Assembly: GCA_004299705.1 (NCBI GenBank)
Contig: SCQS01000054.1
Location: 1 to 64,000 of the forward strand
Source of the DNA: Rhodanobacteraceae bacterium
GTDB lineage: Bacteria; Pseudomonadota; Gammaproteobacteria; Xanthomonadales; Rhodanobacteraceae
Reading direction: 5' to 3'
DNA length: 64,000 bases
Of the stretch, positions 1 through 64,000 are shown piece after piece (position 1 is the first letter of the stretch; each line of letters opens with the position of its first letter). The notes under the pieces were generated by a model. That model did no database searches. It was not told the DNA's origin and saw nothing but the letters and a program-made list of their open reading frames with translations. The translations under genes were made by a program, and so were the position numbers.

Positions 1-983
1 AGCAGCAGCGAGCCGCCGACCACCACCGCGAGATAGACCAGGATGAACACGCCACGCGCAGGCGCGAACGCGAAGGCGTGCACGCTGGTGAGCAGTCCGG
101 AGCGCACCAGGAAGGTGCCGAGCAGCGAGAACGCGAACGCGAAGATCGACAGCAGCAGCGTCCACGCGCGCAGACCGTCGCGCTTGTCGGTGATCGCCTG
201 CGCGTGGATCAGCGCGGCGCCGATCAGCCACGGCATGAACGAGGCGTTCTCGACCGGATCCCAGAACCACCAGCCGCCCCAGCCGAGTTCGTAATACGCC
301 CACGCACTGCCCGCGACGATGCCGAGGGTGAGAAATCCCCACGCGACGTTGGTCCACGGCCGCGCCCAGCGTACCCATGTGGCTTTGAGCTCACCGCCCA
401 GCAAGGATGCAATCGCGAACGCGAAGGCGACGCTGAAACCGACGTAGCCCATGTACAGCATCGGTGGGTGGAACACCAGGCCTGGGTCCTGCAGTACCGG
501 GTTCAGGTCGGCGCCGTTGACGGGTGCGGGAAGCAGGCGTGTGAATGGATTGGAGGTCGTGATCATGTACAGCAGGAAGCCGAACGCCACGAACCCGAGC
601 ACGCCGATTACGCGCGAGAAGAACGCCTGCGGCAGCCTGCCGCCGAACACCACGATCGCGACCGACCACAGGTTGAGGATCAGCATCCACAGCAGCAGCG
701 AACCCTCGTGCGCGCCCCACACCGCCGACAATTTGTAGAACCACGGCAGCGTGAGGTTGGAGTTCTGCGCGACGTACGCGACCGAAAAATCGTTGCTCCA
801 GAACGCCCAGGTGAGAATGCCGTACGCGATCGCGATGAACACGAACTGCCCGATCGCGAGGCTGGGCGCGGTCGCCATCAGCGGTTTGCTGCCGCGCCAC
901 GCGCCGATGATCGGCAGCAGGCATTGCAGGCCGCTGAGCAGCAGCGCAAGGATCAGCGCGACCTGGCCGAGTTCGGGACTCAT
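1..983 (-). CDS. ccmF: Cytochrome c heme lyase subunit CcmF (partial, C-terminus outside window)
   Basis: CcmF is the inner-membrane heme lyase component that attaches heme to apocytochrome c, working with CcmH/I after heme delivery by CcmE. The first 327 residues are visible, starting MSPELGQVALILALLLSG, with many hydrophobic segments. The tryptophan-rich heme-handling motif GWGGWWFWDPVEN is intact, followed by ASFMPWL. The frame runs off the left edge without a stop, so about half of the usual ~650 residues is missing here. The start ATG overlaps the ccmE stop codon (ATGA), so the two are probably translationally coupled as the distal part of a ccmABCDEF operon. Identification is by the WWD motif and operon position and is very secure. 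Confidence 0.96.
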   Translation of the reverse strand, partial: MSPELGQVALILALLLSGLQCLLPIIGAWRGSKPLMATAPSLAIGQFVFIAIAYGILTWAFWSNDFSVAYVAQNSNLTLPWFYKLSAVWGAHEGSLLLWMLILNLWSVAIVVFGGRLPQAFFSRVIGVLGFVAFGFLLYMITTSNPFTRLLPAPVNGADLNPVLQDPGLVFHPPMLYMGYVGFSVAFAFAIASLLGGELKATWVRWARPWTNVAWGFLTLGIVAGSAWAYYELGWGGWWFWDPVENASFMPWLIGAALIHAQAITDKRDGLRAWTLLLSIFAFAFSLLGTFLVRSGLLTSVHAFAFAPARGVFILVYLAVVVGGSLL

Positions 984-1450
984 GGCGCGCCCCCGCCCTG
1001 CGCCGTCTTGGGGATCCGATTTTCTTCCTTGGCCTTCGCAATCGCCTGCGCGACCTGCGGCGGCATGTAGGTCGCGTCGTGCTTGGCCAACACCTTGGTC
1101 GCGACGAACTTGCCGTCGACCATCGTGCCGGTGGTGATGGTGCTTTGGCCCACCCGGAACAGGTCGGGCAGGATGCCGGTATAGGTCACCGGGATGTTCT
1201 GGAAACGGTCGGTGATCACGAAGTCGGTGGTGAGCGTGCCGGGCACATGGTGCACGCTGCCTTCCTTGACGATCCCGCCCAGCCGGAACGGGTGCCCGCC
1301 GGTCGGCGCCTTGCCGGCGTCCACTTCGGTGGGCGAGTACAGATAAGTCATGTTCCGCTGCAGCGCGAACACCGACAGGCCGGTCGCGATCGCGACGGCG
1401 CCGAGGATCAGCAGCGTGACGATCAGCCGCCGCTTGCGAACCGGATTCAT
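980..1450 (-). CDS. ccmE: Periplasmic heme chaperone CcmE
   Basis: CcmE binds heme covalently in the periplasm and passes it to the CcmF heme lyase. The 156-residue protein has a short cytoplasmic arginine/lysine-rich start (MNPVRKRRLI), one membrane anchor at about residues 9-30, then the beta-barrel periplasmic domain. The heme-binding signature is visible as LAKHDATYMPP, with the covalent-heme histidine at 124 and the axial tyrosine at 128. A longer upstream frame exists, but the ATG at 1450 gives the usual family length and overlaps the ccmD stop (ATGA). The stop likewise overlaps the ccmF start, indicating tight coupling. Confidence 0.96.
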   Translation of the reverse strand: MNPVRKRRLIVTLLILGAVAIATGLSVFALQRNMTYLYSPTEVDAGKAPTGGHPFRLGGIVKEGSVHHVPGTLTTDFVITDRFQNIPVTYTGILPDLFRVGQSTITTGTMVDGKFVATKVLAKHDATYMPPQVAQAIAKAKEENRIPKTAQGGGAP

Positions 1451-1641
1451 GTGGGTGCCTCCGCGCGCGTCGCGCGCGTGTTGCGGGTGCGCTCGCGCGC
1501 GATGCGTCCGCGCAATGCGCGCGTGATGCGACGCCGACGCAGGGCAGGCGAGAACCAGTCCCACGCCAGCACGATGAAGAACACCGCGTACGCGGGCCAC
1601 ACGTACATCGCGAAGCCGCCCATTGCGAAAAATTGCATCAT
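1447..1641 (-). CDS. ccmD: Heme exporter protein CcmD
   Basis: CcmD is a small membrane protein that holds the CcmABC-CcmE complex together during release of heme-loaded CcmE. Two adjacent ATGs (1641 and 1638) give about 64 residues. The start MMQFFAMGGFAMYVWPAYAVF is characteristic of the family: a glycine/aromatic segment followed by one transmembrane helix and a basic arginine-rich cytoplasmic tail. The stop overlaps the ccmE start. Unlike the other junctions, the ccmC-ccmD junction has a 145-bp spacer holding two perfect hairpins (1710-1731 and 1734-1752). The call rests on position and sequence pattern, because proteins this short carry few diagnostic residues. Confidence 0.88.
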   Translation of the reverse strand: MMQFFAMGGFAMYVWPAYAVFFIVLAWDWFSPALRRRRITRALRGRIARERTRNTRATRAEAPT

Positions 1642-1709
1642 GCCGGTCCCTCGCGATGGCAACCTGCATTGAGCGACAACGCAAGGGGATGCATGCCCCC
1701 ACCACCCCC

Positions 1710-1752
1710 GACGATTCCTTGCGGAATCGTCCACCCCCTCGACTCGAGGGGG
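1710..1752. repeat. Double hairpin between ccmC and ccmD
   Basis: Two adjacent perfect inverted repeats lie here: GACGATTCC/GGAATCGTC with a TTGC loop at 1710-1731, and a C5-TCGA/TCGA-G5 palindrome at 1734-1752. There is no T-run, so an intrinsic terminator is unlikely. The second hairpin resembles the CCCCCTTC-N-GAAGGGGG hairpins scattered through the window. A stem here could affect the relative expression or mRNA stability of ccmABC versus ccmDEF. Confidence 0.6.
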
Positions 1753-1786
1753 CTGGCAAAACCCGCAACAGGACAGATGCGGAGGG

Positions 1787-2551
1787 TCATCGGCTTGTCT
1801 CCGTCACCAGCGATCGCACCCACTGCTTGCCGCCTTCCAGCGACAGCAGGCCGGTGCGCGCGCGGCCGAGGATGCTGGCGAAGAAATAAAGGTGCGTCGC
1901 CAGTGTCATCACCAGCAGCGGCCATAGCATCGACGGCGCGATCGAGGATTGGCTGAGGTGCAACCAGTCGACCGTGCTGCCCTGGTGCAGGGTGTTCCAC
2001 CACACCACCGAGTAGTGCACGATCGGCAGGTTGACGATGCCGACCAGCGCCAGCAACGAGGCCGCGCGTGCGCCGCGGCGGCGATCCTCGAAGGCGTTGT
2101 ACAGGCCGATCACACCGAGATAGAGGAAGAACAGCACCAGTTCCGAAGTCAGCCGCGCGCCCCAGGTCCACCAGGTGCCCCACATCGGCCGGCCCCACAG
2201 CGAGCCGGTGGCGAGCGTGATCAGGGTGAATGCGGCGCCGATCGGCGCGCATTCCATCGCGATCACCTCGGCCAGTTTCACGCGCCAGACCAGCGCGACC
2301 AGTCCGGTGACGGCCATGCAGGCGTAGATGAACAGGCTCATCCACGCGCTCGGCACGTGGATGAAGATGATGCGGTAGGCGTCGCCTTGCCGGAAGTCGG
2401 GCGGCGCCAGCACCAGTCCACCGTACAACCCGATCGCCGCGCACACCAGCGCCGCCGCGATCAGCCACGGGCGCAAGGCGCCGGCGAAACGGTAGAAGTT
2501 CGGCGGCGAGCCGAGCCAGTGCATCCAGTGGGGGAGATAGGAACGGGACAT
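1787..2551 (-). CDS. ccmC: Heme exporter / holo-CcmE release protein CcmC
   Basis: CcmC presents heme to CcmE for covalent attachment and acts with the CcmAB ATPase. The 254-residue protein begins MSRSYLPHWMHWLGSP and has six predicted membrane segments with the tryptophan-rich loop MWGTWWTWGARLTSEL and a second conserved histidine region (IVNLPIVHYSVVWWNTLHQ). In the CcmC proteins I know, the loop reads WGTWWxWDARLTS; here the aspartate codon is glycine (GGC). The ATG at 2551 was chosen because it gives the normal length and lies 1 bp beyond the ccmB stop. The family call is certain; the effect of the D-to-G change is unknown. Confidence 0.95.
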   Translation of the reverse strand: MSRSYLPHWMHWLGSPPNFYRFAGALRPWLIAAALVCAAIGLYGGLVLAPPDFRQGDAYRIIFIHVPSAWMSLFIYACMAVTGLVALVWRVKLAEVIAMECAPIGAAFTLITLATGSLWGRPMWGTWWTWGARLTSELVLFFLYLGVIGLYNAFEDRRRGARAASLLALVGIVNLPIVHYSVVWWNTLHQGSTVDWLHLSQSSIAPSMLWPLLVMTLATHLYFFASILGRARTGLLSLEGGKQWVRSLVTETSR

Positions 2552-2552
2552 G

Positions 2553-3296
2553 TCACGCTTCAACCGCGATCCGCAAGGCCGCCGCACAAGCGAGCGGCGC
2601 CAGCACGATCGCCAGCACCAAGGCTGCCGCCAGCCACGTCAACGGGGCCACGTACGGCATGCCGGATTGCGCCGCGGCGATGGCGCCGGCGGCGAAGATC
2701 ACCACCGGAACCGCCAGTGGCAGCAGCATCAAGGCGACCAGGATACCAGAGCGGCGCGCACCGGCCGCCAAGGCCGACAGCACGGCCCCCAGCAGCACCA
2801 GCAGCGGGGTCGCCAACAACAGCGTCAGCATCAACACCGGCAACACTTTCACGGGCAAGTTCAACAGGGCGCCCAGCAGCGGCATCACGATGATCAAGGG
2901 TAAGACGGTGGTCAGCCAGTGCGCGATGACCCGGGTCAAGGCCAGCAGCGCCAGCGGCTGCGGCGCCAGCAACCATTGTTCCAGCGTGCCGTCTTCCAGG
3001 TCGCTGCGGAACATCGATTCCAGCGCCGGCAGCATCGCCAGCACCACGATCACCAGCAGCACGCCGCCGGCGATCCGGCCCAGCAGTTCCGGGTCCGGTC
3101 CCAGCGCGAACGGAAACAGCGCGGCCACGATCACCGCATACAGCAGCGGCAGGAACAATTCGCCACGGCGCCGCCAGGCCAGCGTGAAGTCGCGGCGCAG
3201 CAGCGCGGCGCAGGCGCGCAGCGTGCCGGATGAACGCTGGTCTGTCGTGGGAGCGACCGGCGTCGAGTTGGCGATGGGTTGGACGGCGGTGACCAT
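2553..3296 (-). CDS. ccmB: Heme exporter membrane subunit CcmB
   Basis: CcmB is the permease subunit of the CcmAB(C) ABC transporter, needed to release holo-CcmE from CcmC. The 247-residue protein has six hydrophobic segments and the family signature RSDLEDGTLEQWLLAPQPL near residue 100, plus the preceding LLRRDFTLAWRRRGE region. The N-terminus is about 20 residues longer than in E. coli CcmB, so an internal start is possible. It ends 1 bp before ccmC, but 279 bp separate it from ccmA, and that gap holds a large inverted repeat (3312-3560). Confidence 0.94.
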   Translation of the reverse strand: MVTAVQPIANSTPVAPTTDQRSSGTLRACAALLRRDFTLAWRRRGELFLPLLYAVIVAALFPFALGPDPELLGRIAGGVLLVIVVLAMLPALESMFRSDLEDGTLEQWLLAPQPLALLALTRVIAHWLTTVLPLIIVMPLLGALLNLPVKVLPVLMLTLLLATPLLVLLGAVLSALAAGARRSGILVALMLLPLAVPVVIFAAGAIAAAQSGMPYVAPLTWLAAALVLAIVLAPLACAAALRIAVEA

Positions 3297-3311
3297 GACG
3301 AAGCGCTTTCA

Positions 3312-3560
3312 GTCCGCAAAAGAACGCGAATGAACGCCAATAAAAGCAAAGGCAAGGAATGAATCAATCATTATCGTCGTCATTCCAGCGACGCGGAGAG
3401 CGGCCATGGACGGCCGCGCTTTGAGGAGCGAGGAAAGCGGGAATCCAGTTTTTCGCGTTCGATGCAGAGGCACCGGGTGTCGCTTCGAGATTCCGGGTTG
3501 CGAGCAAAATCAGAGGTTCCTCGGCTTTGCATTTGCGTTCATTCGCGTTCATTTGCGGAC
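3312..3560. repeat. Inverted repeat pair in the ccmA-ccmB gap
   Basis: A 26-bp arm at 3312-3337 (beginning GTCCGCAAAAGAACGCG) is repeated in inverted orientation at 3535-3560 with 25 of 26 positions matching. The span between them carries an inner GCGGCC/GGCCGC hairpin near 3400 and a CATTCCAGC...GGGAATCCAG pair. A shorter relative with the same GTCCGC-AAG-ACGC arms lies at 13901-13980. This looks like a dispersed non-coding element that has entered a normally compact operon. Confidence 0.7.
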
Positions 3561-3575
3561 AATGTGCTTTTGCTT

Positions 3576-4214
3576 TTAAGCATCAAGGTGAATGTGCCGC
3601 GCGTTCGGATCGGCGAAGCGCACCGCACCGTGGCTGGTCACCAGTGCCGCGCCGCCCGTATTGCAGTGTGCCGCGATCAGGGCGTTCACCAAATCGATGC
3701 CATGGCGATCGAGGTTGGCGTAGGGTTCGTCCAGCAACCAGATGTCGCCCGGCAACAGCAGCAGGCGCGCCAGGCCGACGCGTTTCTTCTGGCCGGCGGA
3801 AAGCGTGCGCAGCGGTTCGTCGAGCCATGCCTCGATGCCGACCCGTTCCATCACGGAAGCCGTGCTGGCGCCGTCGCGCTGGCCGTACAGGCCGGCGAGG
3901 AAATCCAGGTTCTCGCGTGCGCTCAGCGACTCGTTCATGCCGAGGCGGTGTCCCAGCCACAGCACGCGCCCGTTGCGGCTGTCGCGCGAGGCCGGCCGTC
4001 CGTCGAAACGGATTTCGCCCTCGCCGGGCGGCAGCATGCCTGCCAGCACCCGCAGCAACGTGGTCTTGCCCGAACCGTTGTCGCCTTCGACCAGCACGGT
4101 TTCGCCGGGCCGCAGGCTGAAATCCAGCGGTCCGAACACGGGCTCGTCGTCGCGCGAATACGCGAGCCGGTGCGCCGAAAGCAGCGGCGCGGAAGGGGCG
4201 AAAGGCGTGGTCAT
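3576..4214 (-). CDS. ccmA: Heme exporter ATP-binding protein CcmA
   Basis: CcmA is the ATPase of the CcmAB transporter that powers release of heme-loaded CcmE. Visible motifs are the Walker A GDNGSGKTTLL, the ABC signature LSAGQKKRVGLARL, the Walker B WLLDEPYANLD and the H-loop VTSHGA. From the ATG at 4214 (MTTPFAPSAPLL) the protein has 212 residues, normal for the family; a longer frame reaching 4259 has less family-like sequence. It is the first gene of the minus-strand ccm cluster. Upstream (4215-4328) there is only a 22-bp palindrome and no clear promoter. Confidence 0.95.
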   Translation of the reverse strand: MTTPFAPSAPLLSAHRLAYSRDDEPVFGPLDFSLRPGETVLVEGDNGSGKTTLLRVLAGMLPPGEGEIRFDGRPASRDSRNGRVLWLGHRLGMNESLSARENLDFLAGLYGQRDGASTASVMERVGIEAWLDEPLRTLSAGQKKRVGLARLLLLPGDIWLLDEPYANLDRHGIDLVNALIAAHCNTGGAALVTSHGAVRFADPNARHIHLDA

Positions 4215-4273
4215 GGCGTGCAGCCAAGCATTGTCCCAGCCACGGCGCAGCCTGTCCACGCGAGGGGTTTATA

Positions 4274-4295
4274 CCCCCTTCGCAAGCGAAGGGGG
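4274..4295. repeat. CCCCCTTCGC/GCGAAGGGGG palindrome
   Basis: A perfect 10-bp stem with an AA loop in the gap between the DUF3293 gene and ccmA. It belongs to the CCCCCTTC-N-GAAGGGGG hairpin family seen also near 8667, 20709, 26098, 31513, 31595, 49526 and 49586. No T-run follows on either strand. Confidence 0.7.
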
Positions 4296-4328
4296 AAGAC
4301 AAGCTCGGGCCGTTGATGGTTTGGAGGC

Positions 4329-4745
4329 TCAAATCAACTCGTGCAACTCCGCCACACCCGCGCCCGTTCCGCGCACCACCCCGAGCTGGCCGAAGCGGCG
4401 TGCCATTGCGTCGAGTTGCGCATAGGTCATGCCCGGCACGAACAGGCTGGGTTCGCGCCAGTCGCTGGCGCCGACGCCAAGGCCCCCGAAATAGCGGTGG
4501 CGGTCGCCCTTGATCTCGTCGCGCAGGCGACGCTGGCGAATTTTGTTACTGGCGAGCGACAGGCTCACGCCGGCCGGGTTCCAGGCCGTGATGTATCCCC
4601 AAGGGTCGTCGGCGTGGCGCAACAGTGCCAGCAGTTGCGGCGGCAAGGGTCGGCCGCACCAGATGCTGACGTAACCGCCGTGCGGCAGGCGCACCCGGTA
4701 ATCGGTTTCGGTCCATGCGCGCCGGATCGATTCGGGCAGTGGCAT
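4329..4745 (-). CDS. DUF3293 domain protein
   Basis: This 138-residue protein of unknown function matches the DUF3293 pattern: an N-terminal segment with YRVRLPHGGYVSIWCG, the central ITAWNPAGVSLS motif, a basic RLRDEIKG segment, and the C-terminal WREPSLFVPGMTYAQLDAMARRFGQ region. It is soluble with no signal peptide. The ATG at 4745 lies 4 bp downstream of the kmo stop, so it is the last gene of the kynurenine-related run and is probably cotranscribed, although no functional link to tryptophan catabolism is established. I recognise the family by motif only. Confidence 0.75.
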   Translation of the reverse strand: MPLPESIRRAWTETDYRVRLPHGGYVSIWCGRPLPPQLLALLRHADDPWGYITAWNPAGVSLSLASNKIRQRRLRDEIKGDRHRYFGGLGVGASDWREPSLFVPGMTYAQLDAMARRFGQLGVVRGTGAGVAELHELI

Positions 4746-4749
4746 GTGG

Positions 4750-6123
4750 TCAGGCGCCTTGTGGCAGGGGCGGCAGCTCGGCGCGTACACGCGTCGCAGC
4801 CGCGTCGAGGTTGATGCCGTCCAGGCTGTCGTGGCCGGCGAGTAGCGATTCCATCAGCGCGGCTTGCGCGCGTTCACGCGTCACGCAGGTCGCGTACGGA
4901 ATCGCGGTGAAGCTGACCATCCGGTAACGCGACATGAAATGCGTGGGTGCGCGCTCGGTCAGTGCCGCCGCGAGTTCGCGCTTCAGCAGATAATGCGGAT
5001 CGGCGACGCCATCGCGCATCTCGATGTAGTTGGCCTGCGACATCGCGGCGATCGCGTCGGCGTCGGGTTTGCGACGACGTTCAAATTCCGCGAACACGGC
5101 TGCGGGCTTGCTCGGCAGCGCGGCCAGCAGCGTCGCGAGTTCGACGGCGTCCTCGAAGCCACAGTTCATGCCCTGGCCGTGGAAGGGCACGATCGCGTGC
5201 GCGGCGTCGCCCAGCAGCAACGCGCGGCCGTCGAGATGCCAGCGGTCAAGATACAGCGTCGCCAGTTGTCCGACCGGGTGCGCGTTCCAATCCGCATCGA
5301 ACGTCGGCATCGATGCCAGCGCATCGGGGAATTGCGCATCGAAAAACGCGCGCGCCGCGCCGACATCCGGCAGTGTCGCGAAACTCGGGTACGCGCCCTC
5401 GGCGGGCAGGAACAGCGTGACCGTGAAGTTGCCCTCGGTGTTGGGCAGCGCGATGCACATGTAATGCCCGCGTGGCCAGATGTGCAGGGCGTGGGGTTCC
5501 AGCGCGAACCTGCCGGAACCCGGAGATGGGATCTCCAGTTCCCTGTAACCGTGCCCCAGCGGTTCGATCCGTTCGCCGAGGTCGGCGTGCTTCAACATCG
5601 CCGCGCGCAGCGCGGAGCCCGCGCCGTCGCAGCCCAGCAACAGGTTGGCGTGATGATTGCGCGTGGTACCGTCAGGATTCGCCAGCGTGATGGTGCCGCC
5701 CGCGAAATCGGCGCCAGCCATCGCTGCGTCGAAATGCAGCTTGGCGCCCGCGCGTTCGGCCGCATCCAGCAGCAGGATATTCAGGCCGCCGCGCGACACC
5801 GAGCGGATCACTTCGGAATCGTCCAGCCCGTAGCGTTGCAGGTTGGTCGTGCCGTCGAGCGCGTGCACCATGCGTCCGCGCATCATCACCGCTTGTGCGA
5901 GCACGTTATCGGCAAGCCCGGCCTGCCTCAGTGCGCGCAAGCCGCGTTCGGCAAGGGCAAGGTTGATCGAGCGACCACCGAGGAAACCATGCGTGCGCGG
6001 ATCGGGCCGACGCTCGAATACTTCGACCTCGAAACCGCGCTGCGCCAGCAGCGTCGCCAGCAACGATCCGACCAGACCGGCGCCGATCAACGTCACCTTG
6101 GAGTTTTTCGCGGAAGGCGTCAT
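4750..6123 (-). CDS. kmo: Kynurenine 3-monooxygenase
   Basis: KMO is an FAD- and NADPH-dependent hydroxylase converting L-kynurenine to 3-hydroxykynurenine. The 457-residue protein starts MTPSAKNSKVTLIGAGLVGS, giving the dinucleotide-binding GxGxxG motif at residues 12-17. It carries the family segments FLGGRSINLALAERG, LLGCDGAGSALR, and the flavin-binding LLGDAAHAIVPFHGQGMNCG. The C-terminal MSRYRMVSFTAIPYA region is also typical. The ATG at 6123 is preferred over an upstream frame to 6300 because the extension is low-complexity and unlike the family. Its product is the substrate of KynU, encoded about 0.7 kb upstream in the same direction. Confidence 0.95.
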   Translation of the reverse strand: MTPSAKNSKVTLIGAGLVGSLLATLLAQRGFEVEVFERRPDPRTHGFLGGRSINLALAERGLRALRQAGLADNVLAQAVMMRGRMVHALDGTTNLQRYGLDDSEVIRSVSRGGLNILLLDAAERAGAKLHFDAAMAGADFAGGTITLANPDGTTRNHHANLLLGCDGAGSALRAAMLKHADLGERIEPLGHGYRELEIPSPGSGRFALEPHALHIWPRGHYMCIALPNTEGNFTVTLFLPAEGAYPSFATLPDVGAARAFFDAQFPDALASMPTFDADWNAHPVGQLATLYLDRWHLDGRALLLGDAAHAIVPFHGQGMNCGFEDAVELATLLAALPSKPAAVFAEFERRRKPDADAIAAMSQANYIEMRDGVADPHYLLKRELAAALTERAPTHFMSRYRMVSFTAIPYATCVTRERAQAALMESLLAGHDSLDGINLDAAATRVRAELPPLPQGA

Positions 6124-6125
6124 GT

Positions 6126-6188
6126 CTACTTCAGTCGCTTCGACAGCCGGATCAGCGCATCGAGGTGGTCGTGCTTCCCCATTGCCAT
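6126..6188 (-). CDS. Possible 20-residue leader peptide upstream of kmo
   Basis: A short frame reading MAMGKHDHLDALIRLSKRLK fills the space between the vapC stop and the kmo start and ends 2 bp before the kmo ATG. A GAGGG sequence precedes its ATGs. It has a charged, helix-like composition and matches nothing I recognise. It may be a translated leader, the remnant of a gene displaced by vapBC, or chance. Evidence is weak. Confidence 0.22.
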   Translation of the reverse strand: MAMGKHDHLDALIRLSKRLK

Positions 6189-6191
6189 CCC

Positions 6192-6590
6192 TCAATTGGC
6201 CGCGTAATCGACCACCTTGAGCTCCGCCACCCGCGAAAGTTCGCGCACGTTGCGGGTCAATAGCGGCAGCCTGTGCTCGATCGCGCTGGCGGCGATCCAC
6301 AAATCATTGATGCCGACCGCCGAGCGGGACTTGTGCAGGGCGGCGTACAAACGGGCATATATGGCGAGCGTGGCGTCGGTCGGCAGCGTGAGCGGATACG
6401 TCGCGAGGAACTGTTGGACGCGCGCGGCGCTGTGTCCGGCAATGACCGCACCGGCGAGGAATTCGCCCTTGGCGATCCAGGGCAATGCCAGCACGCAGTC
6501 GCCGTTGGCTTCCAGGAAGCGGGCTTCCGGGCCAGCCTGTGGTTGGCGCCACAGGCCGATCAGGAAATTGGTGTCCAGCAGGTAATCCAC
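6192..6590 (-). CDS. vapC: VapC-type PIN-domain ribonuclease toxin
   Basis: This 132-residue protein is a PIN-domain endoribonuclease of the VapC toxin type. The acidic active-site residues are D6 in MDYLLDTNF, E43 in AKGEF, and D96 in GINDLWIAA; the family LLTRN motif is near residue 113. The gene starts 1 bp after the stop of the upstream antitoxin gene, the standard antitoxin-toxin order. It sits between kynU and kmo on the same strand, so the toxin pair divides the kynurenine genes. RNA target and activity cannot be judged from sequence. Confidence 0.9.
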   Translation of the reverse strand: MDYLLDTNFLIGLWRQPQAGPEARFLEANGDCVLALPWIAKGEFLAGAVIAGHSAARVQQFLATYPLTLPTDATLAIYARLYAALHKSRSAVGINDLWIAASAIEHRLPLLTRNVRELSRVAELKVVDYAAN

Positions 6591-6591
6591 G

Positions 6592-6834
6592 TCAGGCCGC
6601 TTTCCAAGGATCGCGCCAGCGCTTCGGATCGCGCTGGGCCGCGGCGGCTTCTTCCACGAGCTTGGCCTGCCTCGGGGTCAATGGCGGCAATTTGCGGGCG
6701 TCCTTGAGCATCTGCGCGGCGGTGCCGCGCTTGGGCACCGCGCGCAAGATCACCTTGCTGAAGGAGTCCTTGGGCGAGGTCTTGAGCGCGGCGATGCGCT
6801 CGTAGGCCTGTTCGGTGAGGGTGATGGTTTTCAT
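6592..6834 (-). CDS. vapB: VapB-type antitoxin
   Basis: This 80-residue protein resembles the DUF217-type VapB antitoxins that pair with PIN-domain toxins: MKTITLTEQAYERIAALK, then DSFSKVILRAVPKR, then a charged C-terminal tail likely to bind and block the toxin. The N-terminal part probably forms the DNA-binding dimer that autoregulates the pair. It lies 27 bp downstream of the kynU stop. Near 6840-6875 the sequence ATGACTCGTGTGGTCATGCAGTCATG contains short repeats of GTCATG/CATGAC that could serve as its operator, although I cannot prove it. Confidence 0.8.
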   Translation of the reverse strand: MKTITLTEQAYERIAALKTSPKDSFSKVILRAVPKRGTAAQMLKDARKLPPLTPRQAKLVEEAAAAQRDPKRWRDPWKAA

Positions 6835-6861
6835 GCCTGCATGGTAGCATGACTCGTGTGG

Positions 6862-8163
6862 TCATGCAGTCATGTCATGGTCCCCGCGCCATGTATGCAC
6901 CGCGTCCGCGTAACGCAGGCAATCGGCGAACGTGTTGTAGATCGGCGCGGGGGCGATGCGCATCACGTCGGGCTCGCGCCAGTCGCCCAGCACGCCGTGC
7001 GCGGTCATGAAATCGAACAGCGACTGGCCGGCGTCGCGGCCGGCGCGCACGCGCACCGACAGCTGCGCGCCGCGGCGATCCGGTTGCGGTGGCGTCAGGA
7101 TTTCCAGCGTGTCGGCGAGCCGCGTTTCGATCAGCCAGGCAAGATACGCGGTCAGGTGCTTGGACTTTTCACGCAGGCGCTGCATGCCTGCGCGCTGGAA
7201 CAATTCCAGCGACACGCGCAGCGGCGCCAGCGCCAGGATCGGCGGATTGGACAACTGCCAGCCTTCGGCGCCGGGCGTGGGGTCGAATTCGGGGCGCATC
7301 TGGAACCGCGTGGCCTGGTTGCGGCCCCACCAGCCCTCGAAACGCGGCAGTTTCTCGCGCGCATGGCGCGCGTGCACGAACGCACCCGCAACCGCGCCGG
7401 GACCTGAGTTGAGGTATTTGTACGAACACCACGCGGCGAAATCGCAGTCGGAGTCGTGCAAGCGCAAGTCGATATTGCCGGCCGCATGCGCGCAATCAAA
7501 GCCGACCATGCAGCCCTGTGCGTGCGCCAGCCGGGTGATCGCGGCCAAGTCGAAGGCCTGCCCGGTCAGATACTGCACGCCCGGCAGCAACACCAGCGCA
7601 ATGCGCGATCCGTGCTCGGCCAGTGCGCGCTCGATGGCCTGCATCGAAAGCGTTCCGCCCGCTTCGTCGCTGTCGAGTTCGATCAGGGCATCGCGCGGGT
7701 CGTAACCGTGGAAGCGGATCTGCGAGGCCGCGAGGTCGCGGTCGGACGGAAACGCTTGGCGCTCGATCAGGATCGCGGGGCGTTCCGCGGTTGGGCGATA
7801 GAAGCTCGCCATCAACAGGTGCAGGTTCACCGTCAGCGAATTCATCGCCACGACCTCGGACGCCTCGGCGCCCACCACTTCGGCCAGCCCGTCGCGCACT
7901 TCTGCGTGATACGGCAGCCACGGATGCTGGGCGTGCAGGTGGCCTTCCACGCCGAGTCGCGCCCAATCGTCCAGCTCGTCCAGCAGCGCCTGCCGCACGC
8001 CGCGCGGTTGCAGGCCCAGCGAATTGCCGACCAGGTAGGTTTGCTCGGCCCCGGCGTGCGGGGGAATCAGGAACTCGCGGCGCAGATCATGCAGCGGATC
8101 AGCCGAATCCTGCGCGCGGGCCCACTCGGCATCCGCGCGGAACGTTTCGGCCGGCACCGTCAT
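6862..8163 (-). CDS. kynU: Kynureninase
   Basis: Kynureninase is a PLP enzyme that cleaves 3-hydroxykynurenine to 3-hydroxyanthranilate and alanine (or kynurenine to anthranilate). The 433-residue protein has the family N-terminus (YLVGNSLGLQPRGV), the substrate region HPWLPYHAEVRD, MNSLTVNLHLLMASFY, the PLP aspartate motif GFDCAHAAGNI, and the Schiff-base lysine K249 in SYKYLNSGPG. The ATG at 8163 overlaps the stop of the upstream exported-protein gene (ATGA), which fixes the start. Together with kmo and the ACMSD gene it forms a partial tryptophan-degradation pathway; kynA, kynB and 3-hydroxyanthranilate dioxygenase are not in the window. Confidence 0.96.
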   Translation of the reverse strand: MTVPAETFRADAEWARAQDSADPLHDLRREFLIPPHAGAEQTYLVGNSLGLQPRGVRQALLDELDDWARLGVEGHLHAQHPWLPYHAEVRDGLAEVVGAEASEVVAMNSLTVNLHLLMASFYRPTAERPAILIERQAFPSDRDLAASQIRFHGYDPRDALIELDSDEAGGTLSMQAIERALAEHGSRIALVLLPGVQYLTGQAFDLAAITRLAHAQGCMVGFDCAHAAGNIDLRLHDSDCDFAAWCSYKYLNSGPGAVAGAFVHARHAREKLPRFEGWWGRNQATRFQMRPEFDPTPGAEGWQLSNPPILALAPLRVSLELFQRAGMQRLREKSKHLTAYLAWLIETRLADTLEILTPPQPDRRGAQLSVRVRAGRDAGQSLFDFMTAHGVLGDWREPDVMRIAPAPIYNTFADCLRYADAVHTWRGDHDMTA

Positions 8164-8777
8164 GGCGTTTTTTCTGCGGCGCTGACGATCGATCGGCAAC
8201 CCGCATCGAACGTCGCGCGCCAATCCGGGGGCGCAGCGACCGGCCGGATGCAACGGATCTGGATCGCGAGGTTGGAGCGGTAGGCGTAGGTTTCCGTGTA
8301 GGCATTCTTCTCGCGGTTTTCGGTCGCGGTGTAGCGCAGGCTGGAGCTGTTGCCGAGCGTGTTGGCGGCCACGTAGCCTGGCAGCTTGCGCGCGCGCGCG
8401 GTGCCGTCGTCGAGGAATTTCTGGAAGCCGGCGATGCCGTCGACCTGCTCGGTGGTGACGGTGATGCGCGCCAGCGCGTTGGTGTCGCCCGGTGTCTTCA
8501 CCTGCAGCGCCACGAACTGGCGCGGGCCGTCCAGCTTCTCCATCAGCATGGGCCAGCCGTCGGGTGCCGAGAACTTCACCGCGCCGTTCGCGAGCGAGTA
8601 GTCGGCCGCGAGGGCGGCGGGCGCGAGTGCGAGAGCGCCGACGGCGAGCAGCACGTATGCCGTCTTCCCCCTTCGGGACGAAGGGGGATTGAGGGGGATG
8701 CGGCTGTCGGAGTTGCATCTCCCCGCGCCGCGCGCGCGCCCCTTCCGCTGGAAGGGAGTGGATCTGGTGCGATTCAT
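8160..8777 (-). CDS. Hypothetical exported protein with a repeat-derived N-terminus
   Basis: I do not recognise this 205-residue protein. Residues from about 40 to 58 (TAYVLLAVGALALAPAALAA) form a signal-peptide hydrophobic core ending in an ALA-A cleavage site; the mature part begins DYSLANGAVKFSAPDGWP and has two cysteines near its end. The overall pattern (beta-rich, with GW near the start) recalls small PsbP/DcrB-like exported proteins, which is a guess. The start ATG overlaps the ACMSD stop and has GGAGG upstream; its stop overlaps the kynU start, so both ends are fixed by coupling. About 30 N-terminal residues are encoded by the hairpin repeats at 8667-8756 and supply the positive n-region of the signal peptide. 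Confidence 0.72.
   Translation of the reverse strand: MNRTRSTPFQRKGRARGAGRCNSDSRIPLNPPSSRRGKTAYVLLAVGALALAPAALAADYSLANGAVKFSAPDGWPMLMEKLDGPRQFVALQVKTPGDTNALARITVTTEQVDGIAGFQKFLDDGTARARKLPGYVAANTLGNSSSLRYTATENREKNAYTETYAYRSNLAIQIRCIRPVAAPPDWRATFDAGCRSIVSAAEKTP
8667..8756. repeat. Two hairpin repeats inside a signal-peptide coding region
   Basis: CCCCCTTC/GAAGGGGG with a 5-nt loop (8667-8687) and CCCTTCC/GGAAGGG with a GCT loop (8740-8756) are members of the hairpin family that is otherwise intergenic in this window. Here they lie in frame within the first 40 codons of the exported-protein gene and encode residues such as PSSRRGK and STPFQRKG. Confidence 0.75.
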
Positions 8778-9802
8778 TGAACCTCCGCGGCGGTGGTAGT
8801 GAAGCGTTGTTTGGGCAGTCCCAGCCATTCCAGCGCGGCGCCATGAAAAATGCGTTCGCATTGGCGTGGTTCGAGCTTGAGTGCGTCGATCACGCTGCCG
8901 GGCCGTTGTTCGCCGAGGGGGAACGGGTAATCCGTGCCCAGCATCACGCGGTCGCCCCCGACGACGTCGAGAAGATAGCGCAACGCTTGGGGATCGTGCA
9001 CGCAGGAGTCGAAGAACAGGCGCTTGAAGTATTCGCGCGGCGCACGCGCGTTGTCGGTGGCCACGAGGTCCGGGCGCATCCGGTAGCCGTGCTCGATGCG
9101 GCCGATGGTGAAGGGGAACGCGCCGCCGCCGTGCGCAAAGGCGATGCGCAGGCTTGGCAGGCGTTCCAGCACGCCGCCGAAGATCAGGCAGCACGCCGCG
9201 CGCGACTGCTCGGCCGGCATCCCGACCAGCCACGGCAGCCAGTATTTCGGCATCGATTCCTTGCCCATCATGTCCCACGGGTGCACCAGGATCGCCGCGC
9301 CGAGGTCGGCCGCGGCCTCGAAGAATGGGAACAGTTCGGGCGCGTCGAGGTTCCAGTCGTTGACGTGCGAGCCGATCTGCACGCCCTGCAGGCCCAGTTG
9401 CTCGATGCAGTGTTCGAGTTCCTCGATCGCGAGCCGTGGCGATTGCAGCGGCACGGTGCCGATGCCGGCGTAATGCCGCGGGTGCCTGCGGCAGATTTCG
9501 GCGGTGTGTGCGTTCAAGTGGCGGTGCAGTTCGCGCGCCTGGTTGGGCTTGGCCCAGTAGGAGAACAGCACCGGCACGGTCGAGATCACCTGCACGTCAA
9601 CGCCCAGCTTGCCGCATTCCTCGATGCGGAACTCGTGGTCGAACGAGTTTTGCCAGACCTCGCGGAAAAACTTGTTGTCGCGGTAGATGCGGTGGTGGCC
9701 ACCCGCGTTCACCATCACCGGGAAGCGCGCGTCGCCGTATTTCTCGGCGAGGTTGGGCCACTCCGGCGGCAGGATGTGCGAGTGGATGTCGATCTTGAGC
9801 AT
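8774..9802 (-). CDS. 2-amino-3-carboxymuconate-6-semialdehyde decarboxylase (ACMSD)
   Basis: ACMSD is a zinc-dependent amidohydrolase-superfamily decarboxylase that diverts the 3-hydroxyanthranilate ring-cleavage product to 2-aminomuconate semialdehyde and so away from quinolinate/NAD. The 342-residue protein shows the metal ligands H7 and H9 (DIHSH), H174 (ILVHPWDMMG), H224 (FAHGGG) and D291 (LGTDYPFPLG), and a conserved arginine at 47, all at positions expected for the family. It is the first gene of the coupled ACMSD/exported protein/kynU run. The dioxygenase that makes its substrate is not in the window and must be encoded elsewhere if the pathway works. Confidence 0.94.
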   Translation of the reverse strand: MLKIDIHSHILPPEWPNLAEKYGDARFPVMVNAGGHHRIYRDNKFFREVWQNSFDHEFRIEECGKLGVDVQVISTVPVLFSYWAKPNQARELHRHLNAHTAEICRRHPRHYAGIGTVPLQSPRLAIEELEHCIEQLGLQGVQIGSHVNDWNLDAPELFPFFEAAADLGAAILVHPWDMMGKESMPKYWLPWLVGMPAEQSRAACCLIFGGVLERLPSLRIAFAHGGGAFPFTIGRIEHGYRMRPDLVATDNARAPREYFKRLFFDSCVHDPQALRYLLDVVGGDRVMLGTDYPFPLGEQRPGSVIDALKLEPRQCERIFHGAALEWLGLPKQRFTTTAAEVQ

Positions 9803-9859
9803 GCCGCCAGTATACGAGCCGGGAACCTGCGTCCGGAATGCCGGCCGCAGGCGGGCGGA

Positions 9860-11941
9860 TCATGTCGCGCGATGCGCTGGTTCCAGCACGTGCAGCAGGG
9901 AGTCGATCGCGTCGACCATGCGGTCGCTGGCGTCGAGCAGGCTGATGGATGCGGCGTCGGTGTGATCCGCGAGCGCGCTTGCGAGTGCGCGCTGGCGGTC
10001 GCGCAACGCATGCTCGCCGGTGGGCGCGTGCGATTCGCGCACGGCATGGGCGGCTTCACGCAGCGCGGCATCGCATGCCTGCGCGAACGCGTCCAGTTGC
10101 GGGGATGCGGGCAAATCCGAATCGTGGCGCGTGGTTTCCAGCGCCGAGGTCGCGCGCACCACCCGGTTGGCCTGCGCGACCAGCGCTTCGGCGCGCGGCA
10201 CGTTGGCGCGGCCGGCGGGTTCGCTGCGCAGCCGATCCAGCGATGCGCGTGCGTCGCTGCGTGCCGCGCGCGCATCGATGCGGGTTTCGTGGCGTGTCGC
10301 GGCGCCGCCATGCAGGGTGGCGGCGAAGTAGTCGGCGTAGGCGTCCAGCAGTCGCCCCAGCACCGCGCGCTCGCGGCCGCGCTCCCAGGTCGGCCACAGC
10401 AAATACGCGAGCAGCGCCAGCGTGCTGCCGAGCACCGTGTCGACCGCGCGCGCTGCCACCGAATCCGCCGCGGGGATGCCGTAGAAAGACAGCAGGATCA
10501 CCACGAGGCCGGTCAGGCAGACGACCGCGATGCCGTAATGCACACTGGCCAGTTCGCGGAAGGCGAAGCACAGCACCGCCATCAGCGCCAGCGCGATCCA
10601 GAAATTGCCCACGCCGCTGAAATGCAGCACCGCGGTGGTCAGCAGCAGGCCGCCCAGGGTTCCAGTCACGCGCAACAGGCCGTAGCGCCAGGTGGCGCCG
10701 AAATCCGGTTTCAACACGATCGCGACCGTCATCGGCATCCAGTAGCCGCGCGACAGCGGCAGCGCGTGCGACAGCGCCAGCGCGACCGCGACACACACAC
10801 CACAACGCAGCGCATGCCGGAACGCGGGCGAGGACAGGCGCAGGTTGGCGCGCAGGATCGCGAACGGATTGCCCGGGCACAATGCGCGCGGCAGCTTGAA
10901 CTCCGCACGTTGCGCCCGGATTTCGCCGCGGCTGCCGGCGCTGTCGGCGTTGCGCGCGGCGGCGCGCAACTGGCCGCCCAACGCCGCAATCCGTGCGTTG
11001 GCGAGGGTGGTGTCGGCCGAGGCCGGGATCGCTTCGATCATCGCTGCCGCCTTGGCATAGGTCGCCAGTGCCGCGTCGGATTGCGGTGGCGCCGCCTGTT
11101 CCAGCGCGGCGGCGATGCTGGCCAGCACGTCGGCCGCGCCCGCACGCGCGCGCGCCAGTGCGTCGCGTACAGCCGGCACTTTGCAATGCGACTGTTGGTA
11201 CGCGAGCGCGAACAGTTCCATGCGGATGCGTTCGGCGAGCTCGGCCAGCACGCGGAAGGCTTCCACCGCGCGTCCGCGCGCGCGGCCGGTGCCGAACAGC
11301 AGCGTTTGCAGGTCGTTGAGCGAGGGCGGCAGCGTGACCGTGCCGCCCGGCGCGACGTCGCCGCGCGCCGAGGCGGCCAGCCCGGTGAATGCGCCGGCCA
11401 GCGCCAGGCGTTCGGGGCGGTAGCGTTGCAGCGGCCACGCGGCGATCGCGAACAGCGTCTGCAGCACGCCGCCGGCCAAGATCAGCAAGGCCGCGGGCCA
11501 GGCCTGCGGCAGTGCGTGCGGTTCCGCACCCATGATGACCAGCAGGATCAGGCTGGTCAGTCCGACCCGGGTGACGTGCGCATCGATGGCCACCAGCATG
11601 CCTGCGCCGAACCCCCATACCGCGACACCCGCCAGCAAAGCCAATGGCCATTGCCCCAGCACCGATCCCGCGAATGCGGCGACGCCCGCCGCGAGCGCGG
11701 TCAGCAGCATGCGCCGCATGCGCAGCCGGTAGGGTCCCGGCTGGTCGGCGAACATCGTGTTGATCGCGCCGGCCGAAATGCCGAGGCCGGCGAAGAGGTG
11801 TCCGGTGGGCGCGCCGATCGCGAGCGGCAAGATGATGGCGGCGGTGTTGCGCAGCGCCACGCTCACCGGGGTGTCGCGCTTGCCGGTCTGCAGCAGCATA
11901 TGCAGGAGCGGATGTTTGCGCAGGCGAGCTAGTGTCGGCAT
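9860..11941 (-). CDS. FUSC-family inner-membrane protein (YccS/fusaric-acid-resistance type)
   Basis: This 693-residue membrane protein has the duplicated architecture of the FUSC/YccS group: an N-terminal cluster of about six membrane segments (residues 25-175), a long soluble helical region (about 190-370), a second membrane cluster (about 385-530; RGYWMPMTVAIVLKPDFGATWRYGLLR), and a C-terminal helical domain. The motif WMPMTVAIVLKPDF is strongly characteristic. Such proteins are considered aromatic-acid efflux components or transport-related membrane proteins; the substrate here is unknown. It lies next to the kynurenine genes, which makes aromatic-acid export a reasonable idea but no more. 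A REP pair directly precedes the start. Confidence 0.85.
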   Translation of the reverse strand: MPTLARLRKHPLLHMLLQTGKRDTPVSVALRNTAAIILPLAIGAPTGHLFAGLGISAGAINTMFADQPGPYRLRMRRMLLTALAAGVAAFAGSVLGQWPLALLAGVAVWGFGAGMLVAIDAHVTRVGLTSLILLVIMGAEPHALPQAWPAALLILAGGVLQTLFAIAAWPLQRYRPERLALAGAFTGLAASARGDVAPGGTVTLPPSLNDLQTLLFGTGRARGRAVEAFRVLAELAERIRMELFALAYQQSHCKVPAVRDALARARAGAADVLASIAAALEQAAPPQSDAALATYAKAAAMIEAIPASADTTLANARIAALGGQLRAAARNADSAGSRGEIRAQRAEFKLPRALCPGNPFAILRANLRLSSPAFRHALRCGVCVAVALALSHALPLSRGYWMPMTVAIVLKPDFGATWRYGLLRVTGTLGGLLLTTAVLHFSGVGNFWIALALMAVLCFAFRELASVHYGIAVVCLTGLVVILLSFYGIPAADSVAARAVDTVLGSTLALLAYLLWPTWERGRERAVLGRLLDAYADYFAATLHGGAATRHETRIDARAARSDARASLDRLRSEPAGRANVPRAEALVAQANRVVRATSALETTRHDSDLPASPQLDAFAQACDAALREAAHAVRESHAPTGEHALRDRQRALASALADHTDAASISLLDASDRMVDAIDSLLHVLEPAHRAT

Positions 11942-11953
11942 CGGGAACCGGGA

Positions 11954-12037
11954 AAACCGGGGTCAGAGTGCAATTTCGGGCACGGACGCTCGTTGAACCA
12001 AGCCCATTTCACGAAATTGCACTCTGACCCCGGGTTT
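11954..12037. repeat. REP pair, GGGGTCAGAGTGC type (copy 1)
   Basis: Facing arms AAACCGGGGTCAGAGTGCAA (11954 on) and its reverse complement (12012-12037) flank a 33-bp centre. Outer GGGAACCGGG/CCCGGGTTTCCC sequences extend the symmetry. The same arms recur at 18241-18322 and 39683-39787. Paired palindromes of this type are typical of REP elements mobilised by RAYT (REP-associated tyrosine) transposases; no such transposase is in the window. Confidence 0.85.
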
Positions 12038-12048
12038 CCCGGTTTTCA

Positions 12049-13110
12049 TCAGGCGACGCCGGTGTTGGCGATGTGTTGCAGTCGTGCGAGGGCAGGATCA
12101 ACGTCGAGGTGCTCGGCCGCGAGCCATTCATCGTTGTAATAGGTGCCGGCGTAGCGTTCGCCGCCGTCGCAGATCAGGGTGACCACCGGGCCGGTTTCGC
12201 CGGCCGCCTTCATCTCGGACATCAACTGCAGAGCGCCGACGAAGTTGGTGCCGGTGGAACCGCCGCAGCGGCGACCAAGCAGTTTCTCCAGCAAGCGCAG
12301 CGCGGCCATGCTGTCGACGTCGGCGATGCGCAGCATGCGGTCGATCACATTGGGCAGGAAGGAGGGTTCCACGCGCGGGCGGCCGATGCCTTCGATGCGC
12401 GAGCCGCGCGCCAGTTTCAGCGTGGCGTCGCCGCTGTTGTAATAGTCGAGGAATACCGAATTCTCGGGATCGACCACGGCCAGCTTGGTATCGCCGCGTT
12501 GCGCGCAGCCGTAGCGAATGTAGCGGCCGAGGGTGGCCGAGGTGCCACCGGTGCCGGCGCTGACCACGATCCAGCGCGGCACCGGGTCGGGTTCGCGTTG
12601 CATCTGGCGGAAGATCGATTCGGCGATGTTGTTGTTGCCGCGCCAGTCGGTGGCGCGCTCGGCGTAGGTGAACTGGTCCATGTAATGGCCACAGCGCTCG
12701 TCGGCCAGCTTCTGCGCGGCGCCGTACACGTCGGTGTCGTCGATGAGATGGCACTGGCCGCCGAAGAATTCGATCTGCGCGATTTTCTGCTTGGACGTCC
12801 GCCGCGGCATCACCGCAAAGAACGGCAGGTTCAAGAGGCGCGCGAAATAGGCTTCCGAAATCGCGGTGCTGCCGCTCGATGCCTCGATGACCGGGCGGTC
12901 TTCGCGCAACCAGCCGTTGCAGATCGCGTACAGGAACAGCGAGCGTCCCAGCCGGTGTTTCAGGCTGCCGGTGGGGTGCACCGACTCGTCCTTGAAGTAC
13001 AGCGGGATGCCGGGGAAGGCCGGCAGGTCGAGGCGGATCAGGTGGGTATCGGCCGAACGCGCGGCCTCGGCTTCGAGCGCGGCGATCGCGCGGCGTGTCC
13101 AGGTTTGCAT
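12049..13110 (-). CDS. PLP-dependent cysteine synthase-family enzyme, Cds1-like
   Basis: This 353-residue fold-type II PLP enzyme resembles the cysteine synthase/cystathionine beta-synthase family, and most closely the Cds1-type cysteine desulfhydrases ([60 protein letters not shown]). The PLP lysine is in GSLKHR, the substrate-binding loop is SSGST, and the phosphate-binding glycine loop is [13 protein letters not shown]. In Cds1 the reaction releases sulfide from cysteine; activity here is inferred. It starts at an ATG 102 bp from the divergent response-regulator gene, so the two may share a control region. Confidence 0.8.
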
Positions 13111-13212
13111 CGACTCATTGTAAGTGCGCAGGCCTTCGCGCTTGCATTCGCAATGCCGACTGGTTTAGGGTGGGGCGGCACGCAGGGCGGCGCCGACACT
13201 GGGGAGTGAGGC

Positions 13213-13860
13213 ATGATCAGGGTTGTGCTGGTTGACGATCATGAGCTGGTGCGATCGGGTTTCTGCCTGATCCTGTCCGGGCAAGCCGACATCGAAGTGG
13301 TGGGCGAAGCCAGCAATGCGGAGGATGGCTTGCGCCTGATTCGCGCCACCGCGCCGGACGTGGCGCTGGTCGACGTGCACATGCCGGGCATGAGCGGCAT
13401 CGAGTTGACTGAACGCGTGCAGCGCGCCGGGCTTGCCACCCACATCGTGATCCTGACCGTGGTGCAGGACGCGCAGTTCCCGCGCCGCTTGCTGCAATCG
13501 GGCGCGCTTGGCTATCTCACCAAGGGCTGCGCCGCCGACGAATTGCTGCAGGCGGTACGGACGGTCGCGCTGGGGCGCCGCTATCTCGATGCGGCGATCG
13601 CGCGCGAGATGGCGCTGTCGACAGTGGATGGCGACGCTTCACCGCTGGAAGCGCTTTCGTCGCGCGAGCTGGAAGTGGCGCTGATGCTGGCGCGCGGACT
13701 CGCGGTCAACGAAGTCGCGAGCCGCCTGCACTTGAGCGCCAAGACCGTGTCCACCTACAAGCAGCGCCTGTTCGAGAAGCTCGACGTGCAGCACACCATC
13801 GCACTCGCGCACGTGCTGTCGGCGAACGGGCTGCTTGAAGATACACACGCACGGCCCTAG
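13213..13860 (+). CDS. LuxR-type response regulator, GacA/UvrY-like
   Basis: A 215-residue two-component regulator with an N-terminal receiver domain (acidic pocket D8-D9, phosphoacceptor D54 in LVDVHMPG, and K104 in LTKG) and a C-terminal LuxR/FixJ helix-turn-helix (LSSRELEVALMLARGLAVNEVASRLHLSAKTVSTYKQRLFEKLDV, residues about 143-187). Length, architecture and the start MIRVVLVDDHELVRSGF resemble GacA/UvrY/LetA, regulators that in other gammaproteobacteria activate small RNAs that sequester CsrA/RsmA. No partner histidine kinase is encoded next to it. GGGGAG lies about 8 bp upstream of the ATG. The GacA assignment is plausible, but other NarL-type regulators look similar. Confidence 0.85.
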   Translation: MIRVVLVDDHELVRSGFCLILSGQADIEVVGEASNAEDGLRLIRATAPDVALVDVHMPGMSGIELTERVQRAGLATHIVILTVVQDAQFPRRLLQSGALGYLTKGCAADELLQAVRTVALGRRYLDAAIAREMALSTVDGDASPLEALSSRELEVALMLARGLAVNEVASRLHLSAKTVSTYKQRLFEKLDVQHTIALAHVLSANGLLEDTHARP

Positions 13861-13900
13861 ACAATGCCGCCGTTGCACGGCAACTGCAAAAGCAACAACG

Positions 13901-13980
13901 GTCCGCCAAGCACGCGAAGGACGCGAAGTAGAAGCAGACAAACGGCATTATCGTTTGCGTCTTTTGCGTTCTTCGCGGAC
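13901..13980. repeat. 80-bp inverted element related to 3312-3560
   Basis: Arms GTCCGCCAAGCACGCGAAGG (13901-13920) and CTTTTGCGTTCTTCGCGGAC (13961-13980) are imperfect inverted repeats (15 of 20) that share the GTCCGC-AAG-ACGC core with the larger element between ccmA and ccmB. It fills much of the convergent gap between the response regulator and rne. No T-run supports a terminator. Confidence 0.6.
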
Positions 13981-14061
13981 AAATTTCCGGCAGGGCGGGC
14001 AATGCTCGCCGTTATGTCACGACTTGGCGGACGATGCCCGTCATGTCGCTACGTCCCGGCG

Positions 14062-16956
14062 TCACTCCTGCGGCTTGCCGGGCGCAGGAGCGGTTTCCGC
14101 AGGCGGAGCCGCCGGTGCGGCAGCCGGTTTGGGCGGCAGAATGCCCGGTGCGAGGATCGGCCGGATCGCGCCGGACAGCGGGCGCGGTGTCGGTATCGCC
14201 GGGTGACGCGGCAGCGGTTGCGCGGCCGGTCGTGTGGACGGCGGCGCCGCGAACAACGAAGGCGTGACCGGTTCCGGCTTCGCCACGGGCGATGCCGGCA
14301 ATGGCACCGGCGATGACACCGGCGAAGCGGGCGGCGGCGCAACGACGGGTGCGGCAGCCGGCACGCTGTGCAGCGATTCGTGGGCGCGCGGCGCGGGTGC
14401 CGGTACCTGCGATGGGGTATCGCCCGTCGTGCTGGCGGCGATCGGGTGGTGATGCACCGTTACAGGCGCAGCGGGTGGCTCATCGTGCACGCGCTCCGGC
14501 GCTGCGAACAGCGGCTGCGCGGCAGGCGTCGGATCACGCGGCAGAGCGGCCGGTCGCGGCTCACTGCCGGGTTCGGATGCTGCCGGCTTGGCTGCTGGTG
14601 TCGCTTGCGGCTTGGCATCCTGGCCCGGTGTTGCCGTTGTGCTCGCGTGCACATTGCGATCGGCGTCTTCGTCGTCGATGTCGCGCGGTGCCGATGGCGC
14701 GGCGCCATTCTGGGCGGCCGCGTTGGCGTGTTTGCGGCGACGCCCGCCGCGACGTCCACGGCGGCGTTTGCCGGCGGCTTCGGCGCCATTGCCGGTATCC
14801 GTCGTGACCAGCGTGGCGTGGGTGTCGAGGCGTGCGTCCTGCTTCTCGACAGGCGCCGTCTGGTCGGCGGCCGGAGCTGCAGCCGGCATCGTCGCCGGTA
14901 TTTCGGTGGGCTTCGCGGCCGCGGGTGTCTCGCGCACACTCCGGGATTCCTGGACGCGTGGTTCCGGTTGCCTCGCTTGCGCGGTTTTTTGCGGCTGGCG
15001 CGGGGCGCGTTGTGGTTCTTCCGCGCGCGGCTTGTTGGCCTGCGCCGATTTCGGCTGCTGCGGGTTCTGCTGGCGCGAACGGCGTGCATCGCCGTCACGG
15101 CCGTTGCGGCGCGAACCGTTGCGCGCAGGCTGTTCCGAACGCCGCTCTGACGCGTGTGCGTGCGCTTGCGCGTTGTCGCGTGGCGGCCTGCGCGGCGTCG
15201 GTGCCGCAGAGGTGGTCGCGACACTGCCCGTTTCCGCGGTCGGCGCGCTGCGGAACCAGCCGAACAGTCGGCCGAGCAGTCCGCCGGAAGCAGCTGTCGG
15301 CGTGGTGACGGGCATGCCGCTGGGGATCGGGGCCGGTGCGGGTTCGTCGTGCTGCGGCATTGGCGCGGCGCGCTGGATGCCGCTGACCGCGGGCTCCTCG
15401 CCGTGCACCACCACGCCCATGCGCGGCTGCGGCGTCGCGGCCACCTCGGTCAGACGCTCGTAGCTGGGCTTGGCGTGCTCGCCCATCTCGCTTTCGCGGA
15501 TGCGGGTAATTTCGAGGTGCGGCGTTTCCAGATTTTCGTCGGCAACGATCACCACGTGCACCTTGTGGCGCAATTCGATCTCGACCACGCTGGAACGCTT
15601 TTCGTTGAGCAGGAAATTGGCCACGCGGGTTGGCGCCTGCACCAGCACCTGCCCGGTGTTTTCCTTCATCGCGTGTTCTTCGATCAGGCGCAACGCCGAA
15701 AGCGACAGCGATTCGATGCCGCGGATGCGGCCATGGCCGTCGCAGCGCGGGCACACGATCTGGGTGGACTCCTCAAGGCTTGGGCGCAGCCGTTGGCGTG
15801 ACAGTTCCAGCAGGCCGAAGCGCGAGATGCGGCCGACCTGCACGCGCGCGCGGTCCAGCTTCAGCGCGTTGCGCAGTTTGTCCTCGACCTCGCGCTGATG
15901 GCGCGTGCTTTCCATGTCGATGAAGTCGATCACCACCAGACCGCCGAGGTCGCGGATGCGCAGCTGGCGCGCGATTTCGACCGCAGCTTCGCAATTGGTG
16001 TGGAACGCGGTGTCCTCGATGTCGCTGCCCTTGGTGGCGCGCGCCGAGTTGATGTCGATCGAGGTGAGCGCTTCGGTCGGGTCAATCACGATCGATCCGC
16101 CCGACGGCAGCCGCACGTTGCGGTCGTAGGCGCTTTCGATCTGGGTTTCGATCTGGAAGCGTGTGAACAGCGGCACGGTGTCGTCGTACAGCTTGAGCTT
16201 GCGCAGGCTGTTCGGCATCACCTGCTGCATGAATTGCCGGGCGTCCTCGTACAGCGAAGGCTCGTCGATCAGGATTTCGCCGATGTCGGCGCGCAGGTAG
16301 TCGCGCAGCGCGCGGATGAACAGCTTGGATTCCTGGTAGATCAGGAACGGTGCGGATTTGGCGGCGGCGGCCTCGGAAATGGCCTTCCACAGTTGCAGCA
16401 GATAGTCGAGATCCCACTGCAGTTCCTCGGCGTCGCGGCCGACGCCGGCGGTGCGCACGATCAGGCCCATGCCGTCCGGCACGGTGACGTGGTCCAGCGC
16501 TTCCTTGAGCGCCTGGCGGTCCTCGCCCTCGATGCGGCGCGACACCCCGCCCGCGTTCGGGCTGTTGGGCATCAGCACCATGTAGCGGCCGGCCAGCGAG
16601 ATATAAGTGGTAAGCGCGGCGCCCTTGTTGCCGCGTTCCTCCTTCTCGACCTGCACGATCAGTTGCTGGCCTTCCTTCAGCAGCTCGCGGATGCCGGCCT
16701 TGTTGTGGTCGACGCCGGGCGTGAAGTATTCGCGCGAGATTTCCTTCAGCGGCAGGAAGCCATGGCGTTCGGCGCCGTAATCGACGAAGCAGGCTTCGAG
16801 GGAAGGTTCGACCCGGGTGATGCGGGCCTTGTAGATGTTCGACTTCTTCTGTTCGCGCGCGGGGATTTCGAGATCGAGGTCGTACAGCGATTGGCCATCG
16901 ACGATGGCCACACGCAACTCCTCACGCTGAGTTGCGTTGATCAACATGCGTTTCAT
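14062..16956 (-). CDS. rne: Ribonuclease E
   Basis: RNase E is the essential endoribonuclease that initiates mRNA decay, matures rRNA/tRNA and scaffolds the degradosome. The 964-residue protein starts [20 protein letters not shown]. The S1 domain follows (about 35-125, [20 protein letters not shown]), then the 5'-sensor and DNase I-like catalytic region with metal-binding aspartates in [12 protein letters not shown] and [11 protein letters not shown], and the zinc-link CPRCDGHG. From about residue 520 the chain is low-complexity and rich in proline, alanine and arginine, with an arginine-rich RNA-binding patch ([13 protein letters not shown]); this is the expected disordered scaffold. The ATG at 16956 was chosen on family N-terminus over a frame open to 17136. 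Confidence 0.97.
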
Positions 16957-17296
16957 TGTGGATTCCTTGAAGTCGCCTGCGCTGCGCGCGTCTTCGGCGG
17001 CGCCTTCATGGGGCGGCCGGCCGGATCGCGTGCCGCGCCTGGCGGCAGTTGCCGGGTCCGATGGACGGCCCCGGCGGGTGATGATTGGGGTTGTTCGCGT
17101 CCCGAGTCCCCCGACCGTCATGTCGACGGTGGGCAAACATCGACCCGAACGTTACGATGGCGAGGTACCGGCTGCTCCCGGTCAGGAATGGCAGGCGGAA
17201 GCCTTGTCCGCGCGGCGAACGAGTACAGGGTCGCCCGGGCGGGGCCAGAGCCTGCTTGACGCTTGGGCATCCTATCATCACGAGGGGTTTTTTCCA
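16957..17296. other. Divergent rne-rluC intergenic region
   Basis: This 340-bp region holds the 5' leader of rne and the promoter area of rluC. In E. coli the rne leader is structured and mediates autoregulation, so a long leader is expected. I see no canonical sigma-70 promoter: a TTGACG (17256) and a TATCAT (17273) are only 11 bp apart. No gene or repeat is evident. Confidence 0.4.
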
Positions 17297-18241
17297 ATGG
17301 GGACGGCAACTTCGGCCAGAGACTTCAATTCGGTGCGAATCGTGGAGGTAGGCCCCGAGCGCGACGGCCAGCGTGTCGACAACTGTCTCGCCGCGCTGCT
17401 GAAGGGGGTGCCGAAGACGCATATATACCGGCTGCTCAGGACCGGCCAGGTGCGGGTGAATGGCAAGCGCGCCAAGCCGGACACCCGGCTGGCCGCGGGC
17501 GACCGGCTGCGGATTCCGCCGGTACGGGTGGCCGAACGGGATGCGCCCGCCACGCCGCCGGAGGCGATGCTGAACGAACTTCGGCAGGCCGTGATTTTCG
17601 AGGACAAGGATTTCCTCGCCATCGACAAACCGGCCGGCATCGCCAGCCACGGCGGCAGCGGCATTGCCTTCGGAGCGATCGAACTGCTGCGCGCGGCGCT
17701 GCCCAAGGATCATCTTGAACTCGCGCATCGCCTCGATCGCGACACGTCCGGCGTGCTGGTGTTCGCGCGGTCAAGGCGCGGACTGACGGGCGTGCAGGAT
17801 TTGATCCGCGCCGGCGAAACCAAGAAGCAGTACCTGTGCCTGATGACCGGCAAACTCAAGCGGCAGAAGTTCGATGTCAACGCGCCGCTGCGCAAATCGG
17901 TGCTGGCGGGCGGCGAGCGGATGGTGCGGGTGGACGACGACGGCAAACCGGCACTGACATTCTTCCGCGAAATCGAACGCTACCCCGGCGCGAGCCTGGT
18001 CGAGGCGACCTTGGCGACCGGGCGCACCCACCAGATCCGCGTGCACGCCGCGCACGCCGGGTATCCGCTGGCGGGCGATCCGAAATACGGCGAGCGTGAA
18101 GCCAACAAGCATTTCGCGAAGCTGGGCCTCAAGCGGATGTTCCTGCACGCGGCACGTTTCGAATTCGAACTGGGCGAACGCGCCTACAGTTTTTCGGCGC
18201 CGCTGCCGGATGATTTGCGCGCGGTGCTGGATCGGCTGTAA
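17297..18241 (+). CDS. rluC: Ribosomal large subunit pseudouridine synthase C
   Basis: RluC makes pseudouridines at positions 955, 2504 and 2580 of 23S rRNA in E. coli. The 314-residue protein has an N-terminal S4 RNA-binding domain (about 15-75; VDNCLAALLKGVPKTHIYRLLRTGQVRVNGKRAKPD), then the RluA-type catalytic domain with the catalytic aspartate in AHRLDRDTSGVLVFA and the ATGRTHQIRVH motif. The ATG at 17297 follows GAGGGG and gives the usual family length; the frame upstream is open to 16937 but not family-like. Divergence from rne is a common arrangement in gammaproteobacteria. Its TAA stop is formed partly by the first bases of a REP arm. Confidence 0.95.
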   Translation: MGTATSARDFNSVRIVEVGPERDGQRVDNCLAALLKGVPKTHIYRLLRTGQVRVNGKRAKPDTRLAAGDRLRIPPVRVAERDAPATPPEAMLNELRQAVIFEDKDFLAIDKPAGIASHGGSGIAFGAIELLRAALPKDHLELAHRLDRDTSGVLVFARSRRGLTGVQDLIRAGETKKQYLCLMTGKLKRQKFDVNAPLRKSVLAGGERMVRVDDDGKPALTFFREIERYPGASLVEATLATGRTHQIRVHAAHAGYPLAGDPKYGEREANKHFAKLGLKRMFLHAARFEFELGERAYSFSAPLPDDLRAVLDRL

Positions 18242-18322
18242 AACCGGGGTCAGAGTGCACTTTCCCGCGAATCGTGTCGCAGGTGCTCCGATCTGGCGAG
18301 CGGAAAGTGCACTCTGACCCCG
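18241..18322. repeat. REP pair, GGGGTCAGAGTGC type (copy 2)
   Basis: Arms AAACCGGGGTCAGAGTGCAC at 18241 and its inverse at 18302-18322 enclose a 37-bp centre. The last A of the rluC stop codon is the first base of the element. It separates rluC from ugd. Confidence 0.85.
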
Positions 18323-18359
18323 CTAGAATTGCGGCCTTTCGCATCGCACGGAACCCCGC

Positions 18360-19706
18360 ATGAAGCTCACCATCTTCGGCACCGGCTACGTCGGCCTGGT
18401 CACCGGCACCTGTCTCGCCGAAATGGGCAACCATGTGCTGTGCATGGACGTGGATGCGGGCAAGATCGCGCGCCTCGAACGCGGCGAGATTCCCATTTAC
18501 GAACCCGGGCTGGAACCGCTGGTCAGGCGCAACCATGCATCCGGCCGGCTGGCGTTCACCACCGATGCCGCGGCCGCGGTGGCGCATGGCGACGCGACCT
18601 TCATCGCGGTGGGCACGCCGCCCGACGAGGACGGCAGCGCGGACATGAAGTACGTGCTGAGCGTCGCGCGCAGCATCGGTCAACATCTTGGCCGCTACGC
18701 CGTGGTCGTGAACAAGTCCACGGTGCCGGTCGGCACCGCCGACCGCGTGCGTGTCGAAATCGCGGCGGCAATGAAAAAGCGTGGCGCGGACATCGCATTC
18801 GACGTGGTGTCCAATCCGGAATTCCTGAAGGAGGGCGATGCGGTCAACGATTGCATGAAGCCCGACCGCATCATCGTGGGCGCCTCCTCGCCACGCGCGA
18901 TCAACCTGCTGAAGTCGCTGTACGCACCCTTCAACCGCAATCACGAACGCCTGGTGCTGATGGACGAACGCTCGGCCGAACTCACCAAGTACGCCGCCAA
19001 CTCGATGCTGGCCACCAAGATCAGTTTCATGAACGAGATCGCCAACATCGCCGAGCGCGTGGGCGCCGATGTCGAGATGGTGCGCCACGGCATCGGCGCC
19101 GATCCACGCATCGGCTACCACTTCATCTATCCCGGCACCGGCTATGGCGGCTCGTGCTTTCCCAAGGACGTGCAGGCACTTGAACGCACCGCGCACGCCA
19201 ACGGTTACCAAGCGCGCCTGCTGGGTGCGGTCGAGGCGGTGAACCGCGACCAGAAGCGCAAACTGTTCGACCTGATCGTGCGGCACTTCGATGGAAAGCT
19301 GGACGGCAAGACCGTCGCGCTGTGGGGACTCGCGTTCAAGCCGAACACCGACGACATGCGCGAGGCGCCCAGTCGTGTGTTGATGGAAGCCTTGTGGCAG
19401 GCCGGCGCCAGGGTGCGCGCGTTCGACCCGCAGGCGCGTGAGGAAACCGCGCGCATCTACGGCCAGCGCGACGACCTCGTGCTTTGCGAGGATCCGTGGA
19501 ACGCTCTGGAAGGTGCGGATGTGCTGGCCGTCGTGACCGAATGGAAGGTGTTCCGCAGCCCGGACTTCGCGCGCATCAAAACCCTGTTGAAGAACCCCGC
19601 TGTTTTCGATGGCCGCAACCTGTACGATCCCGCCACGGTCGAGGCCGAAGGCCTCGCGTATTACGGCATCGGACGCGGCCGCAGCGTCGCCGCCGCGGGA
19701 ATTTGA
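18360..19706 (+). CDS. ugd: UDP-glucose 6-dehydrogenase
   Basis: Ugd oxidises UDP-glucose twice with NAD+ to UDP-glucuronate, a precursor of exopolysaccharide and lipid A modifications. The 448-residue protein has the Rossmann motif [18 protein letters not shown], the substrate loop [51 protein letters not shown], and the catalytic cysteine C266 in [13 protein letters not shown]. The C-terminal domain contains [17 protein letters not shown]. The start is unambiguous. slyX follows 3 bp after the stop, so the pair is cotranscribed. A REP pair lies just upstream. Confidence 0.97.
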
Positions 19707-19709
19707 ATC

Positions 19710-19925
19710 ATGACCAAGCCATCCGACGAACGCTTGAACGACCTGGAGTTCCGCCTGACCTTCCTGGACGACGCCGTGTCGTCGCTGGGCGACAGCGAGG
19801 CGCTGCAATCACAGCGCTTGTTGCAACTGGAAAACGCGTTGACGGCGTTGCGGCAAGAACTCGCGGCCTTGCGCACGAGTCTTTCGGATGATGTGCATGA
19901 CGAACCGCCGCCTCCGCATTATTAG
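19710..19925 (+). CDS. slyX: SlyX family protein
   Basis: A 71-residue coiled-coil protein of the SlyX family, function unknown. The heptad pattern (RLNDLEFRLTFLDDAVSSLG, then LLQLENALTALRQELAALR) and the C-terminal PPPPHY ending are diagnostic. It is encoded 3 bp downstream of ugd. Its TAG stop shares its last base with the first base of repeat element copy A, so anything transcribed through slyX carries elements A and B in its 3' region. Confidence 0.9.
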   Translation: MTKPSDERLNDLEFRLTFLDDAVSSLGDSEALQSQRLLQLENALTALRQELAALRTSLSDDVHDEPPPPHY

Positions 19926-20030
19926 TGCGATCATCCGTGATCGCTGTGCTACGGGTCGATGACGAAAGTGCAGGATGCCCGGTCAGTGGGCACCACCGCG
20001 GCCATCCATGGCCTGACTTTGGAGAAAGCT
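19925..20030 (+). repeat. Two-hairpin 3'-UTR element, copy A
   Basis: 106-bp element starting in the last base of the slyX stop. First hairpin 19927-19944: GCGATCA, loop TCCG, TGATCGC. Second hairpin 20000-20013: GGCCA, loop TCCA, TGGCC, followed by TGACTTT. On the minus strand the hairpins read CACGGATG and CATGGATG, both matching the CsrA/RsmA consensus CANGGANG. Copy B follows with no gap. Confidence 0.85.
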
Positions 20031-20137
20031 GTGCAATCGTCCATGATTGCTGCTTCGTTGGATGCCATGAAGTCGTGATGGCTCTCGCGTCGCAGGCACC
20101 AGAGCGGCCTTCCTTGGCCTGACTTTTCACCCAAAGC
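20031..20137 (+). repeat. Two-hairpin 3'-UTR element, copy B
   Basis: 107-bp tandem partner of copy A. First hairpin 20033-20050 is GCAATC...GATTGC, where the third base pair is A-T instead of the G-C of other copies, a compensatory change. Second hairpin 20106-20119 is GGCC-TTCCTT-GGCC, followed by TGACTTTTCAC. A GCCAT/ATGGC stem is possible in the variable centre. Minus-strand loop motifs are CATGGACG and CAAGGAAG. Confidence 0.85.
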
Positions 20138-20174
20138 GGCTCCGTTGAGGCGCCATTGAGCAAGCGCCGAAGTC

Positions 20175-20699
20175 ATGAGTGAATCCCTGCGCGACCAATT
20201 GTTGAAAGCCGGCTTCAAGCCGTCGCCGAAGCCTGCGTCGAAAGCGAAACCGCACCTGCGCCCCCAACCGGAACCGCGCAAACCGCACGCTGCGGCCGAG
20301 CCTGACCTGGCGCAGGCATTCGCATTGCGCGTCAAGGCCGATCGTGCCGAGCGCGAGGCCGCCGAGCGCGAGGCACGCGAGAAGGCCGAGGCCAAGCGCG
20401 AGCGCAAGCGCAAGCTGCAAGCATTGCTCGCCGGCAAGGCGCTCAACCGCGCCGACGCCGAGCAGGTACGCAATTTCGAATTCGCCGGCAAGATTCGCCG
20501 CGTGTACGTGACGGCGGAGCAGCTGAAGCAGCTCAATGCGGGCGAACTGGGCGTGGTGATGCACGGCGGGCACGCGTTGCTGGTCACCCGCGATGTGGCC
20601 CTGCAGACCCAGGCGATCGCATCGGAGCTGGTCGCGCTGTTGGTGGACCCGAACGCGCCGGCGCAGGACGACGGCGTCCCCGACGATTTGATGTGGTGA
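20175..20699 (+). CDS. DUF2058 protein (YaiL-like)
   Basis: A 174-residue protein of the DUF2058/YaiL family, described as nucleoprotein-associated but of unknown function. It shows the typical start MSESLRDQLLKAGFKP, a basic proline-rich linker, a strongly charged helix (AEREAAEREAREKAEAKRERKRK, about residues 57-80), and the conserved C-terminal globular part with FEFAGKIRRVYVTAEQLKQLNAGELGVV. It is soluble, with no signal peptide. It lies downstream of repeat copies A and B on the same strand and is followed by hairpin repeats and the convergent FadB/FadJ-type gene. Confidence 0.85.
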   Translation: MSESLRDQLLKAGFKPSPKPASKAKPHLRPQPEPRKPHAAAEPDLAQAFALRVKADRAEREAAEREAREKAEAKRERKRKLQALLAGKALNRADAEQVRNFEFAGKIRRVYVTAEQLKQLNAGELGVVMHGGHALLVTRDVALQTQAIASELVALLVDPNAPAQDDGVPDDLMW

Positions 20700-20708
20700 C
20701 CATGTCCA

Positions 20709-20845
20709 CCCCCTTCCACGGGAAGGGGGCGCCGCGCAGCGGCGAGGGGATGTGCGGCAAGCGATGAGAAGCCATCCCCCTCGTCGCGCTGCGCGCGCGT
20801 TCGCTGCGCTCCGCCCGTTCCTGCGGAAGGGGGAAGAGAAGAGGC
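20709..20845. repeat. CCCCCTTC-type hairpin repeats after the DUF2058 gene
   Basis: CCCCCTTCC-ACG-GGAAGGGGG (20709-20729) is a perfect hairpin. A second partial unit ends in GCGGAAGGGGGAAG near 20845, and a CCATCCCCCTC segment lies between. The repeats occupy the convergent gap between the DUF2058 gene and the beta-oxidation gene. Confidence 0.6.
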
Positions 20846-20851
20846 ATCGCC

Positions 20852-22909
20852 TCAGCGCGATTCGGCCGCCAGTGTCGGATTGAACCAGCCCTGTTTCGGC
20901 GCGAAGCGCGGACCGTGGGTTTCTGCGAGGGCTGCCAGTTTTTCGCGCAGCACACCCGCGCCCTGACTGCGGATGTACTGGATCGGGCCGCCGCGGAATG
21001 GCGCGAAGCCGGTGCCGAAGATCACCCCGGCGTCCAGCAGATCGGCGTCTTCGACCACGTCGTCGTGCAGGCAGGCCACCGCTTCGTTGAGCATCGGCAG
21101 GATCAGGCGGTCTTCCAGATCGCTGGGTGCGAGGTAGTGCGCATCGATTTTTGGTTTTTCTGGCTTGCCGTCCTTCCAGGTGTAGAAACCTTGTCCATCC
21201 TTCTTGCCGCGCTTGCCGCCCTCGACCTTGTCGGCGATGCCTTCGGGCAGTTCGAGATTGAGGAACGGGCCGAGTTCGTGGCCTACCGAAAGCGCAACGT
21301 CGAGTCCAACGGTATCGATCAATTCGATCGGCCCCATCGGCATCCCGAAATGCTTGCCGGCGCGATCGATCACAGGGTCGGGAATGCCTTCGCCGTGGCA
21401 ACGCACGGCTTCCAGCAGGTACGGCATCAGGATGCGGTTGACCAGGAATCCGGGCGTGCCCTTGACCGGCAACGGCAGCTTGCCGATGGCCTTCACCCAA
21501 GCCATGGCGCGCTTCGCGAAGACTTCCTCGAGTTCGTCGTGGCACACCACTTCCACCAGTGGCATCTGCGCGACCGGGTTGAAGAAGTGCAGTCCAAGGA
21601 AACGTCGCGGGTGCGCGAAGGTGCCGCGCAATTCGTCCAGCGGAATCGACGAGGTGTTGGTCGCGATCAGCGCATCGCCCGCCATCGCGGGTTCGAGCGT
21701 GCGATAGACGGCCTCCTTGGCTTCGGGATTTTCGTAGATCGCCTCGATCGCGAGTTGCGAAGCGGGGATCCCCGCTCCTTCGACATCGGCGGTCAAGCGT
21801 TGCACGGCGGGTTCGATACGATCCGGCGCCTTCAGTTTTTTCTCGAACAGTTTGCGCGCACGCGCCAGTGCAGGCTCGACGAATTTCATCTCGCGATCCT
21901 GCAGGGTGACCTCGAACCCGCGCAGCGCGCTCCACGCAGCGATGTCGCCACCCATCACGCCGGCGCCGACCACGTGCACGTGGTGGATGTCGTGTGGCGT
22001 ATTGCCGGCCAACCCGCGCATCCGTTCGCGCAGGAAAAAGATGCGGATGAGATTGTGCGCGGTCGGCGTTTCGGCAAGTTTCGCCACCGAGCGCGCTTCC
22101 AGTTTCAGTCGTTGCTCGATGGTAGCGCTGCCCTTGCGCCAAACCTCGATCAACGCGAACGGTGCAGGGTAGTGGTGCACAGACACCTTCGCCGCGGTTT
22201 GCTTGCGCACCATCGGCGCAAGGATCTGGCGTGCCGGCCAGCAATTGCTCCACCAAGCGACGGTACGCAGCGCGAACGGCCGCGTGACGGGATGCAGCGC
22301 CAGCTTGCGGGCTTCTTCCAGCAACGCCTCCGGTGCGGCCAGCCGATCCACCAGCCCTTCGCCCAGTGCGCGTTCGGCGGACAGCGCGCGCCCGGTCAGC
22401 ATCATCGCCAGCGCCTTGGGAGCGCCAATCAGGCGGGGCAACCTTGCCGTGCCGCCCCAACCCGGGTGGATGCCGAGCTGCACTTCGGGCAGGGCAATGC
22501 GCGTTTCCGGCGCGCTCGCGGCAATGCGCATCCGGCAGGCCAGCGCGAGTTCGGTACCGCCGCCCATGCAGGTGCCGTGCAGTGCAGCGACGGTCGGCAT
22601 CGGCAAGCGTGCGAGTCGCTCGAACACCCGCTGGCCGTGTTCGATTTCCTCGCGTACCGTACCTGCACGCGCGTAGCCCGCGAACTCCTTGAGGTCGGCG
22701 CCGACCGCGAAACCGGATTGCTTGCCAGAGTGGATCACGACTGCCCGGGGCCGCTCGATGGTGATGCGTTCGAGCAACGCATCCAGTTCGTCCAGCAGGG
22801 CGTGCGACAGCGCATTCACGCGACTGCCGGCGCGATCCATGGTCAGCACCAGCACGCCGTCCGCGTCTTGCGAATATTTCCAGTGATCGAGCCGCAGTCC
22901 TTCGAACAC
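20852..22909 (-). CDS. FadB/FadJ-type fatty acid oxidation multifunctional protein
   Basis: This 685-residue protein combines enoyl-CoA hydratase/isomerase (about 1-190; GGGTELALACRMRIA, LPEVQLGIHPGWGGTARLP) and 3-hydroxyacyl-CoA dehydrogenase (from about 305; HVVGAGVMGGDIAAW, IATNTSSIPL, and GLHFFNPVAQMPLVEVV with the catalytic histidine), followed by two C-terminal domains. It therefore resembles the alpha subunit of the beta-oxidation complex. I chose the GTG at 22909 because AGGAG lies 6 bp upstream; ATGs at 22939/22942 lack a ribosome site. No thiolase (fadA/fadI) gene is adjacent, so FadB versus FadJ cannot be settled. Confidence 0.92.
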   Translation of the reverse strand: MFEGLRLDHWKYSQDADGVLVLTMDRAGSRVNALSHALLDELDALLERITIERPRAVVIHSGKQSGFAVGADLKEFAGYARAGTVREEIEHGQRVFERLARLPMPTVAALHGTCMGGGTELALACRMRIAASAPETRIALPEVQLGIHPGWGGTARLPRLIGAPKALAMMLTGRALSAERALGEGLVDRLAAPEALLEEARKLALHPVTRPFALRTVAWWSNCWPARQILAPMVRKQTAAKVSVHHYPAPFALIEVWRKGSATIEQRLKLEARSVAKLAETPTAHNLIRIFFLRERMRGLAGNTPHDIHHVHVVGAGVMGGDIAAWSALRGFEVTLQDREMKFVEPALARARKLFEKKLKAPDRIEPAVQRLTADVEGAGIPASQLAIEAIYENPEAKEAVYRTLEPAMAGDALIATNTSSIPLDELRGTFAHPRRFLGLHFFNPVAQMPLVEVVCHDELEEVFAKRAMAWVKAIGKLPLPVKGTPGFLVNRILMPYLLEAVRCHGEGIPDPVIDRAGKHFGMPMGPIELIDTVGLDVALSVGHELGPFLNLELPEGIADKVEGGKRGKKDGQGFYTWKDGKPEKPKIDAHYLAPSDLEDRLILPMLNEAVACLHDDVVEDADLLDAGVIFGTGFAPFRGGPIQYIRSQGAGVLREKLAALAETHGPRFAPKQGWFNPTLAAESR

Positions 22910-23087
22910 GTCTTGCTCCTGCTTGCAACCGGTGGCCATCATCGGCCGGGCGCCGGGCGCGGTCAACGCCCGCGGCGACGCGGCGTTTACCATCCGGGAT
23001 TGGAGCGCGCTACGCTTGATCTCGCGGGCAACCGGCCCAACCATGGGTAGAAGCGCAATTCAGGATTTCGGAAATGGCGGAACCGGT

Positions 23088-23116
23088 TGAACTTTCGCGT
23101 ATCGAACGCGGTCAGA
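23088..23116 (+). promoter_or_regulatory. Putative sigma-E-type promoter of rpoE
   Basis: TTGAACTT (23087-23094) followed after 17 bp by TCAGA (23112-23116) resembles the GGAACTT/TCtgA promoters recognised by RpoE itself. It would start transcription about 40 bp before the ATG at 23161, consistent with autoregulation, and argues against the longer start at 23074, which would lie upstream of it. Confidence 0.45.
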
Positions 23117-23160
23117 CGGGGGTGCATATCGCCTCCGTCCCAGCAGGGAGTACCGCCCGG

Positions 23161-23748
23161 ATGGGCGATGTGGAAACCGATCGTGCCCTCGTTGCGCGCG
23201 TGCGCAAGGGCGACAACAAGGCGTTTGACCTGCTGGTGCGCAAATACCAGCACAAGATCATCGGCCTGGTGTCGAGGTATGTGCACGACTGGAGCGAATG
23301 CGAGGACGTGGCGCAGGAAGCGTTCATTCGCGCCTATCGTGCCATCGGTGCGTTCCGTGGAGACAGCGCTTTCTATACGTGGATGTACAAGATCGCCGTG
23401 AATACCGCCAAGAACCACCTGGTTGCGCAGGGCCGCCGTCCGCCCGCCGAAGATATCGACGCCGATACCGCGGTGCAGTTCGACACTGGCGCCCGACTGC
23501 GCGACGAGGCCACGCCCGAACACGAACTGGCGCGCCTCGAAATTGAACAAACCGTGTTCGCCACGGTCGAAAAGCTGCCGGAAGAATTGCGCGATGCGAT
23601 CACCTTGCGCGAGGTCGATGGTCTTTCCTACGAGGAGATCGCCGAACGCATGGGCTGCCCCATCGGCACCGTGCGCTCGCGCATCTTCCGCGCCCGCGAA
23701 GCCATCGATGAAAAATTGCGTCCGCTGTTGTCCAATGAAGATGCCTGA
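23161..23748 (+). CDS. rpoE: RNA polymerase sigma factor RpoE (sigma-E)
   Basis: RpoE is the extracytoplasmic-stress ECF sigma factor. From the ATG at 23161 the protein has 195 residues. Region 2 is LVARVRKGDNKAFDLLVRKYQHKI through DVAQEAFIRAYRAIGAFRGD; region 4 is LPEELRDAITLREVDGLSYEEIAERMGCPIGTVRSRIFRAREAI. Both match E. coli RpoE closely. An in-frame ATG at 23074 would add 29 residues and also has an AGGA upstream; I prefer 23161 on family length and because a sigma-E-like promoter overlaps the extension. rseA follows 33 bp downstream, then mucD. Confidence 0.95.
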   Translation: MGDVETDRALVARVRKGDNKAFDLLVRKYQHKIIGLVSRYVHDWSECEDVAQEAFIRAYRAIGAFRGDSAFYTWMYKIAVNTAKNHLVAQGRRPPAEDIDADTAVQFDTGARLRDEATPEHELARLEIEQTVFATVEKLPEELRDAITLREVDGLSYEEIAERMGCPIGTVRSRIFRAREAIDEKLRPLLSNEDA

Positions 23749-23781
23749 GATTCCGAATCACGCCGTGCGAGGTGCAAGGTA

Positions 23782-24462
23782 ATGGATCCGACCAGTCGCG
23801 AAGATCTTTCCGCCCTGATGGACGGCGAACTGGCCGCCGAACCGACCCGGTTCCTGCTGCGGCGCCTCGACCACGATCCCGAACTCGGCGCGACCTGGTC
23901 GCGCTGGCATTTGATCCGCGCCTGCCTTGCATCCGATCAGGCGCGCATGTCGGCGCCGCGGGCCGACAGTGATTTTGCCACGCGCGTCGCTTCGGCGCTG
24001 CAGTCCGGCAACGTGCCGCAAGCGCGGCAACGGCATTGGGCGCGCTATGTGGGTGGTGGCGCGATCGCTGCCAGCGTGGCTGTCGCCGCCTTGATGTTGA
24101 ACACTCCGAATCCCCGTGTGGGCGCGTCGGCGCCGGTCACGCAGTCGCGCGGCGCGCCGGTTTCTTCCGCCGCGGCCACTGCGCTGGCCGAAGCCGCGCC
24201 TGCGGGGAACCAGGCAACGCCACCGTGGTTGCTGTCACGCCAGCCCACCGTGCTTTCCGTGCAACCTGCATCCGCCAATGTCGTGTACGGCACCGGCCTG
24301 ATGCAGCCCGATTACCTGCGTCAGGCCAGCTACGCGCGTGACGAGACGCTGCCGTACGCATCCGCGTATCAAACCGGACAACCCGGGATGCCGTTCTCGA
24401 TCGTGGTGTTGCCGCCGCAACCACCGTCACCTGCATCCAGCGCATCCGCGGCGCGGCACTGA
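23782..24462 (+). CDS. rseA: Anti-sigma-E factor RseA
   Basis: This 226-residue single-pass membrane protein binds and inhibits RpoE through its N-terminal cytoplasmic domain (DLSALMDGELAAEPTRFLLRRL, WSRWHLIRACL, about residues 8-48) and has one membrane segment at about 88-106 (YVGGGAIAASVAVAALML). The periplasmic part is rich in alanine, serine and proline and ends in a conserved PFSIVVLPPQ stretch. In the known pathway, regulated proteolysis of RseA by DegS and RseP frees sigma-E; neither protease is encoded here. Its place between rpoE and mucD supports the call. Confidence 0.92.
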   Translation: MDPTSREDLSALMDGELAAEPTRFLLRRLDHDPELGATWSRWHLIRACLASDQARMSAPRADSDFATRVASALQSGNVPQARQRHWARYVGGGAIAASVAVAALMLNTPNPRVGASAPVTQSRGAPVSSAAATALAEAAPAGNQATPPWLLSRQPTVLSVQPASANVVYGTGLMQPDYLRQASYARDETLPYASAYQTGQPGMPFSIVVLPPQPPSPASSASAARH

Positions 24463-24617
24463 CGGGCGTTTGACCGCGGCGCGCGGACGCCTGCGCCGCC
24501 ATCGATTTCCGCAACATGCGCGTGGTTTCACGTCGCGTCCACCGCTGGTGGGCGAGAGTTGCCGCGCGCGGCATTCAGAGTTCCGCATTGCATATCCACC
24601 CTCATGAGGAGAACACC

Positions 24618-26072
24618 ATGTTGAAACGGGCGAGGCGATTTGCCGCCATATTCGTTCTATTGTGTTTTTCAGGCGCCGGCGCGGCGCTGGCCGCGACACC
24701 GGCGCCGACCGTCGCGCTGCCGAACTTCACCAGCATCGTGAAGAAATACGGCCCGGCGGTGGTGAACGTGGTGGCGCGCTACAACCACGCCAGCGAGATG
24801 GGCAGCGACCATCCCGGCGAGCAGCAAACCCAGCAGCCGCAGATTCCGGAAATCTTCCGGCACTTCTTCGGCATGCCGTTCGGTCCGGGCATGCAAGGGC
24901 CATCGCCTCCGGGCATGTCGATCGGTTCGGGCTTCATCATCTCGTCCGACGGTTACATCCTCACCAACCGCCACGTGGTCGCCAACGCGGATTCGGTGAA
25001 AGTCACGCTGTCGGATCACCGCACCTACACCGCCAAGGTGATCGGCGAGGACAAGGGTTACGACATCGCGGTGCTGAAGATCGACGCGAAGGATTTGCCC
25101 ACGGTGCAGATCGGCAACTCCAATGACCTGCAACCCGGCGAATGGGTGGTCGCGATCGGTTCGCCCGAAGGCCTCGCGCATTCGGTGACCGCAGGCATCG
25201 TAAGTTACGTCGGGCGCAGCCTCGGAACCAGCGACCAGCCGACGGTTCCGTTCATCCAGACCGACGTGCCGATCAATCCCGGCAATTCGGGCGGCCCGCT
25301 GTTCAATCTTGCCGGGCAAGTGGTCGGCATCAACTCGCAGATCTTCTCCAGCACCGGCGGTTCGATGGGGCTGTCGTTCTCGATACCGATCAACATCGCG
25401 ATGGACGCCGCGCACCAGCTTGAAACCAAGGGCTACGTGACCCGCGGCATGATCGGCGTCGCCATCCAGAACGTCAGTGAAGGCGTGGCCAAGACTTATC
25501 ACCTGCCGAACGACAATGGCGCCGTGATTGCCGAGGTCCAGTCCGGCGGTCCCGCAGCGAAGGCGGGCCTGAAGGTTGGCGACGTGGTCACCGGCTTCAA
25601 CGGTCGCAAGATTTACGATTCGACCGAACTGCCGCCCATGGTGGCGATGACCGCGCCCGGTACCGAGGCGAACGTGAACATCCTGCGCGATGGCAAGCCG
25701 ATGACCATCAAGGTCAAGGTTGGCACGATGCCGCGCAACGGCCTCAGCAATGCCTTCATCGCCGGTGCGCCGGCAACCTCCGGCAGCAACCTGCTGGGTC
25801 TCACCGTGCAGGACATCACGCCGCAGATTCGCCAGCAGCTCGGTGGTTACACCGGCAAGGGCGGCGTGGTGATCACCGACGTGCAGGGCCCGGCCGCCGA
25901 CGCTGGCCTGTCGCCCGGCGATGTGGTGCTGCGCGTGGGCAACCGTCCTGTCAACAGCGTGTCCGAGTTCCGTCGCGACACCGCGAACGTGAAACCGGGC
26001 AGCGTGGTGTTGCTGCTGGTTTCACGCCAGGGACAGAACCTGTTCATGACGATCAGCGTGCCTTCGAAGTAA
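24618..26072 (+). CDS. mucD: Periplasmic serine endoprotease MucD/DegP-like
   Basis: A 484-residue HtrA-family periplasmic protease/chaperone that degrades misfolded envelope proteins. A signal peptide occupies residues 1-26 (cleavage near ALA-A). The trypsin-like domain has the triad H119 (LTNRHVV), D149 (GYDIAVL) and S224 (GNSGGP), followed by two PDZ domains (about 275-365 and 390-475). The start follows GAGGAGAAC and gives a proper signal peptide; the frame open to 24516 is not family-like. It is the third gene of the rpoE-rseA-mucD operon, an arrangement known from Xanthomonas and Pseudomonas relatives, and is expected to belong to the sigma-E regulon. Confidence 0.95.
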   Translation: MLKRARRFAAIFVLLCFSGAGAALAATPAPTVALPNFTSIVKKYGPAVVNVVARYNHASEMGSDHPGEQQTQQPQIPEIFRHFFGMPFGPGMQGPSPPGMSIGSGFIISSDGYILTNRHVVANADSVKVTLSDHRTYTAKVIGEDKGYDIAVLKIDAKDLPTVQIGNSNDLQPGEWVVAIGSPEGLAHSVTAGIVSYVGRSLGTSDQPTVPFIQTDVPINPGNSGGPLFNLAGQVVGINSQIFSSTGGSMGLSFSIPINIAMDAAHQLETKGYVTRGMIGVAIQNVSEGVAKTYHLPNDNGAVIAEVQSGGPAAKAGLKVGDVVTGFNGRKIYDSTELPPMVAMTAPGTEANVNILRDGKPMTIKVKVGTMPRNGLSNAFIAGAPATSGSNLLGLTVQDITPQIRQQLGGYTGKGGVVITDVQGPAADAGLSPGDVVLRVGNRPVNSVSEFRRDTANVKPGSVVLLLVSRQGQNLFMTISVPSK

Positions 26073-26097
26073 TCGTCAAAAGCGCATCCCCCTCATT

Positions 26098-26148
26098 CCC
26101 CCTTCGTTCCGAAGGGGGAGGACATTACCCCCTTCCAACGGAAGGGGG
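26098..26148. repeat. Two CCCCCTTC-type hairpins between mucD and the MBL hydrolase gene
   Basis: CCCCCTTCG-TTC-CGAAGGGGG (26098-26118) and CCCCCTTCC-AAC-GGAAGGGGG (26128-26148), both with perfect stems, are followed by GCGCGAAGCGCGGGGGGATG. They are members of the hairpin family seen at several other sites in the window. Confidence 0.75.
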
Positions 26149-26216
26149 TCGCGCGAAGCGCGGGGGGATGTCGTCAAGTAACATGAGAGCTTCTCTCGCA
26201 CACTGCAACATGCCGC

Positions 26217-27086
26217 ATGAAGCTGTATTCGATCGAAGGCAACACCCAGAAACTCGACGGTGGCGCGATGTTCGGGAACGCCCCGAAGGCAATGTGGCAG
26301 AAATGGATTCCGGCCGACGATCAGAATCGCATTCCGCTGGCTTGCCGTTGCCTGCTGGCGACCGACCTTGGCGGTCGCAACGTGTTGTTCGAAACCGGCA
26401 TCGGCGCGTTCTTCGAACCGAAATTGCGCGAACGCTACGGGGTGGTCGAGGATCGCCACGTGTTGCTGGATTCCCTGAAGGCGGCCGGCCTGAGCCACGA
26501 GGACATCGACGTGGTGGTGCTGTCGCACCTGCATTTCGACCACGTGGGCGGCCTGCTGGCGGCGTGGGAAGCGGATGCGTCGTTGCGGTTGCTGTTTCCG
26601 AACGCGAAGTATCTGGTGGGGGCGCTGCACTGGAACCGCGCCACGCATCCGCATCCGCGCGACCGCGCCTCGTTCATCCCGGGCGTTCCGGAATTGCTGG
26701 AGGCGAGCGGGCGCCTCGAAAGGGTCGAGGGCGAGTACTCGCACACGCTGGGCAAGGCGGTGCGCTTCCATTATTCGCAGGGCCACACGCCGGGTCTGAT
26801 GCTGTCGGAGATCATTGGGCCGCACGGCAAGGACGGCATGGTGTATTGCGCCGACCTGATTCCGGGCGCGCCGTGGGTGCACCTGCCGGTGACGATGGGT
26901 TACGACCGCGCGCCGGAAATGCTGATCGACGAGAAGCGCGGGTTCCTGGACGACAAGCTGCAACGCGGCGTCAGGCTGTTCTTCACCCACGACCACGCCA
27001 CCGCGTCGGCTTCGCCGCGACGCGACGGGAAGGGGCGTTACGGCGTCGCCGACGCGCAGGCGCACTTTGCGGGCGTGGCGCTGTAA
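26217..27086 (+). CDS. MBL-fold metallo-hydrolase
   Basis: A 289-residue metallo-beta-lactamase-fold hydrolase. The dinuclear metal motif is complete: HLHFDH near residue 106, a further histidine in [10 protein letters not shown], an aspartate in [16 protein letters not shown], and a C-terminal FFTHDH. Length and motif spacing recall the AHL lactonase/YtnP group and related esterases; the substrate is unknown. There is no signal peptide. The start ATG is close to an upstream GCATGAAG; a clear ribosome site is not obvious. The next gene begins 9 bp after its stop, suggesting cotranscription. Confidence 0.82.
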
Positions 27087-27095
27087 GCTCGCGGC

Positions 27096-28136
27096 GTGAG
27101 CCGTTTTTCCGGACTATTCGACGACCCTTCGCGCAACGCCAGGTTGCTGGGTGCGCTGTTGTTGTTGCTCGGCCTGGTGCTGCTCGGGTTCACCGAACAT
27201 TCGGATCGTCTGCGCGCGATGGGCGAGGATGCGCTGGGCGGTTTCGTCCTGACCGGCAGCGCGGCCACACCGGGGCCCGATGCCAACGGCAAGCTGGTGC
27301 TGGCGGTCGGCGCGCCCGCGGTGAAGTCGCCGGCGCGCGACGAACAATTCGGCGTCGCGGTGGATGCACCGGCGCTGCTGCGCAAGGTCGAAATGTTCCA
27401 GTGGACCGAAACCCATTTCGGCGGCCAGCGCAACTACGAGATGGACTGGTTCGACCACCCGATCGATTCGTCCACCTTCAACAACCCTGCAGGGCATGCC
27501 AATCCGGGCGCGTTTCCGATCGGCGCGGCACGTTTCGATTCTCCGGACGTGACGGTGGCGGGCTTCAAGCTGGGTGCGGCGCTGGTCGCGATGATTCCGG
27601 GCCCGGAACCCTTCACGCCGAATCTGTCGCACCTGCCGCCCAACATGGCGGCGACGTTCCAGGCGCACGATGGCACGTTGCTGACCAGTGCGAATCCGGC
27701 GCATCCGCAAGTCGGCGACCTGCGCGTCAGTTGGCTGCGCATCGTGCCCGCGGAGTTGACGGTGTTCGCGCGCGACCGTGACGGGACATTGGTACAGGCG
27801 CACGACCCGGCTGGCGATCAGATCGCGCAGGTGCTGCTGGGCAGGTTGTCGCTCACCGACGTGTTGACCGATGCGCCGCAGCCACCGCATTTCAAGTGGG
27901 CACGACGGGTGCTGGCGGTGTTGCTGGCATGGGCGGGCGTCGCGCTGTTGCTGCCGCCCACGCGCCGCCGCGACCGCGCATTGGCGCTGGCCATCGCGGC
28001 GGTACCGCTGGCGTTGCTGGCCGCGGCGTACTGGTTCGACGTGCGGATGCTGGCGTGCGCGGTGCTGGTACTCATCGCCGTGCTGGCCGCACTGGCCGCG
28101 GTTTGGCGTTGGCGCAATCCTGGAGCGGGTTGGTAG
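27096..28136 (+). CDS. TMEM43/LUMA-family membrane protein
   Basis: A 346-residue membrane protein of the TMEM43 family, whose eukaryotic members sit in the nuclear envelope; bacterial functions are unknown. One membrane segment follows the N-terminus (LLGALLLLLGLVLLGFTEH, about 17-35). A large extracytoplasmic domain has the family KVEMFQWTETHFGG motif. Three or four C-terminal hydrophobic segments follow (from about 272). The start is a GTG at 27096; no in-frame ATG gives a complete first helix. It follows the MBL hydrolase gene by 9 bp. Its TAG stop lies 4 bp before repeat copy E, which is in the opposite orientation. Confidence 0.8.
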   Translation: MSRFSGLFDDPSRNARLLGALLLLLGLVLLGFTEHSDRLRAMGEDALGGFVLTGSAATPGPDANGKLVLAVGAPAVKSPARDEQFGVAVDAPALLRKVEMFQWTETHFGGQRNYEMDWFDHPIDSSTFNNPAGHANPGAFPIGAARFDSPDVTVAGFKLGAALVAMIPGPEPFTPNLSHLPPNMAATFQAHDGTLLTSANPAHPQVGDLRVSWLRIVPAELTVFARDRDGTLVQAHDPAGDQIAQVLLGRLSLTDVLTDAPQPPHFKWARRVLAVLLAWAGVALLLPPTRRRDRALALAIAAVPLALLAAAYWFDVRMLACAVLVLIAVLAALAAVWRWRNPGAGW

Positions 28137-28140
28137 AGCG

Positions 28141-28247
28141 AGCTGTCGTGAAAAGTCGGACCAGGGAAGGTCGCTCTGGTGTTGCATGACCGATGTGCCA
28201 TGTTCTTGCCGGACATCGAACAACGCAGCGATCAGGGATGATCGCAC
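28141..28247 (-). repeat. Two-hairpin 3'-UTR element, copy E (reverse orientation)
   Basis: 107-bp copy filling the convergent gap between the TMEM43-like gene (stop 4 bp away) and the Nudix gene (stop 3 bp away). Read on the minus strand, hairpin 1 (28228-28245) is GCGATCA-TCCC-TGATCGC and hairpin 2 (28159-28172) is GACC-TTCCCT-GGTC. In hairpin 2 the second pair is A-T where copies B and D have G-C. A CGATGT/ACATCG stem forms in the centre. On the plus strand the loop motifs are CAGGGATG and CAGGGAAG. Confidence 0.85.
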
Positions 28248-28250
28248 GAG

Positions 28251-28805
28251 TCACGCATGTTCGAGGAACCACAACCCTGCGAACAGTTTCGGATCAATCG
28301 AATACCCTTGTTCGGACATCGAACGCAGCCACGTACTGGCCTGCGCGCGCGGAATGGCGTGCACCACGATGTCCTCGGTTGTGTCGCCGCCGCCTGCGCC
28401 GATCTTGCGCAAGTCCAGGGCGCGCACGAAGTGGATCATCTCGGTGCTCATGCCCGCCGACGATGGGCCCGAATGCAGCGGCACCACGCGCTCGCAAGTC
28501 CAGCCGGTCTCCTCGATCAGCTCGCGTCGCGCGGCGGCGGCCACGCTGTCGTCGTCGGCGTGGCCGGCATCGCCGATCAGGCCGGCCGGCATCTCGATGG
28601 TGAACTTCAGGATCGGCACGCGGTACTGCTCGACGAACAGCACGCGGTCATCCGGCGTGACCGCGACGATGATCACCGCGCCCTGCGGGTTGTTGCGCTC
28701 GACGAACTCCCAGCGGCCGCGTTGTTTCAGCGTCAGCCACTTGCCGGCATGCAGCACTTCGGCGGGAGCGTCGGAATCGACGGGGATGCTGGTATCCCGA
28801 TTCAT
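28251..28805 (-). CDS. Nudix hydrolase (ADP-ribose pyrophosphatase-like)
   Basis: A 184-residue Nudix hydrolase that probably cleaves a nucleoside diphosphate derivative such as ADP-ribose. The Nudix helix is recognisable as AARRELIEETGW preceded by a glycine/aspartate-rich loop, with the first acidic position filled by aspartate. The core also shows VLFVEQYRVPILKFTIEMPAGLIGD, typical of the ADP-ribose pyrophosphatase branch. The ATG at 28805 overlaps the stop of the upstream exonuclease gene. It is the last gene of a three-gene coupled operon, and repeat copy E begins 3 bp after its stop. Confidence 0.88.
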   Translation of the reverse strand: MNRDTSIPVDSDAPAEVLHAGKWLTLKQRGRWEFVERNNPQGAVIIVAVTPDDRVLFVEQYRVPILKFTIEMPAGLIGDAGHADDDSVAAAARRELIEETGWTCERVVPLHSGPSSAGMSTEMIHFVRALDLRKIGAGGGDTTEDIVVHAIPRAQASTWLRSMSEQGYSIDPKLFAGLWFLEHA

Positions 28806-29749
28806 GACACGGAGTCCGTTTGCAGAAGTTGGTGTGCACGGTTGCGCGTGAACGGGCCGATCTTGAGGCGCGCGCACAATGCGTCGAGCGTGGCGGTATC
28901 CGCCGCACGACGCAGCAGCCCGTCGACGCCATTCGGTACCGGCGCGTCCAGCGCGATGCGTGCGAGGCGTTGCGACAAGTGCGCCGAGTCGACGTGCGCG
29001 CGCAATTTGTCGGCCAGCGATTTGGCGCCGCGCAGGCGCAGGAACGGCACCTCGTCCACGCGCGCCAGCAGGCTTTCCAGATTGTCGAAGTGCGCGAGCA
29101 GCGCGGCCGCGCCCTTGGCGCCGATGCCGGGCACGCCCGGGATGTTGTCGGTGGCGTCGCCGGTCAAGGCCAGGTAATCCACCACCTGGTCGGCGCGCAC
29201 GCCCAGCCGTGCCGGCACGCCCGCCGCGCCCCAGCGGTGTCCACGCGCGTAATCCCACTGCTCGGTGCCGTCATCCAGCAACTGTCCGAAATCCTTGTCG
29301 GCCGAGACGATCACGGCGTGCCATCCGGGACCGCGGGTCGCGGCCAGCACGCTGCCGATCAGGTCGTCGGCCTCGTAGGTGGCGTCGGCCAGCACGGTGA
29401 ATCCGAACACGGCGGCGAGTTCGCGGCAGTATTCGAATTGCCGTTTCAGTTCCGGCGGTGCCGGTTCGCGATTGGCCTTGTAGGCGGGATAGATCGTGTT
29501 GCGAAAGGAACTGGTGAGCGCGATGTCGAACGCGGCGACGGCGTGGCTGGCGCGGGTGTGTTCGACGAAATCCAGCAGGAAGCGCGCGAAGCCGTGCACC
29601 GCGTTGACCGGCGCGCCGTCGACGTCGAAAAACGCATCCGGCATCGAATGCCAGGCACGGAACACGTACATGCTGGCGTCGATCAGGTAGACCGTTTTGA
29701 CCGGCGCCGTCCCCGGAGCGGTGGGTTGCGGCGGCGCGTTTCCACTCAT
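28802..29749 (-). CDS. 5'-3' exonuclease (FEN family, Xni/ExoIX-like)
   Basis: A 315-residue protein resembling the 5'-nuclease domain of DNA polymerase I and the stand-alone flap endonucleases. It has the N-terminal aspartate motif YLIDASMYVFRAWHSMPD, the FRNTIYPAYKANR arch region, EADDLIGS and SADKDFGQLL metal-binding segments, and the helix-hairpin-helix GDATDNIPGVPGIGAKGAA that binds DNA. It carries no polymerase domain. The ATG at 29749 overlaps the nitroreductase stop, and its own stop overlaps the Nudix start. E. coli Xni is about 250 residues, so this protein is longer. Confidence 0.88.
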   Translation of the reverse strand: MSGNAPPQPTAPGTAPVKTVYLIDASMYVFRAWHSMPDAFFDVDGAPVNAVHGFARFLLDFVEHTRASHAVAAFDIALTSSFRNTIYPAYKANREPAPPELKRQFEYCRELAAVFGFTVLADATYEADDLIGSVLAATRGPGWHAVIVSADKDFGQLLDDGTEQWDYARGHRWGAAGVPARLGVRADQVVDYLALTGDATDNIPGVPGIGAKGAAALLAHFDNLESLLARVDEVPFLRLRGAKSLADKLRAHVDSAHLSQRLARIALDAPVPNGVDGLLRRAADTATLDALCARLKIGPFTRNRAHQLLQTDSVS

Positions 29750-30324
29750 CCCTGCCACGCGCTCAACACCTGGTCGACGTTCGGGCGGTTGCGTTCGGGC
29801 GGTTCTTCGCCGCGGCTGCCGACGTGGATGTAGGCGATCGCGCGCTCGTTGTCGGCGAGGCCCAGCAGCCTCGCTGCATCTCGGTCGTAACAAGACCAGC
29901 CGGTCAGCCATTGCGCGGCGAATCCGGCCGCCTGCGCGGCCAGCAACAGGTTGTAGGCTAGGCAACCCGCCGACAGCAACTGTTCCTGCGCCGGAATCTT
30001 GGGATGGTGCTCGTCGATGCGCGCGATCACCGCCAGCACCACCGGCGAGTGCGTGAAACGTTCGCGGTCCTTGGCGAGTTTTGCCGCGGGTACACCGGGA
30101 TCGACGCGTGCATGCAAGTCGGCCAGCGCTTCCCCGTAGCGCGCACCGGCCTCGCCGCTGAACGCGATCAATCGCCAGGGCGTGAACTTGCCGTGGTCGG
30201 GCACGCGGATCGCGGTCGCGACGATTTCGCGCAGCTCGCCCGCGGTCGGGCCGGGCGGTTGCAGTGCCGCGGCCGGCACGGAACGGCGGTCGCGCAGGAA
30301 TTGGAGGGCAACGTCATTGCGCAT
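29746..30324 (-). CDS. Nitroreductase family protein (YdjA-like)
   Basis: A 192-residue FMN-dependent nitroreductase-fold protein. It has the N-terminal LRDRRSVPAAAL FMN-binding segment, then AIRVPDHGKFTPWRLIAFSG, a YdjA-type signature, and a C-terminal GLADNERAIAYIHVGSRGEEPPERNRP. Its physiological substrate is unknown; family members reduce nitroaromatics or quinones with NAD(P)H. It is the first gene of the minus-strand operon leading into the exonuclease and Nudix genes and is divergent from pntAA, with 67 bp between the two starts. Confidence 0.87.
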   Translation of the reverse strand: MRNDVALQFLRDRRSVPAAALQPPGPTAGELREIVATAIRVPDHGKFTPWRLIAFSGEAGARYGEALADLHARVDPGVPAAKLAKDRERFTHSPVVLAVIARIDEHHPKIPAQEQLLSAGCLAYNLLLAAQAAGFAAQWLTGWSCYDRDAARLLGLADNERAIAYIHVGSRGEEPPERNRPNVDQVLSAWQG

Positions 30325-30391
30325 CCAACCAGTCTAACAGTCGCGCGGCGCGCCTTTGCGCTACGATGCCGGAACCATTCGGGAGACAGCC

Positions 30392-31495
30392 ATGCCGATC
30401 ACGCTTGCCGCCTTGCGCGAAACCGCTGCTGGGGAACGCCGCGTTGCCGTGACGCCGGAGACGGCCAAGAAATACGCAGCGCGTGGTATTCGCGTGTTGC
30501 TGGAACGCGGCGCAGGCGAGCGGGCCGGTTTTCCCGACGCGGCGTATGCAGGCGTCGAGTTCGCCGATGCGGTCGCGGTCGCGGCACAGGCCGATGTCAT
30601 GTTGTGCGTGCAGCCACCCGCCGACGAACGCGCGACGGCGATCAAGGAAGGCGCCGCGCTGATCGGGCAGCTGCATCCACACCACGCGGCCGAGCGGCTG
30701 GCCGGCTACGCGCAGCGCAAGTTCGAGGCGTTCTCGCTGGAATTGTTGCCGCGCACCACGCGTGCGCAGGCGATGGACGTGTTGTCTTCGCAGGCAGCGG
30801 TCGCCGGCTACCGCGCGATGCTGATCGCGGCGGAAGCCGCGCCCAAGTTTTTCCCGATGCTGACGACCGCCGCGGGCACCTTGCGGCCGTCGAAGGTGTT
30901 GGTGATCGGCGCGGGCGTGGCAGGCTTGCAGGCGATCGCGACCGCGCGCCGGCTGGGCGCGATGGTGGAAGGTTTCGACGTGCGCCCGGAAACCCGCGAG
31001 CAGATCGAGTCGCTGGGCGCCAAGTTCCTCGACCTCGGTGTCAACGCGGCGGGCGAGGGCGGCTATGCGCGCGAACTGACCGCCGAGGAACGCGCGGCGC
31101 AGCAGGCCAAACTGGCCGAGCACGTGAAGACGGTGGACGTGGTCGTCACCACCGCGGCGGTGCCGGGTCGTCCGTCGCCGAAGATCGTGCCGATGTCGAT
31201 GGTGGATGGCATGAAGGCCGGTGCGGTGATCGTCGACCTGGCCGCCGAAGGTGGCGGCAACTGCGAGGCGACGCAACCCGGCGCGCGCATCGAGCGCCAC
31301 GGCGTCACCATCATCGGCCCCCTGAACCTGCCGTCCGGCGCGCCACTGCACGCGTCGGAAATGTACGCGCGCAACCTCATGCATTTCAGCGAGCTGGTGA
31401 TTGTCGACGGCGCATGGAAGCCCGACTTCGAGGATGAACTGGTCGCGAAAACCTGTGTCGCGCGTGGCGGCGAGGTGGTGTTCGGCAAACCGTAA
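30392..31495 (+). CDS. pntAA: NAD(P) transhydrogenase subunit alpha part 1
   Basis: This 367-residue protein is the soluble NAD(H)-binding domain I of proton-translocating transhydrogenase, encoded separately as in other split pnt systems. It has the AlaDH/PNT N-terminal domain (ETAAGERRVAVTPE) and the Rossmann domain with VLVIGAGVAGLQAIATARRLGA and FDVRPETREQIESLG. The ATG at 30392 follows GGGAG. It lacks the membrane segments found in the C-terminus of fused PntA; these are encoded by pntAB almost 2 kb downstream. An opposite-strand three-gene module and hairpin repeats separate the two, so the usual pntAA-AB-B operon is broken. Confidence 0.95.
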   Translation: MPITLAALRETAAGERRVAVTPETAKKYAARGIRVLLERGAGERAGFPDAAYAGVEFADAVAVAAQADVMLCVQPPADERATAIKEGAALIGQLHPHHAAERLAGYAQRKFEAFSLELLPRTTRAQAMDVLSSQAAVAGYRAMLIAAEAAPKFFPMLTTAAGTLRPSKVLVIGAGVAGLQAIATARRLGAMVEGFDVRPETREQIESLGAKFLDLGVNAAGEGGYARELTAEERAAQQAKLAEHVKTVDVVVTTAAVPGRPSPKIVPMSMVDGMKAGAVIVDLAAEGGGNCEATQPGARIERHGVTIIGPLNLPSGAPLHASEMYARNLMHFSELVIVDGAWKPDFEDELVAKTCVARGGEVVFGKP

Positions 31496-31512
31496 CTACG
31501 TGTGATGCATCG

Positions 31513-31620
31513 CCCTTCGGCACGAAGGGGGAACGTGGGGGATGGCTTTGGGAGTTTTTTGCGAGGCGACATCCCCCCAGCGCTGACGCGCTGACCCCCT
31601 TCGCAGCGCGAAGGGGGTCA
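31513..31620. repeat. CCCCCTTC-type hairpins after pntAA
   Basis: CCCTTCG-GCA-CGAAGGG (31513-31529) and a stronger TGACCCCCTTCGC-AGC-GCGAAGGGGGTCA with a 13-bp perfect stem (31592-31620). A GGAGTTTTTTGCGAGG segment lies between them. They mark the junction between pntAA and the inserted opposite-strand module. Confidence 0.75.
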
Positions 31621-31629
31621 GCCGGCGGT

Positions 31630-32187
31630 TCAATGCCCGCGATGTGCCGGCATGTGCATCGGGATGGGATGACCGGCGTGTCCGGCATCCCAGCGCATGC
31701 GTTGCTGGTGGTGCCAGCGTTCGCGCAACGCGCGGCGTTCAGCCGGTGACAGCGACTGGAATCGGTGAAACGCGGCATCGACCCTGGCGCGTTCCGCAGG
31801 GGTGAGGTTGTGGAAGGCGCGTACGTTCTGGCGCAGTTGGCGGCGTTGCTCCGGGGTCATCGCCGCCCAGCGGGTCAGGCGCTCGTGGATCCGCTGCTGG
31901 CGTTCGGGAGGCAGGCTTGCCCAGCGCGTTGCGTGGGCGGCCAGGCGCTGTTGTCGCTCCGGGGGCATCTGGCTCCATTGTGATTGCAGGGGCGCGAGCA
32001 TGCGCTGCTGGTCCGGGTCGAGGCTGGACCACGCCAAGGGCTGCCTTGTCGTGTTGGCATCCGGTGTTGGCGCCGAAGTTTGCACCTGGGTCGGCGGGTT
32101 TGGGGCTGACTGGGCCACGCTTGCGCGAGGTACGGCGACCAGTCCCGTGACGGCCAGCAACCAAGCGGATAGCGCCCAGGCACGCAT
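31630..32187 (-). CDS. DUF3106 exported protein
   Basis: A 185-residue exported protein with a signal peptide at 1-25 (MRAWALSAWLLAVTGLVAVP, cleavage near VAQSA) and the repeated arginine/glutamine/tryptophan pattern of DUF3106: WSSLDPDQQRMLAPLQSQW, WASLPPERQQRIHERLTRW, and AMTPEQRRQLRQNVRAF. The C-terminus is histidine- and methionine-rich (HPIPMHMPAHRGH). The repeats are reminiscent of the CpxP/Spy-type LTxxQ proteins, so a periplasmic chaperone or sensor role is possible but unproven. It is downstream of a small membrane protein and a sigma factor, a conserved cluster in beta- and gammaproteobacteria. Confidence 0.82.
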   Translation of the reverse strand: MRAWALSAWLLAVTGLVAVPRASVAQSAPNPPTQVQTSAPTPDANTTRQPLAWSSLDPDQQRMLAPLQSQWSQMPPERQQRLAAHATRWASLPPERQQRIHERLTRWAAMTPEQRRQLRQNVRAFHNLTPAERARVDAAFHRFQSLSPAERRALRERWHHQQRMRWDAGHAGHPIPMHMPAHRGH

Positions 32188-32188
32188 C

Positions 32189-32623
32189 TCAGTGCTCGCT
32201 GCCGCCCGACGCGGATGCCACGCTAGGCTGCGTGGCCAGCCAGCGGTAGAAGTCCAGGTTCTGCACCACTTCCATCTGGGTGCTGCCGACATCCGGCAGC
32301 GCTTCGTCTTCGTCATTCTGGCTGGCGACGATCGGCGCGGAACTTGCGACGGCGGTAGCCGGCGTGATGCGGGCCACCGGGCGCATCCACACCACGCCCA
32401 CGACCAGCGCGCAGCAGGCGGCGGCACCAGCCAGCGGTGCCCAAACCCGCAGCACGGGGTTCCTGCCGCGCGCATTCAGCGCCTTGCGACGTGCCAGCCC
32501 GAGCCGCAGCGCGTGGTAGGAATCGGTGCCCTCGCAGGCACTGCGGAAGATGGCGCGCGCGCGCGCTTCGACTTCGCCGTCTTGAGGCAGGTCGTTGAAT
32601 GCGTTGTCGGGCATCTTGTTCAT
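32189..32623 (-). CDS. Small membrane protein, DUF3619-like
   Basis: A 144-residue single-pass membrane protein with a charged N-terminal cytoplasmic part (ARARAIFRSACEGTDSYHALRLGLARRKAL), one transmembrane segment at about 62-81 (VWAPLAGAAACCALVVGVVW), and an extracytoplasmic tail ending NLDFYRWLATQPSVASASGGSEH. Its layout and its place between a sigma factor and a DUF3106 gene suggest the DUF3619 family, possibly acting as an anti-sigma factor; both points are inference. The ATG at 32623 overlaps the sigma-factor stop and has GAGG at good spacing; an ATG 6 bp upstream is less likely. Confidence 0.68.
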   Translation of the reverse strand: MNKMPDNAFNDLPQDGEVEARARAIFRSACEGTDSYHALRLGLARRKALNARGRNPVLRVWAPLAGAAACCALVVGVVWMRPVARITPATAVASSAPIVASQNDEDEALPDVGSTQMEVVQNLDFYRWLATQPSVASASGGSEH

Positions 32624-33261
32624 CGCCATTCCTCGAGTTGCGTGCGCAGCGCGTCCAGCGCGCGCGAGAGATGGGTTTTGACGCTGCCGGCGCTGCAGCC
32701 CATCGCGCTGGCCGTGTCCGCCACGTCCAGCCCTTCCAGCACCCGCAGCATGAACGCCTGCTGCTGGCGGCGCGGCAGCGCGCGGATGGCCGCAGACATC
32801 GCAGCAAACGCTTGCCGCGATGCCAAAGCGCGTGATGGCTCGGGGCCGAGATCCGGCGCTTCCCAAGCCGGCAGTTCCTCGTCGTCGTCCGTGACCGCGT
32901 GACCCGTCCAGACCAGGATCCGGTTGCGTACCGTGCGCCGGCGCTGCAGGTCGGTGATGCGCCGGCGCAGAATGCCCCAGAACAGCGGTGGCCATTCCTC
33001 GGCTGGTTTGTTGGCGTAGTGTTTCACCAGCCGCAACATCGCATCCTGCACCGCGTCCAGCGCTTCGTCGGAATCGCGCAAGGCGATTTCCGCGACGCGC
33101 CACGCGCGCCGCTCGACCGAGGCCAAAAACGCTTCGATGGTGGCCGCGACCGGTCGCGCGGCGTCGCGCGGCGCCACGTCCGGAATGATTTCGAGTACGC
33201 TGGCGACCTCCATCACGGCCTGGCCTGTCGACACCGTTTCGGCATCCCTGATCTCGTGCAT
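32620..33261 (-). CDS. ECF-like RNA polymerase sigma factor
   Basis: A 213-residue sigma-70-family protein. Region 2 is FLASVERRAWRVAEIALRDS...AVQDAMLRLVKHYANKP, and region 4 is ALPRRQQQAFMLRVLEGLDVADTASAMGCSAGSVKTHLSRALDALR. It belongs to the group encoded next to DUF3619 and DUF3106 genes. The start at 33261 (MHEIRDAETV) is chosen on a nearby AGGCAGG; an ATG at 33213 (MEVASVLEII) is also possible. It reads away from pntAB and so divides the pnt genes. Its target genes and signal are not known; coupling to the downstream membrane protein suggests partner-dependent control. Confidence 0.86.
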   Translation of the reverse strand: MHEIRDAETVSTGQAVMEVASVLEIIPDVAPRDAARPVAATIEAFLASVERRAWRVAEIALRDSDEALDAVQDAMLRLVKHYANKPAEEWPPLFWGILRRRITDLQRRRTVRNRILVWTGHAVTDDDEELPAWEAPDLGPEPSRALASRQAFAAMSAAIRALPRRQQQAFMLRVLEGLDVADTASAMGCSAGSVKTHLSRALDALRTQLEEWR

Positions 33262-33348
33262 CCGAACCTGCCTCAGATAACGCACCAGCCGGGTTGGGGT
33301 TGACCGCCGCATTGCCGGTATGATGGCCCGGACTTGGAGGAGGGGCAC

Positions 33349-33663
33349 ATGATTACCGGCTTCCTTGCACTGTACATCTTCATGCTGGCGGCGTTCACCG
33401 GCTACGAAATCATCAGTCGGGTTCCAGTCATCTTGCACACACCGCTGATGTCGGGTTCCAACTTCGTGCACGGCATCGTGCTGGTGGGCGCGATGATCGC
33501 GCTGGGACACGCGCACAGCACGATCGAAATCGTGATCGGCGTGATCGCGGTGCTGCTGGCCGCCGGCAACGTGGCCGGTGCCTACGTGGTCACCGAACGC
33601 ATGCTGGAGATGTTCAAGACATCGAAACCCGCTGCTCCGCAATCGGCGGAGAAAAAACCATGA
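33349..33663 (+). CDS. pntAB: NAD(P) transhydrogenase subunit alpha part 2
   Basis: A 104-residue membrane subunit carrying the three transmembrane helices that form the C-terminal part of fused PntA (ITGFLALYIFMLAAFTGYEI, FVHGIVLVGAMIALGHA, VIGVIAVLLAAGNVAGAYVV). It completes the proton channel with PntB. The ATG at 33349 follows GGAGGAGGGG; the stop overlaps the pntB start. A TATGAT (33319-33324) upstream could be a -10 element, giving pntAB-pntB their own promoter, needed because pntAA lies 1.85 kb away. Confidence 0.93.
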   Translation: MITGFLALYIFMLAAFTGYEIISRVPVILHTPLMSGSNFVHGIVLVGAMIALGHAHSTIEIVIGVIAVLLAAGNVAGAYVVTERMLEMFKTSKPAAPQSAEKKP

Positions 33664-35171
33664 CGCTGCCGACGTGGATGCCGGCGCTGGCCGACGCGAT
33701 CTATTTCCTCGCAGCGGTATCGTTCATTTGGGGCATCAAGCGCATGAGTTCGCCACGCACCGCCCGCCACGGCATCCTGTGGGCGGGCGGGGGCATGGCC
33801 GCCGCGATCCTGGTGACCTTCTTCCTGCCGGGGATGCACCACCTGCTCGCGATCGTCGTTTCCGTGGTCGTCGGTGGCGGCCTGTCCTGGTGGGTCGGGC
33901 GGCGGGTCAAGATGACCGCGATGCCGCAGATGGTGGCGCTGTTCAACGGCATGGGCGGCGGCGCGGCGGCGGCGATCGGCGCGGTCGAGCTGATCAAGTT
34001 CAACGCGGCGCTCAAGTTGTTGACGGCGCCGTCGCGACTGGTTCCGGATACCTCGCCGATCCAGCCCGAAGCGTGGGCCACGCACGCCGCGCAGGCGATT
34101 CGGACCGCGGTGCACTTGAGTCCGGTCGAGTTGACACTGGCGTTCCTCGGTATCCTGATCGGCGCGATTTCCTTCACCGGTTCGCTGATCGCGTTCGCCA
34201 AGTTGCAAGGCTGGATGGACAAGCGTTACATCTACCCGTTGCAGCGTTGGGTCAACCTCGCGATTTTCATTGCCGCGGTGGTGTGCGGAATCCTCGCATT
34301 GATCGCCGCCATCGAGGGCCAGCCGTTTGCGTGGGGCCTGTTGATCGCGTTCTTCGCGTTGACCTTGATCTTCGGCATCGCGATGACCCTGCCGATCGGC
34401 GGCGCCGACATGCCGGTGGTGATCTCGATGTACAACGCATGCACCGGGCTCGCGGTGGCGTGCGACGGGTTCGCATTGCAGAACGAGGCCATGATCATCG
34501 CCGGCATGGTGGTGGGCGCGGCCGGCACGCTGTTGACGCAGTTGATGGCCAAGGCGATGAACCGCTCGCTTGCCAACGTCCTCTTCAGCAACTTCGGTGG
34601 CGGCGGTGGCGCGGCGCAGCAGGAAATCGCGGGCGCGTTGAAACCGATCGACGCCAACGACGCCGCGGTGATGATGGCCTACGCCGAGCGCGTCGCGATT
34701 GTGCCGGGTTACGGCATGGCGGTGGCGCAGGCGCAGCACAAGGTGTGGGAATTCGCGAAGCTCTTGATCGAGCGTGGCGTGAAAGTGAAGTTTGCGATCC
34801 ATCCGGTGGCGGGCCGCATGCCCGGCCACATGAACGTGCTGCTGGCCGAGGCCGGCGTGCCCTACGACCTGATCGAGGACATGGACGACATCAACCCAGA
34901 GTTCCCAAACATCGACGTGGCGCTGGTGATCGGCGCCAACGACGTGGTGAACCCGGTTGCGCGCACCGACAAGAACTCGCCGATCTACGGCATGCCGATC
35001 CTGGATGTCGCCAAGGCGAAAAACGTCATCGTGATCAAGCGCGGTCGCGGCAAGGGTTTTGCCGGCATCGAGAACGCGCTGTTCTACGCCGACAACACCC
35101 GCATGTTGTACGGCGACGGCCAGGCCGCGGCCGGCGAACTGGTGGCGGGGCTCAAAACCCTGGATGCTTAG
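33660..35171 (+). CDS. pntB: NAD(P) transhydrogenase subunit beta
   Basis: PntB holds the membrane domain and the NADP(H)-binding domain III of the proton-translocating transhydrogenase, which makes NADPH from NADH using the proton gradient. The 503-residue protein has nine or so N-terminal membrane segments, the conserved LPIGGADMPVVISMYNACTG region, and the C-terminal NADP domain (VPGYGMAVAQAQHKVWEF, HPVAGRMPGHMNVLLAEAG, IGANDVVNPVA, KRGRGKGFAGIENALFY). The start overlaps the pntAB stop. Repeat copy C begins 3 bp after the TAG stop. Confidence 0.97.
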   Translation: MTLPTWMPALADAIYFLAAVSFIWGIKRMSSPRTARHGILWAGGGMAAAILVTFFLPGMHHLLAIVVSVVVGGGLSWWVGRRVKMTAMPQMVALFNGMGGGAAAAIGAVELIKFNAALKLLTAPSRLVPDTSPIQPEAWATHAAQAIRTAVHLSPVELTLAFLGILIGAISFTGSLIAFAKLQGWMDKRYIYPLQRWVNLAIFIAAVVCGILALIAAIEGQPFAWGLLIAFFALTLIFGIAMTLPIGGADMPVVISMYNACTGLAVACDGFALQNEAMIIAGMVVGAAGTLLTQLMAKAMNRSLANVLFSNFGGGGGAAQQEIAGALKPIDANDAAVMMAYAERVAIVPGYGMAVAQAQHKVWEFAKLLIERGVKVKFAIHPVAGRMPGHMNVLLAEAGVPYDLIEDMDDINPEFPNIDVALVIGANDVVNPVARTDKNSPIYGMPILDVAKAKNVIVIKRGRGKGFAGIENALFYADNTRMLYGDGQAAAGELVAGLKTLDA

Positions 35172-35174
35172 CTG

Positions 35175-35280
35175 GTGCGATCGTCCGTGATCGCTGCCGC
35201 ACTGAGCGAAACGTTGCGCAGGGCGCCTTGAACACCTGTACATCAGAACGGACGTCCCTGCCCTGACTTTTCACAACAGC
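35175..35280 (+). repeat. Two-hairpin 3'-UTR element, copy C
   Basis: 106-bp copy filling the convergent gap between pntB (stop 3 bp upstream) and the minus-strand membrane gene (stop 2 bp beyond). Hairpin 1 (35177-35194): GCGATCG-TCCG-TGATCGC. Hairpin 2 (35250-35263): GGACG-TCCC-TGCCC, less perfect than in other copies, followed by TGACTTTTCACAACAGC. Minus-strand loop motifs are CACGGACG and CAGGGACG. Confidence 0.85.
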
Positions 35281-35282
35281 CG

Positions 35283-35777
35283 CTACGAATGGCGCAGTTT
35301 TTGGGGCCGCAAGAGCCAGGCCGCGATGATCGCGGCCAGCACCGCGGCACCGGCGTAGATCAGGATGGACAGCGCGCTCAATCCCAGCTTGGCGACTTGC
35401 GTAACCAGCCCCATGCCGCCGGTGCGGAACGCAAGGCCGAACGGAAACCCGGTCACCGCCGCGACCCGTGCCAACGCGACCAGGCAGGCGGCGTAGAAAC
35501 CCGCCACCAGCACCGCCAGCGCGGCCACCGGCCCGGCCCAGCGTGCGTACAGGCAACCGCAGAACTTCAGCACCACCGTCAGCGGGATCGCCAGCAGCAG
35601 CACCGGCCAGCTAGGCGGAATGCCGATCACGATCGCCGCGAACGCGGAAACAGCGCCCGTGGCAAGCGTGCACATCAGCCAGCCGAACGCCGAGGTGAGC
35701 ACGCCAAGCGCGCGTGCCAGCCATGCAGTCGAGGCATGCGCGGGAGCGGAAGGCAGCGGGTTGGCGGAATCGTCCAC
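35283..35777 (-). CDS. Small multi-pass membrane protein, function unknown
   Basis: I do not recognise this protein. From a GTG at 35777 it would have about 164 residues with four hydrophobic segments (about 24-46, 48-65, 73-100 and 124-155), short loops, and a basic C-terminus (WLLRPQKLRHS). There is no ATG in a sensible place and no convincing ribosome site, so the start is uncertain; the frame is open to 35996, but that extension would overlap the sufT start. It is convergent with pntB, with only repeat copy C between the stops. Confidence 0.55.
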   Translation of the reverse strand: MDDSANPLPSAPAHASTAWLARALGVLTSAFGWLMCTLATGAVSAFAAIVIGIPPSWPVLLLAIPLTVVLKFCGCLYARWAGPVAALAVLVAGFYAACLVALARVAAVTGFPFGLAFRTGGMGLVTQVAKLGLSALSILIYAGAAVLAAIIAAWLLRPQKLRHS

Positions 35778-35961
35778 GCAGGAAAGTGCAGTACGCGAAC
35801 ATCCGATGATAGACCAGCGACGCGCATTCCGGCGACCCTGGAACTGCGGAGTCTTGTGGATGCGGGCCCTGACCTCCATCAATGATCCGCGGGATGGCGT
35901 GTTGTTATGCTTTCCCGTCGCGCGCCCATGCGCGTCCCCCGAAGCCACCGCGAACCGAAGC

Positions 35962-36519
35962 ATGTCCGGATTCAGTGCCTCAAGCGAACCCTTCACCCTG
36001 CAACGCGATTGCCACGCGGTGCACGTGCCCTACGGCGACGTGGTCAACCTGCCGGCGGGGCAGACCGGCTACATCACCCAGTCGCTGGGCGGCAGTTTCA
36101 CGGTGTACGTCGAAGGCAGCCTGTTCCGTGTCGATGGCAAGGACGCCGACGCGCTGGGCAAGCCGCCGCCGGAGCCGCTGAGCGTGCCCGAGGACGCGGG
36201 CGACGAGGATGTCGAACGCGTGGTGTGGGAACAGTTGCGCACCTGCTTCGACCCCGAGATTCCGATCAACGTCGTGGATCTCGGGTTGGTCTACGACCTG
36301 AGTCTGGAACATCTCGACGATGGCCAGCGCAAGGTCTACGTCAAGCTCACGCTCACGGCGCCGGGTTGCGGGATGGGCGACATCCTGGTCGAAGACGCGC
36401 GCACCAAGCTGGAGATGATCCCGACCATCGAGGAAGCCCAGATCGACCTGGTGTTCGACCCGCCCTGGAACCAGTCGATGATGTCGGACGAGGCCAAGCT
36501 GCAGACCGGCATGATGTGA
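35962..36519 (+). CDS. sufT: SufT-type iron-sulfur assembly protein (DUF59)
   Basis: A 185-residue protein with the SufT arrangement: an N-terminal half (VPYGDVVNLPAGQTGYITQSLGGSFTVYVEGS) followed by a MIP18/DUF59 domain (about 85-180) with INVVDLGLVYDLSLE, KLTLTAPGCGMGD and the C-terminal FDPPWNQSMMSDEAKLQTGM. DUF59 proteins help mature Fe-S clusters, and the conserved cysteine in APGCGM is present. The ATG at 35962 gives the family length. It is a single gene here, with no other suf genes in the window. Confidence 0.88.
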   Translation: MSGFSASSEPFTLQRDCHAVHVPYGDVVNLPAGQTGYITQSLGGSFTVYVEGSLFRVDGKDADALGKPPPEPLSVPEDAGDEDVERVVWEQLRTCFDPEIPINVVDLGLVYDLSLEHLDDGQRKVYVKLTLTAPGCGMGDILVEDARTKLEMIPTIEEAQIDLVFDPPWNQSMMSDEAKLQTGMM

Positions 36520-36841
36520 TCTGCGTCCCGTTTCGCGGGTGCCTGCAACTGCCCGCTGCCGGTGTGCCGTCGGGTTTTCTGTCTGGACACTGAACGCCAT
36601 GCTGCGTCGCAGCGTGACGCGCTGTTGACGTTTGTTTACGTTGCGCCGGCTCGCTGGTGTGAGGGCGCCACTCGGGCAATCCGCACACACGTCGTCCCAC
36701 GTGTTGCGTGCAGGGTGTCAAACAGGATCCGGCGGCGCTCCGATACGCCGGGTGGGGAGTATGCATTGCGGATTTTTGCGTCGCGCGGTCGCGTGCTCGC
36801 AACGCGTGGCCGTGCATCCTTCCAACTTGCAGGAGTATGTG
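36520..36841. other. Upstream region of the S53 peptidase gene
   Basis: This 322-bp intergenic stretch contains the end of sufT transcription and the leader of the peptidase gene. A TTGACG at 36626-36631 has no convincing -10 partner. No repeats, hairpins or short genes are evident. AGGAG lies 8 bp before the peptidase ATG. Confidence 0.35.
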
Positions 36842-38902
<2,061 letters not shown>

Positions 38903-38961
38903 GTGTCGTGGCTGCAATGCGAAGCGTCAGTCGCCATGCATGACGGTTCGATGCTGGCTTG

Positions 38962-38990
38962 GGCCCGGTCGTTTGCGACCGGGCCTTTTT
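38962..38990 (+). terminator. Intrinsic terminator of the S53 peptidase gene
   Basis: GGCCCGGTCG-TTTG-CGACCGGGCC, a perfect 10-bp stem with a 4-nt loop, followed directly by TTTTT, 59 bp after the peptidase stop. Confidence 0.92.
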
Positions 38991-39091
38991 GCTGTCATGC
39001 CAACAACACGACGATCCCTGTTTCGCTGCATGGCGTGAGCGACGAGCAAGGTCGCCGCTTCGTTCTGAGGCGTGCGTGCCGTGGAAGATTC

Positions 39092-39120
39092 GGGCCCGGC
39101 CTTGCGCCCGGCCCTTTTTT
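39092..39120 (+). terminator. Second plus-strand intrinsic terminator
   Basis: GGGCC-C-GGC-CTTGC-GCC-C-GGCCC (one C-C mismatch) followed by six T residues. No coding gene lies between it and the first terminator (38991-39091), so it is either a back-up terminator or the end of a short untranslated transcript. Confidence 0.75.
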
Positions 39121-39152
39121 CGTGGGCTGGCGGGTGCGGGCGAAGTGCGTGC

Positions 39153-39641
39153 TCAGGGTGCGCGTTCGAAACGGTTCGCGGCGCGGTTCTTGCGCACGTG
39201 CTCAGGATCCCAGACGCGACCGTTCATCGCGATCCACACGCCATCGCCCAGGCTTTGCACCGCGCCGACCGCGCAACCGATGTTGAACACCGCGTCGGAA
39301 CCTTGGAACCGCGCCGGGTTCAGCGCGCCGGTCAGCACGATGGTCTTGCCCGCGATGCCGGCCAGTGCGCGCGCCGTCTCGACCATGGTGTCGGTGCCGT
39401 GGGTGATTAGGACGTGGCGATGCGGCTGCCGTTCGACGGCGGCGCGGATCGCGGCGCGGTCGGCGTCGGTCATCTCGAGGCTGTCCTTGCGCACCACCGG
39501 GATCACCTCGAATTCGAACACGACCCCCAACTGGGCGAGGATTTCGCCGATTTGCGGCGCGCCCACCTGGTAGTCGGACTTGGCGTCGAAGTAGACCTTG
39601 TCGATGGTGCCGCCGGTGGTGATTACGGTCAGGTGTTGCAT
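39153..39641 (-). CDS. Asparaginase-domain protein (N-terminal domain only)
   Basis: A 162-residue protein equivalent to the N-terminal domain of L-asparaginases. It shows the first active-site motif MQHLTVITTGGTIDKVYFD (nucleophile threonine in TTGGTI) and the second THGTDTMVETARAL with the conserved T-D pair, plus KTIVLTGALNPARFQGSDA. Type I/II asparaginases are about 330 residues and need a C-terminal domain for the tetramer; that half is absent, though short stand-alone members of this family exist. Whether it hydrolyses asparagine is uncertain. The ATG at 39641 matches the family N-terminus; the longer frame to 39671 does not. Confidence 0.85.
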   Translation of the reverse strand: MQHLTVITTGGTIDKVYFDAKSDYQVGAPQIGEILAQLGVVFEFEVIPVVRKDSLEMTDADRAAIRAAVERQPHRHVLITHGTDTMVETARALAGIAGKTIVLTGALNPARFQGSDAVFNIGCAVGAVQSLGDGVWIAMNGRVWDPEHVRKNRAANRFERAP

Positions 39642-39682
39642 AGGTTGGATTCTGCGTGCGGCGTGGAGCATGCGATTATCGT

Positions 39683-39787
39683 GAAACCGGGGTCAGAGGG
39701 AAACCGGGGTCAGAGTGCACTTTCGGGCACTGGCATCCCAAGGCATGCTGGCGCTTGCACGAAAGCGCACTCTGACCCCGGTTTCCC
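39683..39787. repeat. REP cluster, GGGGTCAGAGTGC type (copy 3, with duplicated arm)
   Basis: GAAACCGGGGTCAGAGG (39683) is followed directly by a second AAACCGGGGTCAGAGTGCAC (39701), and the inverted arm GCGCACTCTGACCCCGGTTT lies at 39765-39784. The extra half-arm suggests a recombined or partly duplicated element. It sits between the asparaginase-domain gene and yajC. Confidence 0.85.
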
Positions 39788-39879
39788 CGGGCATGCGTAA
39801 ACGGCAAACCCATGGCATAATCCGTCGTCTTTTGGGCAGACAAGCCGCCCTGCGGCTGCCCCGCAACCGAGAGTCCCGC

Positions 39880-40212
39880 ATGTTGTCATCACTTTTTGCC
39901 GTCGCCGCCGCGGCGCCTGCCGCGCACCCGCCGGAAGCCAACCCGATCTACACGTACGGATTCCTGATCGTACTGTTCGTGATTTTTTACTTCCTGCTGA
40001 TCCGTCCGCAGCAAAAACGCGCCAAGGAACAGAAGAAGATGATCTCCGAGCTCGCCAAGGGCGACGAGGTCATCGCTGCCGGCATCCTCGGCAAGGTGGA
40101 AAACATCGGCGAACATTTCCTCACCCTTGAAGTCGCCGACAACGTTCGCATCCGGGTGCAGAAGGGCGCCGTCTCGACGGTGCTGCCCAAGGGCACGCTC
40201 AAATCCAGTTGA
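39880..40212 (+). CDS. yajC: Sec translocase accessory subunit YajC
   Basis: YajC associates with SecDF in the Sec translocon. The 110-residue protein has one membrane helix (FLIVLFVIFYFLLI, about 28-43), then the conserved cytoplasmic RPQQKRAKEQKKMISELAKGDEVIAAGGI-like segment (here GILGKVENIGEHFLTLEVAD). The ATG at 39880 is supported by the family N-terminus; the frame upstream is open to 39715 through the REP repeat. It leads the yajC-secD-secF operon, though the usual upstream queA/tgt genes are not adjacent. Confidence 0.95.
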   Translation: MLSSLFAVAAAAPAAHPPEANPIYTYGFLIVLFVIFYFLLIRPQQKRAKEQKKMISELAKGDEVIAAGILGKVENIGEHFLTLEVADNVRIRVQKGAVSTVLPKGTLKSS

Positions 40213-40262
40213 CGCCCCGTAGGGGCGCGACGTCTTTCGCGCACAACGATTCTTTCGTACCC

Positions 40263-42125
40263 ATGAACGACTTTCCCCGCTGGAGATACTGGGTGGTTGG
40301 CATCGCGATGGTGCTCGGCCTGCTGTACGCCGCGCCGAACGTGTATCGCCCCCAGCCGGCCGTGCAGATTTCGCCGAACCGCGACGCCAAGGTCGACGCC
40401 AACTTGCAGAAGCAGGTTGCAACCGATCTCGACAAGGCCAAGATCCCGTACCAGAGCATCGCGATCGAGAAGGACCGGATGTTGGTTCGATTCGCGAACA
40501 CGCAGGTGCAGCTGCAGGGGTCCGACGTTTTGCGCACGGGCCTGGGCGGTGACTACACCGTCGCGCTGAACCTCGCGTCCACCGTGCCGCACTGGATGCT
40601 GGCGATCGGCGCGCGCGCGATGCCGCTGGGCCTCGACCTGCAGGGCGGCGTGCACTTCCTGCTGTCGGTCGACGAGCAAGCGGTGCTGAAAAAGCAGCAG
40701 CAGCGCTATCTGGACGACATCCGCTCCACCCTGCGCGAGAAGCAGATTCCCGTCGATGCGGTTTCCCTGAGCGGCGACGGCGTGCTGGCGGTGTTCAAGA
40801 CCTCCGATGATCGCGACAAGGCGATGGCCGCCATCAACGAGGGCACCACCGACCTGGCCTATACCGAAAGCCGCACGCCGGGTGGCGGCTACGCGTTCAA
40901 GGCCGACATCAAGCCCGACGTGGTGCAGAAGCTGGCGCAGGCCGCGATCACCCAGAATGTCACCACCCTGCGCAACCGCGTCAACGCGCTGGGTGTGTCC
41001 GAGCCGCTGATCCAGCAGCAGGGCGAGTCGCGCATCGTGGTGGAACTGCCGGGCGTGCAGGACACCGCCGCTGCCAAGCGCGCGCTGGGCGCCACCGCGA
41101 CGCTGGAATACCACGCCGACGATCCCAACGTGAATGCGGCGCAGGCCGCGCAGACCGGCGACGTGCCGCCCGACGACCGCATCTACTACACCAAGGACGG
41201 TCAGCCGGTGGTGCTGAAGAAACGCGTGATCGTGAGCGGCGACGAACTGGTCGATGCCTCCGCCGGCTTCGATCAGCAGACCGGCATGCCGGATGTCAAC
41301 GTGACGCTCAATTCCGCAGGCGCGCGCCGGATGCTCGACTTCACCACCCAGAACGTCGGCAAGCGCATGGGTGTCGTCTACATCGAAACCACGCCCGAAG
41401 TGAAGGTGGTCGACGGCAAGGAAGTCCACACCACCAAGACCACCGAAACGGTTCTGAACAACGCCGTGATCCAGGGCGTGTTCGGCAAGAAGTTCCAGAC
41501 CACCGGCCTGACCCAGCAGGAAGCGGAGACGTTGTCCTTGATGCTGCGTTCGGGCTCGCTGGCGGCGCCGATGGACATCGTCGAGCAGAGCGTGATCGGG
41601 CCCAGCCTGGGCCAGGACAACATCAAGAAGGGCGACCGCGCGATCGTGCTGGGCCTGGCGCTGGTGCTGCTGGCGGCGGCGATCTACTACCGTCTGTTCG
41701 GCATCGTCGCCGACATCGCGCTGGTATTCAACCTGCTGCTGCTGGTGGCCGTGATGTCGCTGGTCGGCGTGACGCTGACGATGCCCGGCATCGCCGGCAT
41801 CATCCTGGCGCTCGGCATGGCGATCGACGCCAACGTGCTGATCTGCGAACGCATACGCGAGGAATTGCGCAACGGCTCGACCCCGCTGGCCTCGATCCGC
41901 ACCGGCTACGAAAAATCCTTCTCGGTCATCGTGGACGCCCACGTGACCCACCTGATCGCGGCCGTTGCACTGATGGCGACGGGCGCGGGCGCCATCAAGG
42001 GCTTCGGCGTGACCCTGGCCATCGGCATCATCATTTCGCTGTTCACCTCGTTGACCATGACCCACGCGATCACCGCGCTGATCCATGGCGGGCGCAAACG
42101 CAAGCTCAAGACACTTTGGGTGTGA
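40263..42125 (+). CDS. secD: Protein translocase subunit SecD
   Basis: SecD with SecF uses the proton-motive force to complete protein export. The 620-residue protein has an N-terminal membrane segment (WVVGIAMVLGLLYAAPNVY), the large periplasmic P1 region (GLDLQGGVHFLLSVDEQAVL near residue 120), and the C-terminal RND membrane bundle (GLALVLLAAAIYYRLFGIVADIALVFNLLL, GMAIDANVLICERIREELR). The ATG at 40263 gives MNDFPRWRYWVVG, the normal start. secF follows 49 bp after the stop. Confidence 0.97.
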   Translation: MNDFPRWRYWVVGIAMVLGLLYAAPNVYRPQPAVQISPNRDAKVDANLQKQVATDLDKAKIPYQSIAIEKDRMLVRFANTQVQLQGSDVLRTGLGGDYTVALNLASTVPHWMLAIGARAMPLGLDLQGGVHFLLSVDEQAVLKKQQQRYLDDIRSTLREKQIPVDAVSLSGDGVLAVFKTSDDRDKAMAAINEGTTDLAYTESRTPGGGYAFKADIKPDVVQKLAQAAITQNVTTLRNRVNALGVSEPLIQQQGESRIVVELPGVQDTAAAKRALGATATLEYHADDPNVNAAQAAQTGDVPPDDRIYYTKDGQPVVLKKRVIVSGDELVDASAGFDQQTGMPDVNVTLNSAGARRMLDFTTQNVGKRMGVVYIETTPEVKVVDGKEVHTTKTTETVLNNAVIQGVFGKKFQTTGLTQQEAETLSLMLRSGSLAAPMDIVEQSVIGPSLGQDNIKKGDRAIVLGLALVLLAAAIYYRLFGIVADIALVFNLLLLVAVMSLVGVTLTMPGIAGIILALGMAIDANVLICERIREELRNGSTPLASIRTGYEKSFSVIVDAHVTHLIAAVALMATGAGAIKGFGVTLAIGIIISLFTSLTMTHAITALIHGGRKRKLKTLWV

Positions 42126-42174
42126 CGGGCCGTCCTTCGGATAACCCGATACCCATCAGACACAGCGAACATCA

Positions 42175-43137
42175 ATGGAAATCTTTCGTCACGACCTCAA
42201 CATCAACTTCCTTGGCATGCGCAAGGTCAGCATCGTCATTTCGGCGATCTGCCTGATCGTGTCGGTGTGGGCCATCACGGTGAAGGGCCTCAATTACGGG
42301 CTGGATTTCACCGGCGGCGTGTTGATCCAGGTGAGCTACGAGCGGCCGGTCGATGTCGGCGACGTGCGTTCGGCCCTGATGAAGGTCGGCTTCGAGCACG
42401 CGGTGGTGCAGAGCGTCGGCGGCACCCGCGAAATCTCGATCCGCCTGCAAATTCCGAAAACCGAAGCCAAGAAGCAGAGCCCGGATCAGATCGCCGGCGC
42501 GATTTCGAAGAAGGTGCTGACCGCCCTGCAGGTCGACAATCCGGGCGCCAAGCTCGCGCAGTCGCCCGACTTCGTGGGACCCGAGGTCGGCCAGCAATTG
42601 AAGACCAGCGGCATCTACGCGGTGATCGTGGTGATCATCGGCATCATGGTGTACTTGGGGATGCGCTTCGAGAAACGCTTCGCCGTAGCCGCGGTGGCCA
42701 GCGAAATCCACGATACCGTGATCACGCTCGGCATCATCGCGCTGGTGCAGCGTGAGTTCGACATGACCGTGCTGGCGTCGATCCTCGCGGTGGTCGGTTA
42801 CTCGATCAACGACAAGGTGGTGGTGTTCGACCGCGTGCGCGAACTGTTCCGCTTGACCCGCAAGGCCAAGACCCAGGACATTCTCAATCGCGCGATCAAC
42901 AACACCCTGTCGCGTACCATCATCACCTCGGGCTTCACCGCGCTGGCGATGGCCTCGCTGTACTTGTTCGGCGGCCCCGCCGTGCACGGCTTCGCGATCA
43001 CCATGCTGATCGGCATCCTGGTCGGCACGCTCTCGTCGATCTTCTTCGCCAGCCCGCTGTTGCTGTGGCTGGGTGTGTCGAAGAAGGACCTGATGCCGGT
43101 GACCAAGGAAAATCCCGAGCTGGCCCGGCGACCATGA
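42175..43137 (+). CDS. secF: Protein translocase subunit SecF
   Basis: SecF partners SecD in the SecDF export motor. The 320-residue protein has six membrane segments, the periplasmic entry motif GLDFTGGVLIQVSY, and the conserved SINDKVVVFDRVRE and SRTIITSGFTALAMASLYLFGG in the membrane half. It begins MEIFRHDLNINFLGMRK. Repeat copy D starts 3 bp after the TGA stop and would lie in its 3' untranslated region. Confidence 0.97.
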   Translation: MEIFRHDLNINFLGMRKVSIVISAICLIVSVWAITVKGLNYGLDFTGGVLIQVSYERPVDVGDVRSALMKVGFEHAVVQSVGGTREISIRLQIPKTEAKKQSPDQIAGAISKKVLTALQVDNPGAKLAQSPDFVGPEVGQQLKTSGIYAVIVVIIGIMVYLGMRFEKRFAVAAVASEIHDTVITLGIIALVQREFDMTVLASILAVVGYSINDKVVVFDRVRELFRLTRKAKTQDILNRAINNTLSRTIITSGFTALAMASLYLFGGPAVHGFAITMLIGILVGTLSSIFFASPLLLWLGVSKKDLMPVTKENPELARRP

Positions 43138-43140
43138 TTT

Positions 43141-43248
43141 GTGCGATCGTCCCTGATCGCCGTGTGATGTTGCGGTGTGAGCGGTGTGATTCGCGGACAG
43201 TGGATGGACCAAAGCGGCCTTCCTTGGCCTGACTTTTCACAACAACTG
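43141..43248 (+). repeat. Two-hairpin 3'-UTR element, copy D
   Basis: 108-bp copy 3 bp after the secF stop, in the convergent gap with rapA (rapA stop 47 bp further). Hairpin 1 (43143-43160): GCGATCG-TCCC-TGATCGC. Hairpin 2 (43216-43229): GGCC-TTCCTT-GGCC, followed by TGACTTTTCACAACAACTGC. Minus-strand loop motifs are CAGGGACG and CAAGGAAG. Confidence 0.85.
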
Positions 43249-43295
43249 CTCGGAGCGGGGGCGTATCGGCGTGCGCTCTGTGTGTCCACGCGCCT

Positions 43296-46136
43296 TTACC
43301 GCAACGCCAGGAAATCCGCGCTGACGGCCATCCGCACGGCATCCAGGCGCGGGCGCGCTTTGGCGAGCGCCACGCACACGGCTTCGCGCGTGGTTTCTGC
43401 CGCGGCGATTTCTTCCGGCGTGACCGCGGCGTGGATCGCCGCCAGCGCGCACAGGCGTTGCACACGGGCGTCGAGAATCGTGCGCGCCTGCGCCACGGCC
43501 GCGCTTATGACGTCACGGGCCTGCTCGGCGGCCAGCGTGTCGGCCTGCTCCAGCATCGGCGGAACCAGTTGCGCGAGGTAGCGGCGGTAGCGCGAAAGAT
43601 CCGGTCCGCGCTCACGCGCCCGAGTGATCGATGCGGGAGAGGGTGAATAGTCCCGCGTCGCGAGGCGCGAATCCACGCACACGGTGAACGGTGTGGGCGG
43701 CAGGAAACGTGGCGTATCCAGTTGCACGTTGGCGACGCATTCCACGAGGTACACGGCTTCCAGCAACACGCTGCGTGGGGGCAGCGCGGGATCGACCAGG
43801 AACGCCGCGTTGCCGAATTCGCCGGACAACAGCAAGTCGAATGCGCCCGTGACCAGCGGGTGATCCATCCTGAGCAGATCCAGTTCCTCGCGCGCGAGCG
43901 CCAGCGAACGGTCGAACGTGCCCCGGCGCGGGCCATCGGTGAAGCCTGGCAAGGCGTCGGTCGAGAGGAATTCCGGATCCAGCAGGATGCTGCCGTCGTC
44001 GAGGTCTTCGACGTGCACGCCGAAGGGCTCGATACATTCCTGGATCAGCGATTGGGCCGGCGTGTCGGCGTCGGCATCGTGCATTGCCGACAACAATGCG
44101 CGGCCACCGGCATGACGGGTCGCGAGCTCCAGCAAGCGATCGCGCCCGTCGCGGATGCAGGCGGAGAGTTCCGCGTGGATACCCGCAGTCGTGCCGACCA
44201 GGTCGTCAAGTTCAGGGTTGTCGGATTCACTCCCCGACGCATGCGCGCGGGCCACGTCGATCGCGTGATCGCCAAAGCGGCGCAACAGCTCGCGTCCGTC
44301 CGCGGGGCATTCGCGCAAGACCCGCGTGCCGTCGGCGTGCCAGCGCTGCAGCGCTTCCTGCGCGGTGCCCGGCAATGATGCAACGTGCAGCGTGACCGGA
44401 TGGCGCTGGCCGATGCGGTCGAGGCGCCCGATGCGTTGCTCGACCAGATCCGGATCGAGCGGCAGATCCCACAGCACCAGACGATGCGCGAACTGGAAAT
44501 TGCGTCCTTCCGAACCGATCTCGGAACACAACAGCAGGCGCGCGCCAGCGGCTTGCGCGAACCAGGCCGCCGCGCGGTCGCGCTGCAGCAGGGTCAGGCC
44601 TTCGTGGAAGCACGCGACGGCGGCGCCCGTGCGGGTGCGCAGTGCGGCATCGATGGCCTCGACCTTGGCGCGCGTGGTCGCGATCAACAGGAATTTGTCG
44701 CCGGGATGCGCGTCCAGCAACCGCACCAGCCAATCGATGCGCGGGTCGCCGGTGTAGTCCAGCGAACGTTGCGCGGCGCCTGCGCCCGCGCCGTGGACAT
44801 CGTCCTCGAATTCGGCCAGCAGGCTTCGTCGTGCCGGCGAATCCAGTGTCGCGCTGTCGGCGGCGACAGCGATCTCGCGGCCGGCGAAACCGCCGACGCC
44901 ATCGCGGCGATTGCGGTACATCACGCGGCCGGTGCCGTGGCGATCGATCAACGCCGACAACAGTTCGTTCGCGGCATCGGGGTATGCATCGACCAGCGCG
45001 TGCAAGGCGGGATCGTGCGGGAAGCGCGCGCGCAATTCGATGCGATCGCCGTCGGCAAGGGGTTCGCGGGCGGCGATGCGCCCGGCGATGGGGGAAAGCA
45101 CGGCATAGCCGTCGGCCTCGGCGAGGTAACGGTCGAGGTCGTCGAAGCGGGCGGGGTCGAGCAGGCGCAGGCGCGCGAAGTGCGCGCGGCGGCCCAGTTG
45201 CTCCGGCGTGGCGGTCAGCAGCACCACGCTGGGCACGATCCGGGCCAAGGCTTCGACGACGAGGTATTCGGGGCTGGCGGTTTCCGGTGTCCACTCGAGA
45301 TGGTGGGCTTCGTCCACTACCAGCATGTCCCAGCCCGCCGCCAGCGCCTGCGCGCGACGTTGCGGCGAGCGCGCCAGCCACGCCAGCGACGCGATCGCGA
45401 GCTGCTCGTCCTCGAACGGATTGCGCGCGGGATCGCTGGCGGCGATGGCGGTGCAGCGTTCCTCGTCCACGATCGCGAAGCCGAGTTGGAAGCGTCGGCG
45501 CAGTTCCACGAACCATTGCACCAGCAAGGCATCCGGCAGCACGATCAACACGCGCGTGGCGCGGCCGGTGGCCAGCATGCGCGCGATCAACATGCCGGCC
45601 TCGATGGTCTTGCCGAGGCCGGCCTCGTCGGCCAGCAGTGCGCGCGGGTGTTCGCGCTCCATGCAGGCTGCGACCACGCCGAGCTGGTGCGGCAACAGGT
45701 CGATGCGCGCCGACAGGATGCCCCAGGCGTCGGAGCGCCGTGCCCAGGCTCGCGCCAGCAGCGCCCGTTTGCGCAGTTCGTAATGGTGCGGCTTGTCGAC
45801 CCGCGCCGACATCAGGCGCGCGTCAGCCTGCGAGAGCGACTGCTCGTCGTCGAGTTGGCCTTCGGCCAGTTCGCGCTTTTCACCCGAATACACCAGCAGG
45901 CCGTCGTCGCGCAGATCGATGCGCTCGACCACGAACGAGATGCCGCGCCCGGCGATGCGTTGGCCCACCCGGAAACTGGCGCGCGCCAGCGGTGCGCCAT
46001 GCGCCGCGTAATTGCGCACCACGCCGGATTTGGCGAACAACACCTGCAGCGCGCGCTCGTCGCACCGCAACACCGTGCCGAGGCCGAGTTCGGGCTCCGC
46101 CTCGGAAACCCAGCGTTGGCCCGGGATGTAGTTCAT
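43296..46136 (-). CDS. rapA: RNA polymerase-associated ATPase RapA
   Basis: RapA (HepA) is a Swi2/Snf2-type ATPase that recycles RNA polymerase. The 946-residue protein begins MNYIPGQRWVSEAEPELGLG, the RapA N-terminal Tudor-like domain. The helicase core follows: LLADEAGLGKTIEAGMLIARM (motif I), DEAHHLEW (motif II, DEAH), TATPEQLGRRAHFARLRLLD, and the C-terminal LCSEIGSEGRNFQFAHRLVLWDLPLDPDLVEQRIGRLDRIGQ. E. coli RapA is 968 residues. It transcribes toward secF; the upstream YbiX-type gene on the same strand ends 82 bp before it. Confidence 0.96.
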   Translation of the reverse strand: MNYIPGQRWVSEAEPELGLGTVLRCDERALQVLFAKSGVVRNYAAHGAPLARASFRVGQRIAGRGISFVVERIDLRDDGLLVYSGEKRELAEGQLDDEQSLSQADARLMSARVDKPHHYELRKRALLARAWARRSDAWGILSARIDLLPHQLGVVAACMEREHPRALLADEAGLGKTIEAGMLIARMLATGRATRVLIVLPDALLVQWFVELRRRFQLGFAIVDEERCTAIAASDPARNPFEDEQLAIASLAWLARSPQRRAQALAAGWDMLVVDEAHHLEWTPETASPEYLVVEALARIVPSVVLLTATPEQLGRRAHFARLRLLDPARFDDLDRYLAEADGYAVLSPIAGRIAAREPLADGDRIELRARFPHDPALHALVDAYPDAANELLSALIDRHGTGRVMYRNRRDGVGGFAGREIAVAADSATLDSPARRSLLAEFEDDVHGAGAGAAQRSLDYTGDPRIDWLVRLLDAHPGDKFLLIATTRAKVEAIDAALRTRTGAAVACFHEGLTLLQRDRAAAWFAQAAGARLLLCSEIGSEGRNFQFAHRLVLWDLPLDPDLVEQRIGRLDRIGQRHPVTLHVASLPGTAQEALQRWHADGTRVLRECPADGRELLRRFGDHAIDVARAHASGSESDNPELDDLVGTTAGIHAELSACIRDGRDRLLELATRHAGGRALLSAMHDADADTPAQSLIQECIEPFGVHVEDLDDGSILLDPEFLSTDALPGFTDGPRRGTFDRSLALAREELDLLRMDHPLVTGAFDLLLSGEFGNAAFLVDPALPPRSVLLEAVYLVECVANVQLDTPRFLPPTPFTVCVDSRLATRDYSPSPASITRARERGPDLSRYRRYLAQLVPPMLEQADTLAAEQARDVISAAVAQARTILDARVQRLCALAAIHAAVTPEEIAAAETTREAVCVALAKARPRLDAVRMAVSADFLALR

Positions 46137-46217
46137 TGCGGCTTCTTGGTCTGGAAAGCCGCGTATTATCGCGCGTCGCAGAGTCGATTGCCGAATCGCG
46201 GATCAGCGATGTGGCAT

Positions 46218-46895
46218 TTATGTCTCGGACCACTGCCGCAGCAGGTTGTGATACACCCCGGTGAGTTGCTTGACCGCTGCACCGTCGGCACCGCCCGCAT
46301 CGAGTTGCCGGATCGCGGTGTCGAGTTGCAGCAGGGTACGCCGCCGTGATTCGTCGCGCACCAGGCTCTGGATCCAGAAGAATGCCGCCACGCGCGCGCC
46401 ATGGGTCACCGGTTCGACGCGGTGCAGGCTGGAGGCCGGATACACAATGGCGTCGCCGGCTGGCAGTTTCACTGCGTGCTCGCCCCAGGTGTCCTCGATC
46501 ACGAGTTCGCCGCCGGTGTAGTTTCCGGGTTCCGCGAGAAGCACCGTGCAGGCGATGTCGCTGCGCAACTGCGTGCCGTCGGCCAGTGCCATCACCGCGC
46601 CATCCACATGCGCGCCGTAGCTGCCACCGTCGGCGTAGCGGTTGAAGCGCGGCGGCAGGATTTTCACGGGCAAGGTTGCCGCGTGGAACAGGGGATGGCG
46701 CGCGCACGCGGCCAGCACCTCGCGTCCCAGTTCCGTGCGCAGCGGTGAGGTGTCGGGCAACTGCTGGTTGCGCTTTACCCGCGCGCCCTGCAGACCGACC
46801 GTTTCGCGGCCATCGATCCATCCGGCGGCGTCAAGCCTTGCGCGCATCCGCGCGACCGTTGCCGCGTCCAGCAGGTTTTCGATGTGCAGCAACAT
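46218..46895 (-). CDS. Fe(II)/2-oxoglutarate-dependent PKHD-type hydroxylase (YbiX/PiuC-like)
   Basis: A 225-residue dioxygenase with the double-stranded beta-helix iron-binding set visible as YGAHVDGAVM (HxD) and PASSLHRVEPVTHGARVAAFFW (second histidine and 2-oxoglutarate arginine). YbiX/PiuC-type proteins are iron-regulated and encoded beside siderophore receptors; the biological substrate is unknown. It begins 4 bp after the receptor gene ends, so the two are cotranscribed, the same order as fiu-ybiX in E. coli. It should therefore be under the Fur-like site at 49369-49383. Confidence 0.92.
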   Translation of the reverse strand: MLLHIENLLDAATVARMRARLDAAGWIDGRETVGLQGARVKRNQQLPDTSPLRTELGREVLAACARHPLFHAATLPVKILPPRFNRYADGGSYGAHVDGAVMALADGTQLRSDIACTVLLAEPGNYTGGELVIEDTWGEHAVKLPAGDAIVYPASSLHRVEPVTHGARVAAFFWIQSLVRDESRRRTLLQLDTAIRQLDAGGADGAAVKQLTGVYHNLLRQWSET

Positions 46896-46899
46896 GACG

Positions 46900-49230
46900 T
46901 CAGAAATGCAGGTCGAGGGTCAGCAGTGCCGAACGCGGCGTACCGGGCGTGTAGCGGTAACCGCTCTTGTTGATCGCAGCCACGTAGTCCTCTTCGAACA
47001 GATTGTAGACATTCAATTGCAGCGACGCGTGGCGATTGAGCTTGTAGCTGGCCATCGCGTCGAACACCCAGTAGGCACGGGTGAACTCAGGCGTGCCGAT
47101 GGCGCCGTCGTGGCCGCGCTGCATCTCTCCGGAATAACGCGCACCGGCGCCGATCACGAAACCGCGCGGCAGCTTCCACGTACTCCATGCCGTGAACGCA
47201 CTCCTGGGCGTGTAGGCCAGCGTGCCGGAACCGTCGGTCGCGGGTGCGGAAGTCGTGGTGGAACTGCTGACTATGCCGCTGTCCGCGTGGGTGTTCATCA
47301 CGGTGTAGCCGGCGCTGACTGACCAGTGGCGGGTGATCTGGCCGAGCGCGCCCAACTCGATGCCTTGCACGCGTTCGCGGCCAATCTGGTAGTACTGCAG
47401 GCCCACCGGATCCTGCACCACGAGGTTCGTGACCACGGTGCGGAACAGCGCGGCGGTCAATCGCAACTGGTCACCGAACGCGTCCCACTTGGTGCCGACT
47501 TCGACGGTGCGTGCCTTTTGCGGGCTGAAGATCGGATTGTCCGCACTGCTGGCCGAAGCGTTGAAGGCGAGGCTGTTGCCGCCAGGCGGTTCGCTGGCGG
47601 TTGCGAAGTCGGCGTACACGCTGCCATTGGCCGCGGGCTTGTAGACGATGCCGAGTTTGTAGCTGGAAAGATTGCCGCGCTTGCTGGCGTCGACGCCGGG
47701 TGCCGGCGTGCCGGTCGCAAGGGCTCCGCATGCGGGATTGCCGCGGCTGCCGCACAGCACCACGTTTTGGAAATCCGCTGTGTAGCGGTCAGCGCGTCCG
47801 CCGGCCGTGAGCAGCCAGCGTTCGCCGAGGTGCAGGGTGTCGAACGCGTAGACGCTGACGGTGTCGGTGCGTCCGCGGCTCCAGGTACCGTTGTTGCCGA
47901 TGATCAGGCCGCTGGCTGTAGCCGGATCGGGGTCGTACAAATTGGCCGGCGTCCACGCACTGCCGTCGAGCGCGCCCAATCCGCCGGTGCCGACTTTCTC
48001 GCGGGTCAGCTCGAGGCCGGCGCTGAGGTTGTGCACGACGGCGCCGGTGGCGAAGTTGGCGGTGAGGTTGGTCTGGTTGGTGAGGATGCGGTTGGTCTGG
48101 TCCTTGAAGTTCGGATTGCTGCGCGCGATCGTCCAGGTCGCGGGATCGAGTGGGTTCGGTGTAAGCAGGTTGGCCGCGCTGCCCATGAACGAGGTCAACA
48201 AGTAGTCTTCGTGGGTGCGCCCCCAGCGGAAGGTGTCGTGCAGTGCCACGCTGTCGTTGAACGCGTGGTGCACGATCACGGTGAACATGTCGGCCTTGAC
48301 GTGGTCGTGGTCGGCGTCGGTGCCGTAAAAGTTCGCGGGATCGACCGCGGGTGCGGCGGACAGGAACGTGCGGGTCGGATCGGGCGAGGCATAGCCCGGC
48401 AGGCCGATGGTGGGCACGCCGCCGTCGGGCACGTTGTTCTGGGTCACGTGCAGGTAATCGACATACACCGTGGTCGGCGTGCCCAGCCCGAACGCCAGCG
48501 ACGGCGCCACCCCCCAACGGTCGTTCTTCACGTCGTGGCGGCCGGGCCTGCCGCTGTCCTGGCCCATCACGTTGAGGCGGAACGCGGAATGTTCCGCGAG
48601 CACCTGGTTCCAATCGGCCGTGCTGCGTTGCCGGTTCCAGCTGCCGTAGCTCAGTGATGCCGATGCGCCGTTGTCCATCAGCGGTTGCTTGCTGGCCATG
48701 TCGATCGCGCCGGTCGGAGTGGTGCGGCCGTACACGGTGCCGTCGGGGCCCTTGACCACGTCGACCTGCTCGGTGTCGAACACGTCGCGCGAAATCGAAC
48801 CGAGGTCGCGCACGCCGTCCACGAAGATGCTGCCGGCGGCGCTGAAGCCGCGCATGTAGACGGCGTCGCCGGTGGAGGTGCTGCCGTTCTCGCCCACGTA
48901 GAACGTGCCGACGCCAGGACTGTTGTGCAACGCTTCGGTCAGCGTCGTCGCGCCTTGTTGCCGGATGATCTGCTTGCCGATCACGTTGATGGTCTGCGGC
49001 GTGTCCAGCAGCGGCTGGGTGAATTTGGGCGACGCGACCTTGTCGATCTTGTAGGGGTTGAAGTGGCCCTTGACGTGGATCGCGGGCAGTTGCGTGGGCG
49101 CATCGGCGCCAGCGGGGGCGGCGGCCAGGGCCGGCAGGCCGAGTGCGATGCCGGTCATCAGGGTGGACAACTTGAATGCGGGGCCGGGGCTGCGCGAGGG
49201 GTGGTGCTTGCGGTGCCGAATCGCGGTCAT
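46900..49230 (-). CDS. TonB-dependent siderophore receptor (Fiu-like)
   Basis: A 776-residue outer-membrane receptor, probably for a catecholate siderophore given its YbiX-type partner. After a positively charged start there is a membrane/signal segment (STLMTGIALGLPALAAAPAGA, about 22-43). The TonB-box region precedes the plug (LDTPQTINVIGKQIIRQQGATT, YMRGFSAAGSIFVDGVRD, VDVVKGPDGTVYGRTTPTGAID). The beta-barrel ends in the expected aromatic RSALLTLDLHF. The 5' end has a long basic stretch, so a later start is possible. A Fur-box-like site lies 139-153 bp upstream, suggesting iron control. Confidence 0.94.
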   Translation of the reverse strand: MTAIRHRKHHPSRSPGPAFKLSTLMTGIALGLPALAAAPAGADAPTQLPAIHVKGHFNPYKIDKVASPKFTQPLLDTPQTINVIGKQIIRQQGATTLTEALHNSPGVGTFYVGENGSTSTGDAVYMRGFSAAGSIFVDGVRDLGSISRDVFDTEQVDVVKGPDGTVYGRTTPTGAIDMASKQPLMDNGASASLSYGSWNRQRSTADWNQVLAEHSAFRLNVMGQDSGRPGRHDVKNDRWGVAPSLAFGLGTPTTVYVDYLHVTQNNVPDGGVPTIGLPGYASPDPTRTFLSAAPAVDPANFYGTDADHDHVKADMFTVIVHHAFNDSVALHDTFRWGRTHEDYLLTSFMGSAANLLTPNPLDPATWTIARSNPNFKDQTNRILTNQTNLTANFATGAVVHNLSAGLELTREKVGTGGLGALDGSAWTPANLYDPDPATASGLIIGNNGTWSRGRTDTVSVYAFDTLHLGERWLLTAGGRADRYTADFQNVVLCGSRGNPACGALATGTPAPGVDASKRGNLSSYKLGIVYKPAANGSVYADFATASEPPGGNSLAFNASASSADNPIFSPQKARTVEVGTKWDAFGDQLRLTAALFRTVVTNLVVQDPVGLQYYQIGRERVQGIELGALGQITRHWSVSAGYTVMNTHADSGIVSSSTTTSAPATDGSGTLAYTPRSAFTAWSTWKLPRGFVIGAGARYSGEMQRGHDGAIGTPEFTRAYWVFDAMASYKLNRHASLQLNVYNLFEEDYVAAINKSGYRYTPGTPRSALLTLDLHF

Positions 49231-49368
49231 GCGGGTTCCTTGTCTGGTGTGGCCGCGGGATCAGCGACAAACACTTCCCCGTGCGGGCCATGCCCGCTTT
49301 TTGTCGGCCTTGTTTTTTTCGGCACAGCGGAATGCGCGCACCGGATGCGCCGCAGATAGTAAATCAAA

Positions 49369-49383
49369 TGAGAACGATTCGCA
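49369..49383. promoter_or_regulatory. Putative Fur box upstream of the siderophore receptor gene
   Basis: TGAGAACGATTCGCA matches 10 of 14 informative positions of the 7-1-7 Fur consensus TGATAATNATTATCA. It lies 139-153 bp upstream of the receptor start, in a locally AT-rich patch (AGTAAATCAAATGAGAACG). No other gene reads away from it. Confidence 0.55.
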
Positions 49384-49413
49384 ATTACTATTGTGGCGAG
49401 CTTGCGTGAGGAA

Positions 49414-49440
49414 CAAAAAAACGCCGCATTGCTGCGGCGT
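49414..49440 (-). terminator. Intrinsic terminator of the first M13 peptidase gene
   Basis: On the minus strand ACGCCGCA-GCAA-TGCGGCGT is followed by a run of seven T residues. It lies about 190 bp beyond the peptidase stop and 30 bp before the Fur-like site, so it also insulates the receptor promoter. Confidence 0.9.
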
Positions 49441-49525
49441 TCGAAGGTCATGGTGGATTGGCATCGCGCTCGGAGGGTCGTCAGTCCCCTCCACCACAAC
49501 CCCCGAACGGCGCGTCGCTCTCCTT

Positions 49526-49602
49526 CCCCCTTCGGTGCGAAGGGGGATCGAGGGGGATGGCTTTTCGCAGTACGACATCCCTCCGCCCTTCGTTCCGAAG
49601 GG
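49526..49602. repeat. CCCCCTTC-type hairpins beyond the first M13 peptidase gene
   Basis: CCCCCTTCG-GTG-CGAAGGGGG (49526-49546) and CCCTTCG-TTC-CGAAGGG (49586-49602), with GATCGAGGGGGATGG between them. They lie between the peptidase stop at 49630 and its terminator at 49440. Confidence 0.7.
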
Positions 49603-49629
49603 GGTGTCTTATGCTTTTCCCGAGTCCCG

Positions 49630-51786
49630 TTACCAGATCTTCACCGGGTTCTTGCGCACCATCTTGTCGCCGGCCTTGCACTGGAACGCCTGCGCGAACT
49701 GCGGCATGTTGCTGGCCGATGCGAACGCGCGGATCTTCGCGGGTGCGTGCGGATCGACGTTCAACATCAACTCGGCGGTTTTCTCGCGCGCGGTGCCTTC
49801 CCAGACGCGGGCCGAGTTGAGGAAGAAACGCTGGTCCTCGGTCATGCCGTCGATCTTCGCATCGGCTTCCTTGGGGTCGGCCTTGAGCGGGGTCTGCAGC
49901 GCGGTGTAGGCGATGTTGAGGCCGCCGAGATCGGCGATGTCCTCGCCCAGCGTCAGCTTGCCGTTGACGTGCAGGTCGGGCTTGCCGGGGATCGGCGTGT
50001 AGCCGTCGTACTGCTTGGCCAGCTCGGTGGTGCGTGCGTCGAAGTTCTTCTTGTCCTGCGGCGTCCACCAATTCACGCGGTTGCCATGGCCGTCGAACTG
50101 GCTGCCCTGGTCGTCGAAGCCGTGACTGGATTCGTGTCCGATCACGAAACCGATGCCGCCGTAATTGAGCGCATCGTCACCCTTGGCATAGAAGAACGGT
50201 GGCTGCAGGATCGCGGCGGGGAAGTTGATGGTGTTGGTGGACGGGTCGTAATAGGCGTTGACGGTCTGCGGCGTCATGCCCCATTGCTTGCGGTCGGTAG
50301 GCTTGCCGATCTTGCCGATGTCGTAGTGGTAGTTGTACTTGCCGGCGGCTTCGAGGTTGGCGTACCACTGGTTCGGCTGGATGGTCAGGCCCGACCAGTC
50401 GCGCCATTCGCCCTTGTCCGGGTAGCCGATCTTGGGCAGGAACAGCGCCCACTTTTCCAGCGCCTTCTGCTTGGTCGCCTCGCTCATCCAGTCGACGTGC
50501 TCGATGTGTTCCTTGAGCGCGTTGCGGATATTGGTGACCAGTTGTTCGGCACGCTGCTTGGCTTCCGGCGGGAAGTACTTGGCGACGTACAGCTCGCCCA
50601 GACCCATGCCCATCGCGCTGTTGACCGCACCGACCACGCGTTTCCAGCGCTCCTTCTGCTCGGGCTGGCCGCGCAGGGTCTTGCCGTAGAAGTCGAACTG
50701 GTTGTCCTGGAACGCCGTGCTCAGGGCCGGCGAGGCGTTGCTGATCAGGTGGAACTTGAGGTACGCCTGCCATTGCGATGCCGGCGCGGTCGCCAGCAGC
50801 TTGTCGAACTCGGCCATGAACTTCGGCTGCGACAGCGAGAAGCCCTGGCCGATGTCCACGCCCTGGGCCTTGAAGAATTTCTCCCAGCTGAAGTGCGGGG
50901 TAATCTTGTCGGCCTCGGCGATGCTGACGAAGTGGTATTCGTTGTCGAGATTGCGCAACTCGGTCGGCGACAGCGAGTGCCTGGCAAGTTCGGTTTCGAA
51001 CTTCATCGCCGCGTCGGCCTGTTTCTGGGCATCGGCGGCAGGCGTGCCGGCCAGTTCCAGCGACTTGGCGATGTACTTCACGTAGGCGTCGCGGATGTCC
51101 TTGTACTTCGCATCGGTGTAGTAGGCCGGCGTCGGCAGGCCCAGACCATCCTGGAACACGTAACCGATCTGCTTGGTGGCGTCCTTGAAATCGGCGCCCG
51201 AGCCGAAGCTGAAAACGTAGCTGTCGCCGTTGTTGAAGCTGGTGTCGAGGAAGTCGGCGATCTCGGCCGGGGTCTTCAGCGCATCGATCGCGGCCAACTG
51301 CGGCTTGATCGGGTCGTAGCCCAGCTTGTCGATCGCCGCCGTATCCATGCCGGCGGCGTACAGGTCACCCAGCTTCTGCTGCAAGGCGCTGCCGGTGTGG
51401 TCCTTGGCATCCGTAGCGGCGGTTTCGAGGATCTGCTTCTGCTCCAGGATGCTCTTTTCGTGCAGGATGCCGAACGCGCCCCAACGGGTCTGGTCGGACG
51501 GAATCGGGTTGGCCTTGTTCCACTTCGCATTCACGTATTGGGCGAAGTCGTTGCAGGGGTTGTACTGGTCGTCGAGGGTGAACGCCATCGATTGATCCGG
51601 CGGGATGGCCACGGTCGCAGCCGGGGCCGGGGCGGTGCTTGCCGAGGCCGGCGCCGAGGTCGATGCCGAGGCGGCCGGGGCCGACGCCGATGCCGACGAA
51701 TGCTGCGAGGACGTGTTGCTGCAGCCGGAAACTGCAAGGGCTGCGCATACGGCCAGCGCGATCGGGGTCATCAGGTGCTTGTGCAT
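49630..51786 (-). CDS. M13-family metallopeptidase lipoprotein (copy 1)
   Basis: A 718-residue zinc endopeptidase of the neprilysin/PepO family (M13), anchored as a lipoprotein: MHKHLMTPIALAVCAALAVSGC, with the lipobox cysteine at residue 22. A serine/alanine/proline linker follows (about 25-60), then the M13 domain (PCNDFAQYVNAKWNKANPIP). The active site is HESSH at 551-555 (ligands H551, H555; base E552), with the third ligand E615 and D619 in LGEDIADLGG and the C-terminal NVDPHAPAKIRAF. The ATG at 51786 gives the lipobox at the right distance. It is strongly similar to the next gene, showing tandem duplication. Confidence 0.95.
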   Translation of the reverse strand: MHKHLMTPIALAVCAALAVSGCSNTSSQHSSASASAPAASASTSAPASASTAPAPAATVAIPPDQSMAFTLDDQYNPCNDFAQYVNAKWNKANPIPSDQTRWGAFGILHEKSILEQKQILETAATDAKDHTGSALQQKLGDLYAAGMDTAAIDKLGYDPIKPQLAAIDALKTPAEIADFLDTSFNNGDSYVFSFGSGADFKDATKQIGYVFQDGLGLPTPAYYTDAKYKDIRDAYVKYIAKSLELAGTPAADAQKQADAAMKFETELARHSLSPTELRNLDNEYHFVSIAEADKITPHFSWEKFFKAQGVDIGQGFSLSQPKFMAEFDKLLATAPASQWQAYLKFHLISNASPALSTAFQDNQFDFYGKTLRGQPEQKERWKRVVGAVNSAMGMGLGELYVAKYFPPEAKQRAEQLVTNIRNALKEHIEHVDWMSEATKQKALEKWALFLPKIGYPDKGEWRDWSGLTIQPNQWYANLEAAGKYNYHYDIGKIGKPTDRKQWGMTPQTVNAYYDPSTNTINFPAAILQPPFFYAKGDDALNYGGIGFVIGHESSHGFDDQGSQFDGHGNRVNWWTPQDKKNFDARTTELAKQYDGYTPIPGKPDLHVNGKLTLGEDIADLGGLNIAYTALQTPLKADPKEADAKIDGMTEDQRFFLNSARVWEGTAREKTAELMLNVDPHAPAKIRAFASASNMPQFAQAFQCKAGDKMVRKNPVKIW

Positions 51787-51851
51787 GTGGAGGTCCTTTG
51801 GCGTTGCGAATAGGGTTGCCGACACGCTTGCGGCGCGCGGTCAGAACCAGC

Positions 51852-51902
51852 GATTGTGCCAGCAACGCTGCGTGATTGGTGGCGTATGTGCCGAAGGTCA
51901 TG
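51852..51902 (-). promoter_or_regulatory. Conserved promoter region of M13 copy 1
   Basis: Reading on the minus strand, CATGACCTTCGG (51902 downward) is followed, with TGACC starting at 51900, 38 bp later by CACAAT in the context TGCTGGCACAATC. The same TGACC-N-TGCTGnCACAATC layout at identical spacing precedes M13 copy 2 (54315-54364), which supports CACAAT as the -10 with an extended TGn. Confidence 0.45.
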
Positions 51903-51913
51903 GCGCGGTCGTG

Positions 51914-51938
51914 AAAACGCCGCACTTGCGTGCGGCGT
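51914..51938 (-). terminator. Intrinsic terminator of the second M13 peptidase gene
   Basis: On the minus strand ACGCCGCAC-GCAA-GTGCGGCGT is followed by TTTT. Its stem core GCCGCA and TTGC loop are nearly the same as in the terminator at 49414-49440, so it was copied along with the gene. Confidence 0.8.
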
Positions 51939-51989
51939 CGGAAGCATCATCCATTGGGACGATGGTATGCATCGTTGGCCCCGCTCCCT

Positions 51990-52040
51990 CACCCCAACCC
52001 TTTCCCCCATGCGATGAAGCCGCATGGGGGGAAAGGGAGT
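51990..52040. repeat. Hairpin repeat CCCTTTCCCCCATGCG
   Basis: CCTCACCCCAACCCTTTCCC introduces a stem CCCTTTCCCCCATGCG (51998-52013) that pairs with CGCATGGGGGGAAAGGG (52021-52037) with one bulged G and a 7-nt loop. It lies between the M13 copies and beyond the terminator at 51914-51938. Confidence 0.6.
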
Positions 52041-52086
52041 TTCAACTGCGCGTTACGCTGTTCCGGTCCCCGGTCCGGAACTCCCG

Positions 52087-54249
52087 TTACCAGATCTTTA
52101 CCGGATCCTTGCGCACCATCTTGTCGCCGGCCTTGCATTGGAACGCTTGCGCGAACTGCGGCATGTCGCTGGCCGATGCGAACGCACGGATTTTGCCGGG
52201 TGCGTGCGGGTCGACGTTCAATGCGAGTTCTGCGTACTTCAGACGCGCGGTGCCTTCCCAGACCCCGGCGGCGCTGAGGAAGAAACGCTGGTCCTGGGTC
52301 ATGCCATCGATCTTCTGGTCGGCTTGCTGTGGGTTGGCCTTGAGCGCGTTCTGCAAGGCGGTGTAGGCGATGTTGAGGCCACCAAGGTCGGCCGTGTCTT
52401 CGCGGATCGTCAGTTTGCCGTTGACGTGCAGGTCGGGCTTGCCGGGAATCGGCGCGTAAGCGTCATATTGTTTCTCAAGTTCGGCCTCCAATTGGTCGAA
52501 CCGCTCGCGGTCCTGCTTGGTCCACCAGTTGACATGGTTGCCGTGGCCGTCGAAATCGCTGCCGTATTTGTCGAATCCGTGCGTGGTTTCGTGGCCGATC
52601 ACGTAACCGATGCCGCCATAGTTCACCGCATCGTCGCCTTTCGGGTAGAAGAACGGCGGTTGCAGGATCGCGGCCGGGAAGTTGATGGTGTTGTTGGAGT
52701 CGCTGTAGTAGGCGTTGACCGTCTGCGGCGTCATCTGCCACAGCTTGCGGTTGGTGGGCTTGCCGATCTTCGACAGGTCGTAGTGGTAGTTGTATTTCGA
52801 CGCCGCTTCGAGGTTGGCATACCACTGTCCCGGCTGGATGCTCAAGCCCGACCAGTCACGCCAGTCGCCCTTGTCCGGGTAGCCGATCTTGGGCAGGTAC
52901 AGTGCAAGCTTTGCCAGCGCCTTCGTTTTGGTTTCGGGGCTCATCCACGTCAGCTTTTCGACGTGTTCCTTGAATGCGGCGCGGATGTTGGCGACCAACT
53001 GCTCGGCGCGCGCCTTGGCCTCGGGCGGGAAGTACTTGGCCACGTACAGCTCGCCGAGGCCCATGCCCATCGCGCCGTTTACGCCCCGCACCACCTGCTT
53101 CCAGCGCGGCTTCTGCTCGGGCTGTCCGGCCAGTGTCTTGCCGTAGAAGTCGAACTGGTTGTCGCGGAACGGTTGGCTGAGGTCCGAGGCCGCACTGCTG
53201 ATCAGTTGCGTTTTCAGGTACTCCTGCCATTGCGCGATCGATGCCGTCGCAAGCAGCTTGTCGAATTCGGCCATGAACTTCGGCTGCGACATCGAGAAGC
53301 CCTTGGTGATGTCCACGCCCTGCGCCTTGAAGAAGTTCTGCCAGTTGAAGTGCGGCGTGATCTTGTCGGCTTCGGCCAGCGTGACGAAGTGGTACTCGTT
53401 GTCGGGCTTCAGCAATTCCTGCGGCGACAGCGAGGCCTTGGCGAGTTTGGTTTCGAACGCCAGCACCTGCGCGGCCTGCTTCGCCGCATCGGCCTCGGGC
53501 GTGCCGGTCAGCTCGAGCGACTTGGTCAGGTATTTGACATAGGCGTCGCGGATGTCCTTGTACTTGGCTTCGGTGTAGTAGGCGGGCGTGGGCAGGCCCA
53601 AGCCGCCCTGCGAGACAAAGCCGATCTGCGTCGAGGCGTTCTTGAAATCGGCGCCGGAACCGAAGCCGAACACGTAGCCGTCGCCCTCGTTGTAACTGGT
53701 GTTGATGAAGTCGACGATGTCGGCCGGGGTCTTCAGCGCGTCGATGGCGGCAAGCTTGGCCTTGATCGGGTCGTAGCCCAATTTGTCGATGGCCGCGGTG
53801 TCCATGCCGGCCGCGTACAGGTTGCCGAGCTTTTGCTGCAACTCGGTGCCCTTGTGGTCCTTGGCATCGGCAGCCGCGTTCGCAAGGATCTGGTTCTGCT
53901 CCTGCATGCTCTGCTGCGCCAGCATCTCGAAACCGCCCCACACCGTCTGGTCGGACGGGATCGGGTTGGCCTTGTTCCACTTGGCGTTGACGTAGTCCTC
54001 GAAGTTGTTGCACGGGTTGTACTGGTCATCGAGGGTGAAGGCGATCGGTTGGGCCGGCGAAATGGCGACGCTGGTGGCCGGTGCGGGTGCCGCCGCGGTG
54101 CGCGCGGGGGCTGGTGCCGCCGTTGAAGCCGTGGAGGCGGGCGCCGTCGCCGGTGCCGATGAATGCTGCGAAGTGGTCTTGCTGCAGCCGGAAACCGCAA
54201 GTGCTGCGCACACGGCCAGCGCGATCGGGGTCATCAGGTGTTTGTGCAT
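52087..54249 (-). CDS. M13-family metallopeptidase lipoprotein (copy 2)
   Basis: A 720-residue paralogue of the preceding gene with the same lipoprotein start (MHKHLMTPIALAVCAALAVSGC). The M13 catalytic residues are kept: HETTH at 553-557 and E617/D621 in IREDTADLGG. The residue before the zinc-ligand glutamate is arginine here, where copy 1 and neprilysin have glycine (GED/GEN). The C-terminal region (NVDPHAPGKIRAFASASDMPQFAQAFQCKAGDKMVRKDPVKIW) is almost identical to copy 1. The start at 54249 is set by the lipobox. Its promoter is divergent from the beta-CASP RNase-like gene. Confidence 0.95.
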   Translation of the reverse strand: MHKHLMTPIALAVCAALAVSGCSKTTSQHSSAPATAPASTASTAAPAPARTAAAPAPATSVAISPAQPIAFTLDDQYNPCNNFEDYVNAKWNKANPIPSDQTVWGGFEMLAQQSMQEQNQILANAAADAKDHKGTELQQKLGNLYAAGMDTAAIDKLGYDPIKAKLAAIDALKTPADIVDFINTSYNEGDGYVFGFGSGADFKNASTQIGFVSQGGLGLPTPAYYTEAKYKDIRDAYVKYLTKSLELTGTPEADAAKQAAQVLAFETKLAKASLSPQELLKPDNEYHFVTLAEADKITPHFNWQNFFKAQGVDITKGFSMSQPKFMAEFDKLLATASIAQWQEYLKTQLISSAASDLSQPFRDNQFDFYGKTLAGQPEQKPRWKQVVRGVNGAMGMGLGELYVAKYFPPEAKARAEQLVANIRAAFKEHVEKLTWMSPETKTKALAKLALYLPKIGYPDKGDWRDWSGLSIQPGQWYANLEAASKYNYHYDLSKIGKPTNRKLWQMTPQTVNAYYSDSNNTINFPAAILQPPFFYPKGDDAVNYGGIGYVIGHETTHGFDKYGSDFDGHGNHVNWWTKQDRERFDQLEAELEKQYDAYAPIPGKPDLHVNGKLTIREDTADLGGLNIAYTALQNALKANPQQADQKIDGMTQDQRFFLSAAGVWEGTARLKYAELALNVDPHAPGKIRAFASASDMPQFAQAFQCKAGDKMVRKDPVKIW

Positions 54250-54314
54250 GTGGAGGTCCTGTGAGGTTGCGAAATGGATTGCCGCCATGCGTGTCGCGCG
54301 TGGCCAAGACTTCT

Positions 54315-54364
54315 GATTGTGACAGCACCCGCAAACGCCGCGAGGGGGATAGGCCATTGGTCAC
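54315..54364 (-). promoter_or_regulatory. Conserved promoter region of M13 copy 2
   Basis: On the minus strand GTGACCAATGGC is followed by TGCTGTCACAATC with the same 38-bp spacing from the TGACC box to CACAAT as in copy 1, although the sequence between has diverged. Shared spacing with divergent filler suggests retained function. Confidence 0.45.
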
Positions 54365-54450
54365 GGGTGTCGCAGTGGGTTTCGGCCGCACGTTGGCGCC
54401 ATGGCGGGGCTGCTGCATACTGCGCGATCACCAGCGACGGGAGCTTTGGC

Positions 54451-55836
54451 ATGGATATCGTGTTTCACGGCGCGGCGGGCGAGGTCACGGGTTCGTGCCA
54501 CCTGGTCGAAGTCGCAGACAAGCGCGTGTTGCTGGATTGCGGGATGGTGCAAGGCGACCGCGATGCCGACGCGCGCAACGCCGCGGACTTTCCATTCGAC
54601 CCGAAAACCATCGACGTGCTGGTGCTCAGCCACGCCCACATCGACCACACCGGGCGCGTGCCGCTGCTTGTGAAACGTGGCTTCACGGGGCCGATCTTCA
54701 CGCATCCCGCGACCATCGACCTGGTCACGATCATGCTGGCCGACTGCGCGAACATCGCGATGATCGACGCCGAGCACGACAACCGCCATCTGCAGCCGGG
54801 GCAGAAGCCTTCGGTGCCGCTGTACACGCAGGACGACGTGGACGCCGCGACGAAATTGATGCGGCCGGTCGAATACGCAGCGCCGATGGAAATCCTGCCG
54901 GGCGTGCGTGTGACGCTGCGCGATGCCGGGCACATCCTCGGTTCGGCGACGGTGGAAATCAGTGCCGACGAGCAAGGCGCCACGCGCAAGCTGCTGTTCA
55001 CCGGTGACCTGGGACCCAGGAATTCGCCCATCCTGTGTGATCCTTCGACAGTGGCCGCCGCCGACCTGGTGGTGATGGAATCGACCTACGGCGATCGCCT
55101 GCACAAGTCGCGCGAAGACACCGTCGCGGAACTCGCCTCGATCTTCGCCGCCGCGCACAAGGATGGCGGCAACGTGGTGATTCCGGCGTTCGCGGTCGGC
55201 CGCACCCAGGAGATCCTGTACTACTTCGCCGAGCATTTCGACGCATGGGGGCTCGGCGCGTTCAAGTTGTTCCTCGACAGTCCGATGGGCATCCGCGTCA
55301 CCGAAGCCTACGATCGTCACGAAGACTTGTTCGATGTCGAGGCGAAAAAGTTGTGGGCGACGCGCCCGCACCCGCTGCGGCTGCCCAACCTCACCCGCAC
55401 GCTCGACGGCGAAGCGTCGCGCGCGATCAACGCGATCCACGGCCACGCCGTGATCCTGGCGGGTTCAGGCATGTGCACCGGCGGGCGCATCCGCCACCAC
55501 CTGCGCTACAACCTCGCCAATCCGGCCGCGCACATCGTGTTCGTCGGTTATCAGGCAAACGGCACGCTGGGTCGCATCCTCGTCAACGGTGCAAAACACG
55601 TGCGCCTGTTCGGCGACGACATTCCGGTGCGCGCACACGTGCACACGGTCGGAGGATTGTCGGCGCATGCCGACCAGTCAGGCCTGTCGGCGTGGTACGG
55701 ACAGATCGCGGGTCATCCGCCGGTATGCCTGGTGCACGGCGAGGAACCCGGCCGTTCCAAGCTCGCGGACGAATTGAAAGCGAAGTGGGGCAGCAAGGTG
55801 ACGCTGCCGATGCCGGAGACGCGCGTCGCGATATAG
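54451..55836 (+). CDS. MBL-fold beta-CASP RNase/exonuclease-like protein
   Basis: A 461-residue metallo-beta-lactamase/beta-CASP protein related to the CPSF73/YsH1-type and bacterial RNase-like enzymes. Metal motifs are LSHAHIDHTG (about 58-67), AGHILGSATVEI, LFTGDLG, the beta-CASP VVMESTYGD and VVIPAFAVGRTQEILYYF, SGMCTGGRIRHHL, and the C-terminal HTVGGLSAHADQSGLSAW. It likely hydrolyses RNA phosphodiester bonds; the target is unknown. The ATG at 54451 follows GGGAGC, and the product matches the family from residue 1. REP-type repeats begin 18 bp after its stop. Confidence 0.9.
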   Translation: MDIVFHGAAGEVTGSCHLVEVADKRVLLDCGMVQGDRDADARNAADFPFDPKTIDVLVLSHAHIDHTGRVPLLVKRGFTGPIFTHPATIDLVTIMLADCANIAMIDAEHDNRHLQPGQKPSVPLYTQDDVDAATKLMRPVEYAAPMEILPGVRVTLRDAGHILGSATVEISADEQGATRKLLFTGDLGPRNSPILCDPSTVAAADLVVMESTYGDRLHKSREDTVAELASIFAAAHKDGGNVVIPAFAVGRTQEILYYFAEHFDAWGLGAFKLFLDSPMGIRVTEAYDRHEDLFDVEAKKLWATRPHPLRLPNLTRTLDGEASRAINAIHGHAVILAGSGMCTGGRIRHHLRYNLANPAAHIVFVGYQANGTLGRILVNGAKHVRLFGDDIPVRAHVHTVGGLSAHADQSGLSAWYGQIAGHPPVCLVHGEEPGRSKLADELKAKWGSKVTLPMPETRVAI

Positions 55837-55854
55837 GTTGGCAATGCATGGATC

Positions 55855-56032
55855 GTAGGAGCGCGCCTGCGCGCGACCGTTGTTGCTATGCGCGCCGCTG
55901 CCGCACAGTCGCCTGCAGGCAGGCTCCTGCGAAGAGCGGTCTTGGAGGCGCGGTCCGGTAGAGCCCACCTGCCGGCGACCACGGGACATCGGCGCGTACA
56001 GACGACACGGTCGCCCGCAGGCGGGCCCCTAC
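55855..56032. repeat. Cluster of four GTAGGAGC-type REP sequences
   Basis: GTAGGAGCGCGCCTGCGCGC (55855), an inverted GTCGCCTGCAGGCAGGCTCC (about 55910), GTAGAGCCCACCTGCCGGCG (55958) and an inverted GGTCGCCCGCAGGCGGGCCC (about 56009) form two facing pairs. This family, different from the GGGGTCAGAGTGC type, is common in pseudomonads and xanthomonads. The last unit supplies the TAG stop of the thpR gene. Confidence 0.8.
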
Positions 56033-56577
56033 GAATGGCGTGTTGCCAGCGCCTCGCGCGCAAGTGCTGCGTAAGTCGCCACGGGTTGGGCCAGCGTGCT
56101 CTGCATCAAGGCGATGGCCTCGAAGCCGATCGCTGTCGGCGGGTTGGGTAGGATGCCGAATCCGCAACCGGGGCGCAGCCGCGCCAGCGTGACGTGCGCG
56201 CGGAAGTCGCGTGGTTCGGGTTCGAAGCCGGCCTTGCGGGCTTGCGTTTCGCATTCATGCGCGAGGTGGCTCAGGCCGGTTCCGGCATCCAGTTCCAGCA
56301 CCAGCAGGCGTGGCCGCGAACGATTCGGCCAGACCCCGTAGCGGCGCGCGGGAATCGCCGGCAACGCCGGCGCCAGTGCCGGCAGCATGTGTTTGAAGTA
56401 ATCAATTTGCGCCGTACCGGACGCGCCGAGGAAACGCAGGGTCAGGTGCAGCGCGGCGGGCTCGACCCAGCGCACGCTGCGTACGGCGCCGACTGCCGCG
56501 TGTTCCAGTGCCTCGTGGTTGCGCTGCAGGGCCTGTCGGCTGGCTGCGTCGGGAAGCAGCGCGAGGAAACATCGCAT
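56029..56577 (-). CDS. thpR: RNA 2',3'-cyclic phosphodiesterase (2'-5' RNA ligase family)
   Basis: A 182-residue 2H phosphoesterase that opens 2',3'-cyclic phosphate RNA ends and can act as a 2'-5' ligase in reverse. The two catalytic HxT motifs are visible as HLTLRFLG (about residue 43) and HVTLARLRPG (about 128), separated by the usual distance. It starts MRCFLALLPDAASRQAL. The stop TAG is formed by the edge of a REP repeat, so the C-terminus may have been altered by insertion. The DUF502 gene ends 23 bp upstream on the same strand. Confidence 0.9.
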   Translation of the reverse strand: MRCFLALLPDAASRQALQRNHEALEHAAVGAVRSVRWVEPAALHLTLRFLGASGTAQIDYFKHMLPALAPALPAIPARRYGVWPNRSRPRLLVLELDAGTGLSHLAHECETQARKAGFEPEPRDFRAHVTLARLRPGCGFGILPNPPTAIGFEAIALMQSTLAQPVATYAALAREALATRHS

Positions 56578-56600
56578 GCCGGAACCGGCAGCGGCGATGC

Positions 56601-57290
56601 TCACTGCGCGATCCGTTCGAACGGCGCCGCCCGCTGCGACGCGCTGCCTTCCACGTCCGGCAGGTGCTCGGGACCGACCGCGCCGCCGGACACGATGAAG
56701 GCCATGGCCTGGTCCATCGACCAGTCGGTGGCGATCAGGCGCTCGGTCGGCACCAGCTCCAGATAGCCGCCGGTGGGATTGGGCGTGGTCGGCACGTACA
56801 CCGCGGCCACTTCTCGGCCGCTCGCATCGATGAAGGTGCGGGTGACGAAGCCGATCGACTTCAACGCCGGCGACGGGAAATCGATCAGCACCACGCGCTG
56901 GGTGCCACCGGGCTTGTTGCGCATCAGCGTCATCAGTTTCTTGACACCGCCGTAGATCGTATGCACCAGCGGGATGCGTTCGAGCACGGCGTCGATGCTG
57001 CCGAGGATGCGCCGTCCCAGCACGCGGGTGGATAGCCAACCGAGCAGGTACAGAGCAACGACGGTAAGCACGAAAGCAAGGATCGACACGATCCAGTCGC
57101 GGTGCAGTTCAGCTGCCGCGTGCGGCGCACCCAGACCGATCAGGCCGATGATGCCCGACACCAGCGGTGCGCCCACGCCCGCAAGCAACGTGAACACGAA
57201 CTTGAACACCACCCAGGTGATCCACACCGGAATGAAGGCCAAGAGGCCGGTGATCAGGTAACGCTTGATGTGGAGGGCGGGAGCGGACAC
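56601..57290 (-). CDS. DUF502 membrane protein
   Basis: A 229-residue inner-membrane protein of the DUF502 family, function unknown. It begins VSAPALHIKRYLITGLLAFIP, with two N-terminal hydrophobic segments (about 9-36 and 60-95) and the conserved LERIPLVHTIYGGVKKL and a C-terminal soluble domain with VYVPTTPNPTGGYLELVP. The GTG at 57290 fits family length; the only upstream start is a TTG within the terminator of the S10 gene. It is followed closely by thpR and probably cotranscribed. Confidence 0.82.
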   Translation of the reverse strand: MSAPALHIKRYLITGLLAFIPVWITWVVFKFVFTLLAGVGAPLVSGIIGLIGLGAPHAAAELHRDWIVSILAFVLTVVALYLLGWLSTRVLGRRILGSIDAVLERIPLVHTIYGGVKKLMTLMRNKPGGTQRVVLIDFPSPALKSIGFVTRTFIDASGREVAAVYVPTTPNPTGGYLELVPTERLIATDWSMDQAMAFIVSGGAVGPEHLPDVEGSASQRAAPFERIAQ

Positions 57291-57348
57291 GGTGAAGACC
57301 CCTTGTTCACGGCATTGTAGGCGATGGGCAGTGCACGTGTCGTCGCGC

Positions 57349-57377
57349 AAAAAATCGGCGCGACTCGCGTCGCGCCG
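57349..57377 (-). terminator. Intrinsic terminator of S10 carboxypeptidase copy 1
   Basis: On the minus strand CGGCGCGAC-GCGA-GTCGCGCCG is followed by ATTTTTT, 28 bp after the stop. The stem core GGCGCGA recurs in the terminators of copies 2 and 3. Confidence 0.92.
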
Positions 57378-57404
57378 GTCGAAGTTCCACCAAACCGATT
57401 CGGA

Positions 57405-59054
57405 TTACTTGTTGCCCTGGTTGTTGTTGGCCTCGATGAAGGCCGCGGCGTCGTCGTGCAACTGTTTCAGCGAGGGCAGGTGCGCGTACACCATGTGGCC
57501 GGACGGGAAGAAGTCGTAAGAGATGTTCTTCTGCAGCGATTCCGGGATCGGCAGGTGCTGCATCTCGTACACCGCGGTGTAGAACGGCGTCGCGAGGTCG
57601 TAGAAACCGCCGAACAGTTTCACCTTCATGTTCGGGTTGTATTTCATCGCTACCGCGAGGTCCAGCATCACGTTGGGCGTGCCGCCGCGCGAGAAGCGCT
57701 GGCCCGGTGCCATGTGCTTCCAGTCCCAATGGAAGTCGTCGGCGCCGTACACGGAGGGGCGGAAGGTCATGCCCTGGCCGAACTTCAGGTCGTTGCGCAC
57801 GTAGTTGTTGAACGCCGACACGTACGCCGAGCTGATCGCCGCGGACTGCGGGTCGTATTCGGTGGTCTTGGCGAGTGGATCCATGGACGGACCCGAGAAG
57901 CGCGTATCGAGGCGGCCAGTGTCGGAGCCGGTGCTGCTCAGCAACTGCTGCTCGAACATGCCGCCGGTGACGCGCAGGTCGGCCTTCAACACATACGCGA
58001 CTGGCAGGCCGGTGTAATCACTCAACTGCTGCGCGACCTGCTGTTTCTTCGCGGCACTCAGGGTCGCGCCCGCGGCCAGCGCCTGCTCGTAATCGGTGGT
58101 GGCCCAGTGGGTGGCTTCGGTCAGCAACGGCGCGAGCCCACTGCCGTTGTATTTCGGCAGCTTGTGGTGATACCACGCGGTCGCGGCGTAGGTCGGCAGC
58201 GCCAGCACGTAGGACATGTCGACGCCGGGGTTCATGTTGGCGCCGTCGATGCTGAGCGAGAAGTTGAGGATCTGCGACAGCAGCATCACGCCGTTGAGGT
58301 CGACGTTGTATTGGGTCTGCAGCACATTCGAGAGCACCGCCGAGCGGGTGGTGCCGTAGCTTTCGCCGAACAGGAACTTGGGCGAGTTCCAGCGGTTGTA
58401 TTTCGACAGGAACTGGGTGATGAAGCGCGAGAACGCCTGCGCGTCGCCGTCGATGCCCCAGTATTCCTTGGCCAGTTGCTTGTGGCTCTTGGCGCGCGCC
58501 GCGTCGTCCTTGCCTTGGGCAAGCAGACGTCCGAAACCGGTGCCCGGCATGTCGATGAAGACCAGGTCGCTGGCGTCCAGCAGGCTGTAGTCGTTGTTGA
58601 CGAGCTGGTACGGCGCGGCCGGCGTATGGGTATCGTCGTTGGTCACGACGCGCTTCGGACCCCACGCGCCCATGTGCAGCCACACCGTCGAGGAGCCGGG
58701 GCCGCCGTTGTAGATGAAGGTGATCGGGCGTTTGGATGGCTCGGCGCCCTGCTTGAAATAGGCGACGTAGCTCATCGCGACCTGCGGCGTGCCCTCGTTG
58801 ACGCCGGTGCCGTCCAGCACCAGGGTGCCGGCGACGGCTTCGTAGTTGATGGCCTTGCCTTCAACGGTGACGGCGCCGTGGGTGGTGGAAGACAGCGGTT
58901 TCGACAGTTGCTGGATCAGCGATCCGGATTGGTCGAAGTTGCTTGCGTTGGTTTGTGCGGAACTCTCGGCGCTCGATGGCGGTGCGGCGGCGAAGGCGGG
59001 CGCGCTGCACAACAGCAGCGAAGCGAGTGCGACGGCGAGACGGTTGGCTTGCAT
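57405..59054 (-). CDS. S10-family serine carboxypeptidase (copy 1)
   Basis: A 549-residue exported serine carboxypeptidase of family S10, related to the yeast carboxypeptidase Y clan. Signal peptide at 1-23 (MQANRLAVALASLLLCSAPA, cleavage near AFA-A), then an alpha/beta hydrolase catalytic domain with YNGGPGSSTVWLHMGAWGP, the nucleophile S232 in FGESYGTTR, D486 in GGFYDLATPF and H520 in PSGHMVY. S10 enzymes remove C-terminal residues from peptides, usually at acidic pH. The start at 59054 aligns with MHANR and MKVNR of the paralogues and has GGGG upstream. It is the first of three tandem copies. Confidence 0.95.
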   Translation of the reverse strand: MQANRLAVALASLLLCSAPAFAAAPPSSAESSAQTNASNFDQSGSLIQQLSKPLSSTTHGAVTVEGKAINYEAVAGTLVLDGTGVNEGTPQVAMSYVAYFKQGAEPSKRPITFIYNGGPGSSTVWLHMGAWGPKRVVTNDDTHTPAAPYQLVNNDYSLLDASDLVFIDMPGTGFGRLLAQGKDDAARAKSHKQLAKEYWGIDGDAQAFSRFITQFLSKYNRWNSPKFLFGESYGTTRSAVLSNVLQTQYNVDLNGVMLLSQILNFSLSIDGANMNPGVDMSYVLALPTYAATAWYHHKLPKYNGSGLAPLLTEATHWATTDYEQALAAGATLSAAKKQQVAQQLSDYTGLPVAYVLKADLRVTGGMFEQQLLSSTGSDTGRLDTRFSGPSMDPLAKTTEYDPQSAAISSAYVSAFNNYVRNDLKFGQGMTFRPSVYGADDFHWDWKHMAPGQRFSRGGTPNVMLDLAVAMKYNPNMKVKLFGGFYDLATPFYTAVYEMQHLPIPESLQKNISYDFFPSGHMVYAHLPSLKQLHDDAAAFIEANNNQGNK

Positions 59055-59115
59055 GGACATCCCCGGAATGGTGTGAAAGTGAAGCCCGGCGCTTGCGGCG
59101 CGTCGGGCTTGCCCG

Positions 59116-59159
59116 AGTATGCATGTGCGCATTGGCTGCGACATACCCCGAAAGTCATG
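59116..59159 (-). promoter_or_regulatory. Conserved promoter of S10 copy 1
   Basis: CATGACTTTCGGGGTATG (minus strand, 59159 to 59142) and, 20 nt further, CATACT (59121-59116) as a -10 candidate. The box overlaps the -35 position. Both parts and the 20-nt spacing are the same at the other two S10 genes. Confidence 0.6.
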
Positions 59160-59190
59160 TGCGGGTCGTTGCCATGACAGTGAGGGCTGG

Positions 59191-59221
59191 AAAAAAACCG
59201 GCGCGATTTGCATCGCGCCGG
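59191..59221 (-). terminator. Intrinsic terminator of S10 carboxypeptidase copy 2
   Basis: On the minus strand CCGGCGCGAT-GCAA-ATCGCGCCGG is followed by seven T residues. It lies about 170 bp past the stop of copy 2, with a separate inverted-repeat block between. Confidence 0.92.
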
Positions 59222-59261
59222 GTGATGGTTGCGCCGAGGTTTTCGTTTGGTTGCAACGCCG

Positions 59262-59337
59262 CTCGCCCTGAGGTATCGAAGGGGTGAACGGCATTCTGCC
59301 TGTATCCGTTCGTGGTTCGATACCTCACCACGAACGG
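59262..59337. repeat. GAGGTATCGAA/TTCGATACCTC inverted repeat
   Basis: GAGGTATCGAA near 59270 and TTCGATACCTC at 59316-59326 form an 11-bp inverted pair. CCGTTCGTGG (59306-59315) and CCACGAACGG (59328-59337) form a nested perfect 10-bp stem. It lies between the copy 2 stop and its terminator and looks like a dispersed intergenic repeat. Confidence 0.55.
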
Positions 59338-59388
59338 GTACTCTCGGGCCAGACTGCTACTGATGCTTGCGCAAGGTTGCGCTGAAAC

Positions 59389-61041
59389 CTACTTGTGGTT
59401 GCCTTGGTTGTCGGTCGCCTCGATGAAGGCCGCGACGTTGTCGTGCAATTGATGCAACGACGGGATGTGCGCGTACACCATGTGGCCCGAGGGGTAGAAC
59501 GCATAGGTGATGTTCTTGCGCAGGCTCTGCGGGATCGGCAGGTGGTCTTCCTCGTAGATCGCCGCATAGAAAGGCGTGGCGAGGTCGTAGAAGCCGCCGT
59601 TCAACATCACCTTGAGGTTCGGGTTGTACTTCATCGCGTCGGCAAGGTCGGGCATGACGTTGAGCGTGCCCGAACCGTCGTCCCACGGTGGCGCGCCGGG
59701 TGCGCGGTGTTTCATGTCCCAGTGGAAGTCGCCGGCACCATAGACGTCGGGGCGGTACTTCATGTCCTGGCCGAACTTCAGGTCGTTGCGCACGTAGCTG
59801 TTGAAGGCCGACACGTAGGCGGAGCTGATCGCCGCCGACTGCGGGTCGTAGTACGACTCCTTGGACATCGGGTCCATTTCCGGGCCGGAGAAGCGTGTGT
59901 CGAGGCGGCCGGTGGCGAGGTCGTCGTTGATCTGCAATTCGTGCTCGAACATGCCGCCGCTGACGCGCAGGTTCGCGCGCAGCAGGTAGGCCACCGGCAG
60001 GCCGGTGAAGTCGTGGAGTTTTTCGGCGACTTCGCGTTCCTTCGCGGGGCTGAGCGTGGAACCCGCGTACAGGGCATCGCGGTATTCACCCTGGGTGAAC
60101 GCGATGGCATCGTGCAGCAGCGGCGCGAGCTTGCCGTTGTCGTATTTCGGCAGCTTGTGGTGGTACCACGCGGTGGCGGCGTAGGTCGGCAGCGCCAGCA
60201 CGTACGGCAGGTCGTTGCCGGGGTCCGATTCCGGGCCGTCGATGCTGGTGCCGAAATTCAGGATCTGCGACAGCAGGATCACGCCGTTGAGGTCGATGTT
60301 GTCCTGTTCTTCCAGAATGCCCGCGAGCACCGCCGAACGGGTGGTGCCGTAGCTTTCGCCGAACAGGTACTTGGGCGAGTTCCAGCGGTCGTACTTCGAC
60401 AGGAACTGGGTGATGAAGCGCGAGAACGCCTGCGCGTCGCCATCCACGCCCCAGATCGCCTTGGCCAGTTCCTTGCGATCCGCGGCGCGCGCGGCATCGT
60501 CCTTGCCTTGTGGCAGCAGGCGGCCGAAACCGGTGCCGGGCATGTCGATGAAGACCAGGTCGCTGGCATCCAGCAGGCTGTAATCGTTGTTGACCAGTTG
60601 GTATGGCGCGGCGGGCGTGTGGGTATCGTCGTTGGTCACGACGCGCTTCGGACCCCAGGCGCCCATGTGCAGCCACACCGTCGAGGAGCCGGGGCCGCCG
60701 TTGTAGATGAAGGTGATCGGGCGCCTGGACGGATCCGCGCCCTGCTTGAAGTAGGCGAAGTAGCTCATCGCGACCTCAGGCGTGGATTCCTTGGCGCCGG
60801 TGCCGTCGATCACCAGGGTGCCGGCGACGGCCTTGTAGCTGATGGACTTGCCTTCGACCGTGACCGTGCCGGTGGTGGTGGACGACAGTGGCTTCATCAG
60901 CCGCTGGGTCAGGCTTTCCGGCGGCGTGTTGTCGGCGCTGCTCTGGGCCGAACCACTGGAGCTTGCGGTTGGGGCCGCGAAGGCGGGGGCGCTGCACAGC
61001 AGCAACGAGGCGAGGGCAACGGCTGGACGATTGGCATGCAT
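59389..61041 (-). CDS. S10-family serine carboxypeptidase (copy 2)
   Basis: A 550-residue paralogue of copy 1 with the same layout: signal peptide MHANRPAVALASLLLCSAPA, a serine-rich linker, YNGGPGSSTVWLHMGAWGP, S230 in FGESYGTTR, D486 in GGFYDLATPF and H520 in PSGHMVY. All catalytic residues are kept, so it should be active. GGGGATCG precedes the ATG at 61041. Differences from copy 1 are concentrated in the region after about residue 380 (INDDLATGRLDTRFSGPEMD, GAPPWDDGSGTLN), which may affect substrate choice. Confidence 0.95.
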   Translation of the reverse strand: MHANRPAVALASLLLCSAPAFAAPTASSSGSAQSSADNTPPESLTQRLMKPLSSTTTGTVTVEGKSISYKAVAGTLVIDGTGAKESTPEVAMSYFAYFKQGADPSRRPITFIYNGGPGSSTVWLHMGAWGPKRVVTNDDTHTPAAPYQLVNNDYSLLDASDLVFIDMPGTGFGRLLPQGKDDAARAADRKELAKAIWGVDGDAQAFSRFITQFLSKYDRWNSPKYLFGESYGTTRSAVLAGILEEQDNIDLNGVILLSQILNFGTSIDGPESDPGNDLPYVLALPTYAATAWYHHKLPKYDNGKLAPLLHDAIAFTQGEYRDALYAGSTLSPAKEREVAEKLHDFTGLPVAYLLRANLRVSGGMFEHELQINDDLATGRLDTRFSGPEMDPMSKESYYDPQSAAISSAYVSAFNSYVRNDLKFGQDMKYRPDVYGAGDFHWDMKHRAPGAPPWDDGSGTLNVMPDLADAMKYNPNLKVMLNGGFYDLATPFYAAIYEEDHLPIPQSLRKNITYAFYPSGHMVYAHIPSLHQLHDNVAAFIEATDNQGNHK

Positions 61042-61103
61042 GGTCGATCCCCGAGGGTTGAACAAGAAAGTCCCGGGTGTGTCGACACATCCGGGCGCGG
61101 CCG

Positions 61104-61149
61104 AGTATGGATGTTCCACGAGGCCGAGTCATACCCCCCAGAAGTCATG
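61104..61149 (-). promoter_or_regulatory. Conserved promoter of S10 copy 2
   Basis: CATGACTTCTGGGGGGTATG (minus strand, 61149 to 61130) then CATACT at 61109-61104, with the same 20-nt spacing as copies 1 and 3 although the intervening sequence differs. Confidence 0.6.
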
Positions 61150-61201
61150 GTCGCGGGAGCCTCGGCAAGCGTGTGCCGGGCCGTGCTTCCGAGTCGGGAA
61201 C

Positions 61202-61230
61202 AAAAAACCGGCGCGATCGTGTCGCGCCGG
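61202..61230 (-). terminator. Intrinsic terminator of S10 carboxypeptidase copy 3
   Basis: On the minus strand CCGGCGCGA-CACGA-TCGCGCCGG is followed by TTTTTT, about 40 bp after the stop of copy 3. Confidence 0.92.
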
Positions 61231-61268
61231 TTTCGTGGGATGCCGCGAACGCAGCCGTGTTGGTTCGC

Positions 61269-62957
61269 TCAGCCGTGCTGTTTCTTGCTGTCGTTGTTCT
61301 GGCCGTTGCTGCCGCCCTGGTTGTCGGTGGCGTCGATGAACGCGGCCACGTTGTCGTGCAGCATGTGCAATGAAGGGATGTTCACGTACACCATGTGGCC
61401 CGACGGGTAGAACGCATAGGTGATGTTCTTGTCCAGCCGCCGCGGGATCGCCAGGTGATGCAGCTCGTAGATCGCGGTGTAGAACGGCGTCGCGAGGTCG
61501 TAGAAACCGCCGTTCATCATCACCTTGAGGTCGGGGTTGTACTTCATCGCAGAGGCGAGGTCCGGCATCACGTTGAGCCCACCCTGACGGGTGTAGTGCG
61601 TACCGGGCGCATGGTGCTTCATGCTCCAGTGGAAATCCTTGAGCCCGTAGATCATCGGGCGGAAGTGCATGTCCTGCCCGAACTTCAGGTCCTTGCGGAC
61701 GTATTCGTTGAAGGCCGAGATGTAGGCCGAACTGATCGCTGCCGATTGCGGGTCGTACTCCGACATTTCCGCGAGCGGATCCATGCTGGGGCCGGAGAAG
61801 CGCGTGTCGAGGCGGCCGGTGGTGGTGTCGGTGTTGTTCTGCAGCTCGTGCTCGAACATGCCACCCGAGACGCGCAGGTCGGCCTTCATCCAGTAGCTGG
61901 CCGGTAGCCCGGTGAAGTCCTGCAGTTTGTCGGCGATTTCACGTTCCTTGGCTTCGCTCAAGGTCGAGCCGGCCTGCAGCGCCTGTTCGTAGTCGGTATC
62001 GGTGAACTGGATGACCTGCTTCAGCAGCGGCTCCAGCTTGCCGTTGTCGAACTTCGGCAGGCGCTTGTGGTACCACGCGGTCGCCGCATAGGTCGGCAGC
62101 GCCAGCACGTAGGGCATGTCCACGCCCGGGTCGGCGCGGGTGCCGTCGATGCTGAGGTTGAAGTTGAGGATTTGCGATTGCAGGATCACGCCGTTCAGGT
62201 CGATGTTGTCCTGCAGTTCGAGAATCCCGGCCAGTACCGCCGAACGGGTGGTGCCGTAGCTCTCGCCGTACAGGTATTTGGGCGAATTCCAGCGTCCGTA
62301 CTTGGACAGGAACTGGGTGATGAAACGCGAGAAGACCTGGCCGTCGCCATCGACGCTCCAGATCTGCTTGGCCAGCGCCGTGCGGTCCTTGGCGCGGTCG
62401 GCGGCGGTCTTGCCCTGCGGCAGCAGGCGGCCGAAACCGGTGCCCGGCGCGTCGATGAATACCAGGTCACTGGCATCCAGCAGGCTGTAGTCGTTGTTGA
62501 CCAGTTGATAGGGCGCGGCGGGCGTGTGGGTGTGGTCGTTGGTGACCACGCGTTCCGGGCCCCATCCGCCCATCAGCAACCACACGGTCGAGGAGCCCGG
62601 ACCGCCGTTGTAGAGGAACGTGATCGGACGCTTGGATGCATCCGCACCCTGCTTGAAGTAGGCGACGTAGCTCATCGCGACTTCGGGCGTGGATTCCTTG
62701 GAGCCGGTGCCGTCGACCACCAGCGTGCCGGCGACCGCCTTGTAGCTGATCGATTTGCCCTCGACCGTGACCGTGCCGGTGGTGGTGGACGACATCGGCT
62801 TCATCAGCTTCTGCACCAGGCTCTCGGGCTGCGCGTTGTCGCTGCTGCTCGCGCTGCCCTGGCCGGAACTGCCGGCGCTCGCGGGCGGCGCCGCGAAGGC
62901 GGGGGCGCTGCACAGCAGCAGGGCAGCGACGGCAACGGCGAGACGATTGACTTTCAT
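61269..62957 (-). CDS. S10-family serine carboxypeptidase (copy 3)
   Basis: A 562-residue paralogue with signal peptide MKVNRLAVAVAALLLCSAPA, S233 in YGESYGTTR, D487 in GGFYDLATPF and H521 in PSGHMVY. Small differences from the other copies include LLMGGWGPE in place of LHMGAWGPK near the oxyanion loop, and a hydrophilic C-terminal extension (GGSNGQNNDSKKQHG) lacking in copy 1. It is the most upstream of the three in transcription direction, but each copy has its own promoter and terminator, so they are three separate units rather than an operon. Confidence 0.95.
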   Translation of the reverse strand: MKVNRLAVAVAALLLCSAPAFAAPPASAGSSGQGSASSSDNAQPESLVQKLMKPMSSTTTGTVTVEGKSISYKAVAGTLVVDGTGSKESTPEVAMSYVAYFKQGADASKRPITFLYNGGPGSSTVWLLMGGWGPERVVTNDHTHTPAAPYQLVNNDYSLLDASDLVFIDAPGTGFGRLLPQGKTAADRAKDRTALAKQIWSVDGDGQVFSRFITQFLSKYGRWNSPKYLYGESYGTTRSAVLAGILELQDNIDLNGVILQSQILNFNLSIDGTRADPGVDMPYVLALPTYAATAWYHKRLPKFDNGKLEPLLKQVIQFTDTDYEQALQAGSTLSEAKEREIADKLQDFTGLPASYWMKADLRVSGGMFEHELQNNTDTTTGRLDTRFSGPSMDPLAEMSEYDPQSAAISSAYISAFNEYVRKDLKFGQDMHFRPMIYGLKDFHWSMKHHAPGTHYTRQGGLNVMPDLASAMKYNPDLKVMMNGGFYDLATPFYTAIYELHHLAIPRRLDKNITYAFYPSGHMVYVNIPSLHMLHDNVAAFIDATDNQGGSNGQNNDSKKQHG

Positions 62958-63014
62958 GAGTAGTACCCGAGGGTGAGGACGAAAGACGGGACGCACGGCG
63001 TCCATAACTTTTGC

Positions 63015-63058
63015 AGTATGCGCGCAAGAGCACGCAGCTTCATACGCCACAAGTCATG
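63015..63058 (-). promoter_or_regulatory. Conserved promoter of S10 copy 3
   Basis: CATGACTTGTGGCGTATG (minus strand, 63058 to 63041) and, 20 nt on, CATACT at 63020-63015. It shares the box and spacing with copies 1 and 2, showing that promoter as well as gene was duplicated. Confidence 0.6.
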
Positions 63059-63100
63059 GGCAAAACGTGTGGATGGCGTGAAGACGTGAAGCCGGGGAAC

Positions 63101-64000
63101 TCAGTGCCCGGCCACGCTGCGCGGGAGCGGATGCCTGGCATCGATCACCCGCACGACGCGGAAGCCGACGCTGGTGTAGCCGACATCCGAATCGGCGCTG
63201 CCGATGTTGTCGAGCACGGATACGTGGCTGCCGTCGCGCCACGAGCGGCCGCGGAATGCGCGCGCACCGGCGCTGCCGCCCGCCAACCATTCGCTGACGT
63301 TGCCGTACATGTCGTAAGCGCCGACGCTACTAGATGCGTAGTGCCCGACGGGCGCGGTGTATGCGGCGCCGTCGTTGCAGGACCAGCGGTCGTCGTCGAA
63401 CCGGCTGCGGCGGCTGACGTCATCCACGTTGCCAAGCTGGCACGGGTTGTCGCGTTCGGGCATGCCGCGCGCGGCGCGTCGCCATTCGGCGCTGCTCGGC
63501 AGGCGATAGTCCTCGCGAGTGGTTTTCGACAGCCACGCCGCGTAGGCGGCGGCATCGTCCCAACTCACGCACACGGCCGGATGGTCGCCGGCTTGCGCGA
63601 AACCCGGCGCGCGCCAAGTGAGATGGCGAAACCGCGAGAACGGGTTGTGCGCCGCGAGGCACCTGGGGGCCGGCCGGTGCGTCGCGCGTGCGAACACCGC
63701 GTAATCGGCGCGCGTGACCTCGACCCGCTCGATGGCGAAGGCGGGCAGCTTGCCGACGGCCGGCACGTAAACGAGCAACGGGCCATGTGGATCGCGCATG
63801 CGCGTGCCTGCCATCGGCGCAGCCACCACGCGCGTGTTCGCCGCGCGTTCCGCCGCGGCAAGATCAAACCCCGCGGGGAACTTCGCCGGCAAGGCCTTGG
63901 CGAGTGGTGCCAGCGCCTTGATTTTCGAGGCATCGTGCCGGCGGGCTGCGCGCTCGATGGCGTCACCGACCTGTTGCGCCAGTTGGCTGCGATCGCTCAA
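63101..64000 (-). CDS. Formylglycine-generating-enzyme/SUMF1-like protein (partial, N-terminus outside window)
   Basis: The visible 299 codons run off the right edge; the first codon at 64000 is an internal TTG, so the N-terminus is missing. The C-terminal half is an FGE-sulfatase (SUMF1) domain: VEVTRADYAVFARATH, HPAVCVSWDDAAAYAAWLS, DYRLPSSAEWRRAARG, GAYDMYGNVSEWLAGGS, RGRSWRDGS and TSVGFRVVR. SUMF1-like domains range from sulfatase activation to non-catalytic sensor or binding roles; the active-site cysteine pair of true FGEs is not evident. What lies upstream in the protein is unknown. Confidence 0.85.
   Translation of the reverse strand: MSDRSQLAQQVGDAIERAARRHDASKIKALAPLAKALPAKFPAGFDLAAAERAANTRVVAAPMAGTRMRDPHGPLLVYVPAVGKLPAFAIERVEVTRADYAVFARATHRPAPRCLAAHNPFSRFRHLTWRAPGFAQAGDHPAVCVSWDDAAAYAAWLSKTTREDYRLPSSAEWRRAARGMPERDNPCQLGNVDDVSRRSRFDDDRWSCNDGAAYTAPVGHYASSSVGAYDMYGNVSEWLAGGSAGARAFRGRSWRDGSHVSVLDNIGSADSDVGYTSVGFRVVRVIDARHPLPRSVAGH

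Follow-up and report, generated by a model that had tools for sequence, protein, structure and literature searches.

A dispersed pair of GGA-loop hairpins, conserved at orthologous sites and mostly lying behind gene ends, in Rhodanobacteraceae

A 64-kb window of a Rhodanobacteraceae genome (positions 1 to 64,000 of contig SCQS01000054.1, the whole stretch analysed here) contains five copies of an element made of two hairpins with ANGGAN loops. The two hexaloops are strand-specific and under strong selection, while the spacer between them is not conserved. The explanation that best fits the data, held with somewhat less than even confidence, is a REP-like hairpin pair that lies mostly directly behind gene 3' ends and most likely acts in cis. 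Bacteria commonly carry dispersed hairpin repeats, whose function is disputed. In the present case, selection can be seen at the level of individual loop bases in orthologous copies, and the bases that stay fixed match the binding site of a global regulator, CsrA, so that function becomes directly testable. If CsrA binds, the element would form a dispersed antisense layer in the Csr network; if it does not, another factor would read a CsrA-like loop at gene ends.

Copy E has its GGA strand on the plus strand, spans about 28134..28251 and fills the gap between a convergent TMEM43-like gene (stop at 28136) and a NUDIX gene (stop at 28251); the first-pass annotation had found the element there but gave it a slightly narrower span (28141-28247). 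Its hairpin 1 carries CAGGGAAG at 28162..28169 (+) on a GACC/GGTC stem, and its hairpin 2 carries CAGGGATG at 28233..28240 (+) on a GCGATC/GATCGC stem. The remaining copies lie on the minus strand. Copies A (19921..20038; 8-mers at 20003-20010 and 19932-19939) and B (20027..20144; 8-mers at 20109-20116 and 20038-20045) are in tandem. Copy C (35171..35288; 8-mers at 35253-35260 and 35182-35189) lies between the convergent pntB (stop at 35171, plus strand) and a gene without Pfam match ending at 35283 (minus strand), and copy D (43137..43254; 8-mers at 43219-43226 and 43148-43155) between the convergent secF (stop at 43137, plus strand) and the gene labelled rapA in the first-pass annotation (stop at 43296, minus strand). 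In C, D and E, the stop codon of the opposite-strand gene (pntB, secF and NUDIX, respectively) is located 3 nt past GCAC. The GGA strand of these three copies had been described as the 3'-UTR strand of the convergent gene; the genes are indeed convergent, but the opposite strand is equally a 3'-UTR, of pntB, secF and the NUDIX gene.

All ten 8-mers reported earlier are present (10/10), each closing an ANGGAN hexaloop with a C-G pair; the claim of ten C-ANGGAN-G hairpins on one strand of the element is thus confirmed, with every GGA inside the hexaloop. The two 8-mers are 71 nt apart in 5/5 window copies. Stems of 4 bp or more, counting G-U pairs, occur at 13 of the 43 CANGGANG 8-mers in the window, and 10 of these 13 belong to the element.

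Read on the GGA strand, the model of the element is 118 nt long and consists of a CGAAGCGGCTGTTGTGAAAAGTCA-like block, hairpin 1 (consensus GGCC-ANGGAN-GGCC), GTTCTGGTG, about 40 free nucleotides, hairpin 2 (consensus GCGATC-ANGGAN-GATCGC) and AC. The pattern CANGGANG-N63-CANGGANG matches the genome 15 times and its backwards-read counterpart 0 times; the 15 exact-spacing copies align without gaps. Their helices covary (98.7% of cells paired, 4/10 pairs changed on both sides, score reached by 0/500 shuffles), and their RNAalifold consensus is two separate hairpins. Longer variants insert extra hairpin modules carrying GGA motifs of their own (CANGGANG sites). Start-to-start spacing is 71, 72 or 73 nt in 112 of the 124 copies of the core set (124/171), and the inter-block distance is only 52-57 nt in 85 distinct copies found with a pattern that permitted 48-66 nt. 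Among 316 neighbouring pairs from across the family, some of them in overlapping regions, the spacing is 30-31 nt in 59 and 71-74 nt in 189, corresponding to a short class with gaps of 22-23 nt and a long class with gaps of 63-66 nt; the two classes are about 42 nt, or four DNA turns, apart.

The middle segment is near random in sequence, and neither covariation nor a helix was detected in the middles of the genus. Middles from the genus (121) have a mean folding z of 0.21 and those from other genera (31) one of -0.80, with 23% of the latter below -2; a structured middle was rejected as a general feature, a hairpin occurring in some middles of other genera only. Stem wobble was likewise rejected as a means of calling the strand: the early G-U excess on the GGA strand (9 G-U versus 5 A-C) vanished in larger sets (12 versus 16 with 80 more regions), and neither strand shows a G-U preference, the largest set giving 18 G-U versus 24 A-C (10 versus 12 in distinct stems). 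This null result is compatible with RNA function because repair of imperfect palindromes could also erase wobble.

Comparison of 59 orthologous pairs, found by both flanks at a stem identity of 0.9 or more and not all independent, revealed changes at 9/472 of the loop A and GGA positions versus 132/233 of the two N positions. The middle changed at 986/2323 positions and the stems at 42/1179, the stem figures here and below being biased low because only references with two intact loops were used and the stems served to screen partners. The fixed loop bases changed at 15/528 positions at a stem identity of 0.8. Partners found by flanks at 0.6 or more, a set that includes doubtful alignments, gave 85/825 for the fixed loop bases, 217/408 for N, 195/2070 for the stems and 1575/4090 for the middle. 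The earliest orthologue count (0/248 changes in fixed loop bases) was set aside as biased, since it comprised only copies pre-chosen for the loop.

Loops were also scored across model matches, in 172 rows made of 69 own-genome and 103/116 further matches (13 were omitted as partial or weak, among them some second copies of tandems); one row was dropped from the loop and spacing measurement. Among the resulting 171 matches, the ANGGAN loop is found in hairpin 2 of 163 and, at the standard place, in hairpin 1 of 128, the latter count scoring longer variants as misses and neither being independent because the model was trained on such loops. The last loop position (N6) is G in just 5/248 hairpins.

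The fixed bases are those of a known protein-binding site. As described in PMC7652899, the RsmE/CsrA hairpin has an ANGGAN hexaloop in which A and GGA are contacted and N is variable, the CsrB repeat is CAGGA(U/A/C)G, and a CsrA dimer can span two sites separated by 10 to 63 nt. The loop and closing pair of the element equal the published hairpin, and its N6 is rarely G, as in the CsrB repeat; it seems unlikely that the four fixed bases, the two free ones, the loop size and the closing pair would all agree by chance. The proposal that the loops are of CsrA/RsmA type is therefore upheld, A and GGA being kept while both N vary across species. The first-pass annotation had named the lack of a CsrA/RsmA gene as a point against binding; the genome contains one csrA gene, whose 74-aa product is ordinary by eye.

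In the GGA orientation, the neighbouring genes of 143 copies are minus/minus in 81 cases, minus/plus in 28, plus/minus in 20 and plus/plus in 14 (26, 12, 10 and 5, respectively, for the 53 copies of the own genome). The excess of 81 over 14 has a binomial p of about 1e-12, with copies taken as independent though orthologues are not. Genes were called with a codon-based caller trained on the window, which misses short genes and tRNAs, and the orientation set was drawn from 164/172 rows (matches under 90 nt omitted), 11 being at contig ends and 10 overlapping a called gene. The convergent arrangement of copies C, D and E is thus not typical, with only 20/143 copies so placed versus 81/143 antisense to both neighbours. 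Of 101 antisense genes downstream of the element, 81 have their stop within -20 to +9 nt of the match end, and hairpin 2 often sits directly against a stop codon or tRNA 3' end of the non-GGA strand; 42/143 copies (28 minus/plus, 14 plus/plus) have no called gene ending at hairpin 2.

A similar bias is seen in other genera, where 40 rows gave 32 minus/minus, three minus/plus, two plus/minus, one plus/plus and two unclear cases; these are 40/51 matches (L279, L282 and L289, from other families, and a few weak ones were omitted), and 18/40 represent two recurring places (tRNA-Glu and rpoA-rplQ) and are not independent. The 3' ends of tRNA-Glu, tRNA-SeC or tRNA-Val genes are 2-6 nt away in 12/40 of these rows. 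The 40 long regions were hand-picked from an order-wide list, mostly for best scores. The order tRNA-Glu, element, ferredoxin gene recurs in several genera and is found in the genome of the window too; the order rpoA, element, rplQ also recurs in several genera. Pfam supports the identity of RpoA, L17 and ferredoxin in L264, L266 and L033 only; elsewhere it rests on gene length and alignment. In L011, the element is apparently flanked by the end of rpmJ (recognised by eye) and by an intrinsic terminator of the non-GGA strand.

Behind hairpin 1, the non-GGA strand has intrinsic terminators in 12/123 copies (3/123 after shuffling), 5 of the 12 being minus/plus copies; the GGA strand has them within 150 nt behind hairpin 2 in 3/123 (0 when shuffled). 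Among 122 copies, no -10-like motif recurs at a constant position on the 5' side of the GGA strand, and no such positioned promoter-like motif was seen for the other strand either. These surroundings suggest that the non-GGA strand is probably the transcribed one in most copies.

A covariance model built from 15 copies gave 69 matches at E up to 1 in the own genome (3.62 Mb). Of 30 relatives, 15 belong to the same genus and have 20-116 matches, and the remaining 15 have none, so that all 16 genomes of the genus hold 20-116 each (scoring stops at 118 per genome). An order-wide draw found the element in 45/299 genomes and 16/86 genera, with per-genome numbers that are lower bounds because 12 candidates were scored per genome; within the family it is present in 22/40 genomes and 15/26 genera. 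The strict pattern occurs in 99 stretches of a named sequence collection; among the matches listed (80 of 99), all come from metagenome-assembled genomes, labelled Lysobacterales 66-474, Rhodanobacteraceae, Lysobacteraceae, Rhodanobacter, or only Gammaproteobacteria or Proteobacteria. As part of the same tentative REP-like explanation, the element would be old and family-wide. The same gap may be empty, filled or oppositely filled across related species, and 14 filled/empty comparisons, several of them poorly aligned, gave no clean insertion boundary.

In a comparison of window 35171-35288 with L115, L117, L120 and L121, this convergent pntB gap holds the element in inverted orientation in related species; further species have different sequences there, including repeats. 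Three tandem copies lie behind a tRNA-SeC gene at L287:1501-1954. In another family of the order, L282 (genome G300, about 1160-1600) contains eight tandem 60-nt repeats with two GGA-type hairpins each, comprising 15 GGA loops and one degenerate one, with one imperfect stem, apparently between two opposite-strand genes (by eye).

If the element is REP-like, the hairpin pair would act on the transcript or DNA of the upstream gene, read on the strand opposite GGA. Like Escherichia coli REPs near stop codons, for which such a role is proposed, the transcribed hairpins might control 3'-end stability, termination or ribosome release, and some further factor might recognise the loops, which read UCC on the non-GGA strand. 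One of the nearest known kinds is the REP/BIME class, with its GTAG and CGTC families. In PMC3733652 and PMC12306157, REPs are short multi-copy extragenic palindromes, mainly downstream of co-directional or convergent genes and some of them at stop codons; the former places REPs downstream of coding regions, between unidirectional and convergent genes, and the latter attributes ribosome stalling to REPs within 15 nt of a stop codon. The element shares the character of a repeated extragenic palindrome downstream of genes, except in the 42/143 copies without a called gene end at hairpin 2. It differs from REP/BIME in having no GTAG or CGTC tag in its flank consensus, a hexaloop with four fixed bases, and two hairpins that differ from each other, point the same way, keep a fixed spacing and persist at orthologous sites.

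The minus/minus excess, the stops near hairpin 2 and the hairpin-1 terminators of the non-GGA strand argue for REP-like action. Against it stand the copies without a gene end at hairpin 2, the 5/12 terminators in minus/plus copies and the lack of a significant wobble preference on the non-GGA strand (24 versus 18); it names no factor and leaves the identity of the loop with a CsrA site, the free N and the avoidance of G at N6 unexplained. Per-site purifying selection at orthologous copies favours a local function over some 60 redundant sponges. The REP-like explanation ranks narrowly above a CsrA-binding antisense RNA because gene surroundings and orthologue conservation are set against the loop; neither is proven.

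Alternatively, each copy may give rise to a short RNA of the GGA strand, antisense or divergent, whose two hairpins take up one CsrA dimer, so that the copies together serve as a dispersed sponge or as local antisense regulators; this is a serious possibility, judged rather less probable than not. In its favour, the two hairpins share the exact ANGGAN loop with its C-G closure despite otherwise dissimilar stems; orthologues retain A and GGA while N changes; N6 is rarely G and csrA is present; longer variants bear further CANGGANG sites; and a repeat array with such loops exists in another family. The gaps of the short class fit the bridging range given in PMC7652899, and those of the long class are at or just above its limit. 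However, most copies have both neighbouring genes antisense to the GGA strand, which shows no promoter signature, few terminators and no excess of G-U over A-C, the scanned loci have no Rfam match, and one among some 60 copies should be nearly dispensable, yet orthologous copies are kept. The earlier inference of dispersed RsmA-binding or sponge elements accordingly keeps the support of the loop motif and csrA but is weakened by the antisense setting, the promoter result, the 3/123 terminators and the wobble counts.

Known sequestering RNAs were compared on the same features. According to PMC7652899 and PMC7694677, CsrB/C, RsmX/Y/Z and the RsmU of Xanthomonas carry GGA in hairpin loops, with two or more sites per RNA. 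The element likewise has ANGGA in hairpin loops at two or more sites, but an intrinsic terminator at its 3' end was found in just the 3/123 copies; unlike CsrB- or RsmZ-type RNAs, it is known from DNA alone, is dispersed in up to 116 matches per genome and has no Rfam match in the scanned loci. An autonomous sRNA gene on the GGA strand was rejected, there being no fixed-place promoter motif upstream and few terminators. TwoAYGGAY (RF01731) and Bacillaceae-1, proposed CsrA sponges with two strong CsrA-motif matches each (PMC4333381), resemble the element in this motif; neither is among the Rfam matches of the scanned loci. Rfam gave no family match to the element in the window at gathering scores, nor in copy E and 14 further loci at E up to 5 or 2.

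Orthology with Pseudomonas rsmZ, suggested by the shared ferredoxin neighbour, was also rejected and stays no more than a weak lead, with no RF00166 match at the element in the searched genomes and loci; RF00166 has no match in the own genome and exceeds the cut-off in 0/41 genomes. PMC3395598 places an rsmZ-like gene and fdxA downstream of rpoS. An RsmZ locus over the cut-off was found in 1/274 genomes; judged by eye, it lies behind a same-strand rpoS, and no fdxA was recognised in the adjacent 1.5 kb. A sub-threshold RsmZ-like match (RF00166, 31.3 bits, cut-off 44) lies in L299 (G040:C15:348877-349023), in a different genome of the same family and away from the element matches listed for it. 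No description of the element was recognised among the open full-text papers listed for CsrA with REPs, RsmA with repeats, the hairpin sequences themselves, or the repeats and sRNAs of the family (subscription papers being outside this set).

A further and doubtful variant would make the element a conserved docking place for CsrA/RsmA, with two sites, on the strand antisense to gene ends and operon junctions, including rpoA-rplQ and tRNA-Glu-ferredoxin, at 20-116 copies per genome in one genus; antisense transcription would titrate the regulator or mark the junctions. Improbable by comparison is a mobile REPIN-like element without host function, whose ends a transposase would recognise as single-stranded hairpins: tandem copies occur, gap occupancy varies among species, and REPINs, which are REP doublets linked to RAYT transposases, likewise combine conserved ends with a spacer that is less so, at inter-REP distances fixed at 71 and 110 bp (PMC3116915), but orthologous copies of the element keep both ends while the spacer diverges, its units are separate hairpins with no pairing signal in the middle rather than inverted copies that pair together, its consensus carries no GTAG or CGTC tag, no clean insertion boundary was seen, and, in a transposase search that covered Y1_Tnp alone, 9/16 genus genomes holding 21-100 matches (two of them only 73% and 89% complete) had no Y1_Tnp match, contrary to what a RAYT (Y1 transposase) association would predict.

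The window contains other repeats. A dispersed repeat, AAACCGGGGTCAGAGTGCA, occurs at 11946-12044, 18238-18270 and 39681-39790, twice as an inverted pair with 26-33 nt between the arms, and a dispersed hairpin repeat like CCCCCTTCGGGACGAAGGGGG at 8645-8702, 26083-26123, 31489-31544 and 49504-49559. Tandem duplications are found at 57405-62974 (three copies about 1.9-2.0 kb apart) and at 49625-54327 (two copies about 2.46 kb apart).
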